Source: Flavihumibacter fluvii (lineage in GTDB: Bacteria; Bacteroidota; Bacteroidia; Chitinophagales; Chitinophagaceae). Taken from it: a DNA stretch of 64,000 nucleotides. Below the pieces are notes generated by a model. That model was not told where the DNA came from. It was given only the letters and a program-made list of their open reading frames with translations, and searched no databases. Numbering within the stretch: the first letter of the stretch is position 1; each line of letters opens with the position of its first letter. This document shows positions 1 to 64,000 of this stretch, in pieces. The position numbers and the translations under genes are program-made. The stretch is taken from contig NZ_CP092333.1 of NCBI RefSeq assembly GCF_018595675.2, positions 1,202,001 through 1,266,000 on the forward strand, given 5' to 3'.

Positions 1-278
1 GTTTTTTGATCCAGCATCCTGACCAGCACCTGCGCTTCCGGTTGTATAACCTGTTCCTGGACTTTCAACCCCAGTTTGAGGAAATGATTGGGCATGACTG
101 GACCTGGTCAAGGCAGATTTCGTCAGGTGAGGGGCAGATTGTCAGTCGGATATATGACAGGATCGATAATGTTTCTGTCCTGGACCATAAAGACTGGCCG
201 GCTCTGATCAGTTTTTTCAAACCCAGGCTGCTGGCGATGGATGCTTTTTGGTGGTTGGTAAAGGATCAGTTTGAATGA
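1..278 (+). CDS. C-terminal part of a DUF4268-like protein (5' end outside window)
   Basis: The reading frame is open from the first bases of the window and stops at 276-278, so this is the tail of a longer gene. A TTG at 6-8 could formally act as a start, but the frame continues upstream of it and there is no room for a promoter. The visible 90 residues are rich in aromatic and charged residues and end in a segment (NVSVLDHKDWPALISFFKPR, then LLAMDAFWWLVKDQFE) that resembles the end of DUF4268 proteins as I remember that family. Such proteins are uncharacterised; some occur in nuclease-like or restriction-associated contexts. The assignment rests on recall of the C-terminal pattern only. The gene converges on the GH20 hexosaminidase, 10 bases away. 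Confidence 0.55.
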   Translation, partial: FLIQHPDQHLRFRLYNLFLDFQPQFEEMIGHDWTWSRQISSGEGQIVSRIYDRIDNVSVLDHKDWPALISFFKPRLLAMDAFWWLVKDQFE

Positions 279-288
279 AACCTTACCA

Positions 289-2190
289 TCATTTTGCCCT
301 TTTCCTTAATTCCGTTAATGGCAGGTTGATGTCCTTGCCCATTTTTTTCCCTTTCCTGTAGGTGGTTATTTTCAGGCTGGATGCGCCTTCAGGAAATAGC
401 AAAGGGGATGTATATAAAGGATAAAACTGGTCCGGGTAAAATTCATCAAAACTATAGTGGATATCGAGCCCACCTACTTCCGTACTTAAACCAACCTGTA
501 TGGTACTGTCCTTAATTTTCTGCACCTCTACAATCGGATCATACATACTGCGTGAATAATTTATCCCTGCAGCATCAAACCTTTTAAAATGCATTTCTGC
601 ACGGGATACAAAATCTGTCCAGTTTTTATTGGCTACCGGGCTCCAGACAGATTCTGCAATTGCCCAACCTCTGGGCCAAAGCATATATTCCATATGCCGG
701 GTGGTATGTAATCTTTCACTCCACAGGTTTGCCTGGCCGCCTAAAATGTAGATGGAATCGACTCCTGGGGGAACCGGATTAAAACCATATGATTTTTTGA
801 GTCGAAGCATGGAGTAGGTGGGTGGTTCGGCAAGGGGGTCGCCCTGATATAGATCAACATAGGCGTAGGTTGAGGGGGACATCACCACCTGGTGCTTTAA
901 TTTGGCTGCTTCAATTCCTCCTTTTTCACCTCGCCAGCTCATCACTGTTGCGCCGGGTTCCAATCCGCCTTCCATAATCTCATCCCAGCCAATCATTTTC
1001 TTCCCTTTTGCACTGATGATCTTTGCTACACGCTTTACAAAATAACTTTGCACTTCATGCATGTCTTTCAGTTTTTCTTTTTTCATGAGTGCTTTAACGG
1101 CATCACTTTTTTCCCAGAAACCTTTATAGGTTTCATCACCTCCCATGTGTATATATTCAAATGGGAATAGTGCAGCAACTTCGGTAAAGATTTTATCCAG
1201 CATCGCGTATACCTCTTCGTTAGCCGGACATAAATTATTATCAAGCGTTCCGTAAAAGGTGCCGTTGCCAGGCCAGATCATAAACCGGTTACCCACACTA
1301 ACCTGGTAGGTGCCAGGCGTACAACTTAATTCCGGATAGGCGGCTACCATGGCCAGGCTATGTCCGGGAATATCTATCTCAGGCAAAATGGTAACAAATC
1401 TTTCCCTGGCATAGACCAGTAATTCACGAATATCATCTTGTGTATAGAATCCGCCATAATTACTGGCTTCGCCGGTTTGCTGTGGTTTGAATTCACCCCA
1501 CCGGCCGGTACGTTCAGCCCTGAAGGCTCCCACTTCCGTTAATCTCGGCAGGCTTTTGATCTCAAGGCGCCAGCCCTGGTCATCGGTCAGGTGGAGGTGT
1601 AGCATATTGTATTTATAGCGCACCATATTATCGATGAAATCTTTCACCTGCTGTTTGGTGAAAAAATGGCGGGCTACATCAAGCATCATGCCGCGCCAGG
1701 CAAACCGTGGCATATCGGTGATGGCTACCCTCGGAATAGACCAGTCGATATTTTGCACTGGAATCTTACTTTCAATTTCTGCAGGAAATAATTGCCACAA
1801 TGACTGAGTACCATAAAATAATCCGGCTGCTTCGTTGGCTTTGATCTGTATTCCATCGCCCTGCACCAATAGATGGTAGCCTTCTTTTCCAATAGATTTA
1901 TCAACTGGATTGTTGATCACTAAAACAATATCAGCCTTTGATGTATGGATTATGTTCGATTGGATAGCAGCTGCGGATTTCAATTTTCCGGCAATATGCT
2001 CTGCAATGAATTCAATGGCCGGTATTCCGGATGGTGTGCTGATGGTCATAGTTTTCGGTAAAGTATAAGTCTCACCAGTCAGCTTCATTTTAACCGGGAT
2101 CGGGATAAGTGCAGGTAGACTTCCCGCAGATTGTGCCTGGACTATCGTAACAACCAGTAAAAGGAAAGAAAATTGGAATGTTCTTAACAT
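289..2190 (-). CDS. Secreted beta-N-acetylhexosaminidase, glycoside hydrolase family 20
   Basis: GH20 enzymes remove terminal GlcNAc or GalNAc from chitooligosaccharides and glycans by substrate-assisted catalysis. The protein has a signal peptide (LRTFQFSFLLLVVTIVQAQ), an N-terminal GH20b-like domain beginning at PALIPIPVKM, and a catalytic barrel with HLHLTDDQGWRLEIK and HMGGDE at about residue 350. The Asp-Glu of that motif is the catalytic pair. After the barrel comes an extension (EVGGLDIHYSFDE onward) resembling the chitobiase C-terminal beta-sandwich. The frame is open to 2253, but that would overlap the divergent gene at 2244 and put a long tail ahead of the signal peptide. I chose the ATG at 2190; the ATG at 2214 is the alternative. 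A second GH20 gene lies at 39826-41472. At 633 residues the length is normal for a periplasmic or surface hexosaminidase. Confidence 0.93.
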   Translation of the reverse strand: MLRTFQFSFLLLVVTIVQAQSAGSLPALIPIPVKMKLTGETYTLPKTMTISTPSGIPAIEFIAEHIAGKLKSAAAIQSNIIHTSKADIVLVINNPVDKSIGKEGYHLLVQGDGIQIKANEAAGLFYGTQSLWQLFPAEIESKIPVQNIDWSIPRVAITDMPRFAWRGMMLDVARHFFTKQQVKDFIDNMVRYKYNMLHLHLTDDQGWRLEIKSLPRLTEVGAFRAERTGRWGEFKPQQTGEASNYGGFYTQDDIRELLVYARERFVTILPEIDIPGHSLAMVAAYPELSCTPGTYQVSVGNRFMIWPGNGTFYGTLDNNLCPANEEVYAMLDKIFTEVAALFPFEYIHMGGDETYKGFWEKSDAVKALMKKEKLKDMHEVQSYFVKRVAKIISAKGKKMIGWDEIMEGGLEPGATVMSWRGEKGGIEAAKLKHQVVMSPSTYAYVDLYQGDPLAEPPTYSMLRLKKSYGFNPVPPGVDSIYILGGQANLWSERLHTTRHMEYMLWPRGWAIAESVWSPVANKNWTDFVSRAEMHFKRFDAAGINYSRSMYDPIVEVQKIKDSTIQVGLSTEVGGLDIHYSFDEFYPDQFYPLYTSPLLFPEGASSLKITTYRKGKKMGKDINLPLTELRKRAK

Positions 2191-2243
2191 GTTCAGCTGA
2201 AAATTAGTAGGCATGAAAGTAAGAGATTTTGTTATTTTGAAAC

Positions 2244-2750
2244 ATGAATACAATCAGGAATTATTTTTTCGGTTTTGCCCTGTTTTTGGCAGGCCAGGTT
2301 TATTCGCAGGATTGTACCTTGAAAAAGACTACAGATGATTTCAGTGGGATGCCAAAAGTGTCCTCCGGATTTATAGATATCCAGGGTATCGACCTCAGCA
2401 TTGATGCTACAGGAAAGGAGATTGATTATTTTTTTGTAATCCGCAATCCGGCAACCAATTGTATTGGCGCTGAATCAGAAGCGGTATTTGTGTTTGAAGG
2501 TGGTAAGGCCAGGATGACCATGCGAAATACCGGTGGGGATAATTGCAATGGTTATTTTCATACTGTTATGAAAGGCGGTCAGTATACGCCGGCCAATGTG
2601 CAAAAACTGGCTACCAAAAAAGTGGTTTCGATAACTTTCTCCGATAGGAATGATAAAAAGACAACAATCAGTCTCACTACACAGCAACAGGAGCAATTGA
2701 TGAAGCTGTCTGATTGTATTGCTAAAGAAGCGAAGGCCCTGCCGAGGTAG
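2244..2750 (+). CDS. Small secreted protein of unknown function
   Basis: The 168-residue product starts with a clear signal peptide (MNTIRNYFFGFALFLAGQVYSQ) with probable cleavage after YSQ or before it. The mature part has four cysteines that could form two disulfides and no family I recognise. The gene is divergent from the GH20 gene, with only about 50 bases between the two preferred starts, so the promoters must overlap. The motif TATTTTG lies 4-5 bases before the ATG, which would give a very short leader. The stop is followed five bases later by a heptamer inverted repeat that separates it from the convergent ahcY. Function cannot be inferred. Confidence 0.8.
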   Translation: MNTIRNYFFGFALFLAGQVYSQDCTLKKTTDDFSGMPKVSSGFIDIQGIDLSIDATGKEIDYFFVIRNPATNCIGAESEAVFVFEGGKARMTMRNTGGDNCNGYFHTVMKGGQYTPANVQKLATKKVVSITFSDRNDKKTTISLTTQQQEQLMKLSDCIAKEAKALPR

Positions 2751-2755
2751 GGGAT

Positions 2756-2829
2756 GGTAAACGGTAAACGGTAAACGGTGAACGGTAAACGGTAATACCG
2801 TCTCTGCCGTTCACCGTTCACCGTTCACC
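2756..2829. repeat. Heptamer inverted repeat A (GTRA-ACG units)
   Basis: The left arm has five consecutive units of ggtaaac or ggtgaac (2756-2790) plus a decayed unit (ggtaata, 2791-2797). A 12-base centre follows, then three gttcacc units (2809-2829) that are the reverse complement of ggtgaac. The arms can pair with one mismatch in most units. The array fills the gap between two convergent genes, starting 5 bases after the stop at 2750 and ending 7 bases before the ahcY stop. There is no T-run, so it is not a canonical terminator. A short open frame on the minus strand here only translates the repeat. Confidence 0.9.
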
Positions 2830-2836
2830 CATTCAC

Positions 2837-4165
2837 TCAATACCTGTACATCTCCGGTTTGAAAGGTCCGAATTGCGGGATGCCTAAATATTCAGATTGT
2901 TCTGCGGTCAGTTCTTCCAGCACAACCCCGATTTTGGCGAGGTGTAAACGTGCAACTTTTTCATCCAGGAGTTTTGGCAACACATAAACTTTGTTCTCGT
3001 ATTTATCATTGTTGGTCCATAGCTCAAGCTGGGCAAGGGTTTGATTGGTAAATGAATTACTCATCACAAAACTTGGGTGGCCTGTTGCACAACCCAGGTT
3101 CACCAGGCGGCCTTCAGCAAGGAGGATGATGTCCTTGCCATCAATGGTGTACATGTCTACCTGTGGTTTGATGGTATCCTTCGTGTGACCATAATTGTTA
3201 TTCAGCCAGGCTACATCAATTTCAATATCAAAGTGTCCGATGTTACAAACAATGGCCTTGTCTTTCATGCTTTTAAAATGAACACCGGTGATCAGGTCGC
3301 GGCAACCGGAAGCGGTAACGATGATATCGGCTTCTTTCACAGCATCTACCATTTTTTTCACTTCAAAACCATCCATTGCTGCCTGCAGTGCGCAAATCGG
3401 ATCGATTTCGGTAACGATAACACGGCAACCAGCACCTGCCAGTGACGCCGCAGAACCTTTACCCACATCGCCATAACCACCAACCACGGCAACTTTTCCG
3501 GCCAGCATTACATCTGTAGCACGGCGTATGGCATCTACAAGTGATTCCTTGCAACCATATTTGTTGTCGAATTTGCTTTTAGTCACTGAGTCGTTCACAT
3601 TAATTGCGGGTATGGGCAATGTGCCTTTTGCCATACGCTCATACAGGCGATGTACACCGGTAGTAGTTTCTTCACTGAGTCCTTTAATATGGCGGATTAG
3701 TTCCGGATATTTATCAAAAACAATATTGGTAAGGTCACCGCCATCGTCGAGGATCATATTTAGGGGCCGGTCTGCACCACCAAAGAACAAGGTCTGCTCA
3801 ATACACCAGTCTGCTTCTTCCAGGGTCTGGCCTTTCCAGGCGTAAACACCGATACCTGCGGCGGCAATGGCTGCGGCGGCATGATCCTGGGTAGAAAAGA
3901 TATTGCAGCTGCTCCATTTTACTTCAGCGCCCAGGGCGACCAGGGTTTCGATCAAAACAGCGGTCTGGATGGTCATGTGCAGGCAACCGGCAATCCGGGC
4001 GCCTTTCAGTGGTTGGCTGGCACCATATTCGCTGCGTAAGGCCATCAATCCTGGCATTTCTGCTTCTGCGAGTCGAATTTCTTTGCGGCCCCATTCAGCC
4101 AGGCTGATATCCTTCACTTTATAGGGTAAGGAAAAATCAATATTTGTTGTAATAACAGTTGACAT
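2837..4165 (-). CDS. ahcY: Adenosylhomocysteinase (S-adenosyl-L-homocysteine hydrolase)
   Basis: AhcY reversibly hydrolyses S-adenosylhomocysteine to adenosine and homocysteine, relieving product inhibition of SAM-dependent methyltransferases and feeding the methionine cycle. The 442-residue protein is colinear with the family. It has the substrate domain with [14 protein letters not shown] near residue 90, the NAD-binding motif [13 protein letters not shown] at about residue 225, the segment [10 protein letters not shown], and the typical tail ending in KPEMYRY, where Lys and Tyr reach the NAD of the partner subunit. The cytosolic enzyme is usually a tetramer. It is monocistronic in appearance, with a well-formed Bacteroidota promoter upstream (4186-4217) and a heptamer hairpin downstream. 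No riboswitch-like structure was recognised in the short leader. Confidence 0.98.
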
Positions 4166-4185
4166 ATTTCAAATTTTATTCGGCG

Positions 4186-4217
4186 CAAAGGTAGGATAAC
4201 CTTAAAGTCTGGCAAAA
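4186..4217 (-). promoter_or_regulatory. Bacteroidota-type promoter of ahcY
   Basis: Read on the minus strand, TACCTTTG (4186-4193) matches the -7 consensus TANNTTTG. TTTTG (4213-4217) lies 19 bases upstream, matching the -33 TTG element of the Bacteroidota primary sigma factor. The expected start site gives a leader of roughly 15-20 bases before the ATG at 4165. Confidence 0.8.
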
Positions 4218-4437
4218 TATGGCCTCGGGGTGTACAATCGCCGAACCTGTTTATCTTATTCCCTAATCTGGCCTGAGAATAAAAGGCTATTTCATTTTCA
4301 CCTAAGTAGTAAAGGTTTACAGGCGTGCGGAAGGAATATATAATGTCTTGCGTAGCTTCTACATCACGTTTTCCAGAGTACCCGCCAGGCTGTATTTAAC
4401 CCTTCGAAATATTGCTTAAATTGAATCAAAAATAGCC

Positions 4438-4749
4438 ATGCATGCATATGAAACGCTTTCCGAAGGCATCAACGACCTGAAGAAAAGGGGATATACAGTA
4501 GATTTCAACCTCTCGTTTGACTGCATAATCTGCCATGAAACACCTATTACGCTTATGCCGTCTGAGTTTGAGATTGTGGAGGTCTACCGTTTTGAAGGAG
4601 CGACAAACCCTTCTGACTCATCTGTATTATATGCCATTGAGTCGAAGCATGGAGATAAGGGGGTATTGGTAAATGCATATGGTGTATATTCAGATCCGGT
4701 AAGTGATGAAATGGTCAAAAAACTGGTCATCCACCTGCATAATAATTAA
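4438..4749 (+). CDS. Small conserved Bacteroidota protein (often mislabelled PRPP synthetase)
   Basis: This 103-residue cytosolic protein has the pattern LSEGINDLKKRGYTVDFNL near the start, EFEIVEVYRFEGATNPSD in the middle and GVLVNAYGVYSDPVSDEMVKKL near the end. I recognise these from a small family widespread in Bacteroidota. Database entries for that family sometimes carry the name phosphoribosylpyrophosphate synthetase, but the protein is far too short and lacks PRPP-synthetase motifs, so that label should not be trusted. Two cysteines form a CIIC motif (residues about 29-32), which could bind metal; this is inference. It stands alone between ahcY (divergent) and the long leader of the SusC gene. 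Confidence 0.8.
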   Translation: MHAYETLSEGINDLKKRGYTVDFNLSFDCIICHETPITLMPSEFEIVEVYRFEGATNPSDSSVLYAIESKHGDKGVLVNAYGVYSDPVSDEMVKKLVIHLHNN

Positions 4750-5240
4750 TAAAGGTTTGGTGAATGCCAGGTCATTCAATGAACTAGTCGTGGGCGAAAT
4801 AGGTAGTCCAGATTTTTATTTACGTGTACTCATATTTTGAGTATAGTTAATATGTTATTCTAAAGCCATTATAATCAATGGTTTGATAAAAATTCTAAAA
4901 GTTAAGGAAATTAAAAACACATGCAGCGATTCCCCATCCTGCGTTGCCTTATTTCAGGTTATTTGTTAAAAATTTTCTGTGTAAATTGTACACATTCTGA
5001 TAATATTCTATTAATATTGCTAGGGAAATTTTAACATTTAAGCCATAATTGCCTGTTTTCCACAAGAGTGTAAAAAGTTTTTTTTTCGATTTGGGGAAAA
5101 TTTAACACTTTTATAAAGCCATTTTTTGACTTTAAGTCACAACACCACAAAAACGAACTAACGAATTGCATAACGATAAAATACTTCTATAAACGCTTTT
5201 GCCACAATTCCATCATTAACCAATCCATTAACTGTTTTGA
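4750..5240 (+). promoter_or_regulatory. Long AT-rich leader region of the susC-like gene
   Basis: This 490-base stretch has no gene. It is strongly AT-rich and contains an imperfect direct repeat, 5023-5046 and 5093-5122 (both run from a G-run through AAA, TTTAACA and AAGCCAT), spaced about 70 bases apart. A possible -7-like element, TAATATTG, lies at 5012-5019. The -7 element is not exact and the start site cannot be fixed by eye. The region most likely holds the promoter and any operator of the SusCD unit. No sigma/anti-sigma gene or sensor is adjacent. Confidence 0.5.
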
Positions 5241-8200
5241 ATGAAACAAACAATGAAAAAAAGTTTGAGTAGGGGCGTACTCTTGCTTTTATTTACGATG
5301 CTAGTCAGTACGATTGCATTAGCCCAAAAAAAGGTTACTGGTAAAGTAACCGGGTCGGATGGTCTTCCGATTGCTGGTGCCAGTGTTCTGGTAAAAGGAA
5401 CAACCACTGGTACAGCTACACTTGAGGACGGAACGTTCTCTTTAAACGCTGAGCCAGGGGCCGTTTTGGTAGTCTCTGCTGCCGGAGTTAAAACAAAAGA
5501 AGTTACTGTTGGTGCTTCTGGTGTAGTAAGCGTGAATGTAGAGTCAATCGCCGGTAGTTTGAACGAGGTGATTGTAACGGGTTACACTGCCCAGCGTAAA
5601 AAAGATATCACCGGTGCGGTTGCAGTGGTTGATATGAAAGCCGCTGCTGCACAGCCTAACTCAAACGTGGAGAACTTATTACAAGGTCGTGCTTCGGGTG
5701 TGAACGTAACTTCAACAGGTGTTCCTGGTGCTGGTGCGAACATTCGGATTCGCGGTTTCAGTACGTTTGGTTCAAATGACCCACTGTTTGTGGTAGACGG
5801 TGTTCAATTGAATTCTGTGGCTGACCTTAATCCAGGTGATATTGAATCATTGCAGGTATTGAAAGATGCATCTGCCTCTGCGGTATATGGATCTGCTGCT
5901 GCAAATGGGGTTATCATCATTACTACCAAGAGAGGCAAATCAGGTAGTGCAAAAGTTTCTTATGATGCGTATTATGGTACACAGTATTACAACAAAAGTC
6001 TTGACCTGTTGAATACGCAAGAGTATGGTGATTACCTGTTTAAGTTGGCTCAAAATGCAGGACAGGTAGATGAGCAGGGCCGTTATAAGCACGGCCAGTA
6101 TGGCCCTGGTGAATTCGGTACCACTGCGCCGGTTATTCCTGAATATATCCTTGCAGGGAGTCAGTCTGGTTTAGCTGCTGGTGATCCGGCCGCTGATCCT
6201 TCCTTGTATAAGCTGGATATTTATAACGTGAATGATGATAGCAAAACCTATCTGATCACAAAAGCCAATAAATCAGGGACAGACTGGTTAGATGAAGTTA
6301 TTGATCCGGCTCCGATCATGAACCATTCCTTGAATGTTTCAGGCGGTACTGCCCAGGGTAACTATTTGTTCGGTCTAAACTATTTTGACCAAAAAGGTCT
6401 GGTTGTTAAAACGGGTTATAAGCGCTACTCTGCGAGGATGAACTCTAATTTTAATATCAAGAATCACATTAAGATAGGTGAGAACCTGCAGATCAACTAT
6501 ATTGATGAATTGCCAGGTTTTACCAACCAGGACGAAAGTAACGCAATCCTGATGGCCGTGCGGATGCAACCGATCATTCCCGTATATGACATCATGGGTA
6601 ACTGGGCCGGAACCCGTGGGTCTAACCTCGGTAACGCCGGTAACCCCGTTGCTGATCGTTACAGGGCTGTGGAGAATGGCAAAAGTTCCCGTATTGGCCT
6701 TATTGGTAACGTTTATGCTGAAATTGAATTTGCAAAGCATTTCGCTTTCCGCACTAATTTCGGTATAGACTATAATACATTTAATAACAATAGCTTTGGC
6801 CTGCCACGCTACGAAACTTCAGAAGGTCGTGGTGGTACAGGTAGTTATAGTGAGAACATGGGTACTGGTTATCAGCTCACCTGGTTCAACACCCTTCGTT
6901 ACCAGCAAAGTTTTGGTAAACATGATGTTTCTGCCTTATTAGGAACTGAAATGAAGCAAAATAAAGGCCGCGGTACAGGTGGTTCTTCTTCAGACTATTT
7001 CCTGTTTGACAGGAACTTCTACCAGGTAAGTGCTGGTTTTAACCCAACTCCAAGTGGTTACAGCTATGAATACCTGAGCCGTTTGTACACACCCATCCTC
7101 GCTAAACTGGATTATACCTATGATGGCAAATACATCATAAGTGGATCATTCAGAAGGGATGGTGCATCTAACGAATTCGGACCTGAAAACAAGTATGGTA
7201 ATTTCGGTGGTGTAAGCTTGGGTTGGAGATTGACTGAAGAAGGTTTCATGAAGAACAGTAAGATCTTCGATGACCTGAAATTGCGTGTTGGATATGGTGT
7301 ACTGGGTAACAACAGGATTCCTGAGTTTGGATTTGCCAACCTCAAGTATTATGAGCCTGGTTACACGACTTACCCATTATCAGGACAAAACACTTCAAAT
7401 CCTGGTTTGGCCCATAAAAGTGTGGGTAACCCGGATGTACAGTGGGAAGTTGCCGGTACTACCAACATTGGTATTGATGCGACCATGCTGAATAACAAAT
7501 TACAGGTGGTAATGGAACTTTACAATAAGAAAACATCTAAGTTGTTATTCCCTGTAGAACTTGATCCGACTATCTATGGTTATGTTGATCCGCAATCACG
7601 TAACATAGGTGAAATGACCAACCAGGGTTTGGACCTGACTGTTAACTATCGTGATAACCTGTCAAGTGACCTGAGGTTCGATGTCGGCATGAACTTTAGT
7701 ATGTATAAAAATAATGTTGACAAAATCGTTGGTGATTTCGTAGACGGTAGCCGTACCAGGATTGACCCTTTCAACCGCTCAGTGGTTGGACAACCTTTCA
7801 TGAGTTTCTACGGATACCAGATCGATGGTTTCTTTGATGACCAGGCTGAATTGGATGGTCTCGATCAGGGTGGTAAATTCCTGGGTGGCTGGAAATATAA
7901 AGATATCAGCGGACCAGATGGAAAAGCAGATGGCAAAATTGACCAGAATGATAAGACATTCATTGGCAATCCCCATCCTAAATTCACTGCTGGTTTTAAC
8001 CTGGGTCTGACCTATAAGCGTTGGGATATTACTGCGTTCCTGTATTGGAAATGTGGTGGCGATCTCGCAAACTATGTTCGTTACTGGACAGATTTCAACA
8101 CATTCCAGGGTAACCGTACAAAACGCGTATTATATGACAGCTGGGAAAAACCTGGTGATAACAAATTACTCCCACGCCTGAATGGTGCTGATGGAGCAAG

Positions 8201-8507
8201 TGGACAGGTTCCTGTAAGTTATTATATTGAGTCTGGTGGTTACCTGCGTTTGAAAAACCTGAACATTGGTTATACTTTCTCTCCTGAAATGACTAGAAAA
8301 GTAGGAATCGACAAATTCCGTCTGTACGTTCAAGCTCAGAATATCTTCACTATTACCGATTATTCTGGTATGGATCCTGAGATTGGCAACTTCAATACAG
8401 GTCGTGGTGATTATCGTGCTCAACGCGTTGACTACAACCTTGGTGTTGATGCCGGTAACTTCCCAGTTCCTCGTATGGTTACAGTAGGTCTTAATGTCAA
8501 TTTCTAA
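5241..8507 (+). CDS. SusC/RagA-family TonB-linked outer membrane transporter
   Basis: SusC-type proteins are TonB-dependent outer-membrane channels that import a ligand captured by a SusD-type lipoprotein lid. This 1088-residue protein has a signal peptide (second ATG at 5253; cleavage near IALAQ) and a carboxypeptidase-D-like regulatory domain (about 30-105, KVTGKVTGSDGLPIAGASV). A SusC signature around residue 110 (NEVIVTGYTAQRKKDITGAV) is followed by a plug domain (IRIRGFSTFGSNDPLFVVDG) and a beta-barrel to a C-terminal aromatic (LNVNF). There is no N-terminal STN signalling domain, so sigma/anti-sigma transduction is unlikely. Its stop overlaps the SusD start codon (TAATG), indicating translational coupling. 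No glycoside hydrolase is linked; the neighbours are an FG-GAP lipoprotein and a haloperoxidase-like lipoprotein, so the substrate need not be a glycan. Confidence 0.96.
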   Translation: MKQTMKKSLSRGVLLLLFTMLVSTIALAQKKVTGKVTGSDGLPIAGASVLVKGTTTGTATLEDGTFSLNAEPGAVLVVSAAGVKTKEVTVGASGVVSVNVESIAGSLNEVIVTGYTAQRKKDITGAVAVVDMKAAAAQPNSNVENLLQGRASGVNVTSTGVPGAGANIRIRGFSTFGSNDPLFVVDGVQLNSVADLNPGDIESLQVLKDASASAVYGSAAANGVIIITTKRGKSGSAKVSYDAYYGTQYYNKSLDLLNTQEYGDYLFKLAQNAGQVDEQGRYKHGQYGPGEFGTTAPVIPEYILAGSQSGLAAGDPAADPSLYKLDIYNVNDDSKTYLITKANKSGTDWLDEVIDPAPIMNHSLNVSGGTAQGNYLFGLNYFDQKGLVVKTGYKRYSARMNSNFNIKNHIKIGENLQINYIDELPGFTNQDESNAILMAVRMQPIIPVYDIMGNWAGTRGSNLGNAGNPVADRYRAVENGKSSRIGLIGNVYAEIEFAKHFAFRTNFGIDYNTFNNNSFGLPRYETSEGRGGTGSYSENMGTGYQLTWFNTLRYQQSFGKHDVSALLGTEMKQNKGRGTGGSSSDYFLFDRNFYQVSAGFNPTPSGYSYEYLSRLYTPILAKLDYTYDGKYIISGSFRRDGASNEFGPENKYGNFGGVSLGWRLTEEGFMKNSKIFDDLKLRVGYGVLGNNRIPEFGFANLKYYEPGYTTYPLSGQNTSNPGLAHKSVGNPDVQWEVAGTTNIGIDATMLNNKLQVVMELYNKKTSKLLFPVELDPTIYGYVDPQSRNIGEMTNQGLDLTVNYRDNLSSDLRFDVGMNFSMYKNNVDKIVGDFVDGSRTRIDPFNRSVVGQPFMSFYGYQIDGFFDDQAELDGLDQGGKFLGGWKYKDISGPDGKADGKIDQNDKTFIGNPHPKFTAGFNLGLTYKRWDITAFLYWKCGGDLANYVRYWTDFNTFQGNRTKRVLYDSWEKPGDNKLLPRLNGADGASGQVPVSYYIESGGYLRLKNLNIGYTFSPEMTRKVGIDKFRLYVQAQNIFTITDYSGMDPEIGNFNTGRGDYRAQRVDYNLGVDAGNFPVPRMVTVGLNVNF

Positions 8508-10279
8508 TGAAAATCAAAAGAACTAAGTGTATGAAAAAAATTAATAATAAGTATAAACTCAGGTTTACGATACCCTTGCTTCTACTGGTTACAGTTGGGT
8601 TCTGGGCCTGTAAGAAAAGCTTCCTGGAAACGACTCCATATGGACGCTATGGAGATGCTCAATTGTACAATGCCAAGGGTATTGACGCTCTTCTTGTAGG
8701 TGCCTATGGCATGCTCGATGGAGAATCTCAATTCAAGTATGGTGAAAACTGGGCCACACCTTCTACCAACTGGGTATATGGTGATATCGCTTCTGATGAT
8801 GCCTATAAAGGAACAGATGCGAATGACCAGCCGAATATGACCGCTGTGGAGATTTACAACTGGCTTCCTTCGAATAACTATTTTTATGCCCGTTGGATCT
8901 CCATTTATGATGGTATTGCCAGGGCAAATGACGTTATTAAGGTGCTGGCGCTTACAAAAGAGGCTAATCCGGCTGAGGTATCAGTTGAGTTTGAAAAAAA
9001 TGTAACTGCTGAAGCACGTTTCATTCGTGGCTGGCAACATTTTGAAGCCAAGCGTATGTGGGGTAATATTCCTTATGTTGATGAAACAGCTACAGAAAAT
9101 CCGGGAAATGGTGCCGCAGATGTGTGGGCAAAAATTGAAGCCGATTTTCAGGCTGCATATGATAATTTGCCTGGAACACAAAGCCAATTGGGCCGTGTAA
9201 ATAAATGGGCTGCTGGGGCCTACCTGGCAAAAGCTAAGTTGTACCAGGGTGATTACTCTGGAGCTCTTGCTATTTTTAATATTGTAAAAGCCCAAGGTGT
9301 AACACCTAAAGGAGATTCCTACAAACTTCTTGATGCTTATTGGCAGAACTTTGATCCCCGTTATGAAAACGGTCCTGAAAGTGTTTTTGCAATTCAGTTT
9401 GCCGCCCAGGGTTCCCAGGAAGGTGATGGTAGCCGTGGTTATGGCCTTGCCTTCCCTTATGGTGGTGACTTCGGTTGTTGCGGTTTCTTGCAGCCTTCTC
9501 AGAACCTGGTAAATGCATATAAAACAGATGCAAATGGTCTCCCTCTGCTGAACACATTCAACGATGTTGATGTGAAAAGTGACGAAGGTGTAAAATCTGC
9601 TGACCCTTATACCATTGGCACAGAAAATATGGATCCAAGGGTTGACTGGTCAGTTGGTCGTCGCTCTGTTCCATTCTGGGATTGGGGTCCGCACCCAGGC
9701 CAGAACTGGATCCGTGACCAGGGTTATGCAGGTCCATATAGCCCTAAAAAGCACATTTACTCAAGTGCTGATGAAAATGGTTTCAATGGAACTGGATGGA
9801 ATAACGTTACCGCAAAAAACTATGGTGCAATGCGTTATGCTGATATGTTGCTCATGATGGCCGAGTGTGAGGTTGAAGTTGGATCTCTTGATGTTGCACG
9901 TGGTTATGTTAATGAGGTGAGACTAAGGGCAGGTAAAGAAGAAAGTAAAGTTGTTGGTAGTCCAGCGAAATACCTGATCAAAACTTATGATGCAGCATGG
10001 ACCGATAAGGCTGTTGCGCGTCAGGCAGTTCGTTTTGAAAGAAGGTTGGAACTGGCTATGGAAGGTCACCGCTTCTTTGACCTGGTTCGTTATGACCAAA
10101 ACCCGGCAACACCAACTGAAGCCGAAACTACTTTGAATGCCTTTATTACAAAAGAAAAGGAAAAAAGAACTTATTTGAAAGCCGCAAACACTTTTGCAGC
10201 GAAAAATAAGGTGTATCCTATTCCGGAAAGGGCAATCGTATTGTCTAATGGTAAGATTACTCAAAATACAGGATACTAA
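8507..10279 (+). CDS. SusD/RagB-family nutrient-binding outer membrane lipoprotein
   Basis: SusD-like lipoproteins sit on the cell surface as the lid of the SusC channel and bind the ligand. The protein has a basic N-terminus, a hydrophobic stretch and a lipidation cysteine (VGFWACKKSFLETTP, Cys35 counted from the ATG at 8507). This is followed by TPR-like helices and the C-terminal SusD signature (AVRQAVRFERRLELAMEGHRFFDLVRYDQ; quoted parts: RFERRLELAMEGHRFFDLVR). It ends in the usual YPIPERAIVLSNGKITQNTGY region. The ATG overlaps the SusC stop; a second ATG at 8531 would shorten the basic tail and is also plausible. A rho-independent terminator follows directly, closing the SusCD transcript. 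The ligand cannot be predicted. Confidence 0.96.
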   Translation: MKIKRTKCMKKINNKYKLRFTIPLLLLVTVGFWACKKSFLETTPYGRYGDAQLYNAKGIDALLVGAYGMLDGESQFKYGENWATPSTNWVYGDIASDDAYKGTDANDQPNMTAVEIYNWLPSNNYFYARWISIYDGIARANDVIKVLALTKEANPAEVSVEFEKNVTAEARFIRGWQHFEAKRMWGNIPYVDETATENPGNGAADVWAKIEADFQAAYDNLPGTQSQLGRVNKWAAGAYLAKAKLYQGDYSGALAIFNIVKAQGVTPKGDSYKLLDAYWQNFDPRYENGPESVFAIQFAAQGSQEGDGSRGYGLAFPYGGDFGCCGFLQPSQNLVNAYKTDANGLPLLNTFNDVDVKSDEGVKSADPYTIGTENMDPRVDWSVGRRSVPFWDWGPHPGQNWIRDQGYAGPYSPKKHIYSSADENGFNGTGWNNVTAKNYGAMRYADMLLMMAECEVEVGSLDVARGYVNEVRLRAGKEESKVVGSPAKYLIKTYDAAWTDKAVARQAVRFERRLELAMEGHRFFDLVRYDQNPATPTEAETTLNAFITKEKEKRTYLKAANTFAAKNKVYPIPERAIVLSNGKITQNTGY

Positions 10280-10298
10280 TTAGTATATGTCAATTGTA

Positions 10299-10332
10299 CA
10301 AATGCGCTCCCACCGGGGAGCGCATTTTTTTT
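10299..10332 (+). terminator. Rho-independent terminator after susD-like gene
   Basis: A perfect stem aatgcgctccc / gggagcgcatt with a four-base loop is followed by eight T residues. It separates SusC/SusD from the downstream FG-GAP lipoprotein unit. Confidence 0.92.
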
Positions 10333-10353
10333 AAATAATAGCCAAACTGTGGG

Positions 10354-10382
10354 TTGCACAGCCGCGGCCTTATTTATATTTG
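10354..10382 (+). promoter_or_regulatory. Promoter of the FG-GAP lipoprotein / haloperoxidase unit
   Basis: TTG (10354-10356) and TATATTTG (10375-10382), separated by 18 bases, match the Bacteroidota -33/-7 consensus. The position fixes the start of the next gene at the ATG at 10406 rather than at 10349, because transcription would begin near 10388. Confidence 0.78.
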
Positions 10383-10405
10383 CAAGTAATTATCTACAAA
10401 ACATC

Positions 10406-13400
10406 ATGCGCATAGACCTGAACATTCCATCATCCATTGTAGTAACTATAGCTGTTGTTTTTGCTTCCTGTTCTGGTGACAGCGGAACCCATCTGTTTAA
10501 AAAGATAAGTGCTGAAAAATCGGGAATTACATTTAATAATGAGATTATTGAAGACAGTGCCATTAACCCCATCAACATGGAGTTTATTTACAATGGCTCC
10601 GGTGTGGCCATTGGTGATTTTAATAACGACAGCCTGCCCGATATATATTTTACCGGTAGCAGGGTGTCTAATGAATTGTACCTGAATGAAGGTGGACTGA
10701 AATTTAAGAATGTCACAGCGGCTTCCAAAACCGCTAACCAAGGCAAATGGAGCAGCTCTGCTTCTGTTGTTGATATTAATAATGATGGCCTCCAGGATAT
10801 CTATGTAAGCAATAGTGTGAAATCTAATGGAAATGACCGTAAGAATTTATTGTTTATAAACCAGGGTGTCTCCAGCGATGGGATTCCGAAATTTGCAGAA
10901 ATGGCCGCTGATTATGGACTGGATGACTCCAGTCATACGGTGATTACTGCTTTTTTCGATTATGATAATGATGGCGATCTGGATGCCTATATGGTGACAA
11001 CTACACCGATTAAAAGATCTCCCACCATTTTCCAGGAATATAAGCAGGATAATTCCAATACCAGCGAGGATAAATTATTCCGGAATGATTTTGACAGTGC
11101 CAGTGGCCATCCGAAATATACTGACGTTTCCCTGCCGGCCGGTATATCTAAGAAAGGTTATGGCCTGGGACTTAATATCGCAGATATTAACCAGGATGGC
11201 TGGAAGGATATTTATGTCACCAACGATTTCAATAATAGCGATCATCTTTTTATCAATAATAAAAACGGCACATTTACCGACCAGGTCAACCAATATTTCA
11301 AGCATACCAGCTTTAATGCCATGGGAAACGATATCGCAGACATCAATAATGATGGTTTGGTTGATGTCATCACGGCCGATATGAATCCCAAAGACAGCTA
11401 CCGCAAGAAAATGAATATGAATGCGAACAGCTACCAGGGCTATAAGAATCTTATGCGGTATGGCTACACGATCCAATATGTTCGTAATACCCTGCAACTC
11501 AACCAGGGCTTTATTTCTGCTGACCTGGCCGATACACTGCACCATCCCATATTTAGTGATGTGGCATTTTATTCCGGTATTGCAGAAACCGACTGGAGCT
11601 GGAGCCCGGCTGTTGCTGACTTCGATAATGATGGCCTCAGGGATATCATCATTACCAATGGTTACCCCCGTGATGTTACAGATAATGATTTCGTTTCTTA
11701 TCGGGCAGAAGCTAACCGTTATGCTTCATGGGACGCCATGATGGAACAGATTCCCCAGATCAAGATACCTAACTACGTATACCACAATAAAGGCAATGCC
11801 GTGTTCGATGATGTGACCAAGGCATGGGGTATGGATATTCCTTCTTTTTCCAATGGGGCAGCATATGCTGATCTGGACCTCGACGGGGACCTCGATTATA
11901 TTGTTAACAACATCAATGATCCGGCATTCCTCTTCGAGAATACACTTAACAATAAAAAGGATCCACCACATTTTATACGCTTTGGTTTTGACGGGCCGGC
12001 CCTGAATAAGGGCGGGTTTGGGGCAGTGTTACAACTATATAATGGCGGCCGGTTATACCAGGTGTATGAACATACCCCATATCGGGGTTACCTCACCAGT
12101 GTTGAACCTGTTGCCCATTTTGGCCTGGATAGTTTGGCTTTGCTCGATTCAGTTAAAGTGATCTGGCCGGATGGTAAATCGCAATTGCTCACAAGTCAAA
12201 AAGCTAACCAGACTATTACACTACATTATTCTGATGCCATCATAGGAACCGGGTCTAACCTCTACCCACCGGCATCAATCCCTTCCTTGTTTGTTGACCA
12301 GACCCAAAATGCCGGCCTCAATTATTCTCACAGTGAACCTGATTATATTGATTTTAACATCCAGCGGTTATTGCCCCACAAATTTTCTGAATATGCGCCT
12401 GGGCTGGCTGTAGGTGATCTGGATGGAAACGGTTTGGATGATTTGGTGTCAACCGGTTCCTACGCGAATAGTGGCCAATTGTTTTTCCAACAGAATAACG
12501 GAAAGTTCATCCGGAAAGAATTGATACCGGGTACCAATTCTTCCAATAAAACCCGGGAAGAATTGGGCATCCTTATTTTTGATGCCGATAAAGACGGTGA
12601 CCAGGATATTTATACGACTGGTGGTGGCTACGAACAAAAATCCGGATCTCCAGCATACCAGGACATGTTATATATTAATGATGGGAAAGGGAATTTTAAA
12701 ATGGATACGCTTGCGATTCCGTCGAATTTTACCAGTAAATCCTGCGTACGTGCTGCTGATATTGACCAGGATGGTGACCTTGATCTTTTCCTGGCAGGAA
12801 GGGTAGAACCTGGTGCTTATCCAAAACCTGTTTCCAGCTTTATTTTACGGAACGATTCAAAACCTGGCCAACCAAAATTTACAGATGTTACTAATTACGT
12901 AGCGAAGGAAATGGCCGCACTTGGATTGGTCTGCGATGGAATTTTCACCGATTATGATAATGATGGCTGGATTGACCTTGTGCTTGCTGGTGAATGGATG
13001 CCGATCACAGTCTTTAAAAATGAAAGGGGAGTATTTAGAAACCTCACTGCTGCCACTGGAATTGCTGATCGTATTGGTTGGTGGAATAGCCTTGCTGCAG
13101 GTGATTTTGATAATGACGGCGATATTGACTACATCGCAGCAAACCTTGGGCTCAATTCTTTTTATCGCGCCAGCGATAAATACCCTATTGGTATCTACGC
13201 AAAGGATTTTGATGGCAATGGCAGCTATGACGCTTTTCCCTCTTTATTCCTGCCCTACAATTTGACGGACAGCACCATAGTTGAATTCCCGGCGCAGACC
13301 CGCGACGATATCATCAAACAAATGATCAGTATGCGGGAGCGTTTCCCCAATTATAAGGCATTTGCCCAAACACCCATGCAAAGCCTGTTTACGAAGGAAC

Positions 13401-13999
13401 AGTTAAAAGGCGCTTTGGTCCTGAAAGCAAATTATTTGCAATCGGGTTTTATCCGCAACAACGGGAATGGCAAGTTCAGTATTGAAGCATTGCCCATGCA
13501 GGCACAATTGTCTGCCTTGAATGGTATGACCGTTGATGACTTTGACGGCGATGGTATAGCAGATGTAGCCATCGTAGGCAATGATTATGGTACGGAGGTT
13601 TCTGTTGGCAGGTATGATGCATTAAATGGGTTGATCCTGAAAGGAGACGGCAATGGCGGATTCAGGCCATTACCCATTGAAACAGCTGGACTTTTTGTGC
13701 CGGGAAATGCGAGAGCCCTCGTGAAGTTGTTAGGTAAGGATAATACCTACCTGTTGGCTGCGAGCCAGAACAACGGACCGCTAAAACTGTTTGGCGAGCG
13801 AAATAAATCAGGAAATATTATTCGCCTGAAAGATGATGAAGTGGCTGCAATCATTACCTTGCCAGACGGAAAAAAACAAAAACAGGAATTTTATTTTGGT
13901 GCATCCTTTTTATCTCAATCTGGACGATTCACAGTTATCCCGGTAAATGCTACCAGAGTTGAATTCATCAATTCAAAAGGTGAAAAACGAAGCCTTTAG
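10406..13999 (+). CDS. FG-GAP/VCBS-repeat lipoprotein with ASPIC/UnbV domain
   Basis: The product (about 1197 residues) is a lipoprotein (SSIVVTIAVVFASC, then SGDSG). Its body carries 14 calcium-binding Asp-rich FG-GAP motifs of the form DxDxDGxxD. Seven lie before an ASPIC/UnbV-type segment (GGFGAVLQLYNGGRLYQVYE; VKVIWPDGKSQ) and seven after it. Examples are DFNNDSLPDIY, DINNDGLQDIY and DYDNDGDLD in the first set, and DLDGNGLDDL, DIDQDGDLDL and DFDGDGIADV in the second. This suggests two seven-bladed beta-propellers. The family (CRTAC1-like) is often found beside SusD genes in Bacteroidota. A role in surface binding or scaffolding is inference. It has its own promoter (10354-10382) and is followed 27 bases later by the haloperoxidase-like gene. 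The frame is open to 10349, but that lies upstream of the predicted transcription start. Confidence 0.93.
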   Translation: MRIDLNIPSSIVVTIAVVFASCSGDSGTHLFKKISAEKSGITFNNEIIEDSAINPINMEFIYNGSGVAIGDFNNDSLPDIYFTGSRVSNELYLNEGGLKFKNVTAASKTANQGKWSSSASVVDINNDGLQDIYVSNSVKSNGNDRKNLLFINQGVSSDGIPKFAEMAADYGLDDSSHTVITAFFDYDNDGDLDAYMVTTTPIKRSPTIFQEYKQDNSNTSEDKLFRNDFDSASGHPKYTDVSLPAGISKKGYGLGLNIADINQDGWKDIYVTNDFNNSDHLFINNKNGTFTDQVNQYFKHTSFNAMGNDIADINNDGLVDVITADMNPKDSYRKKMNMNANSYQGYKNLMRYGYTIQYVRNTLQLNQGFISADLADTLHHPIFSDVAFYSGIAETDWSWSPAVADFDNDGLRDIIITNGYPRDVTDNDFVSYRAEANRYASWDAMMEQIPQIKIPNYVYHNKGNAVFDDVTKAWGMDIPSFSNGAAYADLDLDGDLDYIVNNINDPAFLFENTLNNKKDPPHFIRFGFDGPALNKGGFGAVLQLYNGGRLYQVYEHTPYRGYLTSVEPVAHFGLDSLALLDSVKVIWPDGKSQLLTSQKANQTITLHYSDAIIGTGSNLYPPASIPSLFVDQTQNAGLNYSHSEPDYIDFNIQRLLPHKFSEYAPGLAVGDLDGNGLDDLVSTGSYANSGQLFFQQNNGKFIRKELIPGTNSSNKTREELGILIFDADKDGDQDIYTTGGGYEQKSGSPAYQDMLYINDGKGNFKMDTLAIPSNFTSKSCVRAADIDQDGDLDLFLAGRVEPGAYPKPVSSFILRNDSKPGQPKFTDVTNYVAKEMAALGLVCDGIFTDYDNDGWIDLVLAGEWMPITVFKNERGVFRNLTAATGIADRIGWWNSLAAGDFDNDGDIDYIAANLGLNSFYRASDKYPIGIYAKDFDGNGSYDAFPSLFLPYNLTDSTIVEFPAQTRDDIIKQMISMRERFPNYKAFAQTPMQSLFTKEQLKGALVLKANYLQSGFIRNNGNGKFSIEALPMQAQLSALNGMTVDDFDGDGIADVAIVGNDYGTEVSVGRYDALNGLILKGDGNGGFRPLPIETAGLFVPGNARALVKLLGKDNTYLLAASQNNGPLKLFGERNKSGNIIRLKDDEVAAIITLPDGKKQKQEFYFGASFLSQSGRFTVIPVNATRVEFINSKGEKRSL

Positions 14000-14026
14000 T
14001 TCTGTAATAAAATTGATTTCAATCTT

Positions 14027-15355
14027 ATGCGCAATAACATGAAAGTGTATTCATTATTTGTGGTGATGCTGATTGTATTGGCCGGTTGTAAAAATCTTCC
14101 TAAGGACCAGGCAGAACTGGTTTCCCATGATGTACAATTGGTGCATAGTATGGTCGGTCGTTTGAATGATGTGGTCATCTACGAGATATTTGCACCCCCA
14201 GTGGCATCACGGATTTACGCCTATTCCACACTTGCACTTTATGAAGCGAGCCGCGGCAAGGATACAGCCTATGAAAGCATTACGGATAAACTAAACGGAT
14301 TTCCTAAAATGCCGGTTCCCGAAATAGGCAAAGCCATTGATTTTGAGGTTGCCGGGACAAATGCCTTTTTTGCAGTTATTGAAAAATTCACCTTTACCAA
14401 GGATTCCTCCAGGGTAACCCGGGATAAATTGCTTGCTCAAATGAAAGCCGGACTTGACGATGAATTGTATGAACGTTCCTTGGCCTTTGGGAAATCAGTA
14501 GCTGATTCCATTATTAAAAGAGCTGCAACTGACAATTATAAACAGGTCCAGGGAATGCCCAGGTATTCTGTTGTTGATGCTCCCGGTCATTGGAAGACCA
14601 CCCCGCCAGATTATATGGATGCGATCCAGCCTTATTGGGCATTGATGAAGCCATTGGTTATGGATAGTGCCGCCCAGTTCAAACCAGTTCCGCCGCCTGC
14701 ATTTGACCTGAAAAAAGGGTCGCAATTTTATAATGAAGTCAACGAGGTTTACCAGGTAAGCAAAAATCTCACAGATGAACAAATTGAGATTGCAAATTTT
14801 TGGGATGATAATCCCAGTGTGGTAACCCATGTTGGTCACTTGACTTTCGCTAATAAGAAAAACAGTCCCGGTGGGCATTGGATTAATATAACCTCCATTT
14901 CATGCCAGAAGGCTGGCTACAATTGGATGCAATCCGCAAGGACTTATGCTCTTGTTTCGGTAGCCATGTATGAAGGGTTCTTATCCTGCTGGGATGAGAA
15001 ATACCGCAGCCAGTATATACGGCCGGTAACAGTCATCAACGAAAATATTGACCCCAATTGGGAACCACTCCTGCAGACGCCGCCATTTCCTGAATATACC
15101 AGCGGCCACAGTGTGGCATCATCAACCATTGCGGCTGTACTCACCAAAATTTTTGGAGACAATTTTTCATTTACGGATGATTATGAAGTACCTTATATTG
15201 GCATCCAACGTAGTTTTCCTTCATTTATAAAGGCATCTGAAGAAGCCTGTATCAGTCGTTTATATGGAGGGATACATTTTAATTCTGCAATTGTTAACGG
15301 AAGAACACAGGGTAGGGCATTAGGCGCATTTATTTGCGAAAAACTAGATTTGTAA
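14027..15355 (+). CDS. Vanadium-dependent haloperoxidase-like lipoprotein (PAP2 superfamily)
   Basis: Vanadium haloperoxidases oxidise halides with hydrogen peroxide; relatives in the PAP2 superfamily are acid phosphatases. The protein has a canonical lipobox (VLAGC, Cys21) and then an all-helical body. The vanadate/phosphate-binding signature is present in order. Lys325 and Arg332-Pro333 give K-x6-RP (KYRSQYIRP), Ser359-Gly360-His361 lie in PEYTSGH, and Ser410-Arg411 with His417 give SR-x5-H (SRLYGGIH). The Asp found four residues after the last His in classical haloperoxidases is Ala421 here. The order of residues fits the haloperoxidase branch, but substrate and metal cannot be proved from sequence. 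It follows the FG-GAP lipoprotein by 27 bases and precedes the EamA gene by 1 base, so the three probably form an operon. It probably acts in the periplasm or at the surface. Confidence 0.88.
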   Translation: MRNNMKVYSLFVVMLIVLAGCKNLPKDQAELVSHDVQLVHSMVGRLNDVVIYEIFAPPVASRIYAYSTLALYEASRGKDTAYESITDKLNGFPKMPVPEIGKAIDFEVAGTNAFFAVIEKFTFTKDSSRVTRDKLLAQMKAGLDDELYERSLAFGKSVADSIIKRAATDNYKQVQGMPRYSVVDAPGHWKTTPPDYMDAIQPYWALMKPLVMDSAAQFKPVPPPAFDLKKGSQFYNEVNEVYQVSKNLTDEQIEIANFWDDNPSVVTHVGHLTFANKKNSPGGHWINITSISCQKAGYNWMQSARTYALVSVAMYEGFLSCWDEKYRSQYIRPVTVINENIDPNWEPLLQTPPFPEYTSGHSVASSTIAAVLTKIFGDNFSFTDDYEVPYIGIQRSFPSFIKASEEACISRLYGGIHFNSAIVNGRTQGRALGAFICEKLDL

Positions 15356-15356
15356 A

Positions 15357-16244
15357 TTGACCATTTTTTTGCTTACAGCTATTGCCGTTCTTTTACGGAT
15401 CATATCCAATCCGGTTGGCAATGTTTTCCAAAAACAATTAACGTCAGGTGGTCATCACCCTTTGCTGGTTAATTTCCTTACTTATCTGTTGCTCAGTGTA
15501 CTTGTGATTACACTTGCATGGCCAGTTCATTGGCTTGAACTTCCACCAGGCTTTTGGTATAATGCCATTGCTGCCGGTATTGCCGGTGCTTTAGGTAATG
15601 GCTTCCTGGTCAAAGCATTACAAATGGGGGACCTTTCTGTACTTGGCCCGGTGAATTCCTATAAGTCGGTAATAGGGATAATTGTAGGGATTTTTCTCCT
15701 GGGTGAAGTGCCAAATATTTGGGGACTTCTTGGTGTGGTGTTGATCATTTGGGGAAGTTATTTTGTCCTGGATACAACAGAGGAACGTTTTAGCTGGGCA
15801 CTCCTCAAAAAGAAAGAAATCCAGTACCGGATATGGGCCATGGTGTTGACCGCTATTGAGGCAGTATTGATCAAGAAGATTATCCTGTATTCTTCCCCAA
15901 CTACGGCATTCATTTGCTGGTGCTGGTTTGGGGCATTTTTCTCCGGATTATTATTGTTCTTTTTCAGACAGAATATCGCTTTGGTTAATGGCCCTTTAAA
16001 AGGCGGAATAATCCTCAAATATGCTTTGCTGGTGACATGTATAGGGATCATGCAGTTTACTACCAATTATGCATTCGACCATATGCAGGTAGGGTATGCT
16101 TTATCACTTTTCCAGTTGTCAACCATTATCAGTGTATTGTTGGGGCATCGGCTTTTCGGTGAAAAACATATCCGCCAGAAACTGATCGGTTCTGCCATCA
16201 TGATCATCGGTTCAGTGATTATCATCTTGTTGAAAAACAAATGA
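15357..16244 (+). CDS. EamA/DMT-family inner membrane transporter
   Basis: This 295-residue integral membrane protein has about ten hydrophobic segments in two halves, as in the drug/metabolite transporter superfamily. Typical features are GPVNSYKSVIGIIVGIFLLGE closing the first half (quoted part: SVIGIIVGIFLLGE) and LFQLSTIISVLLGHRLFGEK closing the second. Loss of the substrate or solute across the inner membrane is the usual role; the solute is unknown. The start is a TTG one base after the haloperoxidase stop; no ATG is available before the first membrane helix. The tight spacing implies translational coupling and a functional link to the haloperoxidase-like enzyme. The 3' end converges on the alcohol dehydrogenase with 3 bases between them. 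Confidence 0.88.
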   Translation: MTIFLLTAIAVLLRIISNPVGNVFQKQLTSGGHHPLLVNFLTYLLLSVLVITLAWPVHWLELPPGFWYNAIAAGIAGALGNGFLVKALQMGDLSVLGPVNSYKSVIGIIVGIFLLGEVPNIWGLLGVVLIIWGSYFVLDTTEERFSWALLKKKEIQYRIWAMVLTAIEAVLIKKIILYSSPTTAFICWCWFGAFFSGLLLFFFRQNIALVNGPLKGGIILKYALLVTCIGIMQFTTNYAFDHMQVGYALSLFQLSTIISVLLGHRLFGEKHIRQKLIGSAIMIIGSVIIILLKNK

Positions 16245-16247
16245 CCA

Positions 16248-17297
16248 TCAGGATTTCAATGATGCGATATCAATTACAAACCGATAACGCACATCCCCTT
16301 TTAACATACGGTCATAGGCTTCATTGATTTGCTGTATGGGAATCAGTTCAATGTCGGAAACAATATTATGTTCTCCGCAATAATCCAGCATTTCTTGTGT
16401 TTCCGGCAGTCCACCAATCAGGGAGCCGCCTATACTTCTCCTGTTCATAATCAGATTGAAAGCAGGAACCTGTGCCGGGGCTGGTGGTGCGCCAACGCAG
16501 ATCATTGTGCCATTGGTGCGAAGCATATTCAGGTAAATATTGTAATCATGTGGTGCAGAAACAGTATCTATAATAAAATCAAAATAGTTTTTGTGTTTAT
16601 TGAGGGCGTCACTGTCACTGGTCAGCACAAAATGTGCCGCCCCTAATCTGCGGGCATCTGCCTCCTTAGAAGGTGAAGTGCTCAGCATGGTGACTTCAGC
16701 ACCAAATGACGCTGCCAGTTTAACAGCCATATGTCCTAATCCACCTAATCCCAGTACTCCAACTTTATGGCCTTTGCCTACCTTCCAATACTTCAAGGGT
16801 GAGTAAGTAGTTATTCCGGCACATAACAAAGGTGCAACTGCAGCAAGGTCAAGGTTGGCCGGAACTTTAAGCGTGAAAGCTTCATCTACTACTATTCTAG
16901 TTGAATAACCACCATAGGTAGGTGTTTTACCATCCAGTTCATACGCATTATAAGTACCTACTGAACCTGTTTCACAAAACTGTTCCAGGCCTTCTTTACA
17001 ATTCCGGCATTCACGGCAGGAATCAACCAGGCATCCTACACCTGCCAGGTCACCTGCTTTGAATTTTTTCACATGGTCCCCCACACGGATGACTTTTCCA
17101 ACTATTTCATGGCCGGGCACCATTGGGAATATGGAATTTCCCCATTCATTGCGGGCCTGGTGTATATCGGAATGGCAAACGCCACAATAAAGGATATCAA
17201 TTTCAACATCATGTGAACCAGGTTCTCTTCTGGTAATATCGAATGGAGCTAGTGCTGTACTGGCATCTTGTGCTGCGTATGCATGGATAGTTGGCAT
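16248..17297 (-). CDS. Zinc-dependent NAD(P) alcohol dehydrogenase (YahK/cinnamyl-ADH type)
   Basis: This cytosolic medium-chain dehydrogenase interconverts aldehydes and alcohols. The 349-residue length equals that of E. coli YahK. Catalytic zinc ligands are visible in CGVCHSDIHQ and in the PGHE segment. The structural-zinc lobe has four cysteines (in CLVDSCRECRNCKEGLEQFC). The Rossmann motif is GVLGLGGLGHMAVKLA. Motifs for the cinnamyl-alcohol-dehydrogenase subgroup (YGGYSTRIVVDE, CAGITTYSPLKYW) are present, suggesting NADPH-dependent aldehyde reduction, which is inference from the family. It lies on its own between the EamA gene (convergent) and the ABC exporter gene upstream on the same strand (50-base gap). 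Confidence 0.95.
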   Translation of the reverse strand: MPTIHAYAAQDASTALAPFDITRREPGSHDVEIDILYCGVCHSDIHQARNEWGNSIFPMVPGHEIVGKVIRVGDHVKKFKAGDLAGVGCLVDSCRECRNCKEGLEQFCETGSVGTYNAYELDGKTPTYGGYSTRIVVDEAFTLKVPANLDLAAVAPLLCAGITTYSPLKYWKVGKGHKVGVLGLGGLGHMAVKLAASFGAEVTMLSTSPSKEADARRLGAAHFVLTSDSDALNKHKNYFDFIIDTVSAPHDYNIYLNMLRTNGTMICVGAPPAPAQVPAFNLIMNRRSIGGSLIGGLPETQEMLDYCGEHNIVSDIELIPIQQINEAYDRMLKGDVRYRFVIDIASLKS

Positions 17298-17347
17298 ATA
17301 TGTAAATTTTGAGAATCCAATATAGGAATAAAAATACGCTTTCCGCT

Positions 17348-19198
17348 TTATTGTATATGCGGCGAATGTTCCATTATATGAAATAATTCCGCGTAAGCTT
17401 TACCCATGGACATTAATTCTTCATGTTTCCCTTCTTCTATGATTTTTCCATTTTTTATCACAAAAATTTTATCTGTATCAATTATAGTATTAAGGCGATG
17501 GGTAATGGTTATGACTGTCCTTCCCGACATGAGCTTTCTAAGTGCATCTGCTACCAGTTTTTCGGATTCTGCATCAAGAGAGGCAGTTGGTTCATCAAGA
17601 ATCAGGATAGGTGCATTCCGCACAACTGCCCTGGCCACTCCAATGCGTTGTCGCTCACCGCCAGAAAGTGTTAGTCCTCTTTCACCAATCATAGTATCAT
17701 AGCCCAGAGGCATCTTTTGAATAAATTCATCTGCATTCGCAAGTTTTGCCGCGGTAATAATTTCCTGCTCTGTCGCTGATGGTTTTCCATAAGCAATATT
17801 TTCCCGGATCGTACCATAGAATAGCATAGTGTCCTGTAATACAAACCCAATCTGGTTCCGAAGCCCTTCCAGTTTATAATCCCTGATATCATTTCCATCA
17901 ATCATTATACATCCTGAATCGATATCGTAAAATCTGGGGATAAGGCTTGCTATTGTAGATTTCCCTCCACCCGTTGGCCCACAGATGCCAACATGCTGTC
18001 CTGCATGAATGACAAGGTCAATATCATGTAGAACAGGTATGCCGGATTTGTAAGAAAAGTTGACCTTTTCAAAAACAATATCGCCTTTTAATACGCCAGG
18101 GTCCCGTGCATCTTTTTTTTCCGGGATGACCAATTCAGTATCAAGAATTTCCTTGATCCGTTCAAGGGCAACTGTTGCCTGTGCAACATTGCCAGTCATC
18201 TTTGCAAGGTCCTTTAACGGGTTAAAGAACTTATTCAGGTAGGAGAGAAATACAGTAAGTGAACCTATTGTCATGATTCCTGCAAGTACGAGAGATGCAC
18301 CCCGCCATAGAACCACTGCTATGCAGATCGAGATGGTAATAGTAATAACCGGCGAAATAAGGGATTTGATCCTTCTTGCTTTTAATGCCGCATCAACTGT
18401 TGCAAGGCTCACTTTTTTAAGTCTTTCTTCTTCCTTGTCCTGCCGGCCAAATGCATTTACTGTTCGAATTGATTCGAGTCCATTTTGCAGGACCGTAACC
18501 ATTTCACTCTGGTCTTTGCGCACTTCCCGGGTTGCTTTTTTTACGGCTTTCCTGAATCGTACAATAAAAAGTAAAAGGAATGGCGCAACGCCAACTACAA
18601 TCAGCGTAAAGTCCCAGTTCAGGTAAAACATTAATCCAAGCATACCAATGATGGTGAAGGCATCAATCACCATGCTCAGCAGTGTTGAAGCGGCGAAATC
18701 CTGTATTGTTGATACATCTGTGGTAATGGTACTCAGCAATTTCCCTACCTGTTGTGAATCATAATAAGTAAGTGACAAGCGCTGCAGGTGATGATATATC
18801 CGTTGCCGCAAATCACTGGCAATATATTGGGCAACACTCTCTGTATAATAATTATCGAAAAATCCAGCCAGTCCATCAATGGCAGTAATTATGATCATGG
18901 ACAGGGCCGCAATACCTGCCAGGGCCATTTTGTTATCGCCAATGCTCATTTCTTCTACCCATTGCAGCCAGAATGGTAAAGGTTGATCACCGATTACATT
19001 ATCGATGATAACCTTAAGCGGCCAGGGTGAAGCGAGGCTCATTGCAGTTTCAAGCAGCATCGTTAAAAAGATAATTACCAACCATTTCCGGTATGGCCTC
19101 AAAAGGCTTAAGACGAGGCTTCCCAGGGAGATATATGAAAATTTTCCAGTATAATCTGACTCTTGCGGATTGGCATTGTAAAGGAAAAACTTTGGCAT
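17348..19198 (-). CDS. ABC exporter, fused membrane and ATPase domains
   Basis: This type I half-transporter of 616 residues resembles the MsbA/multidrug group. The membrane domain (about 35-330) has six hydrophobic segments. The ATPase domain (about 370-600) has Walker A GPTGGGKST, the Q-loop in VLQDTMLF, the signature TLSGGERQRIGVARAV, Walker B ILILDEPTASLD and the H-loop ITHRLNT. It should act as a homodimer in the inner membrane, exporting a lipid, drug or peptide; the substrate is unknown. The glycine-rich P-loop has Thr-Gly-Gly-Gly rather than the more common Ser/Gly pattern, which is unusual but functional in form. It is divergent from the DUF5916 gene. Confidence 0.95.
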   Translation of the reverse strand: MPKFFLYNANPQESDYTGKFSYISLGSLVLSLLRPYRKWLVIIFLTMLLETAMSLASPWPLKVIIDNVIGDQPLPFWLQWVEEMSIGDNKMALAGIAALSMIIITAIDGLAGFFDNYYTESVAQYIASDLRQRIYHHLQRLSLTYYDSQQVGKLLSTITTDVSTIQDFAASTLLSMVIDAFTIIGMLGLMFYLNWDFTLIVVGVAPFLLLFIVRFRKAVKKATREVRKDQSEMVTVLQNGLESIRTVNAFGRQDKEEERLKKVSLATVDAALKARRIKSLISPVITITISICIAVVLWRGASLVLAGIMTIGSLTVFLSYLNKFFNPLKDLAKMTGNVAQATVALERIKEILDTELVIPEKKDARDPGVLKGDIVFEKVNFSYKSGIPVLHDIDLVIHAGQHVGICGPTGGGKSTIASLIPRFYDIDSGCIMIDGNDIRDYKLEGLRNQIGFVLQDTMLFYGTIRENIAYGKPSATEQEIITAAKLANADEFIQKMPLGYDTMIGERGLTLSGGERQRIGVARAVVRNAPILILDEPTASLDAESEKLVADALRKLMSGRTVITITHRLNTIIDTDKIFVIKNGKIIEEGKHEELMSMGKAYAELFHIMEHSPHIQ

Positions 19199-19344
19199 AT
19201 TTTGTTGGACTTAACCTGGTTTAGGCTATTGGTTACTAAAATACTAGTACTGTTGAAGTTAAGAATTAAAGCAATGTTTATTTCATTTCAAATTCAGCGA
19301 AAAGTATATTGCAGTGTTAAGGATTGCCACTAAATTGGGGTTTA

Positions 19345-21549
19345 ATGAATAGTAGTATGTTTCTAAAGGTCCGGATCTTCCGATTTCTTTTATTTTCTTT
19401 TCTTTTTTTATACAGTTTTTTTGTTGCTGGTCAGAAGATCAATGATCGCTATGAATTAAATATTCAGAAAACAACTACAGCAGTGACCGTTGATGGCCTC
19501 GGTGATGATGAAGCCTGGGCCAGGGCTGAAGTTGCCCGCGACTTTTTTATGGTACTTCCAATGGATACCAGTCTTGCAAACGTTAAAACAGAAGTCAGGA
19601 TTACTTATGATGACCGCGCTATCTACGTTCTTGCCACCTGTTATAAAGTGAAGCCGGGACCATATGTTGTTGAATCATTACGGCGTGATTTTAATTTCGG
19701 CAAAAATGATAATTTCCTGTTTTTCTTTGATCCGTTTGATGACCGGACCAGTGGGTTTTCATTTGGTACAAATGCAGCAGGCGCACAATGGGATGGATTT
19801 ATTTATGAAGGTGGGAAAATGGACCTGAGCTGGGAAAACAAATGGGTGTCTGCTGTTAAAAATTATGATGACCGTTGGGTAATGGAGGCAGCTGTCCCTT
19901 TCAAGAGTATCCGCTTCAAAAAAGGAGTGATGAAATGGGGACTAAACTTTAGCCGTAACGATTTAAGGGCTAATGAAAAATCGGCCTGGGCGCCTGTTCC
20001 CCGGCAGTTTCCAACTGTATCATTGGCCTATACAGGGAATATGGTTTGGGATGTAGCACCACCGGAGACAGGTTCAAATATTTCTTTAATCCCATATGTC
20101 CTGGGTGGGGTTTCACGCGATTATGAAAAGAATACGCCTAGTGAATACCGTAAAGAAATTGGAGCCGATGCAAAAATCAGTGTGACTTCTTCACTGAACC
20201 TCGACCTTACTGTAAACCCCGATTTTTCCCAGGTTGAAGTGGATAAGCAAGTTACCAACCTCGATCGCTTTGAATTGTTTTTTCCGGAACGCAGGCAATT
20301 TTTTCTAGAGAATGCGGACCTTTTCGGAAACGTGGGTTATGCGAATATCCGGCCCTTTTTTTCCCGGAGGATTGGCCTTGACGTGCCTATCCAGTTTGGG
20401 GCCCGGTTAAGTGGAAGGATCAATAAAGACTGGCGGATGGGAGTAATGGATATTCAAACCCGCAAGGTTTCTGAACAAGACCTGCCTACCCAGAATTTTG
20501 CTGTTGTTTCTCTGCAGCGCAAAATGTTTTCTAGGTCTAATATCGGGTTCATGTTCGTGAACAAGCAGTCTTTGAATTATACACCTGATGACAAACCGGA
20601 AACGCCTCAGCATTCTTCTTATAACAGGAATTTTGGCTTTGAATATAATCTTGCATCACCCGGAAATTATTGGACTGGTAAAATGCTATTGTTTAAGTCT
20701 TTTAGTCCAGGCACCTCATCTAAAACCATCAGCAATGCAGCCAACCTGAATTATACCAGCCGGCATTGGGCGGTGGGCGGGCAATATGAATACGTTGGAC
20801 GCAACTATTCTGCGGAGGTGGGATATGTTCCGCGTACCGGGTATGTAAAAGTAAACCCCCAGATCGCCTATTTGTTTTTCCCCCGTAGTTCCCAGGTGCT
20901 AAGCCATGGCCCGGTTGCGCTTAGCAATTATTATATGGATGAATCTTTCCATAAAACAGATTATGAAACAAGCGTGGCTTATAAGTTGAATTTTCGTAAC
21001 CAGGCTATCCTCACCGGGATCCTGACTAAAAACTATGTAAAGCTTCTCAAGCCATTTGACCCAACTAATACTGGCAAGGATTCATTACCAGTGGGGAGCG
21101 AACATCACTTTAATGCTGTTGGCCTGGAGTATTTTTCAAGGCCACAGCGATTGTTTACCTGGTATGCTAGTGGCCGTTATGGCGGCTATTATGCTGATGG
21201 AAAAAGATTGCAGTTGGTTTCGGAACTGGGGTATAGGTTCCAGCCTTATGTAAGTATCATCATGAGTGCTACCTTTACTGACCTTCGATTGCCGCAGCCC
21301 TGGGGCCACCAGAGTTACTGGCTGGTTGGTCCAAGGCTTGATGTAACCATGACCAATAAATTATTCTTTACTGCTTTTGGCCAATACAACGAACAGATCG
21401 AGAATTTCAACCTTAATATGAGGCTGCAATGGCGGTATAAGCCAGCATCAGATTTCTATATTGTGTATACTGATAACTACTTGCCGGAAAATTTATCCAT
21501 CCGCAATAGGGCATTGGTACTAAAGTTCACTTATTGGTTCAGCCTGTAA
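19345..21549 (+). CDS. DUF5916 outer membrane protein with carbohydrate-binding-like N-terminus
   Basis: The protein (about 734 residues) has a signal peptide (VRIFRFLLFSFLFLYSFFVAGQ), an N-terminal CBM9-like beta-sandwich (about 40-210, VDGLGDDEAWARAE) and a long DUF5916 region predicted as a beta-barrel. That region has the family hallmark LTVNPDFSQVEVDKQVTNL followed by FELFFPERRQFFLENADLF (parts quoted). It ends in an aromatic residue run (FTYWFSL), typical of barrel proteins. The function of DUF5916 proteins is unknown; some are linked to surface uptake loci. The frame is open from a TTG at 19324, but a -7-like TATATTG lies just before it, so I chose the ATG at 19345. The ATG at 19357 is also possible. 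The last 19 bases overlap the convergent Nudix gene. Confidence 0.9.
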   Translation: MNSSMFLKVRIFRFLLFSFLFLYSFFVAGQKINDRYELNIQKTTTAVTVDGLGDDEAWARAEVARDFFMVLPMDTSLANVKTEVRITYDDRAIYVLATCYKVKPGPYVVESLRRDFNFGKNDNFLFFFDPFDDRTSGFSFGTNAAGAQWDGFIYEGGKMDLSWENKWVSAVKNYDDRWVMEAAVPFKSIRFKKGVMKWGLNFSRNDLRANEKSAWAPVPRQFPTVSLAYTGNMVWDVAPPETGSNISLIPYVLGGVSRDYEKNTPSEYRKEIGADAKISVTSSLNLDLTVNPDFSQVEVDKQVTNLDRFELFFPERRQFFLENADLFGNVGYANIRPFFSRRIGLDVPIQFGARLSGRINKDWRMGVMDIQTRKVSEQDLPTQNFAVVSLQRKMFSRSNIGFMFVNKQSLNYTPDDKPETPQHSSYNRNFGFEYNLASPGNYWTGKMLLFKSFSPGTSSKTISNAANLNYTSRHWAVGGQYEYVGRNYSAEVGYVPRTGYVKVNPQIAYLFFPRSSQVLSHGPVALSNYYMDESFHKTDYETSVAYKLNFRNQAILTGILTKNYVKLLKPFDPTNTGKDSLPVGSEHHFNAVGLEYFSRPQRLFTWYASGRYGGYYADGKRLQLVSELGYRFQPYVSIIMSATFTDLRLPQPWGHQSYWLVGPRLDVTMTNKLFFTAFGQYNEQIENFNLNMRLQWRYKPASDFYIVYTDNYLPENLSIRNRALVLKFTYWFSL

Positions 21550-22001
21550 TTCTGGCGAATCAGGGAAGCGACAACTTTATCAATGGGAAGGCTGACCTGG
21601 TGTTCGCCAAAATTTTCCCAGTCGATAAACCGGAAGGTTTCAATTTCGCCTGTAGTTTCGTACAGCTTAAGCTGTTGTTCATCAAAATCAAACGGTGTTT
21701 TCCTGAGGGGGACAGTGATCTCTTCAAGGGCATGGGCAAAGTAATAAATGGATAAGATCTGGTGCGCTTTATTGAATGCACTCATCTGGAAAAAATCAGT
21801 GGTGTAAATATGGTCTCCAACAGATACTTTCAGGTTCATTTCTTCCATGAATTCACGGGCAAGGCAGTCCCGGGTCCCTTCACCAAATTCAAGCCCGCCA
21901 CCCGGGAATTTTGTAAAGAATTCACCGCGGATCTTTTCATCGCTCACCAATACCTGTTGCTGGCTATTGATGAGAATGCCATAAACTCTTACACTGACCA
22001 T
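21531..22001 (-). CDS. Nudix hydrolase
   Basis: Nudix enzymes cleave nucleoside diphosphates linked to another moiety, with roles in nucleotide sanitation or cofactor turnover. The 156-residue protein has the Nudix box GGLEFGEGTRDCLAREFMEE, which keeps the metal-binding REFMEE core; the Gly normally two residues after the EE pair is replaced by Asn (EEMNL). The substrate is not predictable. It is the last gene of a minus-strand run (nucleoside phosphorylase, dapF, corA, barrel remnant, Nudix), and its 3' end overlaps the convergent DUF5916 gene by 19 bases. Confidence 0.93.
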   Translation of the reverse strand: MVSVRVYGILINSQQQVLVSDEKIRGEFFTKFPGGGLEFGEGTRDCLAREFMEEMNLKVSVGDHIYTTDFFQMSAFNKAHQILSIYYFAHALEEITVPLRKTPFDFDEQQLKLYETTGEIETFRFIDWENFGEHQVSLPIDKVVASLIRQNYRLNQ

Positions 22002-22019
22002 GCATTAATTTTCCTGCAA

Positions 22020-22445
22020 TTAATATAATAAACCCGAGACCACGATTTTTACATCAAACAATCTTTTTTCTTTGACCTTAAAATCTGTGCGATAGGTGAA
22101 ATGGACTGCAATTGCATCGCCAGATTTCTTATCAATACTGAACCTTGGGCCTGCCTGGAAGGCCAGGCCTAAGGTCTTAATGGGTGGCCTGTATATCTGG
22201 CTGTCATCATCATTGGGTGGTTCAGCATAATTGCCTAATATCCCGGCACCCCCAAAAAAGCCAAAAGGGGAATGGTTCCTACTGGAGGCCCCATTGCCAA
22301 TATGGGCAAGGGTAAATCCACCAAATTGAAAAGCAAAGCCGTTAATGTTAATATTTGTTAGTGAAAAGAAACTGAGTGGCACTTGTACTCCTATAGAGAC
22401 GTCATTGTTTATTGAACGGTAGTAACCTAATGAAAAACTAAGCAT
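22020..22445 (-). pseudogene. Outer-membrane barrel-like protein, probably N-terminally truncated
   Basis: The 141-residue frame alternates polar and hydrophobic residues like a beta-barrel (MLSFSLGYYRSINNDVSIGV; ends VKIVVSGLLY). It lacks the signal peptide an outer-membrane protein needs, and there is no purine-rich ribosome site before the ATG. The same frame upstream reads barrel-like sequence (EIGASNVFTEIRS, stop, PYTSSDFP) interrupted by one TAA at 22470-22472. It then runs into the end of corA without any ATG, GTG or TTG start. The simplest reading is the decayed 3' end of a larger barrel gene. A short functional protein cannot be excluded. It sits 18 bases before the Nudix gene on the same strand. 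Confidence 0.5.
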
Positions 22446-22536
22446 GGGGAAATCGCTGCTGGTGTAAGGTTATGACCTGATTTCCGTAAAAACATTGCTT
22501 GCACCTATTTCAAATAGAAGGAATATCAGCAGGCAA

Positions 22537-23475
22537 TCAGAATAATTTCTTTCTCAGAAAGAACCAGCCAATGACCAGGGAAATTACCATTGACAGGATT
22601 ACCGGGACATAAAATGCATAGGGCGAATTTGAGAAGGGGATGGGTACATTCATGCCATAAATACTGGCCACCAGTACGGGTAAAGTTAGCGTGATCGTAA
22701 TTACGGACAACCTTTTCAGCACCTCGTTCTGGTTGTTGGCAATTATACTGGCAAAAGCATCCAGGGTACTTGACAGGATATTTGTATAAATATTGGCCAT
22801 CTCAAGCGCCTGCGAATTATCGACAATTAGGTCGTTCAGGAATTCTTTTTCATCTTCATTAAGGCCAAGGAAATTAGTCCTTTCCAATTTGATCAGCAAC
22901 AGTTCATTGCTTCTGAGGGCCGTTACAAAATACACGAGGCTCTTCTGGATCCGCATCAGCTGAAGCAGTTCTTCATTCCGGTTGGCATCATAGAGCTTTT
23001 GTTCGGTGAGGTTCCTGCGGTGATTGATCTCCTTAAGGAATTCCATATAGGTCTGAACCACTTTTTCAATGATCTTCAGTACCATCATTTTCCGGTTATC
23101 GGGATGCCGGTTCTGGAAAGTGTTCAGGAATTTCTTGATCGCATCGTTTTCAAAGGAATTGACCGTAACGATCTGGTTGTGCGTAAGAATAATACATATG
23201 GGAATAGTAATGTAAAATGCATCACTGTCATTAAATGAATTGTTTTCAGTGGGCGTTTTGATGACAATGAGTTTTACATTATCATCCTGTTCAAAACGAG
23301 TACGTTCATCTATATCCAGGGAATCGGTGAGAAAGTCCAGCGGAATGTCCAGGTCTTCAGATAATTCAGTGAACTCTTCCAGCTTAAGAGGTGGAAGAAT
23401 ATTGACCCATGCGCCGTTATCAGGTTTGGTAATGGCTACGGTCTGATGATTGATATTTTTGAAATACTGAATCAC
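22537..23475 (-). CDS. corA: CorA-family magnesium/cobalt transporter
   Basis: CorA forms a pentameric channel for Mg2+ in the inner membrane. The 312-residue protein has a long soluble N-terminal part ending in a helix rich in charged residues. Two C-terminal membrane segments (VITITLTLPVLVASIYGMN and FYVPVILSMVISLVIGWFF) carry the hallmark GMN selectivity motif at the end of the first (YGMNVPIP), and the tail is basic (LRKKLF). It lies 51 bases downstream of dapF on the same strand and is probably cotranscribed with it. Confidence 0.95.
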   Translation of the reverse strand: MIQYFKNINHQTVAITKPDNGAWVNILPPLKLEEFTELSEDLDIPLDFLTDSLDIDERTRFEQDDNVKLIVIKTPTENNSFNDSDAFYITIPICIILTHNQIVTVNSFENDAIKKFLNTFQNRHPDNRKMMVLKIIEKVVQTYMEFLKEINHRRNLTEQKLYDANRNEELLQLMRIQKSLVYFVTALRSNELLLIKLERTNFLGLNEDEKEFLNDLIVDNSQALEMANIYTNILSSTLDAFASIIANNQNEVLKRLSVITITLTLPVLVASIYGMNVPIPFSNSPYAFYVPVILSMVISLVIGWFFLRKKLF

Positions 23476-23526
23476 TGGTTAATCGGGAATGCAAATAACG
23501 GATAAAACCAATACCGGCAAAAAGCA

Positions 23527-24315
23527 TTATTCAGGAAGAATGATTTGCCCCTCGAATACTTTTTCTGCTGGTCCGCAGAGCCAAATATTACTGAAACTGC
23601 CATTGGAATTACGGTCGAATTCAACAGAGAGCCTACCGCCGCGGGTACTCACCCGTACATCATTAAACCCGCATTCGTTGTGAAAATGTACAATGGCACT
23701 GGCTGTGACGCCTGTCCCGCAACTGAGTGTTTCATCTTCCACACCCCGTTCATAGGTCCTTACCATGATCTCATCATCTGATAATTGTTCAACAAAATTC
23801 ACATTGATGCCATCGGCTTCAAATTTATCATCATTCCTGATCTCCCGCCCTTTATTAAAAACATCGTAATGTACCAGGTCATTTACATCTTTTACATAAT
23901 GCGGAGAGCCGGTATCTAACACGGAATCGCCATGTACTTCTTCGACAGTCAGCACATCCAGCATTTTTAACCGGACAATCCCTTGTTCATCTATTTCAGC
24001 CTCGTGTTCACCATCCACCGCAATAAAATGATAACTGGTACGTATGATTCCCTGATGGAATGCAAATTTCACCAGGCAACGACCACCATTTCCGCACATG
24101 GAACTTTCTTTTCCATCTGCATTGTAATAGACCATTTTAAAATCATAGTCAGGAGTATTGTTTAACAACATCAGTCCGTCGGCACCAATACCAAAGCGCC
24201 GGTCGCATAAAAAATGAATCTGCGCATGTGTAAGGTGGTCAAATATTCCTTCCCGGTTATCTAAAATCACAAAATCGTTCCCTGTGCCCTGGTATTTATA
24301 AAAATGTAGGATCAT
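23527..24315 (-). CDS. dapF: Diaminopimelate epimerase
   Basis: DapF converts LL- to meso-diaminopimelate for lysine and peptidoglycan synthesis. It is cofactor-independent and uses two cysteines. Both are visible: SSMCGNGGRC in the N-terminal half and TLSCGTGVTAS in the C-terminal half. The start motif FYKYQGTGNDFVILDN is typical. The frame extends to 24393, but that part would overlap the nucleoside phosphorylase and lies before the conserved N-terminus, so the ATG at 24315 is preferred (262 residues, a normal length). It starts 16 bases after the phosphorylase stop, so the two are likely one operon. Confidence 0.97.
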   Translation of the reverse strand: MILHFYKYQGTGNDFVILDNREGIFDHLTHAQIHFLCDRRFGIGADGLMLLNNTPDYDFKMVYYNADGKESSMCGNGGRCLVKFAFHQGIIRTSYHFIAVDGEHEAEIDEQGIVRLKMLDVLTVEEVHGDSVLDTGSPHYVKDVNDLVHYDVFNKGREIRNDDKFEADGINVNFVEQLSDDEIMVRTYERGVEDETLSCGTGVTASAIVHFHNECGFNDVRVSTRGGRLSVEFDRNSNGSFSNIWLCGPAEKVFEGQIILPE

Positions 24316-24331
24316 TTGATTGTTATACTTA

Positions 24332-25207
24332 TTACAATGAAGAGATAATAGCAAGGGCTTTGCTGATGAGGTTTTCAACCGCAAGTTGCCCATTCCTGGA
24401 AAATTCTTTGGTCACCCGGTTGGCTACTATTGCATTTAGGCTAAGGCAATTGTGCCCAAGCAGGTTACCTAAACCATAAATTGCAGAAGTCTCCATTTCA
24501 AAGTTAGTGATCCTGTACGGACCAAACTGAAAGTCTGTTAAACGATCCACCAGGTCGGGCTGTCTGAGGCCAAGGCGTAATACCCGGCCCTGTGGGCCAT
24601 AAAAGCCCGGGCAAGTTACTGTTATGCCCTGGTGAAATCCTTCCACAAAATGTTTTAACAAGGCGCCTGAAGCACTACTGATATAGGGGTGTGATATCTG
24701 GTGATGTAATTGGGTCTGGGTCAAAAAGGACTGGATCATTTGGTGTTCCCCCTCATTGGATTCTTGGCGGTAAAAATTCAGGAGGTTATCGATCCCCAAC
24801 CCATGTGTGCCGGCCACGCATCCATCAACTGGAATATCCGCCTGCAGTGAACCGGAAGTTCCAATGCGGATAATTTCTAAACTGGTTAGTTCGGGCTTGA
24901 TGGTTCTGGTTTCAAGATCAATATTAACAAGGGCATCCAATTCATTGAGTACGATATCGATATTATCCGGACCGATACCTGTAGATAGAACTGTTATCCT
25001 TTTTTTACCAATGTAGCCAGTATGTGAAATGAATTCCCTATGCTGGCGCTGCACTTCGATCCCGTCAAAATATTTGCTGATGGCTTTGACCCGGTCCGGA
25101 TCACCAACTGTGATAACAGTATTAGCCAATTCTTCCGGCCTGAGATCGAGGTGATAAATTGCCCCACGCTCATTAATAATTAATTCTGACTGTGCAATAG
25201 GTTTCAT
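24332..25207 (-). CDS. Nucleoside phosphorylase (uridine/purine phosphorylase family)
   Basis: This cytosolic enzyme splits nucleosides with phosphate into base and ribose-1-phosphate. Family motifs are present: VITVGDPDRVKAI near the N-terminus, GIGPDNIDIVLNELDAL, RIGTSGSLQADIPVDG (phosphate binding) and NFEMETSAIYGLGNLLGH (ribose binding Glu-Met-Glu). Bacteroidota genomes carry this uridine-phosphorylase-like subgroup; whether it prefers uridine or another nucleoside is not clear. The frame is open to 25411, but the extra 68 residues are antisense to tRNA-Cys and its terminator, so I start at the ATG at 25207 (291 residues). It is upstream of dapF in a likely operon. Confidence 0.92.
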   Translation of the reverse strand: MKPIAQSELIINERGAIYHLDLRPEELANTVITVGDPDRVKAISKYFDGIEVQRQHREFISHTGYIGKKRITVLSTGIGPDNIDIVLNELDALVNIDLETRTIKPELTSLEIIRIGTSGSLQADIPVDGCVAGTHGLGIDNLLNFYRQESNEGEHQMIQSFLTQTQLHHQISHPYISSASGALLKHFVEGFHQGITVTCPGFYGPQGRVLRLGLRQPDLVDRLTDFQFGPYRITNFEMETSAIYGLGNLLGHNCLSLNAIVANRVTKEFSRNGQLAVENLISKALAIISSL

Positions 25208-25292
25208 ATTGATTGCGTTAAGGAGAAGAATTTGGGAAACAATGTCTTGCGAATGTATAAAAATCCCTAATTTAGCACCCGATTCAAAAAAT

Positions 25293-25363
25293 GGTCCTGT
25301 GGCCGAGTGGTTAGGCAGAGCTCTGCAAAAGCTTCTACAGCAGTTCGAATCTGCTCGGGACCT
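25293..25363 (+). tRNA. tRNA-Cys (anticodon GCA)
   Basis: The acceptor stem GGTCCTG pairs with CGGGACC (one G-T pair). The D arm is GCCGAGTGGTTAGGC. The anticodon stem gagct/agctt closes the loop CTGCAAA with anticodon GCA. The T arm contains GTTCGAATC. The discriminator is T and no CCA is encoded. Confidence 0.95.
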
Positions 25364-25370
25364 CAGCTTT

Positions 25371-25403
25371 AAAAAAAAGCCCGCACTTGTTGCGGGCTTT
25401 TTT
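25371..25403 (+). terminator. Terminator after tRNA-Cys
   Basis: The stem agcccgca / tgcgggct with a five-base loop is flanked by A8 upstream and T7 downstream. It can work in both directions, but on the minus strand only as a block upstream of the nucleoside phosphorylase. Confidence 0.9.
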
Positions 25404-25429
25404 ATCTTCAATATAAAGCATGAGAAACC

Positions 25430-25831
25430 ATGAAATATTTTAACCAGATAGGTGCGGTAGCAGCATTAACCGTAATTCTATCTTGCTTTCTTACCTGGAT
25501 CAGCCTTCCGGAATTGGGGATCAGGGTCAGCGGATTTGTCTCGGAAGGAACTGGTTTTGGAAAACCAGGATTAATGAATGCTATCATGAGTGGCATCGCT
25601 TTTATTTTATTCCTGGTTCCTGCTGTCTGGGCAAAAAGGGCTAATCTTTTTTTTACCGGCTTTAACATGGCCTGGGCAATCCGGAATTATATTGTTATGA
25701 CTATGTGCCATGGTGGCGATTGCCCTGTGAAGGAAACTGGACTGTATATTTTCCTCGGAGCAACCATTCTTCAAATCATCATGTCTGTTTTTCCATACCT
25801 TCCACTGGAAGAAAAAAATAAGCCCCAATAG
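25430..25831 (+). CDS. Small membrane protein of unknown function, four TM segments
   Basis: The 133-residue protein has four hydrophobic segments: IGAVAALTVILSCFLTWISL (about 7-26), AIMSGIAFILFLVPAVW (about 51-67), a weaker one around 75-91 (TGFNMAWAIRNYIVMTM), and YIFLGATILQIIMSVFPYL (about 105-123). A CHGGDC motif lies between the last two and could form a disulfide or metal site on the outer face. No family is recognised. It lies 26 bases after the tRNA-Cys terminator, which leaves little space for a promoter. Confidence 0.75.
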   Translation: MKYFNQIGAVAALTVILSCFLTWISLPELGIRVSGFVSEGTGFGKPGLMNAIMSGIAFILFLVPAVWAKRANLFFTGFNMAWAIRNYIVMTMCHGGDCPVKETGLYIFLGATILQIIMSVFPYLPLEEKNKPQ

Positions 25832-25866
25832 GCTTATTGATGACCATATGCATACATAGATAAATG

Positions 25867-27108
25867 TTACTTACCTAACATTTTCAGGCACTTATCAATA
25901 ATCTGAACACATTCATGTATTTGGGCAGCTGAAATTATCAATGGCGGGGCAAACCTGATTTTATCGCCATGGGTTGGTTTAGCGAGGAGGCCCTCCTCCT
26001 TTAAAAGAAGGCAAAGGTCCCAGGCTGCTTCGGGATTGGGATGGTTGATTACAATGGCATTCAGCAATCCCTTACCGCGGATAAGTTTAATAAATGGGGA
26101 ATCCAATTTGCCTAATTCATACCTGAACAGCTGACCCATCTCTTCAGCACATTCTGCCATATTTTCTTCTTTTAATACCTCTAAAGCTGCCATGGCCACT
26201 TTACAGGCCAGCGGATTTCCTCCATAAGTAGAACCATGTTCACCCGGTTTGATATTTAGCATGATGAAATCATCTGCTAAAACTGCACTTACCGGCAATA
26301 CACCACCGCTAAGGGCCTTACCCAATATCAGGATATCGGGCCGGACGCCTTCATGATCACAAGCCAGCATTTTGCCAGTTCTTGCCAAACCAGTCTGAAT
26401 TTCATCAGCAATTAATAATACGTTGTATTGTGTACATAATTCACGTACAGCAGTTAAGTATCCCTCATCAGGAACTACAACGCCGGCTTCTCCCTGGATG
26501 GGTTCTACCATATAAGCGGCGACGTTTGGATCCTGCAAGGCTTTTTCAAGGCTGACCAGGTCATTATAAGGAACTATTTCAAATCCAGGCATATAAGGGC
26601 CAAACTGGTGGTAACTGCTTGGGTCCGTTGAAGAAGATATTGCAGCCATGGTTCTGCCCCAGAAATTATTCTGTGCAAAAATCACCTTGGCCTTATTGTC
26701 TTCCACACCCTTTTTTGTATATGCCCAACGACGGGCTAACTTGATCGCGGTTTCGCCACCTTCCACACCAGTATTCATGGGCAATACCTTATCATAGCCA
26801 AAATAGGCAGTTATGTATTGCTCATATTCCCCCAAAAGATTATTATGGAATGCACGCGATGTGAGGGTCAGCCGGGTGGCCTGTTCAATAAGGGCTTTGA
26901 TAATCTTTGGATGGCAATGGCCCTGGTTCACGGCGCTGTAACCGCTAAGGAAATCATAGTATCTTTTACCCTCTACGTCCCAAAGGAAAACACCTTCCCC
27001 CTTTTCCAGAACAACCGGAAGTGGATGGTAATTATGTGCGCCAAATTGATTTTCGAGATCCAGAAAGTATTGTGTTTTTGCAGATAATGAAACGACTGTT
27101 GTCGACAT
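25867..27108 (-). CDS. rocD: Ornithine--oxo-acid aminotransferase
   Basis: This PLP enzyme transfers the delta-amino group of ornithine to 2-oxoglutarate, giving glutamate-5-semialdehyde and hence proline or glutamate. Features typical of ornithine aminotransferase are [20 protein letters not shown] near the start, [20 protein letters not shown], the [18 protein letters not shown] region, [15 protein letters not shown] (PLP-binding Asp), ILGKALSGG (Schiff-base Lys) and [14 protein letters not shown]. The formal frame begins with TTG at 27114; the ATG at 27108 is more natural (413 residues). With the deiminase-family pair at 47998-50371 it could complete arginine-to-glutamate catabolism. A 15-base palindrome lies 66-80 bases upstream of the start. 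Confidence 0.96.
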
Positions 27109-27173
27109 GGACAAATATTAAAAAATGAAGTAATATATTAATGCGAAAAAGTGGCTGTAACAGCAATATTTAT

Positions 27174-27188
27174 CCTCGATGATCGAGG
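27174..27188. promoter_or_regulatory. Perfect 15-base dyad upstream of rocD (possible operator)
   Basis: CCTCGAT-G-ATCGAGG is a perfect dyad around a single central base, 66-80 bases upstream of the rocD start in the 160-base gap before rocD. Its size fits a dimeric repressor or an Lrp-type site. No regulator gene is adjacent, so this is a suggestion only. Confidence 0.35.
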
Positions 27189-27268
27189 AAATCAAGATTG
27201 GCAGACAAAAAGTCTAATATGGTATTTGGAGATTTGATACCTTATTTATTGGCAGCAAGATAACAAAT

Positions 27269-28078
27269 TCAACCCAATATTAACCGATATCGGGGGTCAA
27301 AAAGGCTTTCGTAATTGCCTGGAAGTTGGTCGAAAATGCCAAATAGGGTTGATCCTGTTCCTGTCATTCCAGCAAAGATTGCCCCTGAATTATACAGTGT
27401 TTCCTGAATTTCCCGTAATTGGGGATATGATTTGAAAACAACGGGCTCAAAGTCGTTTTGCAGTTTTCCTTTCCATTCATTTAATGGCTCAAGAATCAGT
27501 TCAGGTAATTTCCTATGCTCTTTCTGAGGTGCTAACTGGCCAAATGCCCAACCTGTACTGATATGTAATCCAGGATTAACTAAAAGGATTTTTTTTCCTT
27601 TAAGCGCGGGAATCTCAAGCGGCTCCAGGATTTCACCCCTGCCAGTTGCATAAGCTGGTTTATTCAGGATAAAAAAGGGACAGTCACTGCCCAGGTCTAA
27701 AGCATACCTGCGTAAGGCCTCATCATTAAGCCTGAGTTGGAAAAGCTGGTTCATCAGCATCAGGGTAAAGGCCCCATCTCCAGAGCCACCGCCGAGACCG
27801 GCACCCATGGGAATTATTTTATGCAGATGAATGGAAACTGGCGGTAGATCAAATTCCTTTTGCAATAGAAAGTAAGCTTTATAGCAAAGGTTGTTTTCAG
27901 CACTGGCATCAATGGGTAGTCCGGATGAAGAGAATGAAAAATGATCTGACCTCACAGCTTCAAGGACATCAGAGCAGGCGATAGGATAGAGGATGGAAGC
28001 TATATTGTGGAAGCCATCCGGTCTTTTTGCGCTAACCTGTAAGCCCAGGTTGATTTTCGCGTTAGGGAATACTATCAA
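27269..28078 (-). CDS. ispE: 4-diphosphocytidyl-2-C-methyl-D-erythritol kinase
   Basis: IspE phosphorylates CDP-methylerythritol in the non-mevalonate route to isoprenoids. The 269-residue GHMP-kinase protein begins with FPNAKINLGLQVSAKRPDGF, which includes the conserved AKINL and RPDGFH elements. It carries the ATP-binding loop IPMGAGLGGGSGDGA and the C-terminal motif AGMTGTGSTLFGIF. It begins 24 bases after the stop of the bifunctional-nuclease gene on the same strand, so the two are likely cotranscribed. Confidence 0.96.
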   Translation of the reverse strand: MIVFPNAKINLGLQVSAKRPDGFHNIASILYPIACSDVLEAVRSDHFSFSSSGLPIDASAENNLCYKAYFLLQKEFDLPPVSIHLHKIIPMGAGLGGGSGDGAFTLMLMNQLFQLRLNDEALRRYALDLGSDCPFFILNKPAYATGRGEILEPLEIPALKGKKILLVNPGLHISTGWAFGQLAPQKEHRKLPELILEPLNEWKGKLQNDFEPVVFKSYPQLREIQETLYNSGAIFAGMTGTGSTLFGIFDQLPGNYESLFDPRYRLILG

Positions 28079-28102
28079 TGCCAGCGGGTTTGTAGGGAAA
28101 TA

Positions 28103-28693
28103 TTATTGGGTTTTTCTCCTGTTGATCTCGTCCCTGATGGCGATGGCACGTATATAATCTTCCTGCTCCAATACTTCACTTAGCAGGGCATTCAGATCTT
28201 CTACACTCAGTTCTTTTAAATCACTATTCCCGTTATCTTCCCTTTCCGGAGTATTAACCTGTTTTTTCTTTTTCCCGGATGTGTCTTCCATTAAAATTCC
28301 GGCACTGTCTAGTATATTTTCGTAGGTATAAATGGGGCAGCCAAAGCGAACAGCCAGGGCCAATGCATCTGAAGTGCGTGAATCGATTTCTACCGTATCA
28401 TTTTCTCCAACGCAAACCAGCTTTGAATAAAAAATTCCTTCCTGCAGGTCGCTAATGATGATCTCAGTGAGGTCAACATTAAAGGCACTCATGAAATTTT
28501 TCATCAGGTCATGAGTCAATGGTCGGCTGGGCTGCATTTTTTCCAGGGCCACAGCAATAGCCTGGGCTTCAAATCCACCAATAACGATGGGAAGCCTGCG
28601 CAGGCCATTAACTTCACCCAAAACAACCGCATATGAATGGGTTTGGGTGATACTATGCGACAAAGCAACTATTTCCAGTTCTATCTTCCTCAT
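28103..28693 (-). CDS. Bifunctional nuclease (DUF151) with C-terminal UVR motif
   Basis: The 196-residue protein has a bifunctional-nuclease/DUF151 domain (about 1-130; RLPIVIGGFEAQAIAVALE, RTSDALALAVRFGCPIY). After a lysine-rich linker (GKKKKQV) comes a C-terminal UvrB/UvrC-type helix pair (LNALLSEVLEQEDYIRAIAI). Plant members of the domain show RNase and DNase activity; the bacterial role is unclear and I would not claim nuclease activity. The UVR motif usually mediates protein contacts. It lies downstream of etfA, separated by heptamer repeat B, and upstream of ispE. Confidence 0.9.
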   Translation of the reverse strand: MRKIELEIVALSHSITQTHSYAVVLGEVNGLRRLPIVIGGFEAQAIAVALEKMQPSRPLTHDLMKNFMSAFNVDLTEIIISDLQEGIFYSKLVCVGENDTVEIDSRTSDALALAVRFGCPIYTYENILDSAGILMEDTSGKKKKQVNTPEREDNGNSDLKELSVEDLNALLSEVLEQEDYIRAIAIRDEINRRKTQ

Positions 28694-28739
28694 AATGAAG
28701 GCACGAAACTAAGGCATTTTGGGAAAAAAAAGCAAGACA

Positions 28740-28824
28740 AGTAAGCAGGAAGCAGTGTGCAGAAAACATTTTCTTATGAATCTGATCTCCTGCTCACTGC
28801 TTCCTGCTAACTGCTTACTGTTTC
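28740..28824. repeat. Heptamer inverted repeat B (GTRA-GCA units)
   Basis: The left arm has four units (agtaagc, aggaagc, agtgtgc, agaaaac; 28740-28767). A 22-base centre follows, then a right arm of five units (ctgctca, ctgcttc, ctgctaa, ctgctta, ctgtttc; 28790-28824). The arms are complementary once one extra unit in the right arm is allowed for. The right arm includes the etfA stop codon (28815-28817) and its last codons. Confidence 0.88.
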
Positions 28825-29774
28825 AGCTTCTTCACCGCTTCTATTATCTTTGGCATAACTTCAAAGGCATCCCCTACAATACCATAATCAGCGGCTTTAA
28901 AGAAGGGTGCCTCGGGATCTTTATTGACGACCACAATTACTTTACTTCGATTTACCCCGGCCAGGTGCTGGATGGCACCGGATATTCCTACAGCGAAATA
29001 CATATTTGGTGAAACTGACCCTCCGGTTTGTCCGACATGTTCATGGTGCGGCCGCCAGTGCGCATCTGCCACCGCCCGGCTGCATGCTGTCGCAGCGCCC
29101 AGCAATTGAGCTAATTCCTCGATCATTCCCCAGTTTTCCGGGCCTTTCAAGCCTCTTCCACCACTGATGACCAATTCTGCTTCGCTTAATGGAATCTGTC
29201 CAGTTACCTTATTAGTGGCGATAACTTTTACTTTAGGGGCTTCAATAGTTACAGCTAAATCAACGACTTCAGCTGTATCTGAACTTTTTTCCGGAGTAAA
29301 AGCATTTGGGGTAAGGGCAATAATCTTGGTAGCACTCAGGATATTTACATTGGCGAATGCCTTGCCGCTAAAGACACCTTTTTTTACGACGAACCCATTG
29401 GCCGTATCCGGAAGGGAGATCGCACCTGCTGCCAAGCCGGCTTTTAGACGGGCCGATAGCCTGGGTGCAATGGCTTTTCCATTTACATTATTGGAAAGGA
29501 TGATGATTGAAGCTGAGAGGGCAGTAGCTGCATCGCCAATGATTTTGGCAAAGCTTTGCGCATCGAGGTGGTTAAGGGATTCATTGTCCACCCGGTGCAC
29601 TTTTTTTACCCCAAAATTTCCAAGGCCGGCCAGGTCGTCGGTGATTTTTCCCAGCACAATAGCTTCGGCTGTAGTCCCTGTTAGTTCAGCAACTTTAGCC
29701 GCATAGCCGGCTGCTTCCAGGGATGATTTTTTAATTTGTCCTTCTGCCTGGTCGATATATACTAATACTGGCAT
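28815..29774 (-). CDS. etfA: Electron transfer flavoprotein subunit alpha
   Basis: EtfA binds FAD and, with EtfB, carries electrons from acyl-CoA and other flavin dehydrogenases to the quinone pool. The 319-residue protein starts MPVLVYIDQAEGQIKK. Its C-terminal FAD domain has SGGRGLKGPENWGMIEELA, SRAVADAHWRPHHEHVGQTG, NMYFAVGISGAIQHLAGV and KDPEAPFFKAADYGIVGD. The frame is open to 29855, but the extra N-terminus encodes heptamer repeat D and part of etfB, so the ATG at 29774 is the start. It follows etfB by 43 bases. Its last codons and stop lie inside heptamer repeat B. Confidence 0.97.
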   Translation of the reverse strand: MPVLVYIDQAEGQIKKSSLEAAGYAAKVAELTGTTAEAIVLGKITDDLAGLGNFGVKKVHRVDNESLNHLDAQSFAKIIGDAATALSASIIILSNNVNGKAIAPRLSARLKAGLAAGAISLPDTANGFVVKKGVFSGKAFANVNILSATKIIALTPNAFTPEKSSDTAEVVDLAVTIEAPKVKVIATNKVTGQIPLSEAELVISGGRGLKGPENWGMIEELAQLLGAATACSRAVADAHWRPHHEHVGQTGGSVSPNMYFAVGISGAIQHLAGVNRSKVIVVVNKDPEAPFFKAADYGIVGDAFEVMPKIIEAVKKLKQ

Positions 29775-29787
29775 AGATGTTTTTTTT

Positions 29788-29822
29788 GTGAATCGTGAAT
29801 TATAAATCAGGAATCGGTTAGA
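29788..29822. repeat. Heptamer array D, single arm (GTGA-ATC units)
   Basis: Four to five 7-base units run in one direction (gtgaatc, gtgaatt, ataaatc, aggaatc, ggttaga) in the etfB-etfA gap. The last unit contains the etfB stop codon (29818-29820). There is no opposing arm, unlike repeats A-C. The unit keeps the GTRA core with ATC as the variable part. Confidence 0.7.
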
Positions 29823-30561
29823 ATAGTTTGGCTTCTTCATGGAGAAGGCGCACAAGTTCTTCCGGATGGTCGGGTGAAACTAGTTTTACACCGGCCTTGG
29901 CTGGGGGTAATTCAAAACTTACCAGGCTGGTAAGCGCCTCTACTACAATCGGCTCCACCACTTTGAGGGGTTTGGTACGGGCGCCCATGATGCCTTTCAT
30001 ATTCGGGATCCGCTGTTCAGCTATTCCTTTCTGGCAACTGACCACCAGGGGTAGCTGAACCTCTGCCACTTCTTCGCCACCTTCAATTTCACGGGTAATA
30101 GTGGCTGTGGAACCAGCTAATTCAAATTTTGTCGCTAAGGAAATAAAGGAAATATCGAGCAGCTCTGCCACCATTCCACCAATGGAAGCGCCATTATAAT
30201 CAATGGTTTCCTTACCGGTAAATACCAGGTCATAGTTCCCATCTTTGGCCACATTTGCGATTTGGCTGGCAATTGAAAAACTGTCCTGACTCTCCGTATT
30301 TACCCTGATCGCTTCATCCCCGCCCAGGGCAAGGGCCTTGCGGATAATTGGTTCGGTGTCAGCAGCACCAACAGTTAACAGGTGTATAATTGTTGAAGGG
30401 TCCTTTTCTTTCAATTCAATGGCCCGGACCAGGGCATACCATTCATCATAGGGATTGATGATCCACTGCACACCTTCTGCTGCGAATTTCGTGTTGTTGT
30501 CCACGAAAGCTATTTTTGCCGTTGTGTCCGGCGTTTTAGTGATACAAACTAGAATTTTCAT
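29818..30561 (-). CDS. etfB: Electron transfer flavoprotein subunit beta
   Basis: EtfB is the AMP-binding partner of EtfA in the electron transfer flavoprotein heterodimer. The 247-residue protein has the family start MKILVCITKTPDTTAKI, the motif INPYDEWYALVRAIELKE, the GKETIDYNGASIGGMVAELL segment and the signature around VVSCQKGIAEQRIPNMKGIM. It is the first gene of a minus-strand run etfB-etfA-(nuclease)-ispE. A promoter-like TATATTTG lies at 30613-30620 on the minus strand. Confidence 0.97.
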   Translation of the reverse strand: MKILVCITKTPDTTAKIAFVDNNTKFAAEGVQWIINPYDEWYALVRAIELKEKDPSTIIHLLTVGAADTEPIIRKALALGGDEAIRVNTESQDSFSIASQIANVAKDGNYDLVFTGKETIDYNGASIGGMVAELLDISFISLATKFELAGSTATITREIEGGEEVAEVQLPLVVSCQKGIAEQRIPNMKGIMGARTKPLKVVEPIVVEALTSLVSFELPPAKAGVKLVSPDHPEELVRLLHEEAKLF

Positions 30562-30612
30562 ACAGCTACAATTGAGTAAATTTTAAAGTTGTTTATGCAA
30601 CTAAATGGATTA

Positions 30613-30620
30613 CAAATATA
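30613..30620 (-). promoter_or_regulatory. -7 promoter element upstream of etfB
   Basis: On the minus strand TATATTTG matches TANNTTTG exactly and would give a leader of about 45 bases. A clear -33 TTG at the right spacing is not seen, so this is only a candidate. Confidence 0.5.
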
Positions 30621-30673
30621 GTTTAGGTAAAGTTAGATATATGAACAGCACTAATATTTTTTTGTAAAAAGTT

Positions 30674-30985
30674 ATGGAAAGAATTCAAAAGCTACAGGAA
30701 TATTTGCAGGCTAGCCCGCAAGACTCATTCCTGAAACATGCATTGGCCCTTGAATATATAAAACTGGGAGAGGAGATTCGTGCACGGGGATTGTTTGAAG
30801 AGATTTTACTGGCAGATCCCGGATATACCGGCAGTTATTACCAACTGGCCAAATTACTGGAGCGGTTGAATGAAACCCAACTGGCCATAAGCTGGTATGA
30901 AAAAGGAATGGCTGCTGCCCAAAAAGCCGGAGACCAGCATACCTACGGGGAATTACGTTCCGCCCTTGAAGAACTTACTTTCTGA
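30674..30985 (+). CDS. Small tetratricopeptide-repeat protein
   Basis: The 103-residue protein consists of about two and a half TPR units (FLKHALALEYIKLGEEIRA; SYYQLAKLLERLNETQLAIS). Such proteins act as protein-interaction adaptors; the partner is unknown. There is no signal peptide, so it is probably cytosolic. The last 11 bases overlap the convergent membrane-protein gene. Confidence 0.85.
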   Translation: MERIQKLQEYLQASPQDSFLKHALALEYIKLGEEIRARGLFEEILLADPGYTGSYYQLAKLLERLNETQLAISWYEKGMAAAQKAGDQHTYGELRSALEELTF

Positions 30986-31661
30986 TTTCGGCCAAAACAG
31001 GACCACTTACCCGGCTTTGGCCATACCAGGCGATTACCCCCGCAAGCATCATGATCCTGAAAATAAAGTATGCCCAATAGTTGATGTTCCAGGCATCGGT
31101 AATATTGCTGATGCTGGTAAAATATAAGTAACAGATTTCCACCACCAGGTAAATAAAATTGTAGAACATGAATCCGGTAATCAGAAGGAATCTGCTTGCA
31201 TAAGGTGCCGTATCCTGGAAACTGGATTTACGGTACAGCAAGACCATTGAATATTGTGCTGCCGCCAGGAACCATAATGATGGCAATATCAGGTTCCAGG
31301 AATAGATCTTCAGTTCTTGTTTTATAATGAAAGTAGTCAGCCAGACAAGTATTATGGGCACTACGGAAATAAGCAGGAATTTGCGGTACCGGTTATCTAT
31401 CCACAAGTAATATAAAAAACCTAAACCGCTGAAAGTATCAACATGCATCGTCAGGTTAGAAATAATTTCATTTTCTTTACTCGATATTGGATGCCAAAAA
31501 CCCACAATAAACAGGGAAATGCTGTAACATACATTGATCAGTATAAAACTCATTGGTCTATTGATCCAGGCCCTTTTGTACAATAAAAACAAAGCAATGA
31601 TGATAAGGGTAAGAAGCGTTAAATTATCAATGAGGTTGATTATAAAACCTTGGTTTGGCAT
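30975..31661 (-). CDS. Multi-pass membrane protein of unknown function, about seven TM segments
   Basis: The 228-residue protein has about seven hydrophobic segments evenly spread through its length (LTLLTLIIIALFLLYKRAW, FILINVCYSISLFIVGFW, GFLYYLWI, FLLISVVPIILVWLTTFII, then three more). Short charged loops separate them, and RYRKF and YRKS follow helices on the inner side. The layout resembles seven-helix membrane domains, but no family motif is recognised. It overlaps the TPR gene tail-to-tail and is divergent from tilS. Confidence 0.75.
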   Translation of the reverse strand: MPNQGFIINLIDNLTLLTLIIIALFLLYKRAWINRPMSFILINVCYSISLFIVGFWHPISSKENEIISNLTMHVDTFSGLGFLYYLWIDNRYRKFLLISVVPIILVWLTTFIIKQELKIYSWNLILPSLWFLAAAQYSMVLLYRKSSFQDTAPYASRFLLITGFMFYNFIYLVVEICYLYFTSISNITDAWNINYWAYFIFRIMMLAGVIAWYGQSRVSGPVLAEIRK

Positions 31662-31771
31662 CTATGGAAATGGTTATTCTTTATTTTAATCAAATACGGT
31701 ACGTAAGTAATTTCAAAAACGCTGCCTATCGATGAAAAGTACACGTATAAGTACTCAATTTTGTATAAATA

Positions 31772-33127
31772 ATGCACCAGCTCGTCCAGAAATTCAAGCA
31801 ATACACCACGTTGAATGACCTCTTTTCAGCCAAAAATCGGCTATTGGTAGGGGTAAGTGGTGGTATTGATTCAGTGGTTCTTTGCCATTTGTTGAAACAA
31901 AATGGATTCCTCTTTGAAGTAGCCCATGTTAACTTTCAGTTAAGGGGACCGGAGAGTGATCGCGATGAGGCATTTGTAGCTTCCATGGCCCATGATATGG
32001 AACTACCCTTTCACCTGATGAAGGCCGATACAGAGGCTTTCGCAGCGGATAAAAGAATCTCTATCCAGGTAGCCGCCCGGGAACTGCGGTACCAGTGGTT
32101 TGGACAACTGATAGCTGAGCGCGGGAAAACGGATAACCCATTACATTATATATTAACTGCTCATCATGCGAATGACAATGCGGAAACCATTTTAATGAAT
32201 ATTTTTCGGGGAACAGGGTTAACCGGTTTAAGAGGTATTTTACCTTCCAGGGACTTAATCCGGCGACCTTTGCTATTTGCGCAGCGGCAGGACCTGTTGT
32301 CTTTTGCTACATCAGAAAATATCCGGTGGGTGGAAGACAGTTCAAATGTTATGGAAAAATATACCCGTAATTATGTCAGGAATACAATCATCCCGCTAAT
32401 TGAAAAGCAATACCCTTCATTGGTACATACACTGAATGAATCCGCTGTGCAAGCCAGGCAGGCAGAATTATTCCTGGGCAATGCGATGGATGCCTGTCTA
32501 AAAAAGCTGGTTGAAGTTAGCGGGCGCGAACAACAGGTCCCTGTTGCACGGCTCCTGCAATTGCCCGGTTCAGGTGCTGTTTTGTATGCCTGGTTAAAAC
32601 CATTTGGTTTTTCGGCTGCGCAATTGCCAGACGCCATGGCACTGGCCCGAAGCCAGACGGGCCATTATATTGATAGTGAATCACATCGCCTGCTTCGTAA
32701 CCGAAACTGGTTAATAGTTACACCCCGGGAAGAAAAAGCTTCGGGATTATTACTCATTGATAAGGAAGCCGGAAATATTTCTTTTGGGAATGGCCAACTG
32801 GCCTGGGAAACTTTTCCATATGAAGCCCAGGGTATTCCTGTTGAGCCTCAAATGGCCTGGATTGATGCCGATAAAATCACATACCCCTTGCTGCTTCGCC
32901 CATGGAAACCCGGCGATTATTTTTATCCCCTTGGAATGGCTAAAAAGAAAAAAGTCGCCAGGTTTTTGATCGATAATAAATTATCCCGCACGGAAAAAGA
33001 CCAGATTTGGGTCCTGGAATCAGATCACAGGATCATTTGGGTAGTTGGTCAGCGAATGGATGACCGTTTTAAAATTAAGCAATCTACTTCGCGGATATTT
33101 CAGGTCCAGGTTAAAAACGGGCTTTGA
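31772..33127 (+). CDS. tilS: tRNA(Ile)-lysidine synthetase
   Basis: TilS attaches lysine to C34 of tRNA-Ile(CAU), changing its codon reading from AUG to AUA and its charging from Met to Ile; it is essential in most bacteria. The N-terminal PP-loop is VGVSGGIDSVVLCHLL, followed by VNFQLRGPESDRDEAFV and LTAHHANDNAETILMNIFRG, all typical. At 451 residues it includes the central helical and C-terminal TilS domains (LLLRPWKPGDYFYPLGM). Sequence ahead of the ATG (CAATTTTG at about 31758) resembles a -7 element. The last 17 bases overlap the convergent rhomboid gene. Confidence 0.97.
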   Translation: MHQLVQKFKQYTTLNDLFSAKNRLLVGVSGGIDSVVLCHLLKQNGFLFEVAHVNFQLRGPESDRDEAFVASMAHDMELPFHLMKADTEAFAADKRISIQVAARELRYQWFGQLIAERGKTDNPLHYILTAHHANDNAETILMNIFRGTGLTGLRGILPSRDLIRRPLLFAQRQDLLSFATSENIRWVEDSSNVMEKYTRNYVRNTIIPLIEKQYPSLVHTLNESAVQARQAELFLGNAMDACLKKLVEVSGREQQVPVARLLQLPGSGAVLYAWLKPFGFSAAQLPDAMALARSQTGHYIDSESHRLLRNRNWLIVTPREEKASGLLLIDKEAGNISFGNGQLAWETFPYEAQGIPVEPQMAWIDADKITYPLLLRPWKPGDYFYPLGMAKKKKVARFLIDNKLSRTEKDQIWVLESDHRIIWVVGQRMDDRFKIKQSTSRIFQVQVKNGL

Positions 33128-33785
33128 TGGCTTCGGCAAATGCACCAAGGATGTCGTAGTTCGCAAGTAGCTTCGCCGCGATTATGGTAAAAAGGATACC
33201 AAAGATGGCACCGGAAAAGTGAGCCCTGTGACCAATGTTATCGCCACCTCGTCTGGACAGGTAAATTGAAATAGCCAGGAATAATATGCCGAAAACATAT
33301 CCTTTCATCGGAATGGCAAAAAATACCCTGAGTTCCCGCATGGGTTCTATCATAATAAATGAAAATATAACTGCGGAAACTGCGCCACTTGCGCCAAGTG
33401 CCCGATAGGAAAAATTGTTGCGGTATTTGAAATAATCCGGAATTACCGAAACAACCAAAGCAAGAACATACAAGGCCAGGAAAACATATTTTCCGTTACT
33501 GCCAAATAATGCAGGGTGGGAAAATAAACCTTGTTCAAGGTATTCACCAAAGGACAAAAAAGAAATCATATTAAAAGCCAGGTGCATCAGGTCTCCATGC
33601 ACAAACCCGCAGGTGATAAAACGGTAATATTGATTGCGGCTATTAATTTCTGCGGGCCAGAAAAGCAGGTCTTCTTTCAGTTTTTCATTGTTGAAGGCTA
33701 TAAAAGAGGTAATTGCAGTAATAATAATGATCGTAAGGGTAATGCTAATCATGCCTGTAAGATAATAAATTTCAATAAGGGTCAA
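33111..33785 (-). CDS. Rhomboid-family intramembrane serine protease
   Basis: Rhomboids cleave membrane proteins within or near the bilayer using a Ser-His dyad. The 224-residue protein shows the rhomboid order: YRFITCGFVHGDLMHLAFNM, then the nucleophile motif GASGAVSA and the His in GHRAHFSGAIFG. Six or so membrane segments surround these. The substrate is unknown. Its start lies 6 bases after the rlmH stop, so it is probably cotranscribed with rlmH, and its end overlaps tilS. Confidence 0.93.
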   Translation of the reverse strand: MTLIEIYYLTGMISITLTIIIITAITSFIAFNNEKLKEDLLFWPAEINSRNQYYRFITCGFVHGDLMHLAFNMISFLSFGEYLEQGLFSHPALFGSNGKYVFLALYVLALVVSVIPDYFKYRNNFSYRALGASGAVSAVIFSFIMIEPMRELRVFFAIPMKGYVFGILFLAISIYLSRRGGDNIGHRAHFSGAIFGILFTIIAAKLLANYDILGAFAEAIKARF

Positions 33786-33791
33786 AATCCA

Positions 33792-34256
33792 CTACTGGTG
33801 ATGGTATTTTTCATTTCTTAATATTGTGCATGCCCTGTAGACCTGTTCGGCCAGCACTAACCGGACAATCTGGTGGGGAAAGACCAGTTTTGAAAGGCTC
33901 CAGGTAAAGTCTGCCCTTTCCTGTACTGTGGTATCTACACCAAATGCACCACCAATTAGAAATACCAGTTGCTTCCGGCTTTCATTGGCACGCTGTTGCA
34001 ACAGGTTAGCAAGGTCGGGTGAACTGATATTTTTCCCACGTTCATCCAGCAATACCAGGTAGTCTTCTTTTTGAATTGCTTGCAATATTATTTGGGCCTC
34101 ACTCTTTTTAATAATATCGGGTTCAGCAGACTTTGATGGTGGTAATAATTTCCACTCACAGGGAAAATAAAAATTGATCCGCCTGGTAAAGTCTTCCAAT
34201 GCTTGTTTAGTTGCAACATCCTGTTGCTTACCTATGGTGAGTAACTGAATTTTCAC
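33792..34256 (-). CDS. rlmH: 23S rRNA (pseudouridine(1915)-N(3))-methyltransferase
   Basis: RlmH methylates pseudouridine 1915 in helix 69 of 23S rRNA on assembled ribosomes. The 154-residue SPOUT protein matches the family in length and in the motifs LLTIGK at the start, YLVLLDERGKNISS, FLIGGAFGVD (SAM-binding knot) and SLSKLVFPHQIVRLVLAEQV with the terminal KYHH. It is the upstream gene of an rlmH-rhomboid pair. Confidence 0.97.
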   Translation of the reverse strand: MKIQLLTIGKQQDVATKQALEDFTRRINFYFPCEWKLLPPSKSAEPDIIKKSEAQIILQAIQKEDYLVLLDERGKNISSPDLANLLQQRANESRKQLVFLIGGAFGVDTTVQERADFTWSLSKLVFPHQIVRLVLAEQVYRACTILRNEKYHHQ

Positions 34257-34329
34257 GGTAATGAATTTGGTTGTACAAACCCAGGTGCCGATACCTCCAA
34301 CAATAAGATCAGTACTATTTTCATGTAGC

Positions 34330-35439
34330 CTACACAGTTATTTTTCTTTTTCGGGCCACCACATTCCATTCGGCTACTTTTATATTTTGCCGGATGATTT
34401 GAGCAACATCATACAAGGCAACAGATGGACAAACATGGTAAGGTATGCCGTAAAAAATATCGCCTACTTCGATGGTTGACCAATCCTTCACCCGCAAAAC
34501 CAAGTGTTCTTCGCTTTGACTAACCGGTTCATAATCTGAAAGGTTAAGGAAACTGATTCTTTTATTTATAGCATTTTCAGCGGATACAGATTTATGCCCA
34601 AGGTCAGTGGTTACCAATCCTTCTGCAGGCTTTGAAATAACACGTGTCATTAAAACAGCAGCACATTCCAGGTGCATTTCAGGTACTAGTTGTGAATACC
34701 CGCTGTCCCACAGGAGTGTAGTACCCGGACTACAATAAAAATCGGCCCGCAAAGCCGCACTGGTAAAGGAAGGCGAACCGCCGGTAATGACTTCTGGTTT
34801 TGGCAACCCAGCTACTTCTATTTGCCGGATCAAATCATAAATGGGGAAAATTGCTGCATCGCTATTTTTTCTGCGTTCTTCAAATTCAGGATTCCTGATA
34901 TGCCCGTCATATACATGGAGGCCCACCAGTTTAAGATGATCAACGGTGCTGATTTGTTGGTAAGTGCTGAAGATCTGGTCATTCAGCGGATGCCCTGTCC
35001 GGTTCATGCCATTGTTGACATCCAGGTAAACATTTGCTGTTAAACCTGCATTCTTAAACGCCGTGGCAAGGATTTGCGCAGAGGGTAAGTTATCTGTTAG
35101 CGAGGAAATATTTGCATCAGGATAGCGTTTCGCCAATTGGATAAAGCGGTCAATTTTTGGTCCGGTCAACTGGTAAGACATCAGTACCCATTTTGCACCG
35201 GACTGCAAACACATTTCGAGTTCAGCAATAGTAGCGCATTTAAAACGACTGATGCCGGCAGCTAATTGCATGGCCAGGATCTCAGCCATTTTGTGGGTTT
35301 TAACATGGGGGATTAAGCGGTTGGTATCGCCACCAACAATATCAATCATAGCATTGATATTATGTTGCACACGGTCCGGGTAGATCAGTAATGCCGGACT
35401 ATCAATCTCATTCGCATTTTTTACTTCGTACCAGTTCAT
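34330..35439 (-). CDS. D-threonine aldolase-like PLP enzyme (DSD1 family)
   Basis: Fold-type III PLP enzymes of this family cleave D-threonine or dehydrate D-serine-type substrates. The 369-residue protein has the N-terminal PALLIYPDRVQHNINAM, the PLP-lysine segment IPHVKTHKM, the VDVNNGMNRTG-like segment (YLDVNNGMNRTGHPL) and the C-terminal metal site motif PYHVCPSVAL, whose His and Cys bind zinc or manganese in relatives. The exact substrate cannot be set from sequence. It starts 5 bases after the stop of the dipeptide epimerase gene, so the two form an operon, which suggests D-amino-acid or murein-peptide use. Confidence 0.9.
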   Translation of the reverse strand: MNWYEVKNANEIDSPALLIYPDRVQHNINAMIDIVGGDTNRLIPHVKTHKMAEILAMQLAAGISRFKCATIAELEMCLQSGAKWVLMSYQLTGPKIDRFIQLAKRYPDANISSLTDNLPSAQILATAFKNAGLTANVYLDVNNGMNRTGHPLNDQIFSTYQQISTVDHLKLVGLHVYDGHIRNPEFEERRKNSDAAIFPIYDLIRQIEVAGLPKPEVITGGSPSFTSAALRADFYCSPGTTLLWDSGYSQLVPEMHLECAAVLMTRVISKPAEGLVTTDLGHKSVSAENAINKRISFLNLSDYEPVSQSEEHLVLRVKDWSTIEVGDIFYGIPYHVCPSVALYDVAQIIRQNIKVAEWNVVARKRKITV

Positions 35440-35444
35440 ATCAG

Positions 35445-36512
35445 TTATATTTTTTTGTACCCAAATCCTGCAGCATTACCAATTGACATATTTCCTTTAT
35501 TAAGTATAAATCCACCACTTACAAGGTCTTCGGCCAGGTCCAGGCTTCCATCGAGGTCAATGTAGCGGGTATTTTGGCAGGCAAAAGCCGCATGCAAAGC
35601 CGCTGTAATGCTGGCGATACTTTCGTCGAAACAACCCCAGAAAAGATCAATTTTAGCTGCAGCAGCAATGGTGGCAATTTCAAAAGCACCTAATAATCCA
35701 CCGCATTTCATGAGTTTGATATTAAAAATACCGCAGGTGGCAGGTGGGTTTACCAGGGCCAGGGCGGATATGGGGTCTTTTAATGATTCGTCACATGCAA
35801 TAATTTTCCGGATATCACCCGGTAATTGCTGCATCTCTGCTTCATGGCCAACAGGCATTGGCTGTTCGATTAATTCCAGTCCGAGCATACTTGTTTTGCG
35901 GGCGAATTCAATCGTTTCCCTGGAATTGTAGCCTTGGTTTGCATCTACACGAATGGTAAAGTATTGCCCAAACTTCTCTCGGAGCTTAATGCATCTTTCC
36001 ATATCTTCTTCCAGGTTCAACCCGGTCTTGATTTTTAAGATAGTAAATCCAGCCGCCTTGAAAGCGGTTGCTTCAGCAATTGTGTCTTCCACATTCATGA
36101 TGCCAATGGTCACAGAAGTCGGCAGGGAATGGTGTTTCCTGCCATAAAAATCAACCACGGGTACTCCGAGGAATTGTCCGAATGCATCGTGCAGGGCGAT
36201 ATCAATTGCAGTTCGGGTGGCTGAATGTTTTGGAAACATGGAAGCAGTTTCAAATATCAGCTGCCTGAATTCCCGGATATCACGTCCTGTAAACTGCTGC
36301 AGGGCCTCTGATTGCAGGTTAGATAATGTGTCTTCGATAGATTCTCCAATAACATGCTTTGATGGGCTTGCTGCCCCAATTCCAATGATTCCATTACCCA
36401 ATTCAATTTCAAGGAATACATTCTCAACAGCTGTGGTTGTTTCAAAAGCAATAGTGTACGGCTTGGTGAGCGCCATATTCATGGGATAGGCACTGATTCT
36501 GGTGATATTCAT
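35445..36512 (-). CDS. Dipeptide epimerase (L-Ala-D/L-Glu epimerase type, enolase superfamily)
   Basis: Enolase-superfamily epimerases of this group invert D-Glu in L-Ala-D-Glu from murein, or related dipeptides. Visible active-site elements are the KxK in ILKIKTGLNL, metal ligands in RVDANQGY, LIEQPMP and IACDESL, and the second base Lys in FNIKLMKCGG. The frame extends to 36632, but that part is antisense to a terminator hairpin and precedes the conserved start. The ATG at 36512, with an AAGGAA ribosome site, begins the normal MNITRISAYP (355 residues). It is cotranscribed with the D-threonine-aldolase-like gene. Substrate specificity within the group varies widely. Confidence 0.9.
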   Translation of the reverse strand: MNITRISAYPMNMALTKPYTIAFETTTAVENVFLEIELGNGIIGIGAASPSKHVIGESIEDTLSNLQSEALQQFTGRDIREFRQLIFETASMFPKHSATRTAIDIALHDAFGQFLGVPVVDFYGRKHHSLPTSVTIGIMNVEDTIAEATAFKAAGFTILKIKTGLNLEEDMERCIKLREKFGQYFTIRVDANQGYNSRETIEFARKTSMLGLELIEQPMPVGHEAEMQQLPGDIRKIIACDESLKDPISALALVNPPATCGIFNIKLMKCGGLLGAFEIATIAAAAKIDLFWGCFDESIASITAALHAAFACQNTRYIDLDGSLDLAEDLVSGGFILNKGNMSIGNAAGFGYKKI

Positions 36513-36590
36513 TTCCTTTATCCGGGTATTTTTTTGGCCATTTGCAATATCCGGTAAATTTAAGGTGATATAAGTAATGATGGTTACTAC

Positions 36591-36618
36591 AAAAAAGCGG
36601 CCCCTATTCAGGGACCGC
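36591..36618 (-). terminator. Terminator after the OmpA-family gene
   Basis: On the minus strand a nine-pair stem (GCGGTCCCT / AGGGGCCGC, one G-U pair) with loop GAAT is followed by T6, 27 bases past the OmpA-gene stop. It separates that gene from the epimerase unit. Confidence 0.9.
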
Positions 36619-36644
36619 TCCAGGTTATTCAAATATTAGTTTAG

Positions 36645-37394
36645 TTAGTTTTCCAGTATATCCCAAAGCTTTGACATATCGGGTTCCAGGATAACTTCGA
36701 AACGCCTGTTCTGTTCCCTTCCGGCTTTGGTTTTATTATCACCCAGTGGATGGTATTTACCCCTGCCGGCAGCTGTTAAGCGGGCCGGATCAATTTTATG
36801 TTTATCCGTTAAAATCCTTACAACAGCATTGGCCCTTTCAGTGCTTAATGACCAGTTGTCTGCACCTTTGATGCCATTCGCATCTGTATTACCAACAATA
36901 ATTGCTTTTGCATCCGGGTATTCATTCAAAACTTCTGCGATAGCTTTCAAACCTTCTTTTCCTTTTGCACTCAAATTCGAACTTCCGTTTTTAAACTTGA
37001 ATTTTTCCGGCATGGAAATATATACAAGACCATCTTCAAAATTTACTTCTGCACCAGCATCCACCAGTTTCTGTTTGGACGCCTGCGCTTTTAGGATGAG
37101 CTCGTCAATAGCGGCTTCCTTTGTTTCCATTTCCTTTTTCATGGATTCACTGGCAGCAGCAGCTGCTTCTTTCGCCGCACGGCAATCAGCTGCTTCCTTA
37201 CTATATTGGACATTCTCTGCTTTCAATTGGGTGATCTCTTTATCATTCTCAGCAACTTTTGTGTTTAATGTACTCACTTCAGTGCGAAGTGAATCAATTG
37301 TTGAAGTTGCAGCTCTCATTTTTTTGCTGGGTCCGCATGATATCAGCAGAATACCGGCAGTTGCACATAAGCCTAAGTTTAATAGTTGTTTCAT
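36645..37394 (-). CDS. OmpA-family lipoprotein with coiled-coil stem
   Basis: The 249-residue protein is lipidated at Cys20 (GILLISC). A long coiled coil (about 28-110, rich in Glu/Lys/Ala; STIDSLRTEVSTLNTKVAEN) follows, then an OmpA-like peptidoglycan-binding domain (about 130-245; FKNGSSNLSAKGKEGLKAIA, IIVGNTDANG, LSTERANAVVRIL, GREQNRRFEVILEP). The binding Asp (TDANG) and Arg (NRRFEV) are present. The His common in the GHTD motif is Asn (GNTD). It should tether the outer membrane to the wall. It has its own terminator and so is probably monocistronic. Confidence 0.94.
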   Translation of the reverse strand: MKQLLNLGLCATAGILLISCGPSKKMRAATSTIDSLRTEVSTLNTKVAENDKEITQLKAENVQYSKEAADCRAAKEAAAAASESMKKEMETKEAAIDELILKAQASKQKLVDAGAEVNFEDGLVYISMPEKFKFKNGSSNLSAKGKEGLKAIAEVLNEYPDAKAIIVGNTDANGIKGADNWSLSTERANAVVRILTDKHKIDPARLTAAGRGKYHPLGDNKTKAGREQNRRFEVILEPDMSKLWDILEN

Positions 37395-37700
37395 TTTTGT
37401 TGTGTTTGTATTAAATATATTATTTTCTATGGTAACTATGATATATTAATCCGCCTTATTCATTCTTACAACATCATCCGGCTGCCTCAATTTATAGCGT
37501 AATGCAATGCTGGGTTAAACAATTGAAATATTGGATTTTGGTAGGGCTGGACGGATAAATAAACAGGTATACCTGGCAGGTATACGTTTCAAAAGGCTGG
37601 ATGGATAAGATGATAGCAACAAGCATACCAAGGATGATAAAAAAAAATCAAATTGAAAATATTTTAAATTAATCCCTGGATTGGTATTGCTTTACCAATT
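37395..37700. other. Intergenic region upstream of the OmpA-family gene
   Basis: About 300 bases without a gene. It must hold the OmpA-gene promoter, but no clean TANNTTTG pair was found. A perfect 12-base palindrome (CAGGTATACCTG, 37564-37575) is followed closely by a partial copy (CAGGTATACG). The phrase GGCTGGA-GGATAA occurs twice (about 37545 and 37596) around it. Nothing else is recognised. Confidence 0.4.
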
Positions 37701-37731
37701 AAAAAAGGGTTCCAGATGACTGAAACCCTTC
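37701..37731 (-). terminator. Terminator after tRNA-Arg
   Basis: On the minus strand AAGGGTTTC ... GGAACCCTT forms a stem with a nine-base loop and is followed by T6, 11 bases past the tRNA end. Confidence 0.85.
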
Positions 37732-37741
37732 TGTTATTTTG

Positions 37742-37815
37742 TGACTCCGTCAGGATTCAAACCTGAAACCTTCTGATCCGTAGTCAGATGCTCTATTCAA
37801 TTGAGCTACGGAGCC
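37742..37815 (-). tRNA. tRNA-Arg (anticodon ACG)
   Basis: On the minus strand the acceptor GGCTCCG pairs with CGGAGTC (one G-T pair). The anticodon stem TCTGA/TCAGA encloses the loop CTACGGA with anticodon ACG, to be read after A34 deamination to inosine. The T loop is TTTGAATC. The discriminator is A and no CCA is encoded. Confidence 0.94.
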
Positions 37816-37873
37816 ATTTCCCATTAAGGGAGTGCAAAGATAAGGGAAAGACGATTTATTTTCCAAATCCGTA

Positions 37874-39781
37874 TTAATAATGCCAGCGCACAAAGGCTTC
37901 CATAGCAGCGTATTGTGTCAGTCCCAATTGGGCATATAATTTTGCCGTGTTTCCGTTGCGGTCTTCAGCCCTTTGCCAGAATTCGCGCGAATCGGAGCCT
38001 TGGAAAGGCACCATATCTTTCTGGGACTGGTGGATGAAGATCCCGAAACGCTTTTTCATTACCTGGTCGGGACTCATTGGAATGGCCATTTCGATTTCCT
38101 CGATATTCCATTCCTGCCAGGCGCCTTTATACAGCCAGACCCAGCAATCCTTGATCCATTCTTCCCCTGCTGCTTTTAACCGGCGCAATGATTCAAAGAC
38201 TACATCAAGGCAAACTTTATGGGTACCATGCGGGTCTGCCAGGTCACCGGCACAGAATATCTGGTGGGGTTTAACTTCCTTTAATAATTCGATGGTCAAG
38301 AGAACATCTTCCTCGCCCATTGGTTTTTTCTCAACCCTGCCGGTTTCGTAAAAAGGCAGGTTTTGGAAATGTACATTTTTGTCATTTATGCCCACATACC
38401 GGCAGGTAGCTTTGGCTTCGCCGCGGCGAATCAGCCCTTTAATGGCCCGGATCTGAGCTGTATCACTTTCACTGGTTTTTTTGCTGGACAGGAATTTCTG
38501 CGCTTCCGCAAGGATATCGCGCGATTTGCTGGAATCAATTCCGGATATTTCTTCAAAACCTACAGCGAAATCAATAAAACGGGTCACGAATTCGTCGGTT
38601 ACCGCAATATTTCCACTGGTCTGGTAGGCTACATGGACTTCATGCCCCTGGTCGTGCAAACGCATAAAAGTGCCACCCATACTAATGATATCATCATCAG
38701 GGTGAGGGGAGAAGATGAGGCTTCTTTTTGGATAGGGTATTGACCTTTCAGGGTGGGTCGGAATAAAGGCATTTGGTTTTCCACCTGGCCACCCGGTGAT
38801 GCTATCCCGCAGCATGTAAAATACCTGCAGGTTGATTTCATAAGCATCACCTTGTTCAACCAGCAGATCACCCAGGCCGCTGTCATTATAATCACTATTT
38901 GTGAGAGCCAATACAGGTTTGCCCAGCTTTAAGGCCATGCTCACCACTGCCTTTTTAATCATTTTGGGTGTCCAGTCAATGTCGCCGGTCAACCAGGGTG
39001 AACGGAAACGGGTCAATTCACTGGCGGCAGTTTCATCCAGCACATAAATGGCATCGTTATGCTGTTGTAATAATGAGGCTGGAATTTGCTCGGTCACATG
39101 CTCTTCAACAGCTTTCTGGATGACCGGAGCTTTCATTTGTCCCCAGGCCATCAGGTAGATTTTCCGGGCCTTCATGATGGTGTCAATTCCCATGGTTACT
39201 GCAAGTCGGGGTACCTGCGAAATATTTGCAAACTCAAAGGAATTGGCGATCCTGGTTGAATTATCGAGGGTGATCAGCCTGGTCCGGGAAAAACGGCTTG
39301 ATCCTGGTTCGTTAAAGCCGATATGGCCATTGTTTCCAATTCCCAGGATCTGCACATCAATACCGCCTACTGACTCGATCAATGCCTCATAATCGTGGCA
39401 GTATTTTTTGATGGCTTCCTTGGGCCATTCGCCATTCGGGATGTGTACATTAGCCATATCGATATCCACATGATTGAACAACTGTTCTTTCATATAGCGG
39501 TTATAGCTCTGCAGGGCATCTTTATCGATCGGGTAGTATTCATCGAGGTTAAAACTGATCACATTTTTAAAACTGAGTCCTTCTTCCTTGTGCAGCCGCA
39601 CTAATTCCGCATAAACTGTTTTAGGCGAAGATCCTGTCGCTAAGCCTAAAATACAGGGTTTGCCTTCTGACTGCTTCTGGCGTATTATTGCGGCAATTTC
39701 CCTGGCAATAAAGGTTGAACCATCTTTCAGGCTCGGGAAAATTTTGACGGGGATTTTTTCAAATGAATCAACCATGCTCAT
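37874..39781 (-). CDS. nagB: Glucosamine-6-phosphate deaminase fused to a PIG-L/LmbE deacetylase-like domain
   Basis: NagB converts glucosamine-6-phosphate to fructose-6-phosphate and ammonia. Residues about 1-270 form the NagB domain, with LGLATGSSPKTVYAEL, ISFNLDEYYPIDKDALQSYN (catalytic Asp) and LGIGNNGHIGFNEPGS. A linker leads to a C-terminal PIG-L domain (about 370-630) with the zinc motif in FSPHPDDDIISMGGTFMRLHDQ and a later His in DPHGTHKVC. PIG-L proteins de-N-acetylate GlcNAc derivatives. At 635 residues it is more than twice the length of E. coli NagB (266). Fused forms are known in Bacteroidota. The neighbouring GH20 gene is upstream on the same strand (44-base gap), so the pair probably works on N-acetylglucosamine. 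Confidence 0.95.
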   Translation of the reverse strand: MSMVDSFEKIPVKIFPSLKDGSTFIAREIAAIIRQKQSEGKPCILGLATGSSPKTVYAELVRLHKEEGLSFKNVISFNLDEYYPIDKDALQSYNRYMKEQLFNHVDIDMANVHIPNGEWPKEAIKKYCHDYEALIESVGGIDVQILGIGNNGHIGFNEPGSSRFSRTRLITLDNSTRIANSFEFANISQVPRLAVTMGIDTIMKARKIYLMAWGQMKAPVIQKAVEEHVTEQIPASLLQQHNDAIYVLDETAASELTRFRSPWLTGDIDWTPKMIKKAVVSMALKLGKPVLALTNSDYNDSGLGDLLVEQGDAYEINLQVFYMLRDSITGWPGGKPNAFIPTHPERSIPYPKRSLIFSPHPDDDIISMGGTFMRLHDQGHEVHVAYQTSGNIAVTDEFVTRFIDFAVGFEEISGIDSSKSRDILAEAQKFLSSKKTSESDTAQIRAIKGLIRRGEAKATCRYVGINDKNVHFQNLPFYETGRVEKKPMGEEDVLLTIELLKEVKPHQIFCAGDLADPHGTHKVCLDVVFESLRRLKAAGEEWIKDCWVWLYKGAWQEWNIEEIEMAIPMSPDQVMKKRFGIFIHQSQKDMVPFQGSDSREFWQRAEDRNGNTAKLYAQLGLTQYAAMEAFVRWHY

Positions 39782-39825
39782 ATGGTGCTATTTATTTGTT
39801 GAGTGAACGAAATTATTAATAATAA

Positions 39826-41472
39826 CTAGTATTCTAAGTATGCATTACTGTAATTGATGCCCCATTGCTGGTAACGCGATAAAATTACCGGGATTTTTTG
39901 CTGGAATGCTTTCCAGTCGCGTTTTCCCTTCTGGCTCCATAAAACCTCACTTAATGCACTGAGCCGGGGGAAGATCATGTATTCCACTTTGGAAGGATTA
40001 CCCATATACTCAGTCCAAACATTTGCCTGCGCCCCTAATATAAACTTTTCTTTGCCGGAAGGTAATTCTTTAGGGATGGGCTCGTAATTATATACTTTAT
40101 CCAGTGGAAGGAAGCCGCCTATGACCACGGAGTCTTCTTTTTTTGTTTGGGCATAGTCAAAATAAACATAACTATTGGGTGTCATAATCACCTGGTGGTT
40201 GGAATTGGCTGCTTCAATGCCGCCTGCTTCTCCGCGCCAGCTCATTACAATTGCATTGGGTGCAAGGCCACCTTCCAAAATCTCATCCCAACCAATCATA
40301 ATCCTTCCTTTTTGGTTAATATATTTTTCCATACGCTGGATGAAATAGCTTTGTAAACCATGCTCATCTTTCAACCCCTTTGATTTTATCAACTCCTGGC
40401 AAAAAGCAGATTTCTTCCAATTGGTTTTCGGGCATTCGTCGCCACCTACATGAATGTATTTGGAAGGGAATAAGGCGATCACTTCATCCAGTACATCCTG
40501 CAGGAAGGTAAATGTATTTTCAGTGGGTGCAAATACATCATTGTACACGCCCCAACTTTGTTGTACCTGTTTACCGGTAGTGTCCCCGGACCATTCACTT
40601 TTTGGATTAAAATAAAATTGTTTGGTGGGTTCATCAGGGAAACAGCTCAATTCAGGGTAAGCGGCTATCGCTGCTGAAGCATGTCCAGGCATTTCGATCT
40701 CAGGGATGATCGTCACGTAGCGGCTTTCAGCATATTTAACGATATCCCGGATCTCATCCTGGGTATAAAATCCGCCACTCCGGGTATGATCATTTCCTTT
40801 CCCGGGATAGTTACCAATTATGGTTCCATTTCTCCATGCGCCTACGGATGTCAGCCTGGGATATTTTTTTATTTCTATACGCCAGCCCTGGTCATCGGTC
40901 AGGTGCCAATGGAAGTAATTCATCTTATGCAGTGCAATAAAGTCGATAAATTTTTTCACGAAGGTCACATCCATAAAATGCCTGCCAACATCCAGCATCA
41001 GGCCACGGTACCCAAAACGGGGATAATCTTTGATGTTTATGTAAGATAGTGGCAGGGATCGGTTGATTTCTGCGGCGGGAAGCAATTGCAAAAGGGTCTG
41101 TATCCCATAAAAAACACCTGTTTCATCCTGCCCAATAATATTTACTCCTTTATTATTAACCTGCAGCGTGTAGGTTCCCGCCACTGCATTTGCTATGGGT
41201 TGAACCTGAAGGTTGATATCAGTGGGTGTTTTTTTGGGATTAACGGCCAGCTGGTAACCATACATTTTCATCAGGTAGTCATTCAGGAATACCACTGAAC
41301 TTTCAAGGCCTTTGCCTTTCACACTGATCGCAGAAAAAGGTGTGATGGGGTATTGGGCAGCGATCCGGGGCATGATCATTTGAACTGGTTCGGGAATGAT
41401 CGAAATTGGCTGCGCTAAGGTTGTTGCAGACAGTACACCACCTGCAAAAAGTGACACTACGGTTTTTCGCAT
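39826..41472 (-). CDS. Secreted beta-N-acetylhexosaminidase, glycoside hydrolase family 20
   Basis: This second GH20 enzyme (548 residues) begins with a signal peptide (RKTVVSLFAGGVLSATTLAQ). A GH20b-like domain (ISIIPEPVQM) and the catalytic barrel follow, with YFHWHLTDDQGWRIEIKKYP and HVGGDECPKTNWKKS at about residue 344, which holds the Asp-Glu pair. It lacks the chitobiase C-terminal extension of the enzyme at 289-2190. It should release GlcNAc from chitin fragments or glycans in the periplasm or at the surface. It is upstream of the NagB/PIG-L fusion and probably in the same transcript. Confidence 0.95.
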   Translation of the reverse strand: MRKTVVSLFAGGVLSATTLAQPISIIPEPVQMIMPRIAAQYPITPFSAISVKGKGLESSVVFLNDYLMKMYGYQLAVNPKKTPTDINLQVQPIANAVAGTYTLQVNNKGVNIIGQDETGVFYGIQTLLQLLPAAEINRSLPLSYINIKDYPRFGYRGLMLDVGRHFMDVTFVKKFIDFIALHKMNYFHWHLTDDQGWRIEIKKYPRLTSVGAWRNGTIIGNYPGKGNDHTRSGGFYTQDEIRDIVKYAESRYVTIIPEIEMPGHASAAIAAYPELSCFPDEPTKQFYFNPKSEWSGDTTGKQVQQSWGVYNDVFAPTENTFTFLQDVLDEVIALFPSKYIHVGGDECPKTNWKKSAFCQELIKSKGLKDEHGLQSYFIQRMEKYINQKGRIMIGWDEILEGGLAPNAIVMSWRGEAGGIEAANSNHQVIMTPNSYVYFDYAQTKKEDSVVIGGFLPLDKVYNYEPIPKELPSGKEKFILGAQANVWTEYMGNPSKVEYMIFPRLSALSEVLWSQKGKRDWKAFQQKIPVILSRYQQWGINYSNAYLEY

Positions 41473-41567
41473 ATGTATATTTTTTCCAAATACTTCTTCA
41501 TGATGGAAAAATACTATAAAAGCTGTACCAGTAGGCCACTCAATCGTTTGATTAACCTGAACATCCC

Positions 41568-43457
41568 TTATTTTAAAACGGGCAGGTAAATGGCTGAAGC
41601 TTTCGACGCATTATGAAGTATCCGGATGGTAGCTTTTTTGAAGTCACTATCCTTAGCAGTATAAATATTCACGAACTGCTGCGGATTACGGTCCATTAAA
41701 GGAAACCAACTGCTTTGCACCTGGATCATCAGGCGATGGCCTTTTTTAAAAGTATGTGCTATGTCTGGCAACGTAAATTTTACCTGTTCTGCTGTGTTGG
41801 GTTTGAAAGGAACCGGGACCTCAAAACTCTTCCGGAATTTCCCCCGCATAATTTCGCCCCTTACCATCATCTGGTAACCTCCCATTGGATATGGCTTGTT
41901 AATGGATTCTTTTTCCCCGGAATTGTAGGCAAAGTCATCCGGGAATACATCGATCAGTTTTACAACAAAATCAGCATCTGTACTACTAATATTTACCTGG
42001 AGGTCTGCAATCACCGGACCGGCGAGTGTAAGGTCACCGGGCAGTGGCTCTGTTTGAAAGGTAATAACATCCGGTCTTCTTCCGGCAAACCGCTGGTCGT
42101 CGGTCATATATTCTTTTGTCCGGGAAAAATGTATGGTCTCTGCATAAGGCACAGGTTTTGCCGGATCACTGATGTATTCCGTAAAGGCCGTTTTTTCTGC
42201 AGGTTTTTTCCAGTCCAGTTGATTATTGGACTGAAAGTATATGGGTGTAGATACCATAGCGGCGGGCGGCCATTGGTCAAGTTTTTTCCAGGCATTCTCT
42301 CCGGAAAAAAATATGGTTGCCTCACTTAGTTGGGGATCAGTTCCCTTTCCTTTAAGGTAATAATTGAAAAACGGGATTTCAATATTGTTCTGGTACCATT
42401 CTGAAGTGCGGCTGCCAAATTGAACATTACCCAGGGAGCTGCCATTCGACCGGCTCCATTGACCATGGTACCAGGGACCCATCACGATTTTGTTATTGGT
42501 AGCCGGACTCTGTTGTTCGATCGCTTTATACAGGTTCCAGGCGCCATAACAATCTTCAGCATCGAATAAACCACCTACCACCAGCATGGCAGGTTTGATA
42601 TCAAACATACTGGTCCGTGCATTTCGATGTTTCCAGAATTCATCATAGTTAGGGTGTGCGTAAATATCTTTTAAAAATTGTACGCTATCTCCGGTAAGGT
42701 GCAGGAAGTTAGGGAGCGCGCCGATATCCAGGTAGGTCTGGTAATTATCATTTTCCGGAATTTTAACAGCAGGTTCAGGGCCTTTGGTAGTTGGTGCCGG
42801 CCTGGGATAACCGAAACCACCTGCATAAAAACTAAATGCATCCAGAAGGGAAAAAGCGCCGTTATGATGGAAGTCATCTCCTAAGAACCATTCCGTTACC
42901 GGTGCCTGTGGACTCACTGCTTTTAGTGCCGGATGTCCGCTGGCAGCAGCCATGGTCGCATAAAACCCTGGGTAAGAAATGCCGAACACACCAACATTTC
43001 CATTGTTACCCTGCAGGTTGTTTAACATCCAGTCAATGGCATCATAGGTATCGCTGGCCTCATCAATATCCTGCGGCGTTTTTTTATCTTTTATAAATGG
43101 CCTTATATCTGCAAAATTCCCTTCGCTCATCCATCGGCCACGCACGTCCTGCAATACTATGATATATCCTTCCCGCAGATAATATTTCCAGTGTGTATCC
43201 CATAAGGCGCGCCAGTTTTGTTCACCATATGGGGCGCATGAATAGGGGGTACGGTTAATTAGTATCGGATGTTTTTCTGACTGGTCCTTAGGTTGGTATA
43301 CGGCCGTAAATAACCTGGTGCCATCGCGCATGGGGATATACAGTTCTTTCTTGGTGTAATTATCCCGGATCCAGGCAGAGTCTTGCTGGTTTTGGGTTTG
43401 CGCATGGGCAGTAAAAATACAGCAGAAAAAAAATGCAGTAAAAATGTGCCGGTTCAT
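41568..43457 (-). CDS. CocE/NonD-family alpha/beta hydrolase (acyl-peptidase or acylase type)
   Basis: This family includes cocaine esterase, glutaryl-7-ACA acylase and X-Pro dipeptidyl peptidases. The 629-residue protein has a signal peptide (MNRHIFTAFFFCCIFTAHAQ). The hydrolase domain has GISYPGFYATMAA (nucleophile Ser), VVGGLFDAED (Asp) and MGPWYHGQWSR (His), and the C-terminal jelly-roll domain is typical (DLQVNISSTDADFVVKLIDV). The probable substrate is a peptide or amide with a free N-terminus, acting in the periplasm; this is inference. It lies upstream of the GH20-nagB pair on the same strand, 95 bases away. Confidence 0.93.
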   Translation of the reverse strand: MNRHIFTAFFFCCIFTAHAQTQNQQDSAWIRDNYTKKELYIPMRDGTRLFTAVYQPKDQSEKHPILINRTPYSCAPYGEQNWRALWDTHWKYYLREGYIIVLQDVRGRWMSEGNFADIRPFIKDKKTPQDIDEASDTYDAIDWMLNNLQGNNGNVGVFGISYPGFYATMAAASGHPALKAVSPQAPVTEWFLGDDFHHNGAFSLLDAFSFYAGGFGYPRPAPTTKGPEPAVKIPENDNYQTYLDIGALPNFLHLTGDSVQFLKDIYAHPNYDEFWKHRNARTSMFDIKPAMLVVGGLFDAEDCYGAWNLYKAIEQQSPATNNKIVMGPWYHGQWSRSNGSSLGNVQFGSRTSEWYQNNIEIPFFNYYLKGKGTDPQLSEATIFFSGENAWKKLDQWPPAAMVSTPIYFQSNNQLDWKKPAEKTAFTEYISDPAKPVPYAETIHFSRTKEYMTDDQRFAGRRPDVITFQTEPLPGDLTLAGPVIADLQVNISSTDADFVVKLIDVFPDDFAYNSGEKESINKPYPMGGYQMMVRGEIMRGKFRKSFEVPVPFKPNTAEQVKFTLPDIAHTFKKGHRLMIQVQSSWFPLMDRNPQQFVNIYTAKDSDFKKATIRILHNASKASAIYLPVLK

Positions 43458-43582
43458 ATTGGGAGAATTGGTCTTGGTGGAGAACTTTTTTAAATGTACT
43501 AAAATGCTTGCTGAAATGTTTTATTTTACCCATTATTAACTGGCGTTCGCCCAGGTGGCCATTGATGAAAAAATAGTAGGTT

Positions 43583-44314
43583 ATGTCTTTTTTACTGGAA
43601 ATAATTGCCTTTGATATTGAGAGTTGCAAGTTGATTGAGTCTGCTGGTGGCGGCCGCATTGAATTATGTGCCAATCCGTCCGAAGGTGGTACAACCGTTT
43701 CCTATGGCATGATGAAAGCAGCCAGGGCGGCCGTTCAGATTCCCGTTTTCCCGATCATCCGGCCAAGAGGTGGTGATTTTTTGTACAATCCTGAGGAATT
43801 TGCCATTATGAAACAGGACATTCAACTGGCCCGCGAAACCGGAATGGATGGTGTGGTGATAGGCCTCCTCGATCGTGAAGGAAATATTGATAAGGTCCGG
43901 ACTTCCATGCTCGTTGAATTAGCTTATCCAATGGATGTTACCTTTCACCGGGCATTTGATCACAGTCGTGATCCTTTGCAGGCCTTGGAGGATATCATTG
44001 ATTGTGGTTGTACCAGGATACTTAGTTCCGGTGCTGCAGATACGGCCCTGTTGGGTATTGAATTAATTAAAGCATGTGTGGAATCCGCAGCCGGGAGAAT
44101 AATAATATTGCCAGGTAGTGGAATAAGGTCATCAAATATAGCTGGACTGGCTAAAGCAACCGGGCTAAATGAATTTCATAGTTCAGCCAGAATCCTTTCA
44201 GATAGCCAGATGAATTTCAGGAATAAACAGATCAGTGACGGGCAAAGCAGGTGGACAGTCGATGCCGGGGAGGTGCGGGCTTGCATGGAAGAATTAGTAA
44301 GCAGTGAGCAGTGA
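43583..44314 (+). CDS. cutC: CutC family protein
   Basis: CutC is a TIM-barrel protein once linked to copper tolerance; its real function is unsettled. The 243-residue protein has the family start LLEIIAFDIESCKLIESAGGGRIELC with ELCANPSEGGTTVSYG, then PVFPIIRPRGGDFLYN, TFHRAFDHSRDPLQALEDII and the later RILSSGAA (parts quoted). The last five codons (VSSEQ) and the stop fall inside heptamer repeat C, so the native tail may have been altered by the repeat. It converges on pyk. Confidence 0.94.
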   Translation: MSFLLEIIAFDIESCKLIESAGGGRIELCANPSEGGTTVSYGMMKAARAAVQIPVFPIIRPRGGDFLYNPEEFAIMKQDIQLARETGMDGVVIGLLDREGNIDKVRTSMLVELAYPMDVTFHRAFDHSRDPLQALEDIIDCGCTRILSSGAADTALLGIELIKACVESAAGRIIILPGSGIRSSNIAGLAKATGLNEFHSSARILSDSQMNFRNKQISDGQSRWTVDAGEVRACMEELVSSEQ

Positions 44315-44382
44315 GCAGGAAGCAGTAAACAGTGCCAATACTGCTCCCTGCTTCCTGCTCACTGCTCACTGCTTACTGCTCA
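44296..44382. repeat. Heptamer inverted repeat C (GTRA-GCA units), 30-base perfect arms
   Basis: The left arm has six 7-base units (agtaagc, agtgagc, agtgagc, aggaagc, agtaaac, agtgcca; 44296-44337). After three bases come six units on the right (ctgctcc, ctgcttc, ctgctca, ctgctca, ctgctta, ctgctca; 44341-44382). Positions 44296-44325 are exactly complementary to 44348-44377. It covers the end of cutC and reaches to within one base of the pyk stop codon (44384-44386), filling the whole convergent gap. No T-run follows. Confidence 0.95.
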
Positions 44383-44383
44383 C

Positions 44384-45874
44384 TTATCTTATCTTAGTAA
44401 TCTTCAACACATTCGTCGGAAGGTGGTCCATTACCGGTGTACTACCGGTGCTAACAACAACATCTTCCTCTTTAATGAAACCCCTTGATTTCAGGATCTC
44501 AATCTGGTCGGAGATGATATCATCAAGACTTTCTTCTTCTTCATAAAAGAAGGCGCGAACACCCCAGCTAAGACTTAACTGGTTTACTAATGATTTCTCC
44601 TTGGTGAAAATATAAAGTGGTGATTTTGGCCTGTAGCTGGATAACATAAAACCGGTGTACCCGCTTTGTGTCATACCGATCAATGCCTCTGCATTTACAT
44701 CTTTAGCAATTTTGCAGGCATTATAACAGATTGCATCACTTAAAAAAGAAGGCGAGTGGGGTTGTGGCGTCAGGTCTTCTTCGCGGTTGTAATAGTAAGC
44801 CTTGCGTTCAATTTCACCAATGATCTTACTCATGGTTTCAATGACCAGCACCGGGTGTTGGCCTGTAGCGGTTTCACCACTCAGCATTACGGCATCTGCA
44901 CCTTCCAGGACCGCATTGGCAACATCAGTCACTTCACTTCGATTTGGTTTCACCCGATCGATCATACTTTCCATCATCTGTGTGGCAACAATTACGGGTT
45001 TGGCCCTGTGCATACATTTGCGGATAATATCTTTCTGGATCAGTGGAACCTGTTCCATCGGTATTTCAATACCCAGGTCACCCCTGGCGATCATAACGCC
45101 ATCACTTTCTAATATGAGGTCGCGCAAATTCGTTATCGCTTCAGGCATTTCAATTTTTGAAATGACTTTGGTTTTGCTTTTGTGCTTATTCAGTATGCCG
45201 CGAAGTTCCAGCAGGTCTTCCACTCTTTTAACAAAGGATAAGGCAACCCAGTCCAGTTTTTGCTCAATAATAAAATCAAGGTCTACCAGGTCCTTTTCAG
45301 TCAGCGCCGGAAGTGAAATCTTGGTATCTGGAAGGTTGATGCCTTTCTTGGAGGAAAGGTTCCCGCCAAGGGTTACTTTTACTTTTACATCATTACTGGC
45401 AGTGATCTCAACGACTTCAACTTCAATTTTTCCATCATCAATGAATATGCGGTTACCTACTACAACATCAGCATATAGATCAGGATAACTCACATATATT
45501 TTTTCAATCGTACCAACACATTTTGTGTTTGTAAACGTGAGGATATCGCCTTCTTTAACGGGTAATAAGTTATTGGCAATTTCACCGACCCTCAGTTTTG
45601 GTCCCTGTAAATCGCCCAGGATGGCAATGTTATACGGTTCGGTTGAATTGATTTTGCGGATATGGCGGATGATTTCAGACTTGTCTTCATGAGAACCATG
45701 GGAAAAATTCAGGCGGAAAACATTTACTCCCGCTTTTACTAATTCCAATAATTGCTCGTAAGTATCGCAGGCCGGACCAACTGTCGCAACAATTTTTGTT
45801 CTTTTGAATGCGTGTTGTCTGCCTGCTTCTTTATCCATTTGCTGATGTAGGTATTTCGAAGCGTTCTTAGACAT
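44384..45874 (-). CDS. pyk: Pyruvate kinase
   Basis: Pyruvate kinase makes pyruvate and ATP from phosphoenolpyruvate and ADP at the end of glycolysis. The 496-residue protein has TKIVATVGPACDTYEQLLEL, VFRLNFSHGSHEDK, a B domain, SKIEMPEAITNLRDLI (catalytic Lys), MIARGDLGIEIPMEQVP, ATQMMESMIDRVKPNRSEVTD and MLSGETATGQHPV, followed by the C-terminal allosteric domain. It starts 32 bases after pfkA on the same strand, so the two irreversible glycolytic kinases probably form an operon. Confidence 0.98.
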   Translation of the reverse strand: MSKNASKYLHQQMDKEAGRQHAFKRTKIVATVGPACDTYEQLLELVKAGVNVFRLNFSHGSHEDKSEIIRHIRKINSTEPYNIAILGDLQGPKLRVGEIANNLLPVKEGDILTFTNTKCVGTIEKIYVSYPDLYADVVVGNRIFIDDGKIEVEVVEITASNDVKVKVTLGGNLSSKKGINLPDTKISLPALTEKDLVDLDFIIEQKLDWVALSFVKRVEDLLELRGILNKHKSKTKVISKIEMPEAITNLRDLILESDGVMIARGDLGIEIPMEQVPLIQKDIIRKCMHRAKPVIVATQMMESMIDRVKPNRSEVTDVANAVLEGADAVMLSGETATGQHPVLVIETMSKIIGEIERKAYYYNREEDLTPQPHSPSFLSDAICYNACKIAKDVNAEALIGMTQSGYTGFMLSSYRPKSPLYIFTKEKSLVNQLSLSWGVRAFFYEEEESLDDIISDQIEILKSRGFIKEEDVVVSTGSTPVMDHLPTNVLKITKIR

Positions 45875-45906
45875 ATTTTTCTGTTTCGTTGCTTGCTTGT
45901 TTTAAA

Positions 45907-46893
45907 TCAGGATGCAAGTATCTTAACGATCTTCATCCATTCTTCGTTGATCTTTTGTTTGGCTTTTACCGCATACTCGAGCTGCGTATAATGCATTTTA
46001 TTATTCTGGATGCCCACCATCACATTGAAGCGGCCTGTCATCAGCGATTCTACAGCATGATAACCCATCCTGCTGGCGATCAGGCGATCGAGACAGGTTG
46101 GTGAACCCCCTCTTTGAATATGACCCAGGATACAAACCCTGGTATCTACATTCGGCATTTGCTTTTTGATGTGCTTGGCTACTTCTTCGGCACCGCCAAA
46201 TTCATCGCCTTCTGCGACTACAATAAGGTTGACGAGTTTTTTACGCTTTTCTTTTTCGAGCAGGCTTTCCACCACACTGTCAATATCAGTTTTTCGCTCA
46301 GGTATCAGTATATGTTCAGCGCCTGTGGCAATACCACTGTGCAGTGCAATATAACCGGCATCCCTTCCCATTACTTCAATAATGAACAGGCGATCATGCG
46401 CATCAGCAGTATCCCGGATTTTGTCGATGGCTTCAACCGCAGTATTTACAGCTGTATCAAAACCAATGGTGAAATCTGTTCCGGCAATATCCTTATCAAT
46501 AGTACCTGGTATGCCAATGCAGGGAATATCAAATTCCTTACTGAATTTTAAAGCACCATTGAAACTACCATCACCACCAATTACCACCAATCCGTTTATG
46601 CCTCTTTTTTTAAGGTTGTTATATGCTTTGAGCCTGCCTTCATATTCGAAAAATTCTTTACACCTTGCTGTTTTAAGTACTGTACCGCCTCGCTGAATGA
46701 TATTTGCCACCGAACGTGACTCCATTTTAAATATATCATCCTCTACCATCCCGCTATATCCTCTCATAACGCCGTGTACTTCAAGACCATGGTATAATCC
46801 GGTTCGTACAACTGCCCTGACCGCAGCATTCATACCCGGGGAATCACCTCCTGAAGTTAAAACGCCAATTTTTGTGACCCGACTGTCATTCAT
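45907..46893 (-). CDS. pfkA: ATP-dependent 6-phosphofructokinase
   Basis: PFK phosphorylates fructose-6-phosphate, the committed glycolytic step. The 328-residue protein has LTSGGDSPGMNAAVRAVVR, VVIGGDGSFNGAL and GIPGTIDKDIAGTDFTIGFD. The GGDGS (not GGDDS) and PGTID (not PKTID) forms point to ATP rather than pyrophosphate as donor, by established family rules. The catalytic loop has Lys where many PFKs have Asn (TIDKD). It is upstream of pyk. Confidence 0.97.
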   Translation of the reverse strand: MNDSRVTKIGVLTSGGDSPGMNAAVRAVVRTGLYHGLEVHGVMRGYSGMVEDDIFKMESRSVANIIQRGGTVLKTARCKEFFEYEGRLKAYNNLKKRGINGLVVIGGDGSFNGALKFSKEFDIPCIGIPGTIDKDIAGTDFTIGFDTAVNTAVEAIDKIRDTADAHDRLFIIEVMGRDAGYIALHSGIATGAEHILIPERKTDIDSVVESLLEKEKRKKLVNLIVVAEGDEFGGAEEVAKHIKKQMPNVDTRVCILGHIQRGGSPTCLDRLIASRMGYHAVESLMTGRFNVMVGIQNNKMHYTQLEYAVKAKQKINEEWMKIVKILAS

Positions 46894-46972
46894 TTAATTT
46901 AATTAGTTTGGTTTAACATGCTAATAATGGCTGGCAAGCAGCATAAATAGCCAAAGCTTATATTATGCGCGC

Positions 46973-46980
46973 CAAAAATA
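46973..46980 (-). promoter_or_regulatory. Candidate -7 promoter element of pfkA-pyk
   Basis: TATTTTTG on the minus strand fits TANNTTTG, with a leader of about 70 bases to the pfkA ATG. No clear -33 element is seen at the expected spacing. Confidence 0.4.
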
Positions 46981-47118
46981 AGGATTTGCCCTGATTATGA
47001 AGGTATCTACCCTGAGTCTCTGGAAAATGAACCGGTTTTGTACTTACGGTTGTTAGTTTTTCGGAATGTTTAACTTCTGCCAAACCAACCAAACATTTCC
47101 GGATATTTGGCGCTAATT

Positions 47119-48009
47119 ATGCAAAAAGTACTAATAACCGGGGCAAATGGTTTTGTTGGTCAATCCCTCGTCAGGCTTTTATTAACAAAAGGATATTCTG
47201 TTATTGCTCTGGGTAAGGGACCATCCAGGTTGTCTGTTACGCATCCTTCTTTGCAATATTTTTCAGTTGATATAACACATCCTTTCGAAGCCCAACAGGT
47301 GATAAGCCATGAGCAGCCCGATTGTATTGTGCATTGCGCTGCCATGACCCAGGTTGATGATTGTGAGTTGCTGGAGAAAGAAGCCCATTCCATGAATGTG
47401 GAAGCCACAGCCCGGCTTTTGCTTGATGCAGAATCGCATAGCCGGTTCTTTATTTTGTTGTCCACCGACTTTGTATTTGACGGCCTGCAAGGAATGTACA
47501 CTGAAGAGGATTCCGTTAATCCGGTTAGCTGGTACGGCCATACCAAAATGGAAGCTGAAGCTATAACGGAAACCGCAGAAATTCCCTGGGCCATCATCCG
47601 GACCTGCCTCGTGTATGGAGAAAAAGTTGAAAATGGCAGGAATAATTTATTTACCTGGCTCAGGGAAAACCTTGAAGCCCAAAAGCCGGTTAAGGTCGTT
47701 GATGACCAGTGGCGCACGCCTACCTGGGTTGAAGACCTGGCCATTGGAATTGAACTGGTGATTGCCAAAAAAGCCGCCGGACTATGGCATATCTCAGGTG
47801 AGGACCAATATACCCCTTACCAAATGGCCGTTGTTGCTGCTGATCATTTTGGCTGGGATAAAAGCCTTATTGAAAGAGTGACAGCAGATACATTTACCCA
47901 GGCGGGAAAAAGACCTGCCAGAACCGGTTTCAATATAAACAAAGCAAAGAAGGAATTGGGCTTTTCACCAGGCTCTTTTTTACAGAATCTTCAACATTTA
48001 CAGGGATGA
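47119..48009 (+). CDS. RmlD-like NAD(P)-dependent sugar reductase / epimerase (extended SDR)
   Basis: The 296-residue protein is an extended short-chain dehydrogenase: nucleotide motif VLITGANGFVGQSL, then VHCAAMTQVDDCE, LLSTDFVFDG, the YGHTKMEAE active-site segment with its Tyr and Lys, and IRTCLVYG. The pattern resembles dTDP-4-dehydrorhamnose reductase (RmlD), but no other rhamnose genes are adjacent, so the substrate is open. A TTG at 47107 is the formal first start; the ATG at 47119 follows the -7-like GATATTTG. Its last 12 bases overlap the convergent ctlX-like gene. Confidence 0.85.
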   Translation: MQKVLITGANGFVGQSLVRLLLTKGYSVIALGKGPSRLSVTHPSLQYFSVDITHPFEAQQVISHEQPDCIVHCAAMTQVDDCELLEKEAHSMNVEATARLLLDAESHSRFFILLSTDFVFDGLQGMYTEEDSVNPVSWYGHTKMEAEAITETAEIPWAIIRTCLVYGEKVENGRNNLFTWLRENLEAQKPVKVVDDQWRTPTWVEDLAIGIELVIAKKAAGLWHISGEDQYTPYQMAVVAADHFGWDKSLIERVTADTFTQAGKRPARTGFNINKAKKELGFSPGSFLQNLQHLQG

Positions 48010-48918
48010 TTTTTCCGGTAGGAATATTTCTGCCATCATACATCGTGCACTACCGCCTCCATTGGTTTCTATCGTACTGATATCTGCATGGATAATTGGA
48101 TTAAATGCCTCCAGGTCGGCCTTTTGGGCAGGGTTTAAGGAATTAAAGGCCTGTGAACTCATCACGAGGAATGGATCGCCCATATTATTCCTGACCTGCA
48201 GCATATTCCCGGCAAATGAATTCATTTGATCTAATGTGATATCTATTATTTTTTTGTGGGTACCGGCAATTGTTTTTAATACTGTTGCTTTCTCTTTTTC
48301 ATCAGTAATAGACGCCAGGCAGATCACCACATATTGATCGGCCACACACATCATGACATTGGTGTGGTAAATCTCCTGGCCATTTTGGTCGCGGGCAAAA
48401 AATGTTACCGGTGTGAAATTCAGGCGGTCACAAAATTCCTTTAGCAGCGACTGGTCGGTCCTGGGAGAAAGGCAGGCATAGGCGATCCGGTTATCCCGGT
48501 CCAGGACCATACTACCGGTGCCTTCCAGGAAATGATGGTCGGCCTCAGCTCCTGTAAGGTCAATGAGGCGGCGCTTTTCAAAATGCCGTAAAATTTGATC
48601 CAGCACATGTTGTTTTCTTTCAGCACGCCGGTTTGCTGCAAACATTGGATACAGTACAACTGTTCCGTCATCATGAAAACTCACCCAGTTATTCGGGAAG
48701 ATAGAATCGGGTGTATATGGTTCCGGTGTATCATCAATCACAGTTACATGGATGCCTTTCTGCTGAAGCTGGAACACAAAATTGTCAAACTCATTTCGGG
48801 CTTTCAATTGCGCATCCTGGTCATTGCCCTTCACCTGGAAAGCATTATTGACGGCCGTTTCAGCATTAAAACTAAAATTGACCGGCCTGATCATCAATAT
48901 ATTGGAAGTTGTTTGCAT
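47998..48918 (-). CDS. ctlX: CtlX-type citrulline hydrolase (amidinotransferase/deiminase superfamily)
   Basis: CtlX-like proteins belong to the guanidino-group-modifying superfamily and hydrolyse citrulline to ornithine, as described for Francisella-type proteins. The 306-residue protein has ILMIRPVNFSFNAETAVNNA, PDSIFPNNWVSFHDDGTVVLYP, the substrate-binding LEGTGSMVLDR segment, EIYHTNVMMC with the catalytic His, and the nucleophile Cys near the C-terminus in NGGGSARCMMAEIF. It starts 4 bases after the stop of the deiminase gene at 48923, so the two form an operon, giving arginine to citrulline to ornithine in sequence. Confidence 0.88.
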   Translation of the reverse strand: MQTTSNILMIRPVNFSFNAETAVNNAFQVKGNDQDAQLKARNEFDNFVFQLQQKGIHVTVIDDTPEPYTPDSIFPNNWVSFHDDGTVVLYPMFAANRRAERKQHVLDQILRHFEKRRLIDLTGAEADHHFLEGTGSMVLDRDNRIAYACLSPRTDQSLLKEFCDRLNFTPVTFFARDQNGQEIYHTNVMMCVADQYVVICLASITDEKEKATVLKTIAGTHKKIIDITLDQMNSFAGNMLQVRNNMGDPFLVMSSQAFNSLNPAQKADLEAFNPIIHADISTIETNGGGSARCMMAEIFLPEKSSL

Positions 48919-48922
48919 TGTA

Positions 48923-50371
48923 TTAGTTTATTTCATCCCTTAACAGTGGCATACTCATACAATGGAAGCCACCTCTTGCTCTTGATAATTCTGCAGACGG
49001 CATCATAATCAGGCAGTTGTTGATTTTCTCAGTTGTGATGGCGCCGCTTTCGAGTTGATCCAGTAAATCATTAGCCAATATCACAGAAAAACCGGCATCC
49101 CTGAATGCATCAGCAGTTTTATCATTCCTGTCATAACCCAGTACCACACCTTCTTTCAGGGCCAGGACATTACAGGAATCTGTCCATTGTTCACGGGCAT
49201 CAAACGGGAATTCGTTGTTTCCGGAATAGATGAATTTCACTTTCTCTTCACTGTCAAGATCATTTTTACTGATATCAGTCAAAAGGTCTTCGAGGTTATC
49301 GAAATACACCGGGTTCTCAATGTCTTTTTTCCTGAACTGGATGATCTTGATCTTATGGTCGTCTTTTTTCCCTTCCAGTATTCGCTGTACTATATCAGCA
49401 TCTTCCTTCTTGATTGATTTTTTTGAAAAGATACCCAGCATAACCCATACATTTCTTTTGACCTGTGTAAATACAGTATCAATATGCATGTAATCACGTT
49501 TCTTCGGAATTTTTACAATGGTTACTTTCTTCACCACATTTCTTTCAAAAAGGGCGTGGATGGCCTGGTGCGCCGCTTCCATGCTGGTTCGTTCGCTGAC
49601 ACCAATAAGCACATGGTCTTTGCTCACCACCATTACGTCACCACCTTCAAGCGTTACCTTTTTATCATCACCTTCTTTGGGTAAAAGAAAATGCTGGTGG
49701 GTGTCTGGTAATTCAATGATATTATTGCGGAGCCCGGCAAATAACGGGTGGTTGAAAAAGATATAACGCACCAGCAGCGCTTCGCGGGTCCGGGCTTTCT
49801 TGGCTGGTTTATTCAGGAGGATATGGTTGTTGATGGTAATTCCAATATCACGGGTAAAAATAAAATTGGGGATCGGTGGGAATAGCATAGTGGTATCTGA
49901 ATCAGTACCACTGATGAAAATCTTTGCAAGGTCAGTGGGATGGTAATTGAGCAGTTCTTGTTGTACCTGGTAGGAACATCCTTCCACTGCGCATACAGAC
50001 GCAACCAGCGTTAACCTTATCTCGCGATCCACCAGGATTTCTTCGAGCAGCCATTGCAACTCAATTACCTTATCGGATTTATAAAAATCCTTATGACCGG
50101 GTTTATAGAAATTCCTTTTCGCTTCCAGGTCATCAATATCCTTTAAACGTCCTTTTATCTTGTCGGGATCAAGGAAATACAGCAGGATCTTCGTATAGAA
50201 ATCGTACTCTTTCCTGCGGATTGTATCGAGGTGAACAATATCTTCAAACAGCCAGTCCTGGGCTTTCGACGGGACAACTTTTCCAAGGCCGCTATCCGGA
50301 CTATGTACCAATAATCTCCGGAGAGTTCCCACTTCACTGGTAACTGAAGCAAACGATAGTTCTTTTGGCAT
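48923..50371 (-). CDS. Arginine deiminase-family protein
   Basis: Arginine deiminase converts arginine to citrulline and ammonia. The protein (482 residues) is longer than classical ArcA (about 410). It keeps the family active-site order: NFIFTRDIGITINN (Asp), VTLEGGDVMVV (Glu, Gly, Asp), MHIDTVFTQV (His, Asp) and the nucleophile Cys in ARGGFHCMSMPLLRDEI. The frame extends to 50407, but the ATG at 50371 begins the conserved ELSFASVTSEVGTLRRLLVH. It is upstream of the ctlX-like gene, and the substrate is probably arginine, though relatives with other guanidino substrates exist. Confidence 0.88.
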   Translation of the reverse strand: MPKELSFASVTSEVGTLRRLLVHSPDSGLGKVVPSKAQDWLFEDIVHLDTIRRKEYDFYTKILLYFLDPDKIKGRLKDIDDLEAKRNFYKPGHKDFYKSDKVIELQWLLEEILVDREIRLTLVASVCAVEGCSYQVQQELLNYHPTDLAKIFISGTDSDTTMLFPPIPNFIFTRDIGITINNHILLNKPAKKARTREALLVRYIFFNHPLFAGLRNNIIELPDTHQHFLLPKEGDDKKVTLEGGDVMVVSKDHVLIGVSERTSMEAAHQAIHALFERNVVKKVTIVKIPKKRDYMHIDTVFTQVKRNVWVMLGIFSKKSIKKEDADIVQRILEGKKDDHKIKIIQFRKKDIENPVYFDNLEDLLTDISKNDLDSEEKVKFIYSGNNEFPFDAREQWTDSCNVLALKEGVVLGYDRNDKTADAFRDAGFSVILANDLLDQLESGAITTEKINNCLIMMPSAELSRARGGFHCMSMPLLRDEIN

Positions 50372-50527
50372 AAAAAAATAATTGGTAACTAAATCTACAT
50401 GTAGCAAAATCTAAGAAATACAGGTACAGAATGGCTAGTCCGGTATATAGAAGTTCACCGGAAGCAACATTGCTGCAAAAGAAGGTATGGCAATAGGCCT
50501 GTACATCAGGACCGCTAAACTACATAA

Positions 50528-51349
50528 TTATTCCCTGATCGCCACCAATGGTATATGTGTATGGTATAACAATTTTTTAGTACTACTCGGATTGAATAAT
50601 GCAGACAGCAGGCTGTGTTTGCGGGGGAGGGTTATAATCAGGTCTATATTCTTATCGGCCGCAAAAGTATTGATGGCATCAACATAATCGATGATCCTGA
50701 TGAAATAGAATTCAGGGTCAAAATCCTTGAGCATTTCCAGCATATCGGCCCTTTCCTTCTTGTATTCTTCGGTTAATTCAACATAATGTTCACTGTCGAC
50801 ATTTACTATGTGCAGGTTTGCCTTGAAAAAAGACAGTAGCATCCGTAACTGTTTGATAGGGGTGTTGGCTTTCACTTCTTTCATGGTTGTGGCAAACAAC
50901 ACATTTTTGATACCTGAATATTTTGCATCAGAAGGCACAATTAGTACAGGACAAACAGCTTCCAGGGCCATGTTCAGCGCATTGCTGCCCATTAGTAACT
51001 GCTCCAGGCGGGTAGCCCCGGTAAGGCCCATCACCACCAGGTCGGCTTCGTTGTGACGAACATACCTGGTCAGGCTTTCCGTTAATGAAGTACCTGATTC
51101 AGCGACTATTTCCACATTACTGTTGGGCGACAATTCGTTGGCTAAATTACTCAGCGCAAGGTCAACCATGTTTTTACGGGCATCCATATCATTTTGAAGG
51201 GGAGTACCATCCACCCCAGCCGACACCTTGTTAAATACATGGTAGAAAATTACCCTGGAATCGGGTATTTCTGCGGCCATGGAAATGGCGAAACGGGCTG
51301 CATTACTGGATGTTTCAGAAAAATCTATGGGAATAAGTATTGTTTTCAT
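50528..51349 (-). CDS. Universal stress protein, two tandem UspA domains
   Basis: The 273-residue cytosolic protein has two Usp domains. The first (about 1-145) has the start TILIPIDFSETSSNAARFAI and the ATP-loop-like VVMGLTGATRLEQLLMGSNA (GxxGx9GS). The second domain (about 150-273) lacks a clear loop of that kind. Such proteins bind ATP or act in stress and survival; the precise role is unknown. It is divergent from prfC. Confidence 0.93.
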   Translation of the reverse strand: MKTILIPIDFSETSSNAARFAISMAAEIPDSRVIFYHVFNKVSAGVDGTPLQNDMDARKNMVDLALSNLANELSPNSNVEIVAESGTSLTESLTRYVRHNEADLVVMGLTGATRLEQLLMGSNALNMALEAVCPVLIVPSDAKYSGIKNVLFATTMKEVKANTPIKQLRMLLSFFKANLHIVNVDSEHYVELTEEYKKERADMLEMLKDFDPEFYFIRIIDYVDAINTFAADKNIDLIITLPRKHSLLSALFNPSSTKKLLYHTHIPLVAIRE

Positions 51350-51400
51350 GCGTTTAATTTACTGAATTTTGGAATATGTACAATCAAGCTGGTCTTGTAT

Positions 51401-51408
51401 TACCTTTG
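51401..51408 (+). promoter_or_regulatory. -7 element giving a near-leaderless prfC mRNA
   Basis: TACCTTTG is an exact TANNTTTG element only 8 bases before the prfC ATG at 51417. Transcription from it would start within a few bases of the ATG. A convincing -33 TTG at 18-20 bases is not seen. Confidence 0.55.
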
Positions 51409-51416
51409 CGCCCGTT

Positions 51417-53012
51417 ATGAAATTTCATTCAGAGATAATACGCCGCCGCAGTTTTGCCATTATTTCGCACCCTGATGCCGGTAAGACCACCCTAACTGAA
51501 AAGTTACTATTATTTGGTGGTGCCATCCAAACTGCGGGTGCCGTAAAGAGCAATAAAATTAAGAAACATGCCACTTCCGATTTTATGGAAATCGAGCGGC
51601 AAAGGGGTATTTCGGTCGCCACATCGGTCATGACCTTCGAATATGAAGGCATCCTGATCAATCTGCTTGATACCCCGGGTCACAAGGATTTTGCCGAAGA
51701 TACGTACCGGACACTTACTGCGGTGGACAGTGTAATCCTGGTTATTGATAGTGTAAATGGGGTGGAAGACCAGACCCGGCGCCTCATGGAAGTCTGCCGG
51801 ATGCGTGATACGCCGGTGATCGTTTTCGTCAATAAAATGGACCGGGATGGTAAAAACCGCTTCGACCTGATTGAAGAAGTGGAAAAGGAATTGAGTATTC
51901 TCCTGCACCCTATGACCTGGCCTATTAATAGTGGAAAAGATTTCAAAGGGGTGTATAACCTGCACGACAAAAACCTTCGTCTTTTTACCGCCAATACTAA
52001 AGCTGAAGAAGCCGATACGCTTCAGTTCGAAGACCTTTCCAATCCATTGCTGGATGAAAAACTGGGCGTGCGTGATGCTGCTGTCCTGCGCGAAGACGTA
52101 GAACTGGTCGATGGGGTCCATGGAGAATTGAATGTGGCTGATTACCTGGCAGGAAAAGTTGCCCCGGTGTTTTTCGGTAGTGCCGTGAATAACTTTGGTG
52201 TCAAGGAAATGCTGGATACTTTTATCCGGATCGCACCTACTCCCCGCAGCAGGGAAACCAGTAAAAGGGTTGTTGATGTTGAAGAAGATAAATTCAGTGG
52301 TTTTATCTTTAAAATCCATGCCAACCTCGATCCTAAGCACCGCGACCGTATCGCTTTCCTGCGGGTCTGTTCCGGCCGTTTTGAAAGGAATAAATATTTC
52401 CACCATGTTCGTTTAGGTAAGGACGTCAGGTTCAGCAATCCCTATAGTTTTCTGGCCCGGAGCAAGGATGTGATTGAAGAAGCTTACCCGGGTGATGTGG
52501 TGGGACTGTTCGATACCGGCAATTTTAAAATCGGAGATACGCTGACTGAAGGAGAAGATTTTTATTTCACAGGTATTCCTTCTTTCTCGCCCGAAATTTT
52601 CAAGGAAGTGGTGAATAAGGATCCAATGAAGACCAAGCAACTTGAAAAAGGCCTCTTACAATTGACCGATGAAGGCGTTGCACAGTTATTCACCCAGTTT
52701 GGGGGTAACAAAAAGATTATTGGTTGCGTAGGGGAATTGCAATTCGAAGTGATCCAGTACCGGCTGCTTCAGGAATATGGCGCTTCAGTTGAATTCAAGG
52801 CCCAGCCATATTTTAAAGCTTGCTGGATAACCAGTCAGGATGAAAAGAAACTGCTTGATTTTACCCGCTTTAAATCTTCCAACATCGCGGAAGACAAAGA
52901 CGGACACCTCGTTTACCTGGCCCAGAGTGAATGGTTCCTCAATACCGAAAGGACAAATAATCCGGATATTGAATTCCATTTCACCTCAGAAATCCACAAA
53001 ACAGATCAATAA
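51417..53012 (+). CDS. prfC: Peptide chain release factor 3
   Basis: RF3 is a GTPase that releases RF1/RF2 from the ribosome after termination. The 531-residue product (E. coli RF3 has 529) shows G1 [15 protein letters not shown], the RGISV switch, G3 DTPGHKDF, G4 NKMDRDG, and the RF3-specific segments [19 protein letters not shown] and [19 protein letters not shown]. The frame is open to 51369, but the -7 element at 51401 and the family length favour the ATG at 51417. The last 7 bases overlap purB on the other strand. Confidence 0.97.
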
Positions 53013-54349
53013 TCAGGTGTCACCCCAAAATAATTGTCAGGAGTTATGTTCAATAACTCCTTTTTTATTGCCGGACTTACCTTTAATGTACGGATAAATG
53101 ACTGGATGGTTTTCTTGTCAATGGCATTCTTTCCCCGGGTAAGGTCTTTCAGCGCTTCGTATGGTTTGGGGTAATTTTCCCGGCGTAAAATGGTCTGAAT
53201 GGCCTCTGCTACAACAGCCCAATTTCCTTCAAGGTCAGCCTTGATTTTTTGTTCATTCAATACCAGTTTGCTTAATCCTTTTTCAATGGATCGCATGGAC
53301 AATATAATATGGGCAAAAGGAACTCCGATATTCCTGAGTACAGTTGAATCTGTAAGGTCCCGCTGAAGGCGGCTGATGGGTAATTTCCCGGAAAGATGCT
53401 CCAGTAAGGCGTTTGCAATGCCCAAGTTGCCTTCCGCATTTTCAAAATCAATGGGGTTCACTTTATGGGGCATAGCCGAAGATCCGATTTCGCCTTTCTT
53501 GGTCTTTTGCTTGAAATAATCCATGGAAATATACGTCCAGATATCCCTGCAGAAATCAATCAGGATCGTATTGATCCTTTTCATGCTGTCAAAATGGGCC
53601 GCTAAATTGTCGTAATGCTCAATTTGTGTGGTGAACTGTTGCCTTTGGAGACCTAATGAATCCACAAACTGGTCGCCCAGTACAGGCCAGTTCTTTTTTG
53701 GAAACGAAACAAAATGGGCATTAAAATTACCTGTGGCACCGCCAAATTTAGCTGTAAAAGGTACATTAATGAATTGCTCTACCTGGTTTTCAATCCGCTC
53801 TACGTAAACCATCATCTCCTTACCAAGCCTGGTTGGACTGGCCGGCTGCCCATGCGTTCTGGCTAAAAGTGTAATGTTCCGCCAGTTATTTGCCAGGACC
53901 TTAAACTCCTTGTTCAGGTTGAGTAGTGCAGGCAGGTATTCAAATTCTACAGCATGTTTCCAGGATAATGGAATCGAAGTATTATTGATATCCTGGGAAG
54001 TTAAACCGAAATGGACCCATTCCTTAAGGTGCCCGATAGAACACTGCTCTAATTTTTCCTTGATGAAATATTCCACGGCTTTTACATCGTGGTTGGTGAT
54101 CTTTTCAGTTTCTTTAATATGCAGGGCGTCAGCCGGACTGAATTCGCTGGCTGCCATTTGTAAAAATGTCCTTGCTTTGGCAGGAAGTTTGAAGAAACGG
54201 TTATCTGCAAGGAAAAGGAAGTATTCAATTTCGATAATCACCCGGTATTTCATCAGCGCATATTCTGAAAAATACTCATCTAAATGGTGTAATTGCTGGC
54301 GATATCGGCCGTCAATAGGAGAGATAGCTGTAAGTGCTTGAAGTTCCAT
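53006..54349 (-). CDS. purB: Adenylosuccinate lyase
   Basis: PurB catalyses two beta-eliminations of fumarate in purine synthesis (SAICAR to AICAR and adenylosuccinate to AMP). The 447-residue protein has the E. coli-type order: [15 protein letters not shown] at the start, [47 protein letters not shown] and the fumarase-superfamily signature [20 protein letters not shown]. The catalytic Ser in this loop and His residues are present. It is divergent from mqnA and overlaps the prfC tail by 7 bases. Confidence 0.98.
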
Positions 54350-54386
54350 GTTTTATTAATAAGCGTTTCCAATCTGGAATGTCCTG

Positions 54387-54394
54387 TACATTTG
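54387..54394 (+). promoter_or_regulatory. -7 promoter element of mqnA
   Basis: TACATTTG matches TANNTTTG. A TTT (54366-54368) lies about 18 bases upstream as a weak -33. The leader to the GTG start at 54414 would be about 13-15 bases. Confidence 0.6.
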
Positions 54395-54413
54395 CGAAAT
54401 TAAACCAAAGCGA

Positions 54414-55163
54414 GTGGACAGAAAAATCAGAGTGGGGGCGGTGAGTTACCTGAACACAAAGCCGCTGATATATGGGCTGGAAAAAGGAATGATGAAAGAG
54501 GAGATTGACCTGGTGGTTGATTTTCCTGCAAATATTGCATCGAAATTATTGAATGATGAGATTGATCTCGGACTCGTTCCGGTGGCATTGATACCCCGGT
54601 TAGGAGAATATCATATAGTCAGCGATTTTGGAATATGCAGCAATGGTCCTGTTGCTTCCGTTTGTCTTTTCAGCGAGGTGCCAATTATTGAAGTAAAGGA
54701 GGTATTACTGGATTACCAAAGCAGGACTTCAGTCAGGTTGGCTAAAATATTACTTAAAGAATATTGGAAGGTGTCACCGGATTTTTCTGAAACCCATGAA
54801 GATTTCAGGTCTGCCATTGCTGGATCAACCGCCGGTGTTGTAATAGGTGACCGGGCGCTTGAACAGAGGCTGCAATCAACTTTTATTTATGATTTAGGGG
54901 AAGCATGGAAGCAATTGACCGGACTTCCATTTGTATACGCCGCATGGATCAGCAATAAAAAACTGGATGATGCATTTATCTTTCAGTTTAATGCAACTAA
55001 TAAGTTTGGATTAGATCATATTGAAGAAGTAATCAAAGAAATTAATTTTGTACACTATCCCATGCAGGAATATTTTACCCATAATATTGATTACCGGTTA
55101 GACGAAATAAAGAAATCGGGGCTGGCGCAATACCTCCATTATCTGGAGAAGTTTGGCCTTTAG
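54414..55163 (+). CDS. mqnA: Chorismate dehydratase (futalosine-pathway menaquinone biosynthesis)
   Basis: MqnA dehydrates chorismate to 3-enolpyruvoyl-benzoate, the first step of the futalosine route to menaquinone. The 249-residue periplasmic-binding-protein-fold enzyme begins IRVGAVSYLNTKPLIYGLEK and has VDFPANIASKLLNDEIDLGL, FGICSNGPVASVCLFS and AGVVIGDRALEQ, all typical. The start is GTG at 54414, placed correctly behind the -7 element. There is no signal peptide. This shows that the organism uses the futalosine pathway rather than the MenF-MenD route. Confidence 0.94.
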   Translation: MDRKIRVGAVSYLNTKPLIYGLEKGMMKEEIDLVVDFPANIASKLLNDEIDLGLVPVALIPRLGEYHIVSDFGICSNGPVASVCLFSEVPIIEVKEVLLDYQSRTSVRLAKILLKEYWKVSPDFSETHEDFRSAIAGSTAGVVIGDRALEQRLQSTFIYDLGEAWKQLTGLPFVYAAWISNKKLDDAFIFQFNATNKFGLDHIEEVIKEINFVHYPMQEYFTHNIDYRLDEIKKSGLAQYLHYLEKFGL

Positions 55164-55213
55164 CAGGAAATTCCTCTATTTTCCGAATGCGCATGGTAGT
55201 TAGGCAAGGACTG

Positions 55214-55244
55214 GTTTGCTTTTTTTTGATAAAATTGTATATTG
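55214..55244 (+). promoter_or_regulatory. Candidate promoter of the type IX cargo gene
   Basis: TTTG (55214-55217), 20 bases, then TATATTG (55238-55244), one T short of the -7 consensus. If it is used, transcription starts near 55250, downstream of the formal TTG start at 55242. Confidence 0.5.
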
Positions 55245-55286
55245 TCGCGCATCGCAAGCGATTGTATCAATTTAAACCTATCCAGT

Positions 55287-58169
55287 TTGTATAAAACTTG
55301 CATTAATTCCGGCCTTAGCCTGTTGTTCCTGATTTATTTGCCTTCTTTGGTCCTTGCACAAATCCCGAAAAATGACAAGGATGTTTTTTCACCCCGCTCT
55401 ACAATTACTGCAGCATTTACAGCTCCGGATACTGTGTGCGTAAATAGTCCGGTCACAATTAAAAACATTTCTTCAGGCGCAAGTTCATATTTCTGGAATT
55501 TTTGTGTTTCCAGTATTAATACAACGCCAAAAGGTACAAATCTGGGTAATATAAATGGTGCATTTTCACTTCCGGTTTTTTCAGATTATGTTGAACAGAA
55601 CGGAAACTATTACTTGTTTGTAGTGAATAACTATCCGGGAAACCTTGTGAGACTTGACTTTGGAAACAGTATGCTGAACACTCCCACAGCAGTAATGCTG
55701 GGGAACTTTGGTGGCGACATTTCGAATAATGCGGAAGGTATTCAAGTGGTGAATGTGAATGGAAAATGGCTGGCGATTATAGTGGGTGGTTTCCCTGCAG
55801 GTGGAACTACCTCCCGCATAATAAAACTTGATTTTGGTTCTGATATATCAAATATTTCACCAGTATCTACTAATTGGGGTAATATTGGCAATATGGATTA
55901 CCCTATTGACCTTCATGTTTTCCAGGAAAATAATAAATGGTATGGATTTACTTTAAATTCGGAAAATCAAACAATCACAAGGTTTGACTTTGGTGCTGAT
56001 TTTACGGGTACACCCAGTGCGCTTAATTTGGGTGATATTGGTGGTTTTTCAGGTCCAACAGGTATTTTTGCGATCAATGACAACGGCTTCTGGCGTGTTT
56101 TCATAACAAGTGGATCAGATAATTCCAGGATCCATCGGCTTGATTTTGGAAGCTCCTTATTAAATAGTCCAACAACTGTTGATTTGGGGAATATTGGAGG
56201 TCTATTAAGAAGGCCACGTGACATTTATATCATGAAGTTTTGTGATGAATTAGTCGGCTTTATTATTAATGGAAATACGACAGATCCTCAGTATGCAAGT
56301 TCAATTATACGTTTGAATTTTAATGATGGTCTGGGTCAGATGCCTGAAGCGACATTTTTGGGAAATATCGGGGAACTGAGTTTTCCGCATTCAATTTCCA
56401 GATTATTCAGAGATGGACCGGATTTATACAGTTTCATCACCAATGTTGGTAATAATACCATCACCCGGTTGAGATTTGAAGGATGTACAAGCGTTAATAT
56501 TCCAAACTCCACACAATTTGCCCCTCCGGCAATTTCTTATTCTGTTCCAGGAACATACAATATAAATTTGCTTGTAGATGATGGTTTGCCTACTCAAACC
56601 TCTTTTTGTAAAACGATTACAGTTATTGGGAATTCCTCCATTGAAATTGGAAATGATACGGCTATTTGTGAAAAGTCCAGCTTGGTTCTTTCCCCTCAAT
56701 ATCAGAATGTTACTAATGTGGTATGGTCAACAGGCCAAACCACTGCTGATATAACAGTTTCAGGTGCCGGTAAGTATTGGTTAAAATCCAATGATGGAAC
56801 CAGTTGCGCTTCATCTGATACAATTACAATCAGCTCTATCCCCTTACCGGTCTTTTCCTTGGGAAAGGATACTTTGTTATGTGATAATGGAAGTATTTCC
56901 TTAAAAGCACCAATTTCCGGTGAAAGTTATTTATGGAATACAGGCGAGACAACGCCAGATATTGCTGTTCTCAATACGGGTAATTATTCACTTGGTATTT
57001 CAAAATCAGGCTGTTCATTTTCGGATACCATCAGGGTTGTTAAGGATATACTTGGATACGTGAACCTTGGAAATGACACTGCGCTTTGCGGAAATGCTAA
57101 GTTAGATTTGGTCTACCTGTCAAAACCTGGGGATCTTATTAAATGGTCTACTGGCGATACCGGGCCTTCAATTTCGGTGTCAAACCAGGGAATTTACTGG
57201 CTGGATGTCAGTAATAATTCTGGTTGTAAAGGTACCGATTCGATAAAGGTAGAAATCGGACAGGTCCCTGTCTTTTCTTTGGGTCCCGATACAGCCAAAT
57301 GTGTTAGCGGTACAATAAAATTGGCCAGTCCGGTTATCGCCGATAAATACCTTTGGAGCACAGGAACTACCTCAGATTTTATTGACATCACTGTCCCTGG
57401 AATCTACTCGCTTTCCATAACCAATAATTCATGTTCCTTCAGTGATACAATCAATGTCATTACTAAACCGTCACCAATTTTTAGTTTAGGAAATGACACT
57501 GCATTATGTAAAGGTGAAACTTTGGTATTGGATATGGCAGGCATCGGGGATAAAGTGCTTTGGAATGACGGTTCGACTATTACAATAAAAGAATTAAGTG
57601 CGCCTGGTATATATAGCATTACAATTGAGAAGTCCGGGTGTTCATCAAGTGACGAGCTAAAAATTGTTGACCGGGGTTTGCCAATACTAAATATCGGGCC
57701 GGATACAGCTTTGTGTTTTGGGCAGCCCATGGTAATTACACCGGTTATTTCAAACGGGATATTTAAAAACTGGGAAAATGGATCTACAATTGAAGTGCGT
57801 ACAATTAATCAGCCGGCCATTTATATAGGCGCAGCTGAAAATGGTTGTGGCACTTCATTCGATACGTTATTAGTGAAAGCTGGCGGCAATGCTGCAGGTA
57901 CTTATAATGTTGCAAATGCATTTAGTCCAAATGGTGATGGGAAAAATGATTGTTTCGGAATTTCAAAATTGATACTCAGGGACCTGATTGAATTTTCGGT
58001 ATACAACAGGTATGGCCAAAAAATATTTTCAGCGAAAAATCTCCAGGATTGCTGGAATGGAACCTATAATGGGATACGGCAACCTGAAGGCGCGTATGTA
58101 TACGTGATCCGGGCAAATTCTTATTGTGGATTTATTGACAAAAAAGGGGTAGTAATACTGCAGCGGTAA
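55287..58169 (+). CDS. Large secreted protein with six Ig-like repeats and a type IX (type B) sorting domain
   Basis: The product (about 960 residues) is exported by Sec and then by the type IX system to the surface or medium. The signal peptide is YKTCINSGLSLLFLIYLPSL with cleavage near VLAQ. An N-terminal part (about 60-400) has repeats of the pattern LGNIGG and RLDFGxxL, probably propeller-like, followed by a PKD-like stretch. Six Ig-like units then begin with xxLGxDTxxC (for example FSLGKDTLLC, VNLGNDTALC, FSLGPDTAKC, LNIGPDTALC). The C-terminus is the gliding-motility-associated domain (NAFSPNGDGKNDCFG ... VYNRYGQKIF ... GTYNGIRQPEGAYVYVI). No enzyme domain is visible, so an adhesin or matrix role is inference. 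The only starts before the signal peptide are TTG codons; I prefer 55287 because 55242 is upstream of the likely transcription start. Confidence 0.9.
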   Translation: MYKTCINSGLSLLFLIYLPSLVLAQIPKNDKDVFSPRSTITAAFTAPDTVCVNSPVTIKNISSGASSYFWNFCVSSINTTPKGTNLGNINGAFSLPVFSDYVEQNGNYYLFVVNNYPGNLVRLDFGNSMLNTPTAVMLGNFGGDISNNAEGIQVVNVNGKWLAIIVGGFPAGGTTSRIIKLDFGSDISNISPVSTNWGNIGNMDYPIDLHVFQENNKWYGFTLNSENQTITRFDFGADFTGTPSALNLGDIGGFSGPTGIFAINDNGFWRVFITSGSDNSRIHRLDFGSSLLNSPTTVDLGNIGGLLRRPRDIYIMKFCDELVGFIINGNTTDPQYASSIIRLNFNDGLGQMPEATFLGNIGELSFPHSISRLFRDGPDLYSFITNVGNNTITRLRFEGCTSVNIPNSTQFAPPAISYSVPGTYNINLLVDDGLPTQTSFCKTITVIGNSSIEIGNDTAICEKSSLVLSPQYQNVTNVVWSTGQTTADITVSGAGKYWLKSNDGTSCASSDTITISSIPLPVFSLGKDTLLCDNGSISLKAPISGESYLWNTGETTPDIAVLNTGNYSLGISKSGCSFSDTIRVVKDILGYVNLGNDTALCGNAKLDLVYLSKPGDLIKWSTGDTGPSISVSNQGIYWLDVSNNSGCKGTDSIKVEIGQVPVFSLGPDTAKCVSGTIKLASPVIADKYLWSTGTTSDFIDITVPGIYSLSITNNSCSFSDTINVITKPSPIFSLGNDTALCKGETLVLDMAGIGDKVLWNDGSTITIKELSAPGIYSITIEKSGCSSSDELKIVDRGLPILNIGPDTALCFGQPMVITPVISNGIFKNWENGSTIEVRTINQPAIYIGAAENGCGTSFDTLLVKAGGNAAGTYNVANAFSPNGDGKNDCFGISKLILRDLIEFSVYNRYGQKIFSAKNLQDCWNGTYNGIRQPEGAYVYVIRANSYCGFIDKKGVVILQR

Positions 58170-58182
58170 GTTTTGCTGCGAT

Positions 58183-59673
58183 CTACGAGCTGAAAAATTT
58201 ATTCAGGTAAGTTTTAAGAATTGTATTGATTTCGACTGAAATATTGCTGAAATAAATCAAGGGAATAAATATTCCGAGAAACACACTGCTTCTTACCACC
58301 ATATCTGCATATGAAGAAGGAAAAACAGGAATGGCATAGGCTATGGCTGCACTGGAGATGGCCAGGATAATGGCAAACAGATCTTTAATTACATAAGGCT
58401 GAAGGTTAAATTTTATCTTTAAAAAGCCAAACCGCAACAAATTATAGAAGGTTAATGAGATCAGGAAAGATACTGCTGCCCCATGGAGCCCATATTTGGA
58501 AATGAGAAAATAATTTAATGGCAAGGCAAGTATCGTGTAGATAACATTGGTGGCAAAATCAACTTTCCAAAAACTTGAAGTACCAATAATCTGCCCATTT
58601 GCTCCGGTTCCAAGATCAATTAGTTTGCCCAAACCCATAATCAGGACAATACTTTCAATCCCTGCATAATTTTTACCCAGGAATCCTGCTATGTTATTAA
58701 TATTTAGCCAAATCAGCCCAAACATGGCTAGTCCGATAATCAGCAAATTGGTAACACTTCTTTTATATACATGGCTGATGTTTTTCAGGTCCTTATTTTT
58801 CCAGGATTCCGCTATTACCGGAATAGCTGCAGAATTCATACTACGCTGCGGGACTTCCATAAGGGTGATAATATAGGTGGCAATGGTAAAAACTGCCGTA
58901 TCGGTAAGACCCCTGCTCCCTTTCGATGACAATATAAACGTGTCAATAGTGCGGGATAATAAGTTTAAAAACTGTGCACCAAACACAAACAAGCCAAAGT
59001 TGATCATTTTTCCCTTTAACCTAATTGTTTGGGCACTTAGTTCTGTCGTAAAATTAAAGAAGCCGGTTTTGCGCAGCAGGATGAACAAAATTGTGCCAGG
59101 AATCAGGTAGGAGAAAGAATATATATATAGAAAACTTTTAAAAGACAAGAGGCTAAAGAAAAATAATATCAGGATTACGGTGAAGAGTGACCTGGGCAAT
59201 ACTTCCCGTAATGTATTTGAAAGAACACTTTTATGTAATGCCCAGCTAAAACTTTCCATCCACATAAATAATAAAAGGAAAAGGCAAAATGGGTAAACCA
59301 GGTAACTGTATTCAACAAATAATGGGGATCTCTCAGAGAATTTCCTGAAAATAATATCCTTTCCCAGATACCCGGAAATGCATATTATGGCAAATCCAAC
59401 AAGGCATATTACAAGCGATAAAAAGGGCAGGTCATTTTTCTTAGGGGGTAAATAACTTTTATAAAATGGGAAAAATTTGTTGACAACCGACAAGGAACCA
59501 AAAGTGCAGAGTGTTGCAAGGGTTATGGCGGCATCAGCAATCAGGCGGGTCAGGCCCAGTTGCTCCGGCGTAATTATTTTTGGAACCAGCACCAGCATGT
59601 TAAAAGCACCTAGGCTAAACCCGAGTAGTATTATGATGGTTGACCTGATGCTTTGCTTCTGAATTATACCCAT
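58183..59673 (-). CDS. Polysaccharide flippase (Wzx/MATE-like)
   Basis: The 496-residue protein has 12-14 hydrophobic segments throughout and the layout of the oligosaccharide-flippase family (start KQSIRSTIIILLGFSLGAFN; later QFLNLLSRTIDTFILSSKG and a GTSSFWKVDFATNVIYT segment). Such proteins move lipid-linked glycan units across the inner membrane. It converges on the type IX cargo gene with only 13 bases between them, and is divergent from the glycosyltransferase cluster, of which it is probably a functional partner. Confidence 0.9.
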   Translation of the reverse strand: MGIIQKQSIRSTIIILLGFSLGAFNMLVLVPKIITPEQLGLTRLIADAAITLATLCTFGSLSVVNKFFPFYKSYLPPKKNDLPFLSLVICLVGFAIICISGYLGKDIIFRKFSERSPLFVEYSYLVYPFCLFLLLFMWMESFSWALHKSVLSNTLREVLPRSLFTVILILFFFSLLSFKSFLYIYSFSYLIPGTILFILLRKTGFFNFTTELSAQTIRLKGKMINFGLFVFGAQFLNLLSRTIDTFILSSKGSRGLTDTAVFTIATYIITLMEVPQRSMNSAAIPVIAESWKNKDLKNISHVYKRSVTNLLIIGLAMFGLIWLNINNIAGFLGKNYAGIESIVLIMGLGKLIDLGTGANGQIIGTSSFWKVDFATNVIYTILALPLNYFLISKYGLHGAAVSFLISLTFYNLLRFGFLKIKFNLQPYVIKDLFAIILAISSAAIAYAIPVFPSSYADMVVRSSVFLGIFIPLIYFSNISVEINTILKTYLNKFFSS

Positions 59674-59863
59674 ATGCTGAATTCCTTTCCCTGCAAAAGA
59701 AATGAAAAAAAACGATGGTTAGGGTGAGGGCTATTGTACATTATGTCTTAAAACCTTATAAAATGGCTTATTTGAAGGATTTATTACCTTACCAGGTCAA
59801 TTTGGGTGAAAATTGTTTTAGGTAATAGTTTTAATTTAGCTGTTTTTAAATTTAAAGAATTTC

Positions 59864-60712
59864 ATGGATTTACCGTTGGTTTCAGTTGTTATACCCTGTT
59901 TCAACCAGGGAATGTATATCCAGGATGCACTGGATAGTGTATCTCTATGTACCTATCCTAACATAGAAATCATTATTGTAAATGATGGATCAACCGACAG
60001 GGAAACCAATGAAATACTGGCAGCGCTTAAAAAAAGTGGGATTAAAGTAATATTTCAGCAGAATATGGGCCTTGGTGGAGCACGAAATACCGGTATCCAT
60101 CATTCTGCAGGAAAATATATTCTACCATTAGACGGTGATAATAAAATACGGGCTAACTACATCAGCCTTGCTGTTCAGCATTTGGAAGAAAATGAAAATA
60201 CGGCCGTAGTTTACGGCAATGCTGAAAAATTTGGAGCCGAGAAGGGTTTTCTTAAGCCTGGAGCATTTAATCTTCAACGACTAATGCTGGGAAATTTCAT
60301 TGATGCCTGCGCAATTGTTAGGAAATCAGTGCTTATTAAAATTGGCTTGTACGATAACATGAAAATCATGGGGTATGAAGATTGGGATCTTTGGCTTAGA
60401 ATAGCCTTTAAAGGATATGATTTTCACCATATTGATGAAGTGATGTTTGATTATAGAGTCATTAAAGACTCTATGATGAGAAGTTTGAATGCTGATATTT
60501 CAAAGCAAAATGAAATTGAAATATATTTTGCAAAGAAATATGCTGATAAACTGGATTTTGAATATGTTGAAAACCGTATTGTTTACCAGTTAAAGAAAAA
60601 TCCATTATCGAACGCTTACAGGATCGCTATAAAAAACTTCTTTCCCCGGCATTTTGAAAAACTTGTCCAAAAGAATAAAATATATAAATACATTCTTTAT
60701 GATAGAAAATAA
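59864..60712 (+). CDS. Family 2 glycosyltransferase
   Basis: The 282-residue protein has the GT-A start LVSVVIPCFNQGMYIQDALD, IIIVNDGSTDRETNEIL, GGARNTGIHHSAGKYILPLD and the metal-site variant LDGDN in place of DxD, followed by GYEDWDLWLRIAF (acceptor-side Glu-Asp). It transfers an unknown sugar in surface glycan synthesis. It is first in a run of overlapping plus-strand genes. Confidence 0.93.
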   Translation: MDLPLVSVVIPCFNQGMYIQDALDSVSLCTYPNIEIIIVNDGSTDRETNEILAALKKSGIKVIFQQNMGLGGARNTGIHHSAGKYILPLDGDNKIRANYISLAVQHLEENENTAVVYGNAEKFGAEKGFLKPGAFNLQRLMLGNFIDACAIVRKSVLIKIGLYDNMKIMGYEDWDLWLRIAFKGYDFHHIDEVMFDYRVIKDSMMRSLNADISKQNEIEIYFAKKYADKLDFEYVENRIVYQLKKNPLSNAYRIAIKNFFPRHFEKLVQKNKIYKYILYDRK

Positions 60713-61460
60713 AAAGTATAACGATACTTTTTTTGATGAAATGGAGAAATCATCTTACATATCGGCAAAGAATGTAATGCCATTGGTGTATAACCTGGTG
60801 CCATTTAAAAGTGTTGTCGATATTGGTTGTGGTACTGGAGTATGGTTAAAGGTTTGCAGGGATGAACTTGGAATTTCAGATATCCAGGGAATTGAAGGTC
60901 CTTACCTGAAGAAAGAGAAGGTAAAAATTCCTTTTGAAAATATTACTTTGACAGATCTTAAAGAACCACTGAAGGTTAATAAAAAGTATGACCTGGTGAT
61001 GTCACTCGAGGTCGGAGAGCATTTGCCGGATTCCTGTTCGGATATTTTTGTTCAATCACTTGCTAATGCGGGTGACGTTATTTTATTTTCGGCCGCAATT
61101 CCAGGTCAGGAAGGCACCTACCATATTAATGAACAGTATCCGGAATATTGGGCCGCGAAATTTTTGAAAGCCGGATTTGTTCCTGTTGATATTATCCGCA
61201 AATCCATCTGGAATAATTCTGACGTGGCATGGTGGTATCGCCAAAATATACTCCTCATGGTAAAAAAGGAAAAATTAAAAGAATTCCCAGAATTAGAAGC
61301 CTGTGCTAGCACTACGGATCCGGGATTTTTAACACGCATTCATCCTGAGATTTTCAATCTGAAAACAAAACACATCGCTAAAACAAGCACTATCCTTGGG
61401 CTCCTGGATTTTAAATGGTATGAGTTTAAAACAAAATATCTGAAAGGTAATGGCAAATAA
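60699..61460 (+). CDS. Class I SAM-dependent methyltransferase
   Basis: The protein (253 residues) has motif I VVDIGCGTGVWLKV for SAM and the segment YDLVMSLEVGEHLPD of glycan or small-molecule methyltransferases. The frame starts earlier at 60654, but the ATG at 60699 overlaps the glycosyltransferase stop by only 14 bases and fits the conserved region. A role in sugar O-methylation is inferred from context. Confidence 0.88.
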   Translation: MIENKKYNDTFFDEMEKSSYISAKNVMPLVYNLVPFKSVVDIGCGTGVWLKVCRDELGISDIQGIEGPYLKKEKVKIPFENITLTDLKEPLKVNKKYDLVMSLEVGEHLPDSCSDIFVQSLANAGDVILFSAAIPGQEGTYHINEQYPEYWAAKFLKAGFVPVDIIRKSIWNNSDVAWWYRQNILLMVKKEKLKEFPELEACASTTDPGFLTRIHPEIFNLKTKHIAKTSTILGLLDFKWYEFKTKYLKGNGK

Positions 61461-62178
61461 GCTGAATAGGGAAGAGGGTTTGGGGAGACTGACCTATTCT
61501 TCTATAAAAACCTCCAATCAGCACTATATTGCTACCTATTTTATTAAGAAGGATATTGAAGAAGCAGCCGGAAAATATTCAAAAGGCAAATTGCTGGATA
61601 TTGGTTGCGGCAACAAACCGTACAGCATCCTCTTTAAAGGAAAGGTAGACCAGTATACCGGTTGTGATATTATCCAAAGCAGCAATAATCTTGTGGATTT
61701 TATTTGCCCCGCAAACGACCTGTGTTTTGATGATAACTCTTTTGATACAGTATTTTCCTCGCAGGTAATTGAACATGTTGAAGACCATGCCGGGATGTTA
61801 AAAGAATCATTCAGGGTCCTTAAGCCTGGCGGATATGCTATTTACACGGCTCCCTTCAGCTGGGAGCTTCATGAAGAGCCGTATGACTTTTTCCGGTTTT
61901 CAAAATATGGATTGGGTGAAATATTCCGAAAGCAAGGTTTTGAGATCATTTTGATCAAATCCAATGGCGGTAAATGGGCGGCAATTTTCCAGCTTTTCCT
62001 AAACGTATTGTTATCTGTTCAAAAGTATGGTACGATCCGGGGTAAAATCATAAAATGGGTTTTCGTGAAATCTGGTTTGATCCGGCTGTATAATTTATGC
62101 AGCATTTGGATCGATAAAAAATATTTTGATGATGGATTGACATTGAACTACATAGTTATAGCCTGTAAACCCACATAA
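61450..62178 (+). CDS. Class I SAM-dependent methyltransferase
   Basis: The 242-residue protein has motif I KLLDIGCGNKPYSILF, the SFDTVFSSQVIEHVEDHAGM segment and LKPGGYAIYTAPFSWELHEE of the Methyltransf_11 type. A hydrophobic C-terminal part (AAIFQLFLNVLLSV) suggests membrane association. It overlaps the previous gene by 11 bases, so the two are translationally coupled. Modification of a lipid-linked glycan is inferred from context. Confidence 0.9.
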   Translation: MANKLNREEGLGRLTYSSIKTSNQHYIATYFIKKDIEEAAGKYSKGKLLDIGCGNKPYSILFKGKVDQYTGCDIIQSSNNLVDFICPANDLCFDDNSFDTVFSSQVIEHVEDHAGMLKESFRVLKPGGYAIYTAPFSWELHEEPYDFFRFSKYGLGEIFRKQGFEIILIKSNGGKWAAIFQLFLNVLLSVQKYGTIRGKIIKWVFVKSGLIRLYNLCSIWIDKKYFDDGLTLNYIVIACKPT

Positions 62179-62187
62179 ACTAATTCA

Positions 62188-63051
62188 ATGAGTAATGTAG
62201 CAGGCGTTGTTATTTTATACTTCCCTGATGTGGATCAGGTATTAAAAAATATTTCTACTTACATAAATGATGTTTCCGAATTATTAATAATTAATAACAC
62301 GCCGGGTAATGATACTGACCTGCGGGATAAGCTTGCAGGTTTGAAGAATAATGATTTGTACTGGAAGAATGCAGAAAATGAAGGCATTGCAAAACCATTA
62401 AATGCTGCGGCGACCTGGGCATTGGAAAGAGGGTACCAATGGCTGCTGACAATGGACCAGGATAGCTGTTTTAAACCGGATGAAATCAGAAGGTATATGG
62501 AGTGGGTAAGGCATGGTGTTCCCGGAGATATCGCTATTGCAGGTCCTTCCTATGAGGCTATTACCGAAACAGGTGAAGCCGGGACAGTACGCATTTCATC
62601 AGTGAATAAAGTAATTACATCTGGTAGCATTATCAATTTGCAGATTTGGGAAAAATTGAAAGGATTTGATGAGCGGTTTTTTATAGATGAAGTTGACCAT
62701 GAATATTGTTACCATGCCATTCAGGAAAGGTTTAAAGTGGTTTGTTTACAGAATATTCACCTCACCCATAAAATGGGTAATCTGGTGACCAGGGGGTATT
62801 TTGGGAAATTTGCCAAACGCCCAAGAATGGTTCATTCCCCATTAAGGATTTATTATATGGTAAGGAATTATTTACTGGTCAGGAAAAAATACCGGCAGTT
62901 AATGCCTGGAGAGATTCACGCAAGGAACAAGGAGATTAAAGTTATTTTAAAGAACAACCTTCTTTTCTCCGGTCAATTTGTACAAACCTTAAAAATGGCG
63001 GTTAAAGGCTATCTTGATTACAGGAAAGGTGTCTTTGGAAAATATTCCTGA
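62188..63051 (+). CDS. Family 2 glycosyltransferase (rhamnosyltransferase-like)
   Basis: The 287-residue protein begins NVAGVVILYFPDVDQVLKNI, a form seen in rhamnosyltransferases. It has IINNTPGN, the NEGIAKPLNAAATWALERGY motif and MDQDSCF, where DQD is the metal-binding DxD. Then come KGFDERFFIDEVDHEYCYHA and HKMGN. The donor sugar is not certain. It lies 9 bases after the methyltransferase gene. Confidence 0.92.
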   Translation: MSNVAGVVILYFPDVDQVLKNISTYINDVSELLIINNTPGNDTDLRDKLAGLKNNDLYWKNAENEGIAKPLNAAATWALERGYQWLLTMDQDSCFKPDEIRRYMEWVRHGVPGDIAIAGPSYEAITETGEAGTVRISSVNKVITSGSIINLQIWEKLKGFDERFFIDEVDHEYCYHAIQERFKVVCLQNIHLTHKMGNLVTRGYFGKFAKRPRMVHSPLRIYYMVRNYLLVRKKYRQLMPGEIHARNKEIKVILKNNLLFSGQFVQTLKMAVKGYLDYRKGVFGKYS

Positions 63052-63058
63052 AATTTGA

Positions 63059-64000
63059 ATGAAACAATTAATGCCCCCTTTTTTTTCAATATGTATTCCT
63101 GCATACGAGCGAGTAAATTACCTGCGTCGGTTGTTAGATAGTATTGCAGAACAGACTTTCCGTGATTTCGAAGTGATCATCAGCGATGATAGTAAAACTG
63201 ACCAGGTTCTTGCTTTAGTTAAGGCCTATTCAGATAAATTGACCATCCGGTATTTTCAAAACTCTCCTTCACTTGGCACGCCTTCTAATTGGAATAATGC
63301 TATATCGAAAGCTGCGGGACAATGGATCAAGCTGATCCATGATGATGACTGGTTTGCCAGCAGGGACAGCCTTAAAAAATTTGCGGAAAACGCCCATGAA
63401 CAGTCTCCTTTTGTTTTTTCAGCGTATGCCAACCATTTTGAGGCTGGCCACCTGAAACCGGAAATAAAGCGACTTTCGCCTGCCTGGTCTCGTCGAATAA
63501 TCCGGCAGCCTATGGCATTGCTGGCTTATAATGTAATAGGTCCACCCAGCGTAACACTTATTCACCGTACTGTCCTGGAGCAATATGACCCGCGATTTAA
63601 ATGGCGGGTAGATATGGAGTTTTATGTGCGCTTAATCAAGGAATTGAACAGGTTCAAATACATTGATGAGATCCTGGTTAATGTCGGTGTCAGCGAGTCG
63701 CAGGTGACTCAATCCTGTATTTACCAGCCAACGGTTGAATTACCCGAAGGGTTGTTGTTACTCCGCAAACATGGGGACAAACCCCTGGATAATGTTTGGG
63801 TCTATGACGCTTGGTGGCGATTGTTACGCAATATGGAAATCTTTACCCTGGAAAAACTGGAACAATATACGAACGAGCCATGGCCGGCTATTATACAACA
63901 GATGGTCATTGACCTGGCGGGGATACCAGCTGCTTTCCTTAAATTAGGCGTACTTTCCAAAGCTTTTATGTTTGCTTCCTATTTAAAAAACAAGTCATTA
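63059..64000 (+). CDS. Family 2 glycosyltransferase, 3' end outside window
   Basis: The frame begins at ATG 63059 and stays open to the right edge (314 codons), so the gene is incomplete. The start FFSICIPAYERVNYLRRLLD, VIISDDSKTD, GTPSNWNNAISKAAGQWIKL and HDDDWF (metal site) are typical GT2 features, as is the later WRVDMEFYVRLI. It continues the surface-polysaccharide cluster, 7 bases after the previous gene. Confidence 0.92.
   Translation, partial: MKQLMPPFFSICIPAYERVNYLRRLLDSIAEQTFRDFEVIISDDSKTDQVLALVKAYSDKLTIRYFQNSPSLGTPSNWNNAISKAAGQWIKLIHDDDWFASRDSLKKFAENAHEQSPFVFSAYANHFEAGHLKPEIKRLSPAWSRRIIRQPMALLAYNVIGPPSVTLIHRTVLEQYDPRFKWRVDMEFYVRLIKELNRFKYIDEILVNVGVSESQVTQSCIYQPTVELPEGLLLLRKHGDKPLDNVWVYDAWWRLLRNMEIFTLEKLEQYTNEPWPAIIQQMVIDLAGIPAAFLKLGVLSKAFMFASYLKNKSL

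Follow-up and report, generated by a model that had tools for sequence, protein, structure and literature searches.

What does a SusCD pair do when the genes behind it encode an oxidative enzyme? As a rule, SusCD pairs are taken to be importers in the service of hydrolases. In the window (the whole stretch of 64,000 nucleotides analysed here), five consecutive plus-strand open reading frames, claimed in an earlier note and all found in place, encode SusC, SusD, an FG-GAP/ASPIC protein, a predicted vanadium-dependent haloperoxidase (VHPO), and an EamA transporter (Table 1). We tentatively read the locus, with a probability of roughly 0.4, as a co-inherited outer-surface module for halide oxidation, forming hypohalous acid from H2O2, with a CRTAC1-like scaffold and beside a SusCD importer. 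The observations on which this reading is built are the recurrence of the genes as a unit, agreement between their trees, intact catalytic residues, a predicted propeller fold, and concordant anchoring signals.

Table 1. Features of the SusCD–FG-GAP–VHPO locus, in window coordinates.
Feature	Coordinates	Strand	Evidence
SusC/RagA TonB-dependent outer-membrane transporter, 1088 aa	5241..8507	+	TIGR04056, 801 bits
SusD/RagB lipoprotein-like protein, 590 aa	8507..10279	+	PF07980, 149 bits; signal ends ...FWACKK
Intrinsic terminator/attenuator hairpin, between SusD and FG-GAP	10300..10332	+	12-pair stem with T-run
TATATTTG, presumed Bacteroidota-type -7 promoter element	10375..10382	+	Read directly; also in F. 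profundi (L081)
FG-GAP/UnbV_ASPIC lipoprotein-like protein, 1197 aa	10406..13999	+	PF13517, PF07593; ORF opens at GTG 10349
Vanadium-dependent haloperoxidase (VHPO), predicted, lipoprotein-like, 442 aa	14027..15355	+	phmmer, 427 bits to 4CIT/4USZ
EamA/DMT-family inner-membrane transporter, 295 aa, TTG start	15357..16244	+	PF00892

The first two genes form a SusCD transporter: SusC, with a TonB plug and a CarboxypepD_reg domain, adjoins a SusD with a lipoprotein signal, the two frames overlapping by one base. The closest solved chains are 5t3r_D ("SusC homolog"; phmmer) for SusC, and 5lx8_A and 5t3r_A ("SusD homolog") for SusD. Gene order, plug, and SusD signal are those of the SusCD importers of polysaccharide utilisation loci (5T3R etc.). 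Unlike in such loci, the unit in the window has an oxidative enzyme and a double propeller in place of glycoside hydrolases, and has no regulator; it is not a canonical polysaccharide utilisation locus, as no carbohydrate-active enzyme and no sensor or regulator is seen among the five genes. The earlier statement that a glycoside hydrolase is absent holds for these five genes but not for their surroundings, as a GH20 gene lies on the other strand at 289–2253, 3 kb upstream, behind an AdoHcyase gene.

Judged by its sequence, the fourth gene probably encodes a VHPO of the Bacteroidota iodoperoxidase type, with predicted activity in halide oxidation. Residues 8–441 show full-length homology to VIPO1 of Zobellia galactanivorans (PDB 4CIT/4USZ; E 6e-127 for 4CIT, phmmer), and the active-site segments WDEKYRS-IRP, EYTSGH, and SR-YGGIH are common to both. 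The protein carries W322, K325, R332, S359, G360, H361, R411, and H417, among which we take Lys, two Arg, Ser-Gly-His, and the distal His to be the vanadate-site set; in an alignment of 25 sequences, Lys, both Arg, and both His are invariant (25/25), while Gly is kept in 24/25 and Ser in 22/25. VIPO1 is reportedly active on iodide, according to the 2014 work of Fournier et al. A gene 98.4% identical to that of VIPO1 follows three FG-GAP genes at a distance of 7 bases, whereas the window gene, whose activity is predicted, is preceded by SusCD and a single FG-GAP gene, in a Flavihumibacter-like genome; it shares 47% identity with its Aquimarina relative (L085). The earlier note had offered oxidation, halogenation, or dephosphorylation as the chemistry; the residues needed for a haloperoxidase are kept, and dephosphorylation is the weaker option.

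For the FG-GAP protein, ATG 10406 is a more likely start than GTG 10349, giving a lipoprotein-like signal that ends ...VVFASC. In the predicted structure (pLDDT 89.6, pTM 0.89), propeller 1 is followed by the ASPIC domain and by propeller 2. The 14 repeats noted before are confirmed as 14 loops D-x-[DN]-x-[DN]-xxx-D of Ca type, for which Ca2+ binding is predicted; the stricter pattern D-x-[DN]-x-D-xxx-D yields 12 loops, against a mean of 0.2 and a maximum of 3 in 1000 shuffles. The best profile match is CRTAC1 (9ETN, 7.6e-28), and the best fold match of the model is murine CRTAC1 (9etn, E 5e-27, TM 0.72 by target length). An FG-GAP propeller and then an UnbV_ASPIC domain (FG-GAP_3, 219 bits; UnbV_ASPIC, 66 bits) are common to the window protein and the CRTAC1/UnbV-ASPIC proteins; what the bacterial protein has beyond CRTAC1 is a second propeller, together with a lipoprotein signal. 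The lectin PVL is also seen among the fold matches, at rank 47.

The order SusC, SusD, FG-GAP/ASPIC, VHPO, sometimes with genes in between, recurs in the family of the window, in Pedobacter, and in Flavobacterium, and since it recurs in many genomes, it is beyond chance. Of the VHPO genes, 3/7 in the own genome, 20/48 in 39 family regions, and 11/19 in 18 loci from named genomes have SusC/D and FG-GAP upstream in one run; FG-GAP is directly beside VHPO in 4/7, 21/48 (including L063, with FG-GAP on the other strand), and 15/19 cases, respectively, all in a sample of regions made of the best VHPO matches, not a random one. Thus, of the five-gene order proposed as a test by the earlier note, the four neighbours stand as a recurring unit, and EamA is outside it.

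Across 117 family genomes, VHPO (matches up to E 1e-3) and FG-GAP (up to E 1e-60) are both present in 60 and both absent in 52, with five discordant; SusD (up to E 1e-50) and VHPO occur together in 40, and 22 have only VHPO, 8 only SusD, and 47 neither. By these raw counts, uncorrected for phylogeny, SusCD is less tightly linked than FG-GAP and VHPO are to each other. Of the 44 best FG-GAP genes, at least 20 have one of the 60 best VHPO genes within 6 kb, a lower bound, as at most five FG-GAP candidates were scored per genome. Neither of the best two SusD matches from other genomes (L099, L100) is followed by an FG-GAP–VHPO pair, and SusCD of the window's clade also occurs with FG-GAP but without VHPO, or with hydrolases; VHPO is also seen in loci lacking FG-GAP or SusCD, and some FG-GAP–VHPO pairs have no SusCD in their run (e.g., L041, L060, L062, L088). 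In L031, SusCD lies beside the pair on the other strand. One locus (L170), in which long antisense frames hide VHPO and FG-GAP, was left out. In a second type of cassette there is also a redoxin, along with a CxxCH protein that weakly matches a Cu-monooxygenase; a PDB search with this protein gave nothing convincing.

The VHPO and FG-GAP trees of 46 cassettes correlate with r 0.76, with near-copies included (seven from Pedobacter, two from Flavobacterium). When 13 cassettes were re-paired within five genomes, the observed fit was reached in 1/1152 arrangements, the real one; SusD versus FG-GAP and SusD versus VHPO, for eight cassettes in three genomes, gave 1/72 each. A gene block moving together would give matching trees too.

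The type of SusD goes along with anchoring of both downstream proteins. Under a home-made and loose rule, which also lets odd Cys positions pass (e.g., L033, L060, L062), lipoprotein-like signals are seen in 19/21 VHPO and 18/21 FG-GAP proteins of SusD-type cassettes, in 2/14 and 0/14 of SusD2-type cassettes, and in 10/11 and 8/11 of cassettes with no SusD in the run; the two SusD2-type VHPO positives (L094, L096) resemble ordinary secretion signals. A strict lipobox pattern (VHPO 5/21, 0/14, and 6/11, respectively; FG-GAP 15/46) missed plain cases, and was replaced by the looser rule.

SusCD and FG-GAP–VHPO are probably separate transcription units. The hairpin behind SusD (-21.2 kcal/mol, z -4.15, followed by a U-run) has counterparts with a T-run in 29/34 gaps between SusD and a full-length FG-GAP gene, and is not special to FG-GAP, being found in 13/13 SusD2-to-redoxin gaps and 8/18 gaps between SusD and other genes. 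Flavihumibacter profundi keeps both the hairpin and, behind it, TATATTTG, which we read as a -7 element by the Bacteroidota consensus TAnnTTTG. The strict two-box pattern TTTG-N17-22-TAnnTTTG has no match at this site (four in the window versus 3.0 expected), so that the promoter rests on TATATTTG being kept in two species; the separate promoter proposed for the second unit is accordingly probable in our analysis, its strict pattern unmatched. Between FG-GAP and VHPO, the median gap is five bases, with a hairpin terminator in 0/46 cassettes, among which L090 and L173 are the same locus.

The fifth gene was seen in the earlier note as carrying the product onward, so that transport would pass through both membranes. 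EamA (77 bits) does start, at TTG, one base after the VHPO stop, and it also adjoins VHPO in F. profundi. However, these are the only two such cases: a strong EamA orthologue in eight other genomes is beside VHPO in 0/8, with three genes between it and a different VHPO in one of them (L124). Gene order in relatives rules EamA out as a core part, and such a five-gene system is most improbable; EamA is a local addition, probably co-transcribed, outside the conserved module. Very unlikely, too, is that the enzyme is a PAP2-fold acid phosphatase that releases phosphate from a ligand bound at the surface. Vanadate and phosphate sites resemble each other, the protein matches PAP2 (37 bits), and weak PDB matches to acid phosphatases are seen (E 0.23–0.32); against this, residues 8–441 match a haloperoxidase at 427 bits, and the three active-site segments are those of the Zobellia enzyme.

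A role next to hydrolases is distinctly unlikely: here, VHPO, with the redoxin and CxxCH protein in the second cassette type, would loosen a complex glycan or glycoconjugate as an accessory of a locus resembling a polysaccharide utilisation locus, and nearby hydrolases would finish it. Near cassettes we find, by Pfam, GH92 (L053, L094), GH2 (L061), and GH29 with GH3 (L083) and, by similarity, GH20 (L045, L047), while ORFs about the size of the L083 pair follow VHPO in L086, L087, and L090 (by likeness in size alone); the GH20 gene of the window and the PVL match point the same way. However, the unit in the window itself has no hydrolase, and no single hydrolase family runs across the cassettes among the neighbouring ORFs checked. 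Somewhat more credible, if still unlikely, is that FG-GAP–VHPO serves as a surface peroxide sink or a maker of hypohalous acid against peroxide, competitors, or signal molecules, while the neighbouring SusCD imports something unrelated. This agrees with the terminator and probable promoter between the two units, with the pairs that have no SusCD in the run, and with the looser co-occurrence of SusD and VHPO (40 both versus 30 discordant of 117). Haloperoxidases are proposed as a defence against oxidative stress in PMC4926216, and Zobellia vIPO3 is more highly expressed on a brown alga according to PMC9296495. What argues for a tie to SusCD is the fit of the SusD tree to both other trees within genomes, in this small set of cassettes, and the tracking of both anchoring types by the type of SusD.

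For the favoured halide-oxidation module we infer a propeller–enzyme contact, a halide, a substrate, surface exposure, and product import, as follows. SusC and SusD would form a TonB-driven importer with its lid, while the double-propeller lipoprotein and the VHPO lipoprotein would be made behind the terminator, probably from the separate promoter. The propeller protein, with its Ca-type loops and CRTAC1-like half, would most likely hold VHPO and/or the organic target at the surface. VHPO would turn H2O2 and halide (iodide most likely, bromide possible) into hypohalous acid, which would oxidise or halogenate material bound there, and the ligand or its oxidised fragments would be taken up by SusCD. 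Arguing against the module, no H2O2-forming enzyme is found among the five genes, and a terminator stands between SusCD and the FG-GAP–VHPO pair. In the open-licence papers searched, we found no description of SusCD–FG-GAP–VHPO coupling.

A parallel is offered by Arenibacter sp. C-21, in which, according to PMC5064120, iodine uptake needs Ca2+, a haloperoxidase is proposed, and at least five 4USZ homologues are present; its counterpart in the window would be the Ca-type loops filling the FG-GAP protein. A bolder generalisation, which we consider quite unlikely, is that Bacteroidota VHPOs, including the Zobellia iodoperoxidase, form the catalytic half of a surface complex and a CRTAC1-like double propeller loaded with Ca2+ forms the rest, and that SusCD imports the products, iodine species included. 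If true, this would account for the dependence on Ca2+ of iodine uptake linked to a haloperoxidase in Arenibacter, and SusCD loci of an oxidative, non-hydrolytic kind would form a class of their own. The module itself would give the crystallised Zobellia iodoperoxidase type a genetic context, and would connect Bacteroidota from soil and sea with the halogen cycle. Such a recurring combination of SusCD, haloperoxidase, and Ca-type propeller would bring oxidative chemistry into the picture of SusCD, and suggests that some of these importers work beside oxidising chemistry, not digestion.

The positions of the five plus-strand genes in the earlier note were borne out by an ORF check (see table). 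They lie in a single-contig genome of 5.0 Mb, flanked on one side by AdoHcyase and GH20 genes, and on the other by genes for a zinc alcohol dehydrogenase, an ABC exporter, and a DUF5916 protein. Relatives of the first GH20 gene (55–56% identity) adjoin haloperoxidase (VHPO) cassettes in fetched regions L045 and L047.

Features of the window, with family or domain assignments
Feature	Position	Strand	Assignment
GH20 gene 1	289-2253	minus	
SusC	5241-8507	plus	SusC
SusD	8507-10279	plus	SusD
FG-GAP	10406-13999	plus	FG-GAP_3 + UnbV_ASPIC
VHPO	14027-15355	plus	PAP2
EamA	15357-16244	plus	EamA
Two-domain protein	37874-39781		Glucosamine-6-phosphate isomerase-like and PIG-L de-N-acetylase-like domains in a single protein; GH20 gene adjoins
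GH20 gene 2	39826-41472	minus	
975-aa protein	55242-58169		CHU_C type IX secretion signal domain (sole Pfam match)

Regions were fetched around VHPO, SusD, and EamA matches, with genes called by script. The conserved order that the earlier note proposed to look for in relatives is seen for SusCD, FG-GAP, and VHPO: the own genome has FG-GAP adjoining four of seven VHPO genes, three of these four with SusCD upstream in the same run (full unit 3/7). The 39 family regions are a non-random set chosen from the best VHPO matches (62/117 family genomes have a match); here FG-GAP adjoins 21/48 VHPO genes (one on the opposite strand), lies within three genes of 30/48, and is found with SusC/D upstream of 20/48. 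For named genomes (18 loci, 19 VHPO genes), the respective numbers are 15/19 adjoining and 11/19 full units. The membership of EamA in the system, also suggested earlier, finds no such support: strong orthologues occur in 9/117 family genomes, the own one included (a tenth match is a fragment), and are not next to VHPO in any of the eight others; among the genomes examined, EamA adjoins VHPO solely in the window and F. profundi.

In several loci, FG-GAP and VHPO are separated by a lipoprotein-like protein with DUF1573 (two were tested) and by a short FG-GAP protein; a small extra gene near FG-GAP is seen in L042, L045–L048, L055, L057, and L102 (DUF1573 in the tested L046 and L047, redoxin-like in L042). 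A second cassette type, present in Pedobacter and several family genomes, has the order SusC, SusD-like_2, redoxin, CxxCH protein, FG-GAP, VHPO; the CxxCH protein weakly matches a Cu-monooxygenase domain (Cu2_monoox_C), and a sequence search of PDB gave no relative. Redoxin (CPLC) and the CxxCH protein precede FG-GAP and VHPO in SusCD loci L082:3020-6591, L065, L067–L069, L083, L086, L087, L089, L090 (= L173), L097, and L172. SusCD relatives elsewhere accompany FG-GAP alone or hydrolases. There is also a separate cluster in which VHPO stands beside GH65 and an outer-membrane-barrel-like protein; hence the roles are swappable. This second cluster, with no SusCD in the run (L034, L041, L064, L070, L072–L074, L076, L078, L092; one copy in the own genome at ~4584–4589 kb), contains a distant VHPO (25–29% identical), the barrel-like protein, and another VHPO (39–43%), often with a 185-aa protein and the GH65 gene.

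In the window, a strong hairpin follows SusD and TATATTTG lies upstream of FG-GAP; both are kept in F. profundi. The own promoter that the earlier note suggested for the genes behind SusCD is plausible. Across loci, a hairpin with a T-run is found in 29/34 gaps from SusD to full-length FG-GAP (a hairpin in 34/41 gaps after SusD if all FG-GAP frames are counted) and in 0/46 FG-GAP–VHPO gaps (median 5 bases; one locus entered twice, as L090 and L173). FG-GAP and VHPO are the tight pair. Hairpins are also seen in 8/18 SusD-to-other, 13/13 SusD2-to-redoxin, and 83/385 remaining 40–400-base gaps; overall, these counts mark the hairpin as a general feature of SusD unit ends.

Presence in 117 family genomes (cut-offs: VHPO E ≤ 1e-3, FG-GAP E ≤ 1e-60, SusD E ≤ 1e-50) is concordant for VHPO and FG-GAP (both 60, neither 52, discordant 5; Fisher 6e-27, a statistic that ignores phylogeny). 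The SusD–VHPO link is less tight (both 40, VHPO only 22, SusD only 8, neither 47), and the top two SusD matches outside the own genome (L099, L100) have no FG-GAP–VHPO downstream, which counts against a fixed SusCD role. VHPO and FG-GAP tree distances correlate at 0.76 (46 cassettes). With the species tree removed by re-pairing partners only inside genomes with at least two cassettes, the observed VHPO/FG-GAP value is reached by 1/1152 arrangements, the true one (13 cassettes, five genomes), and the SusD/FG-GAP and SusD/VHPO values by 1/72 each (eight cassettes, three genomes). The strongest hint that VHPO and FG-GAP act in one place is a joint switch of anchoring type: by a home-made rule, VHPO and FG-GAP are lipoprotein-like in 19/21 and 18/21 SusD-type cassettes, 2/14 and 0/14 SusD2-type cassettes (7/14 of these loci being Pedobacter), and 10/11 and 8/11 cassettes without SusD in the run. 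The same switch is compatible with the genes merely travelling as a block.

The nearest named relative of the window VHPO gene is that of F. profundi (77% identical). Residues 8–441 match the Zobellia vanadium-dependent haloperoxidase (4CIT/4USZ) with 427 bits, while acid phosphatases reach E 0.23–0.32 at best. Among 25 aligned sequences, window included, Trp322, Lys325, Arg332, His361, Arg411, and His417 are invariant, Ser359 is kept in 22 and Gly360 in 24; the window protein carries all eight and is likely an active haloperoxidase.

The FG-GAP protein, read from ATG 10406, has 1197 aa and a lipoprotein-like signal. Its AlphaFold2 model (30-sequence alignment; pLDDT 89.6, pTM 0.89) has murine CRTAC1 as the top solved fold match (TM 0.72 by target length); by profile, the protein's top solved match is CRTAC1 as well (7.6e-28). 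Seven Ca-type loops lie N-terminal (residues 71–489) and seven C-terminal (671–1045) of the ASPIC domain; 12/14 meet the strict pattern and are kept in 23–30 of 30 sequences. Two predicted seven-bladed propellers are the natural reading. FG-GAP_3 matches in the own genome number at least 112 (150/185 candidates were scored) and fall in ten long frames, 1104–1239 aa in length, plus two shorter ones.

VHPO of the window type occurs in 65/345 genomes of the phylum, with FG-GAP within 1.5 kb in 20 of the best 30 loci; in wider regions, L174, L178, L181, and L184 also have FG-GAP no more than three genes away, and six others (L175, L176, L177, L180, L183, L185) contain none. At L140/L169 (one locus), three FG-GAP genes in a row (the one tested was confirmed to carry ASPIC) are followed after 7 bases by a VHPO with 98.4% identity to the Zobellia enzyme of known crystal structure; next comes a 299-aa protein containing a GyrI-like domain. 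L186 and L188 also have SusCD upstream. From this gene order, the characterised iodoperoxidase type appears to be a member of the same module.

Every protein family of the unit is already known; no published description of the SusCD/FG-GAP/VHPO coupling was found in open-licence PMC literature. A literature lead is Arenibacter C-21, whose iodine uptake, as reported in PMC5064120, requires glucose, O2, and Ca2+, with a haloperoxidase proposed and at least five homologues of 4USZ present. The unit contains no peroxide source. The analysis shows a recurring gene unit, matching trees, an intact active site, a predicted fold, and concordant signals; we tentatively propose a surface halide-oxidation module on a CRTAC1-like scaffold beside a SusCD importer, with a probability of about 0.40, which takes the looser SusCD link into account. 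The FG-GAP protein would hold VHPO or its target, VHPO would oxidise iodide or bromide at the cell surface, and SusCD may take in the ligand or the product.
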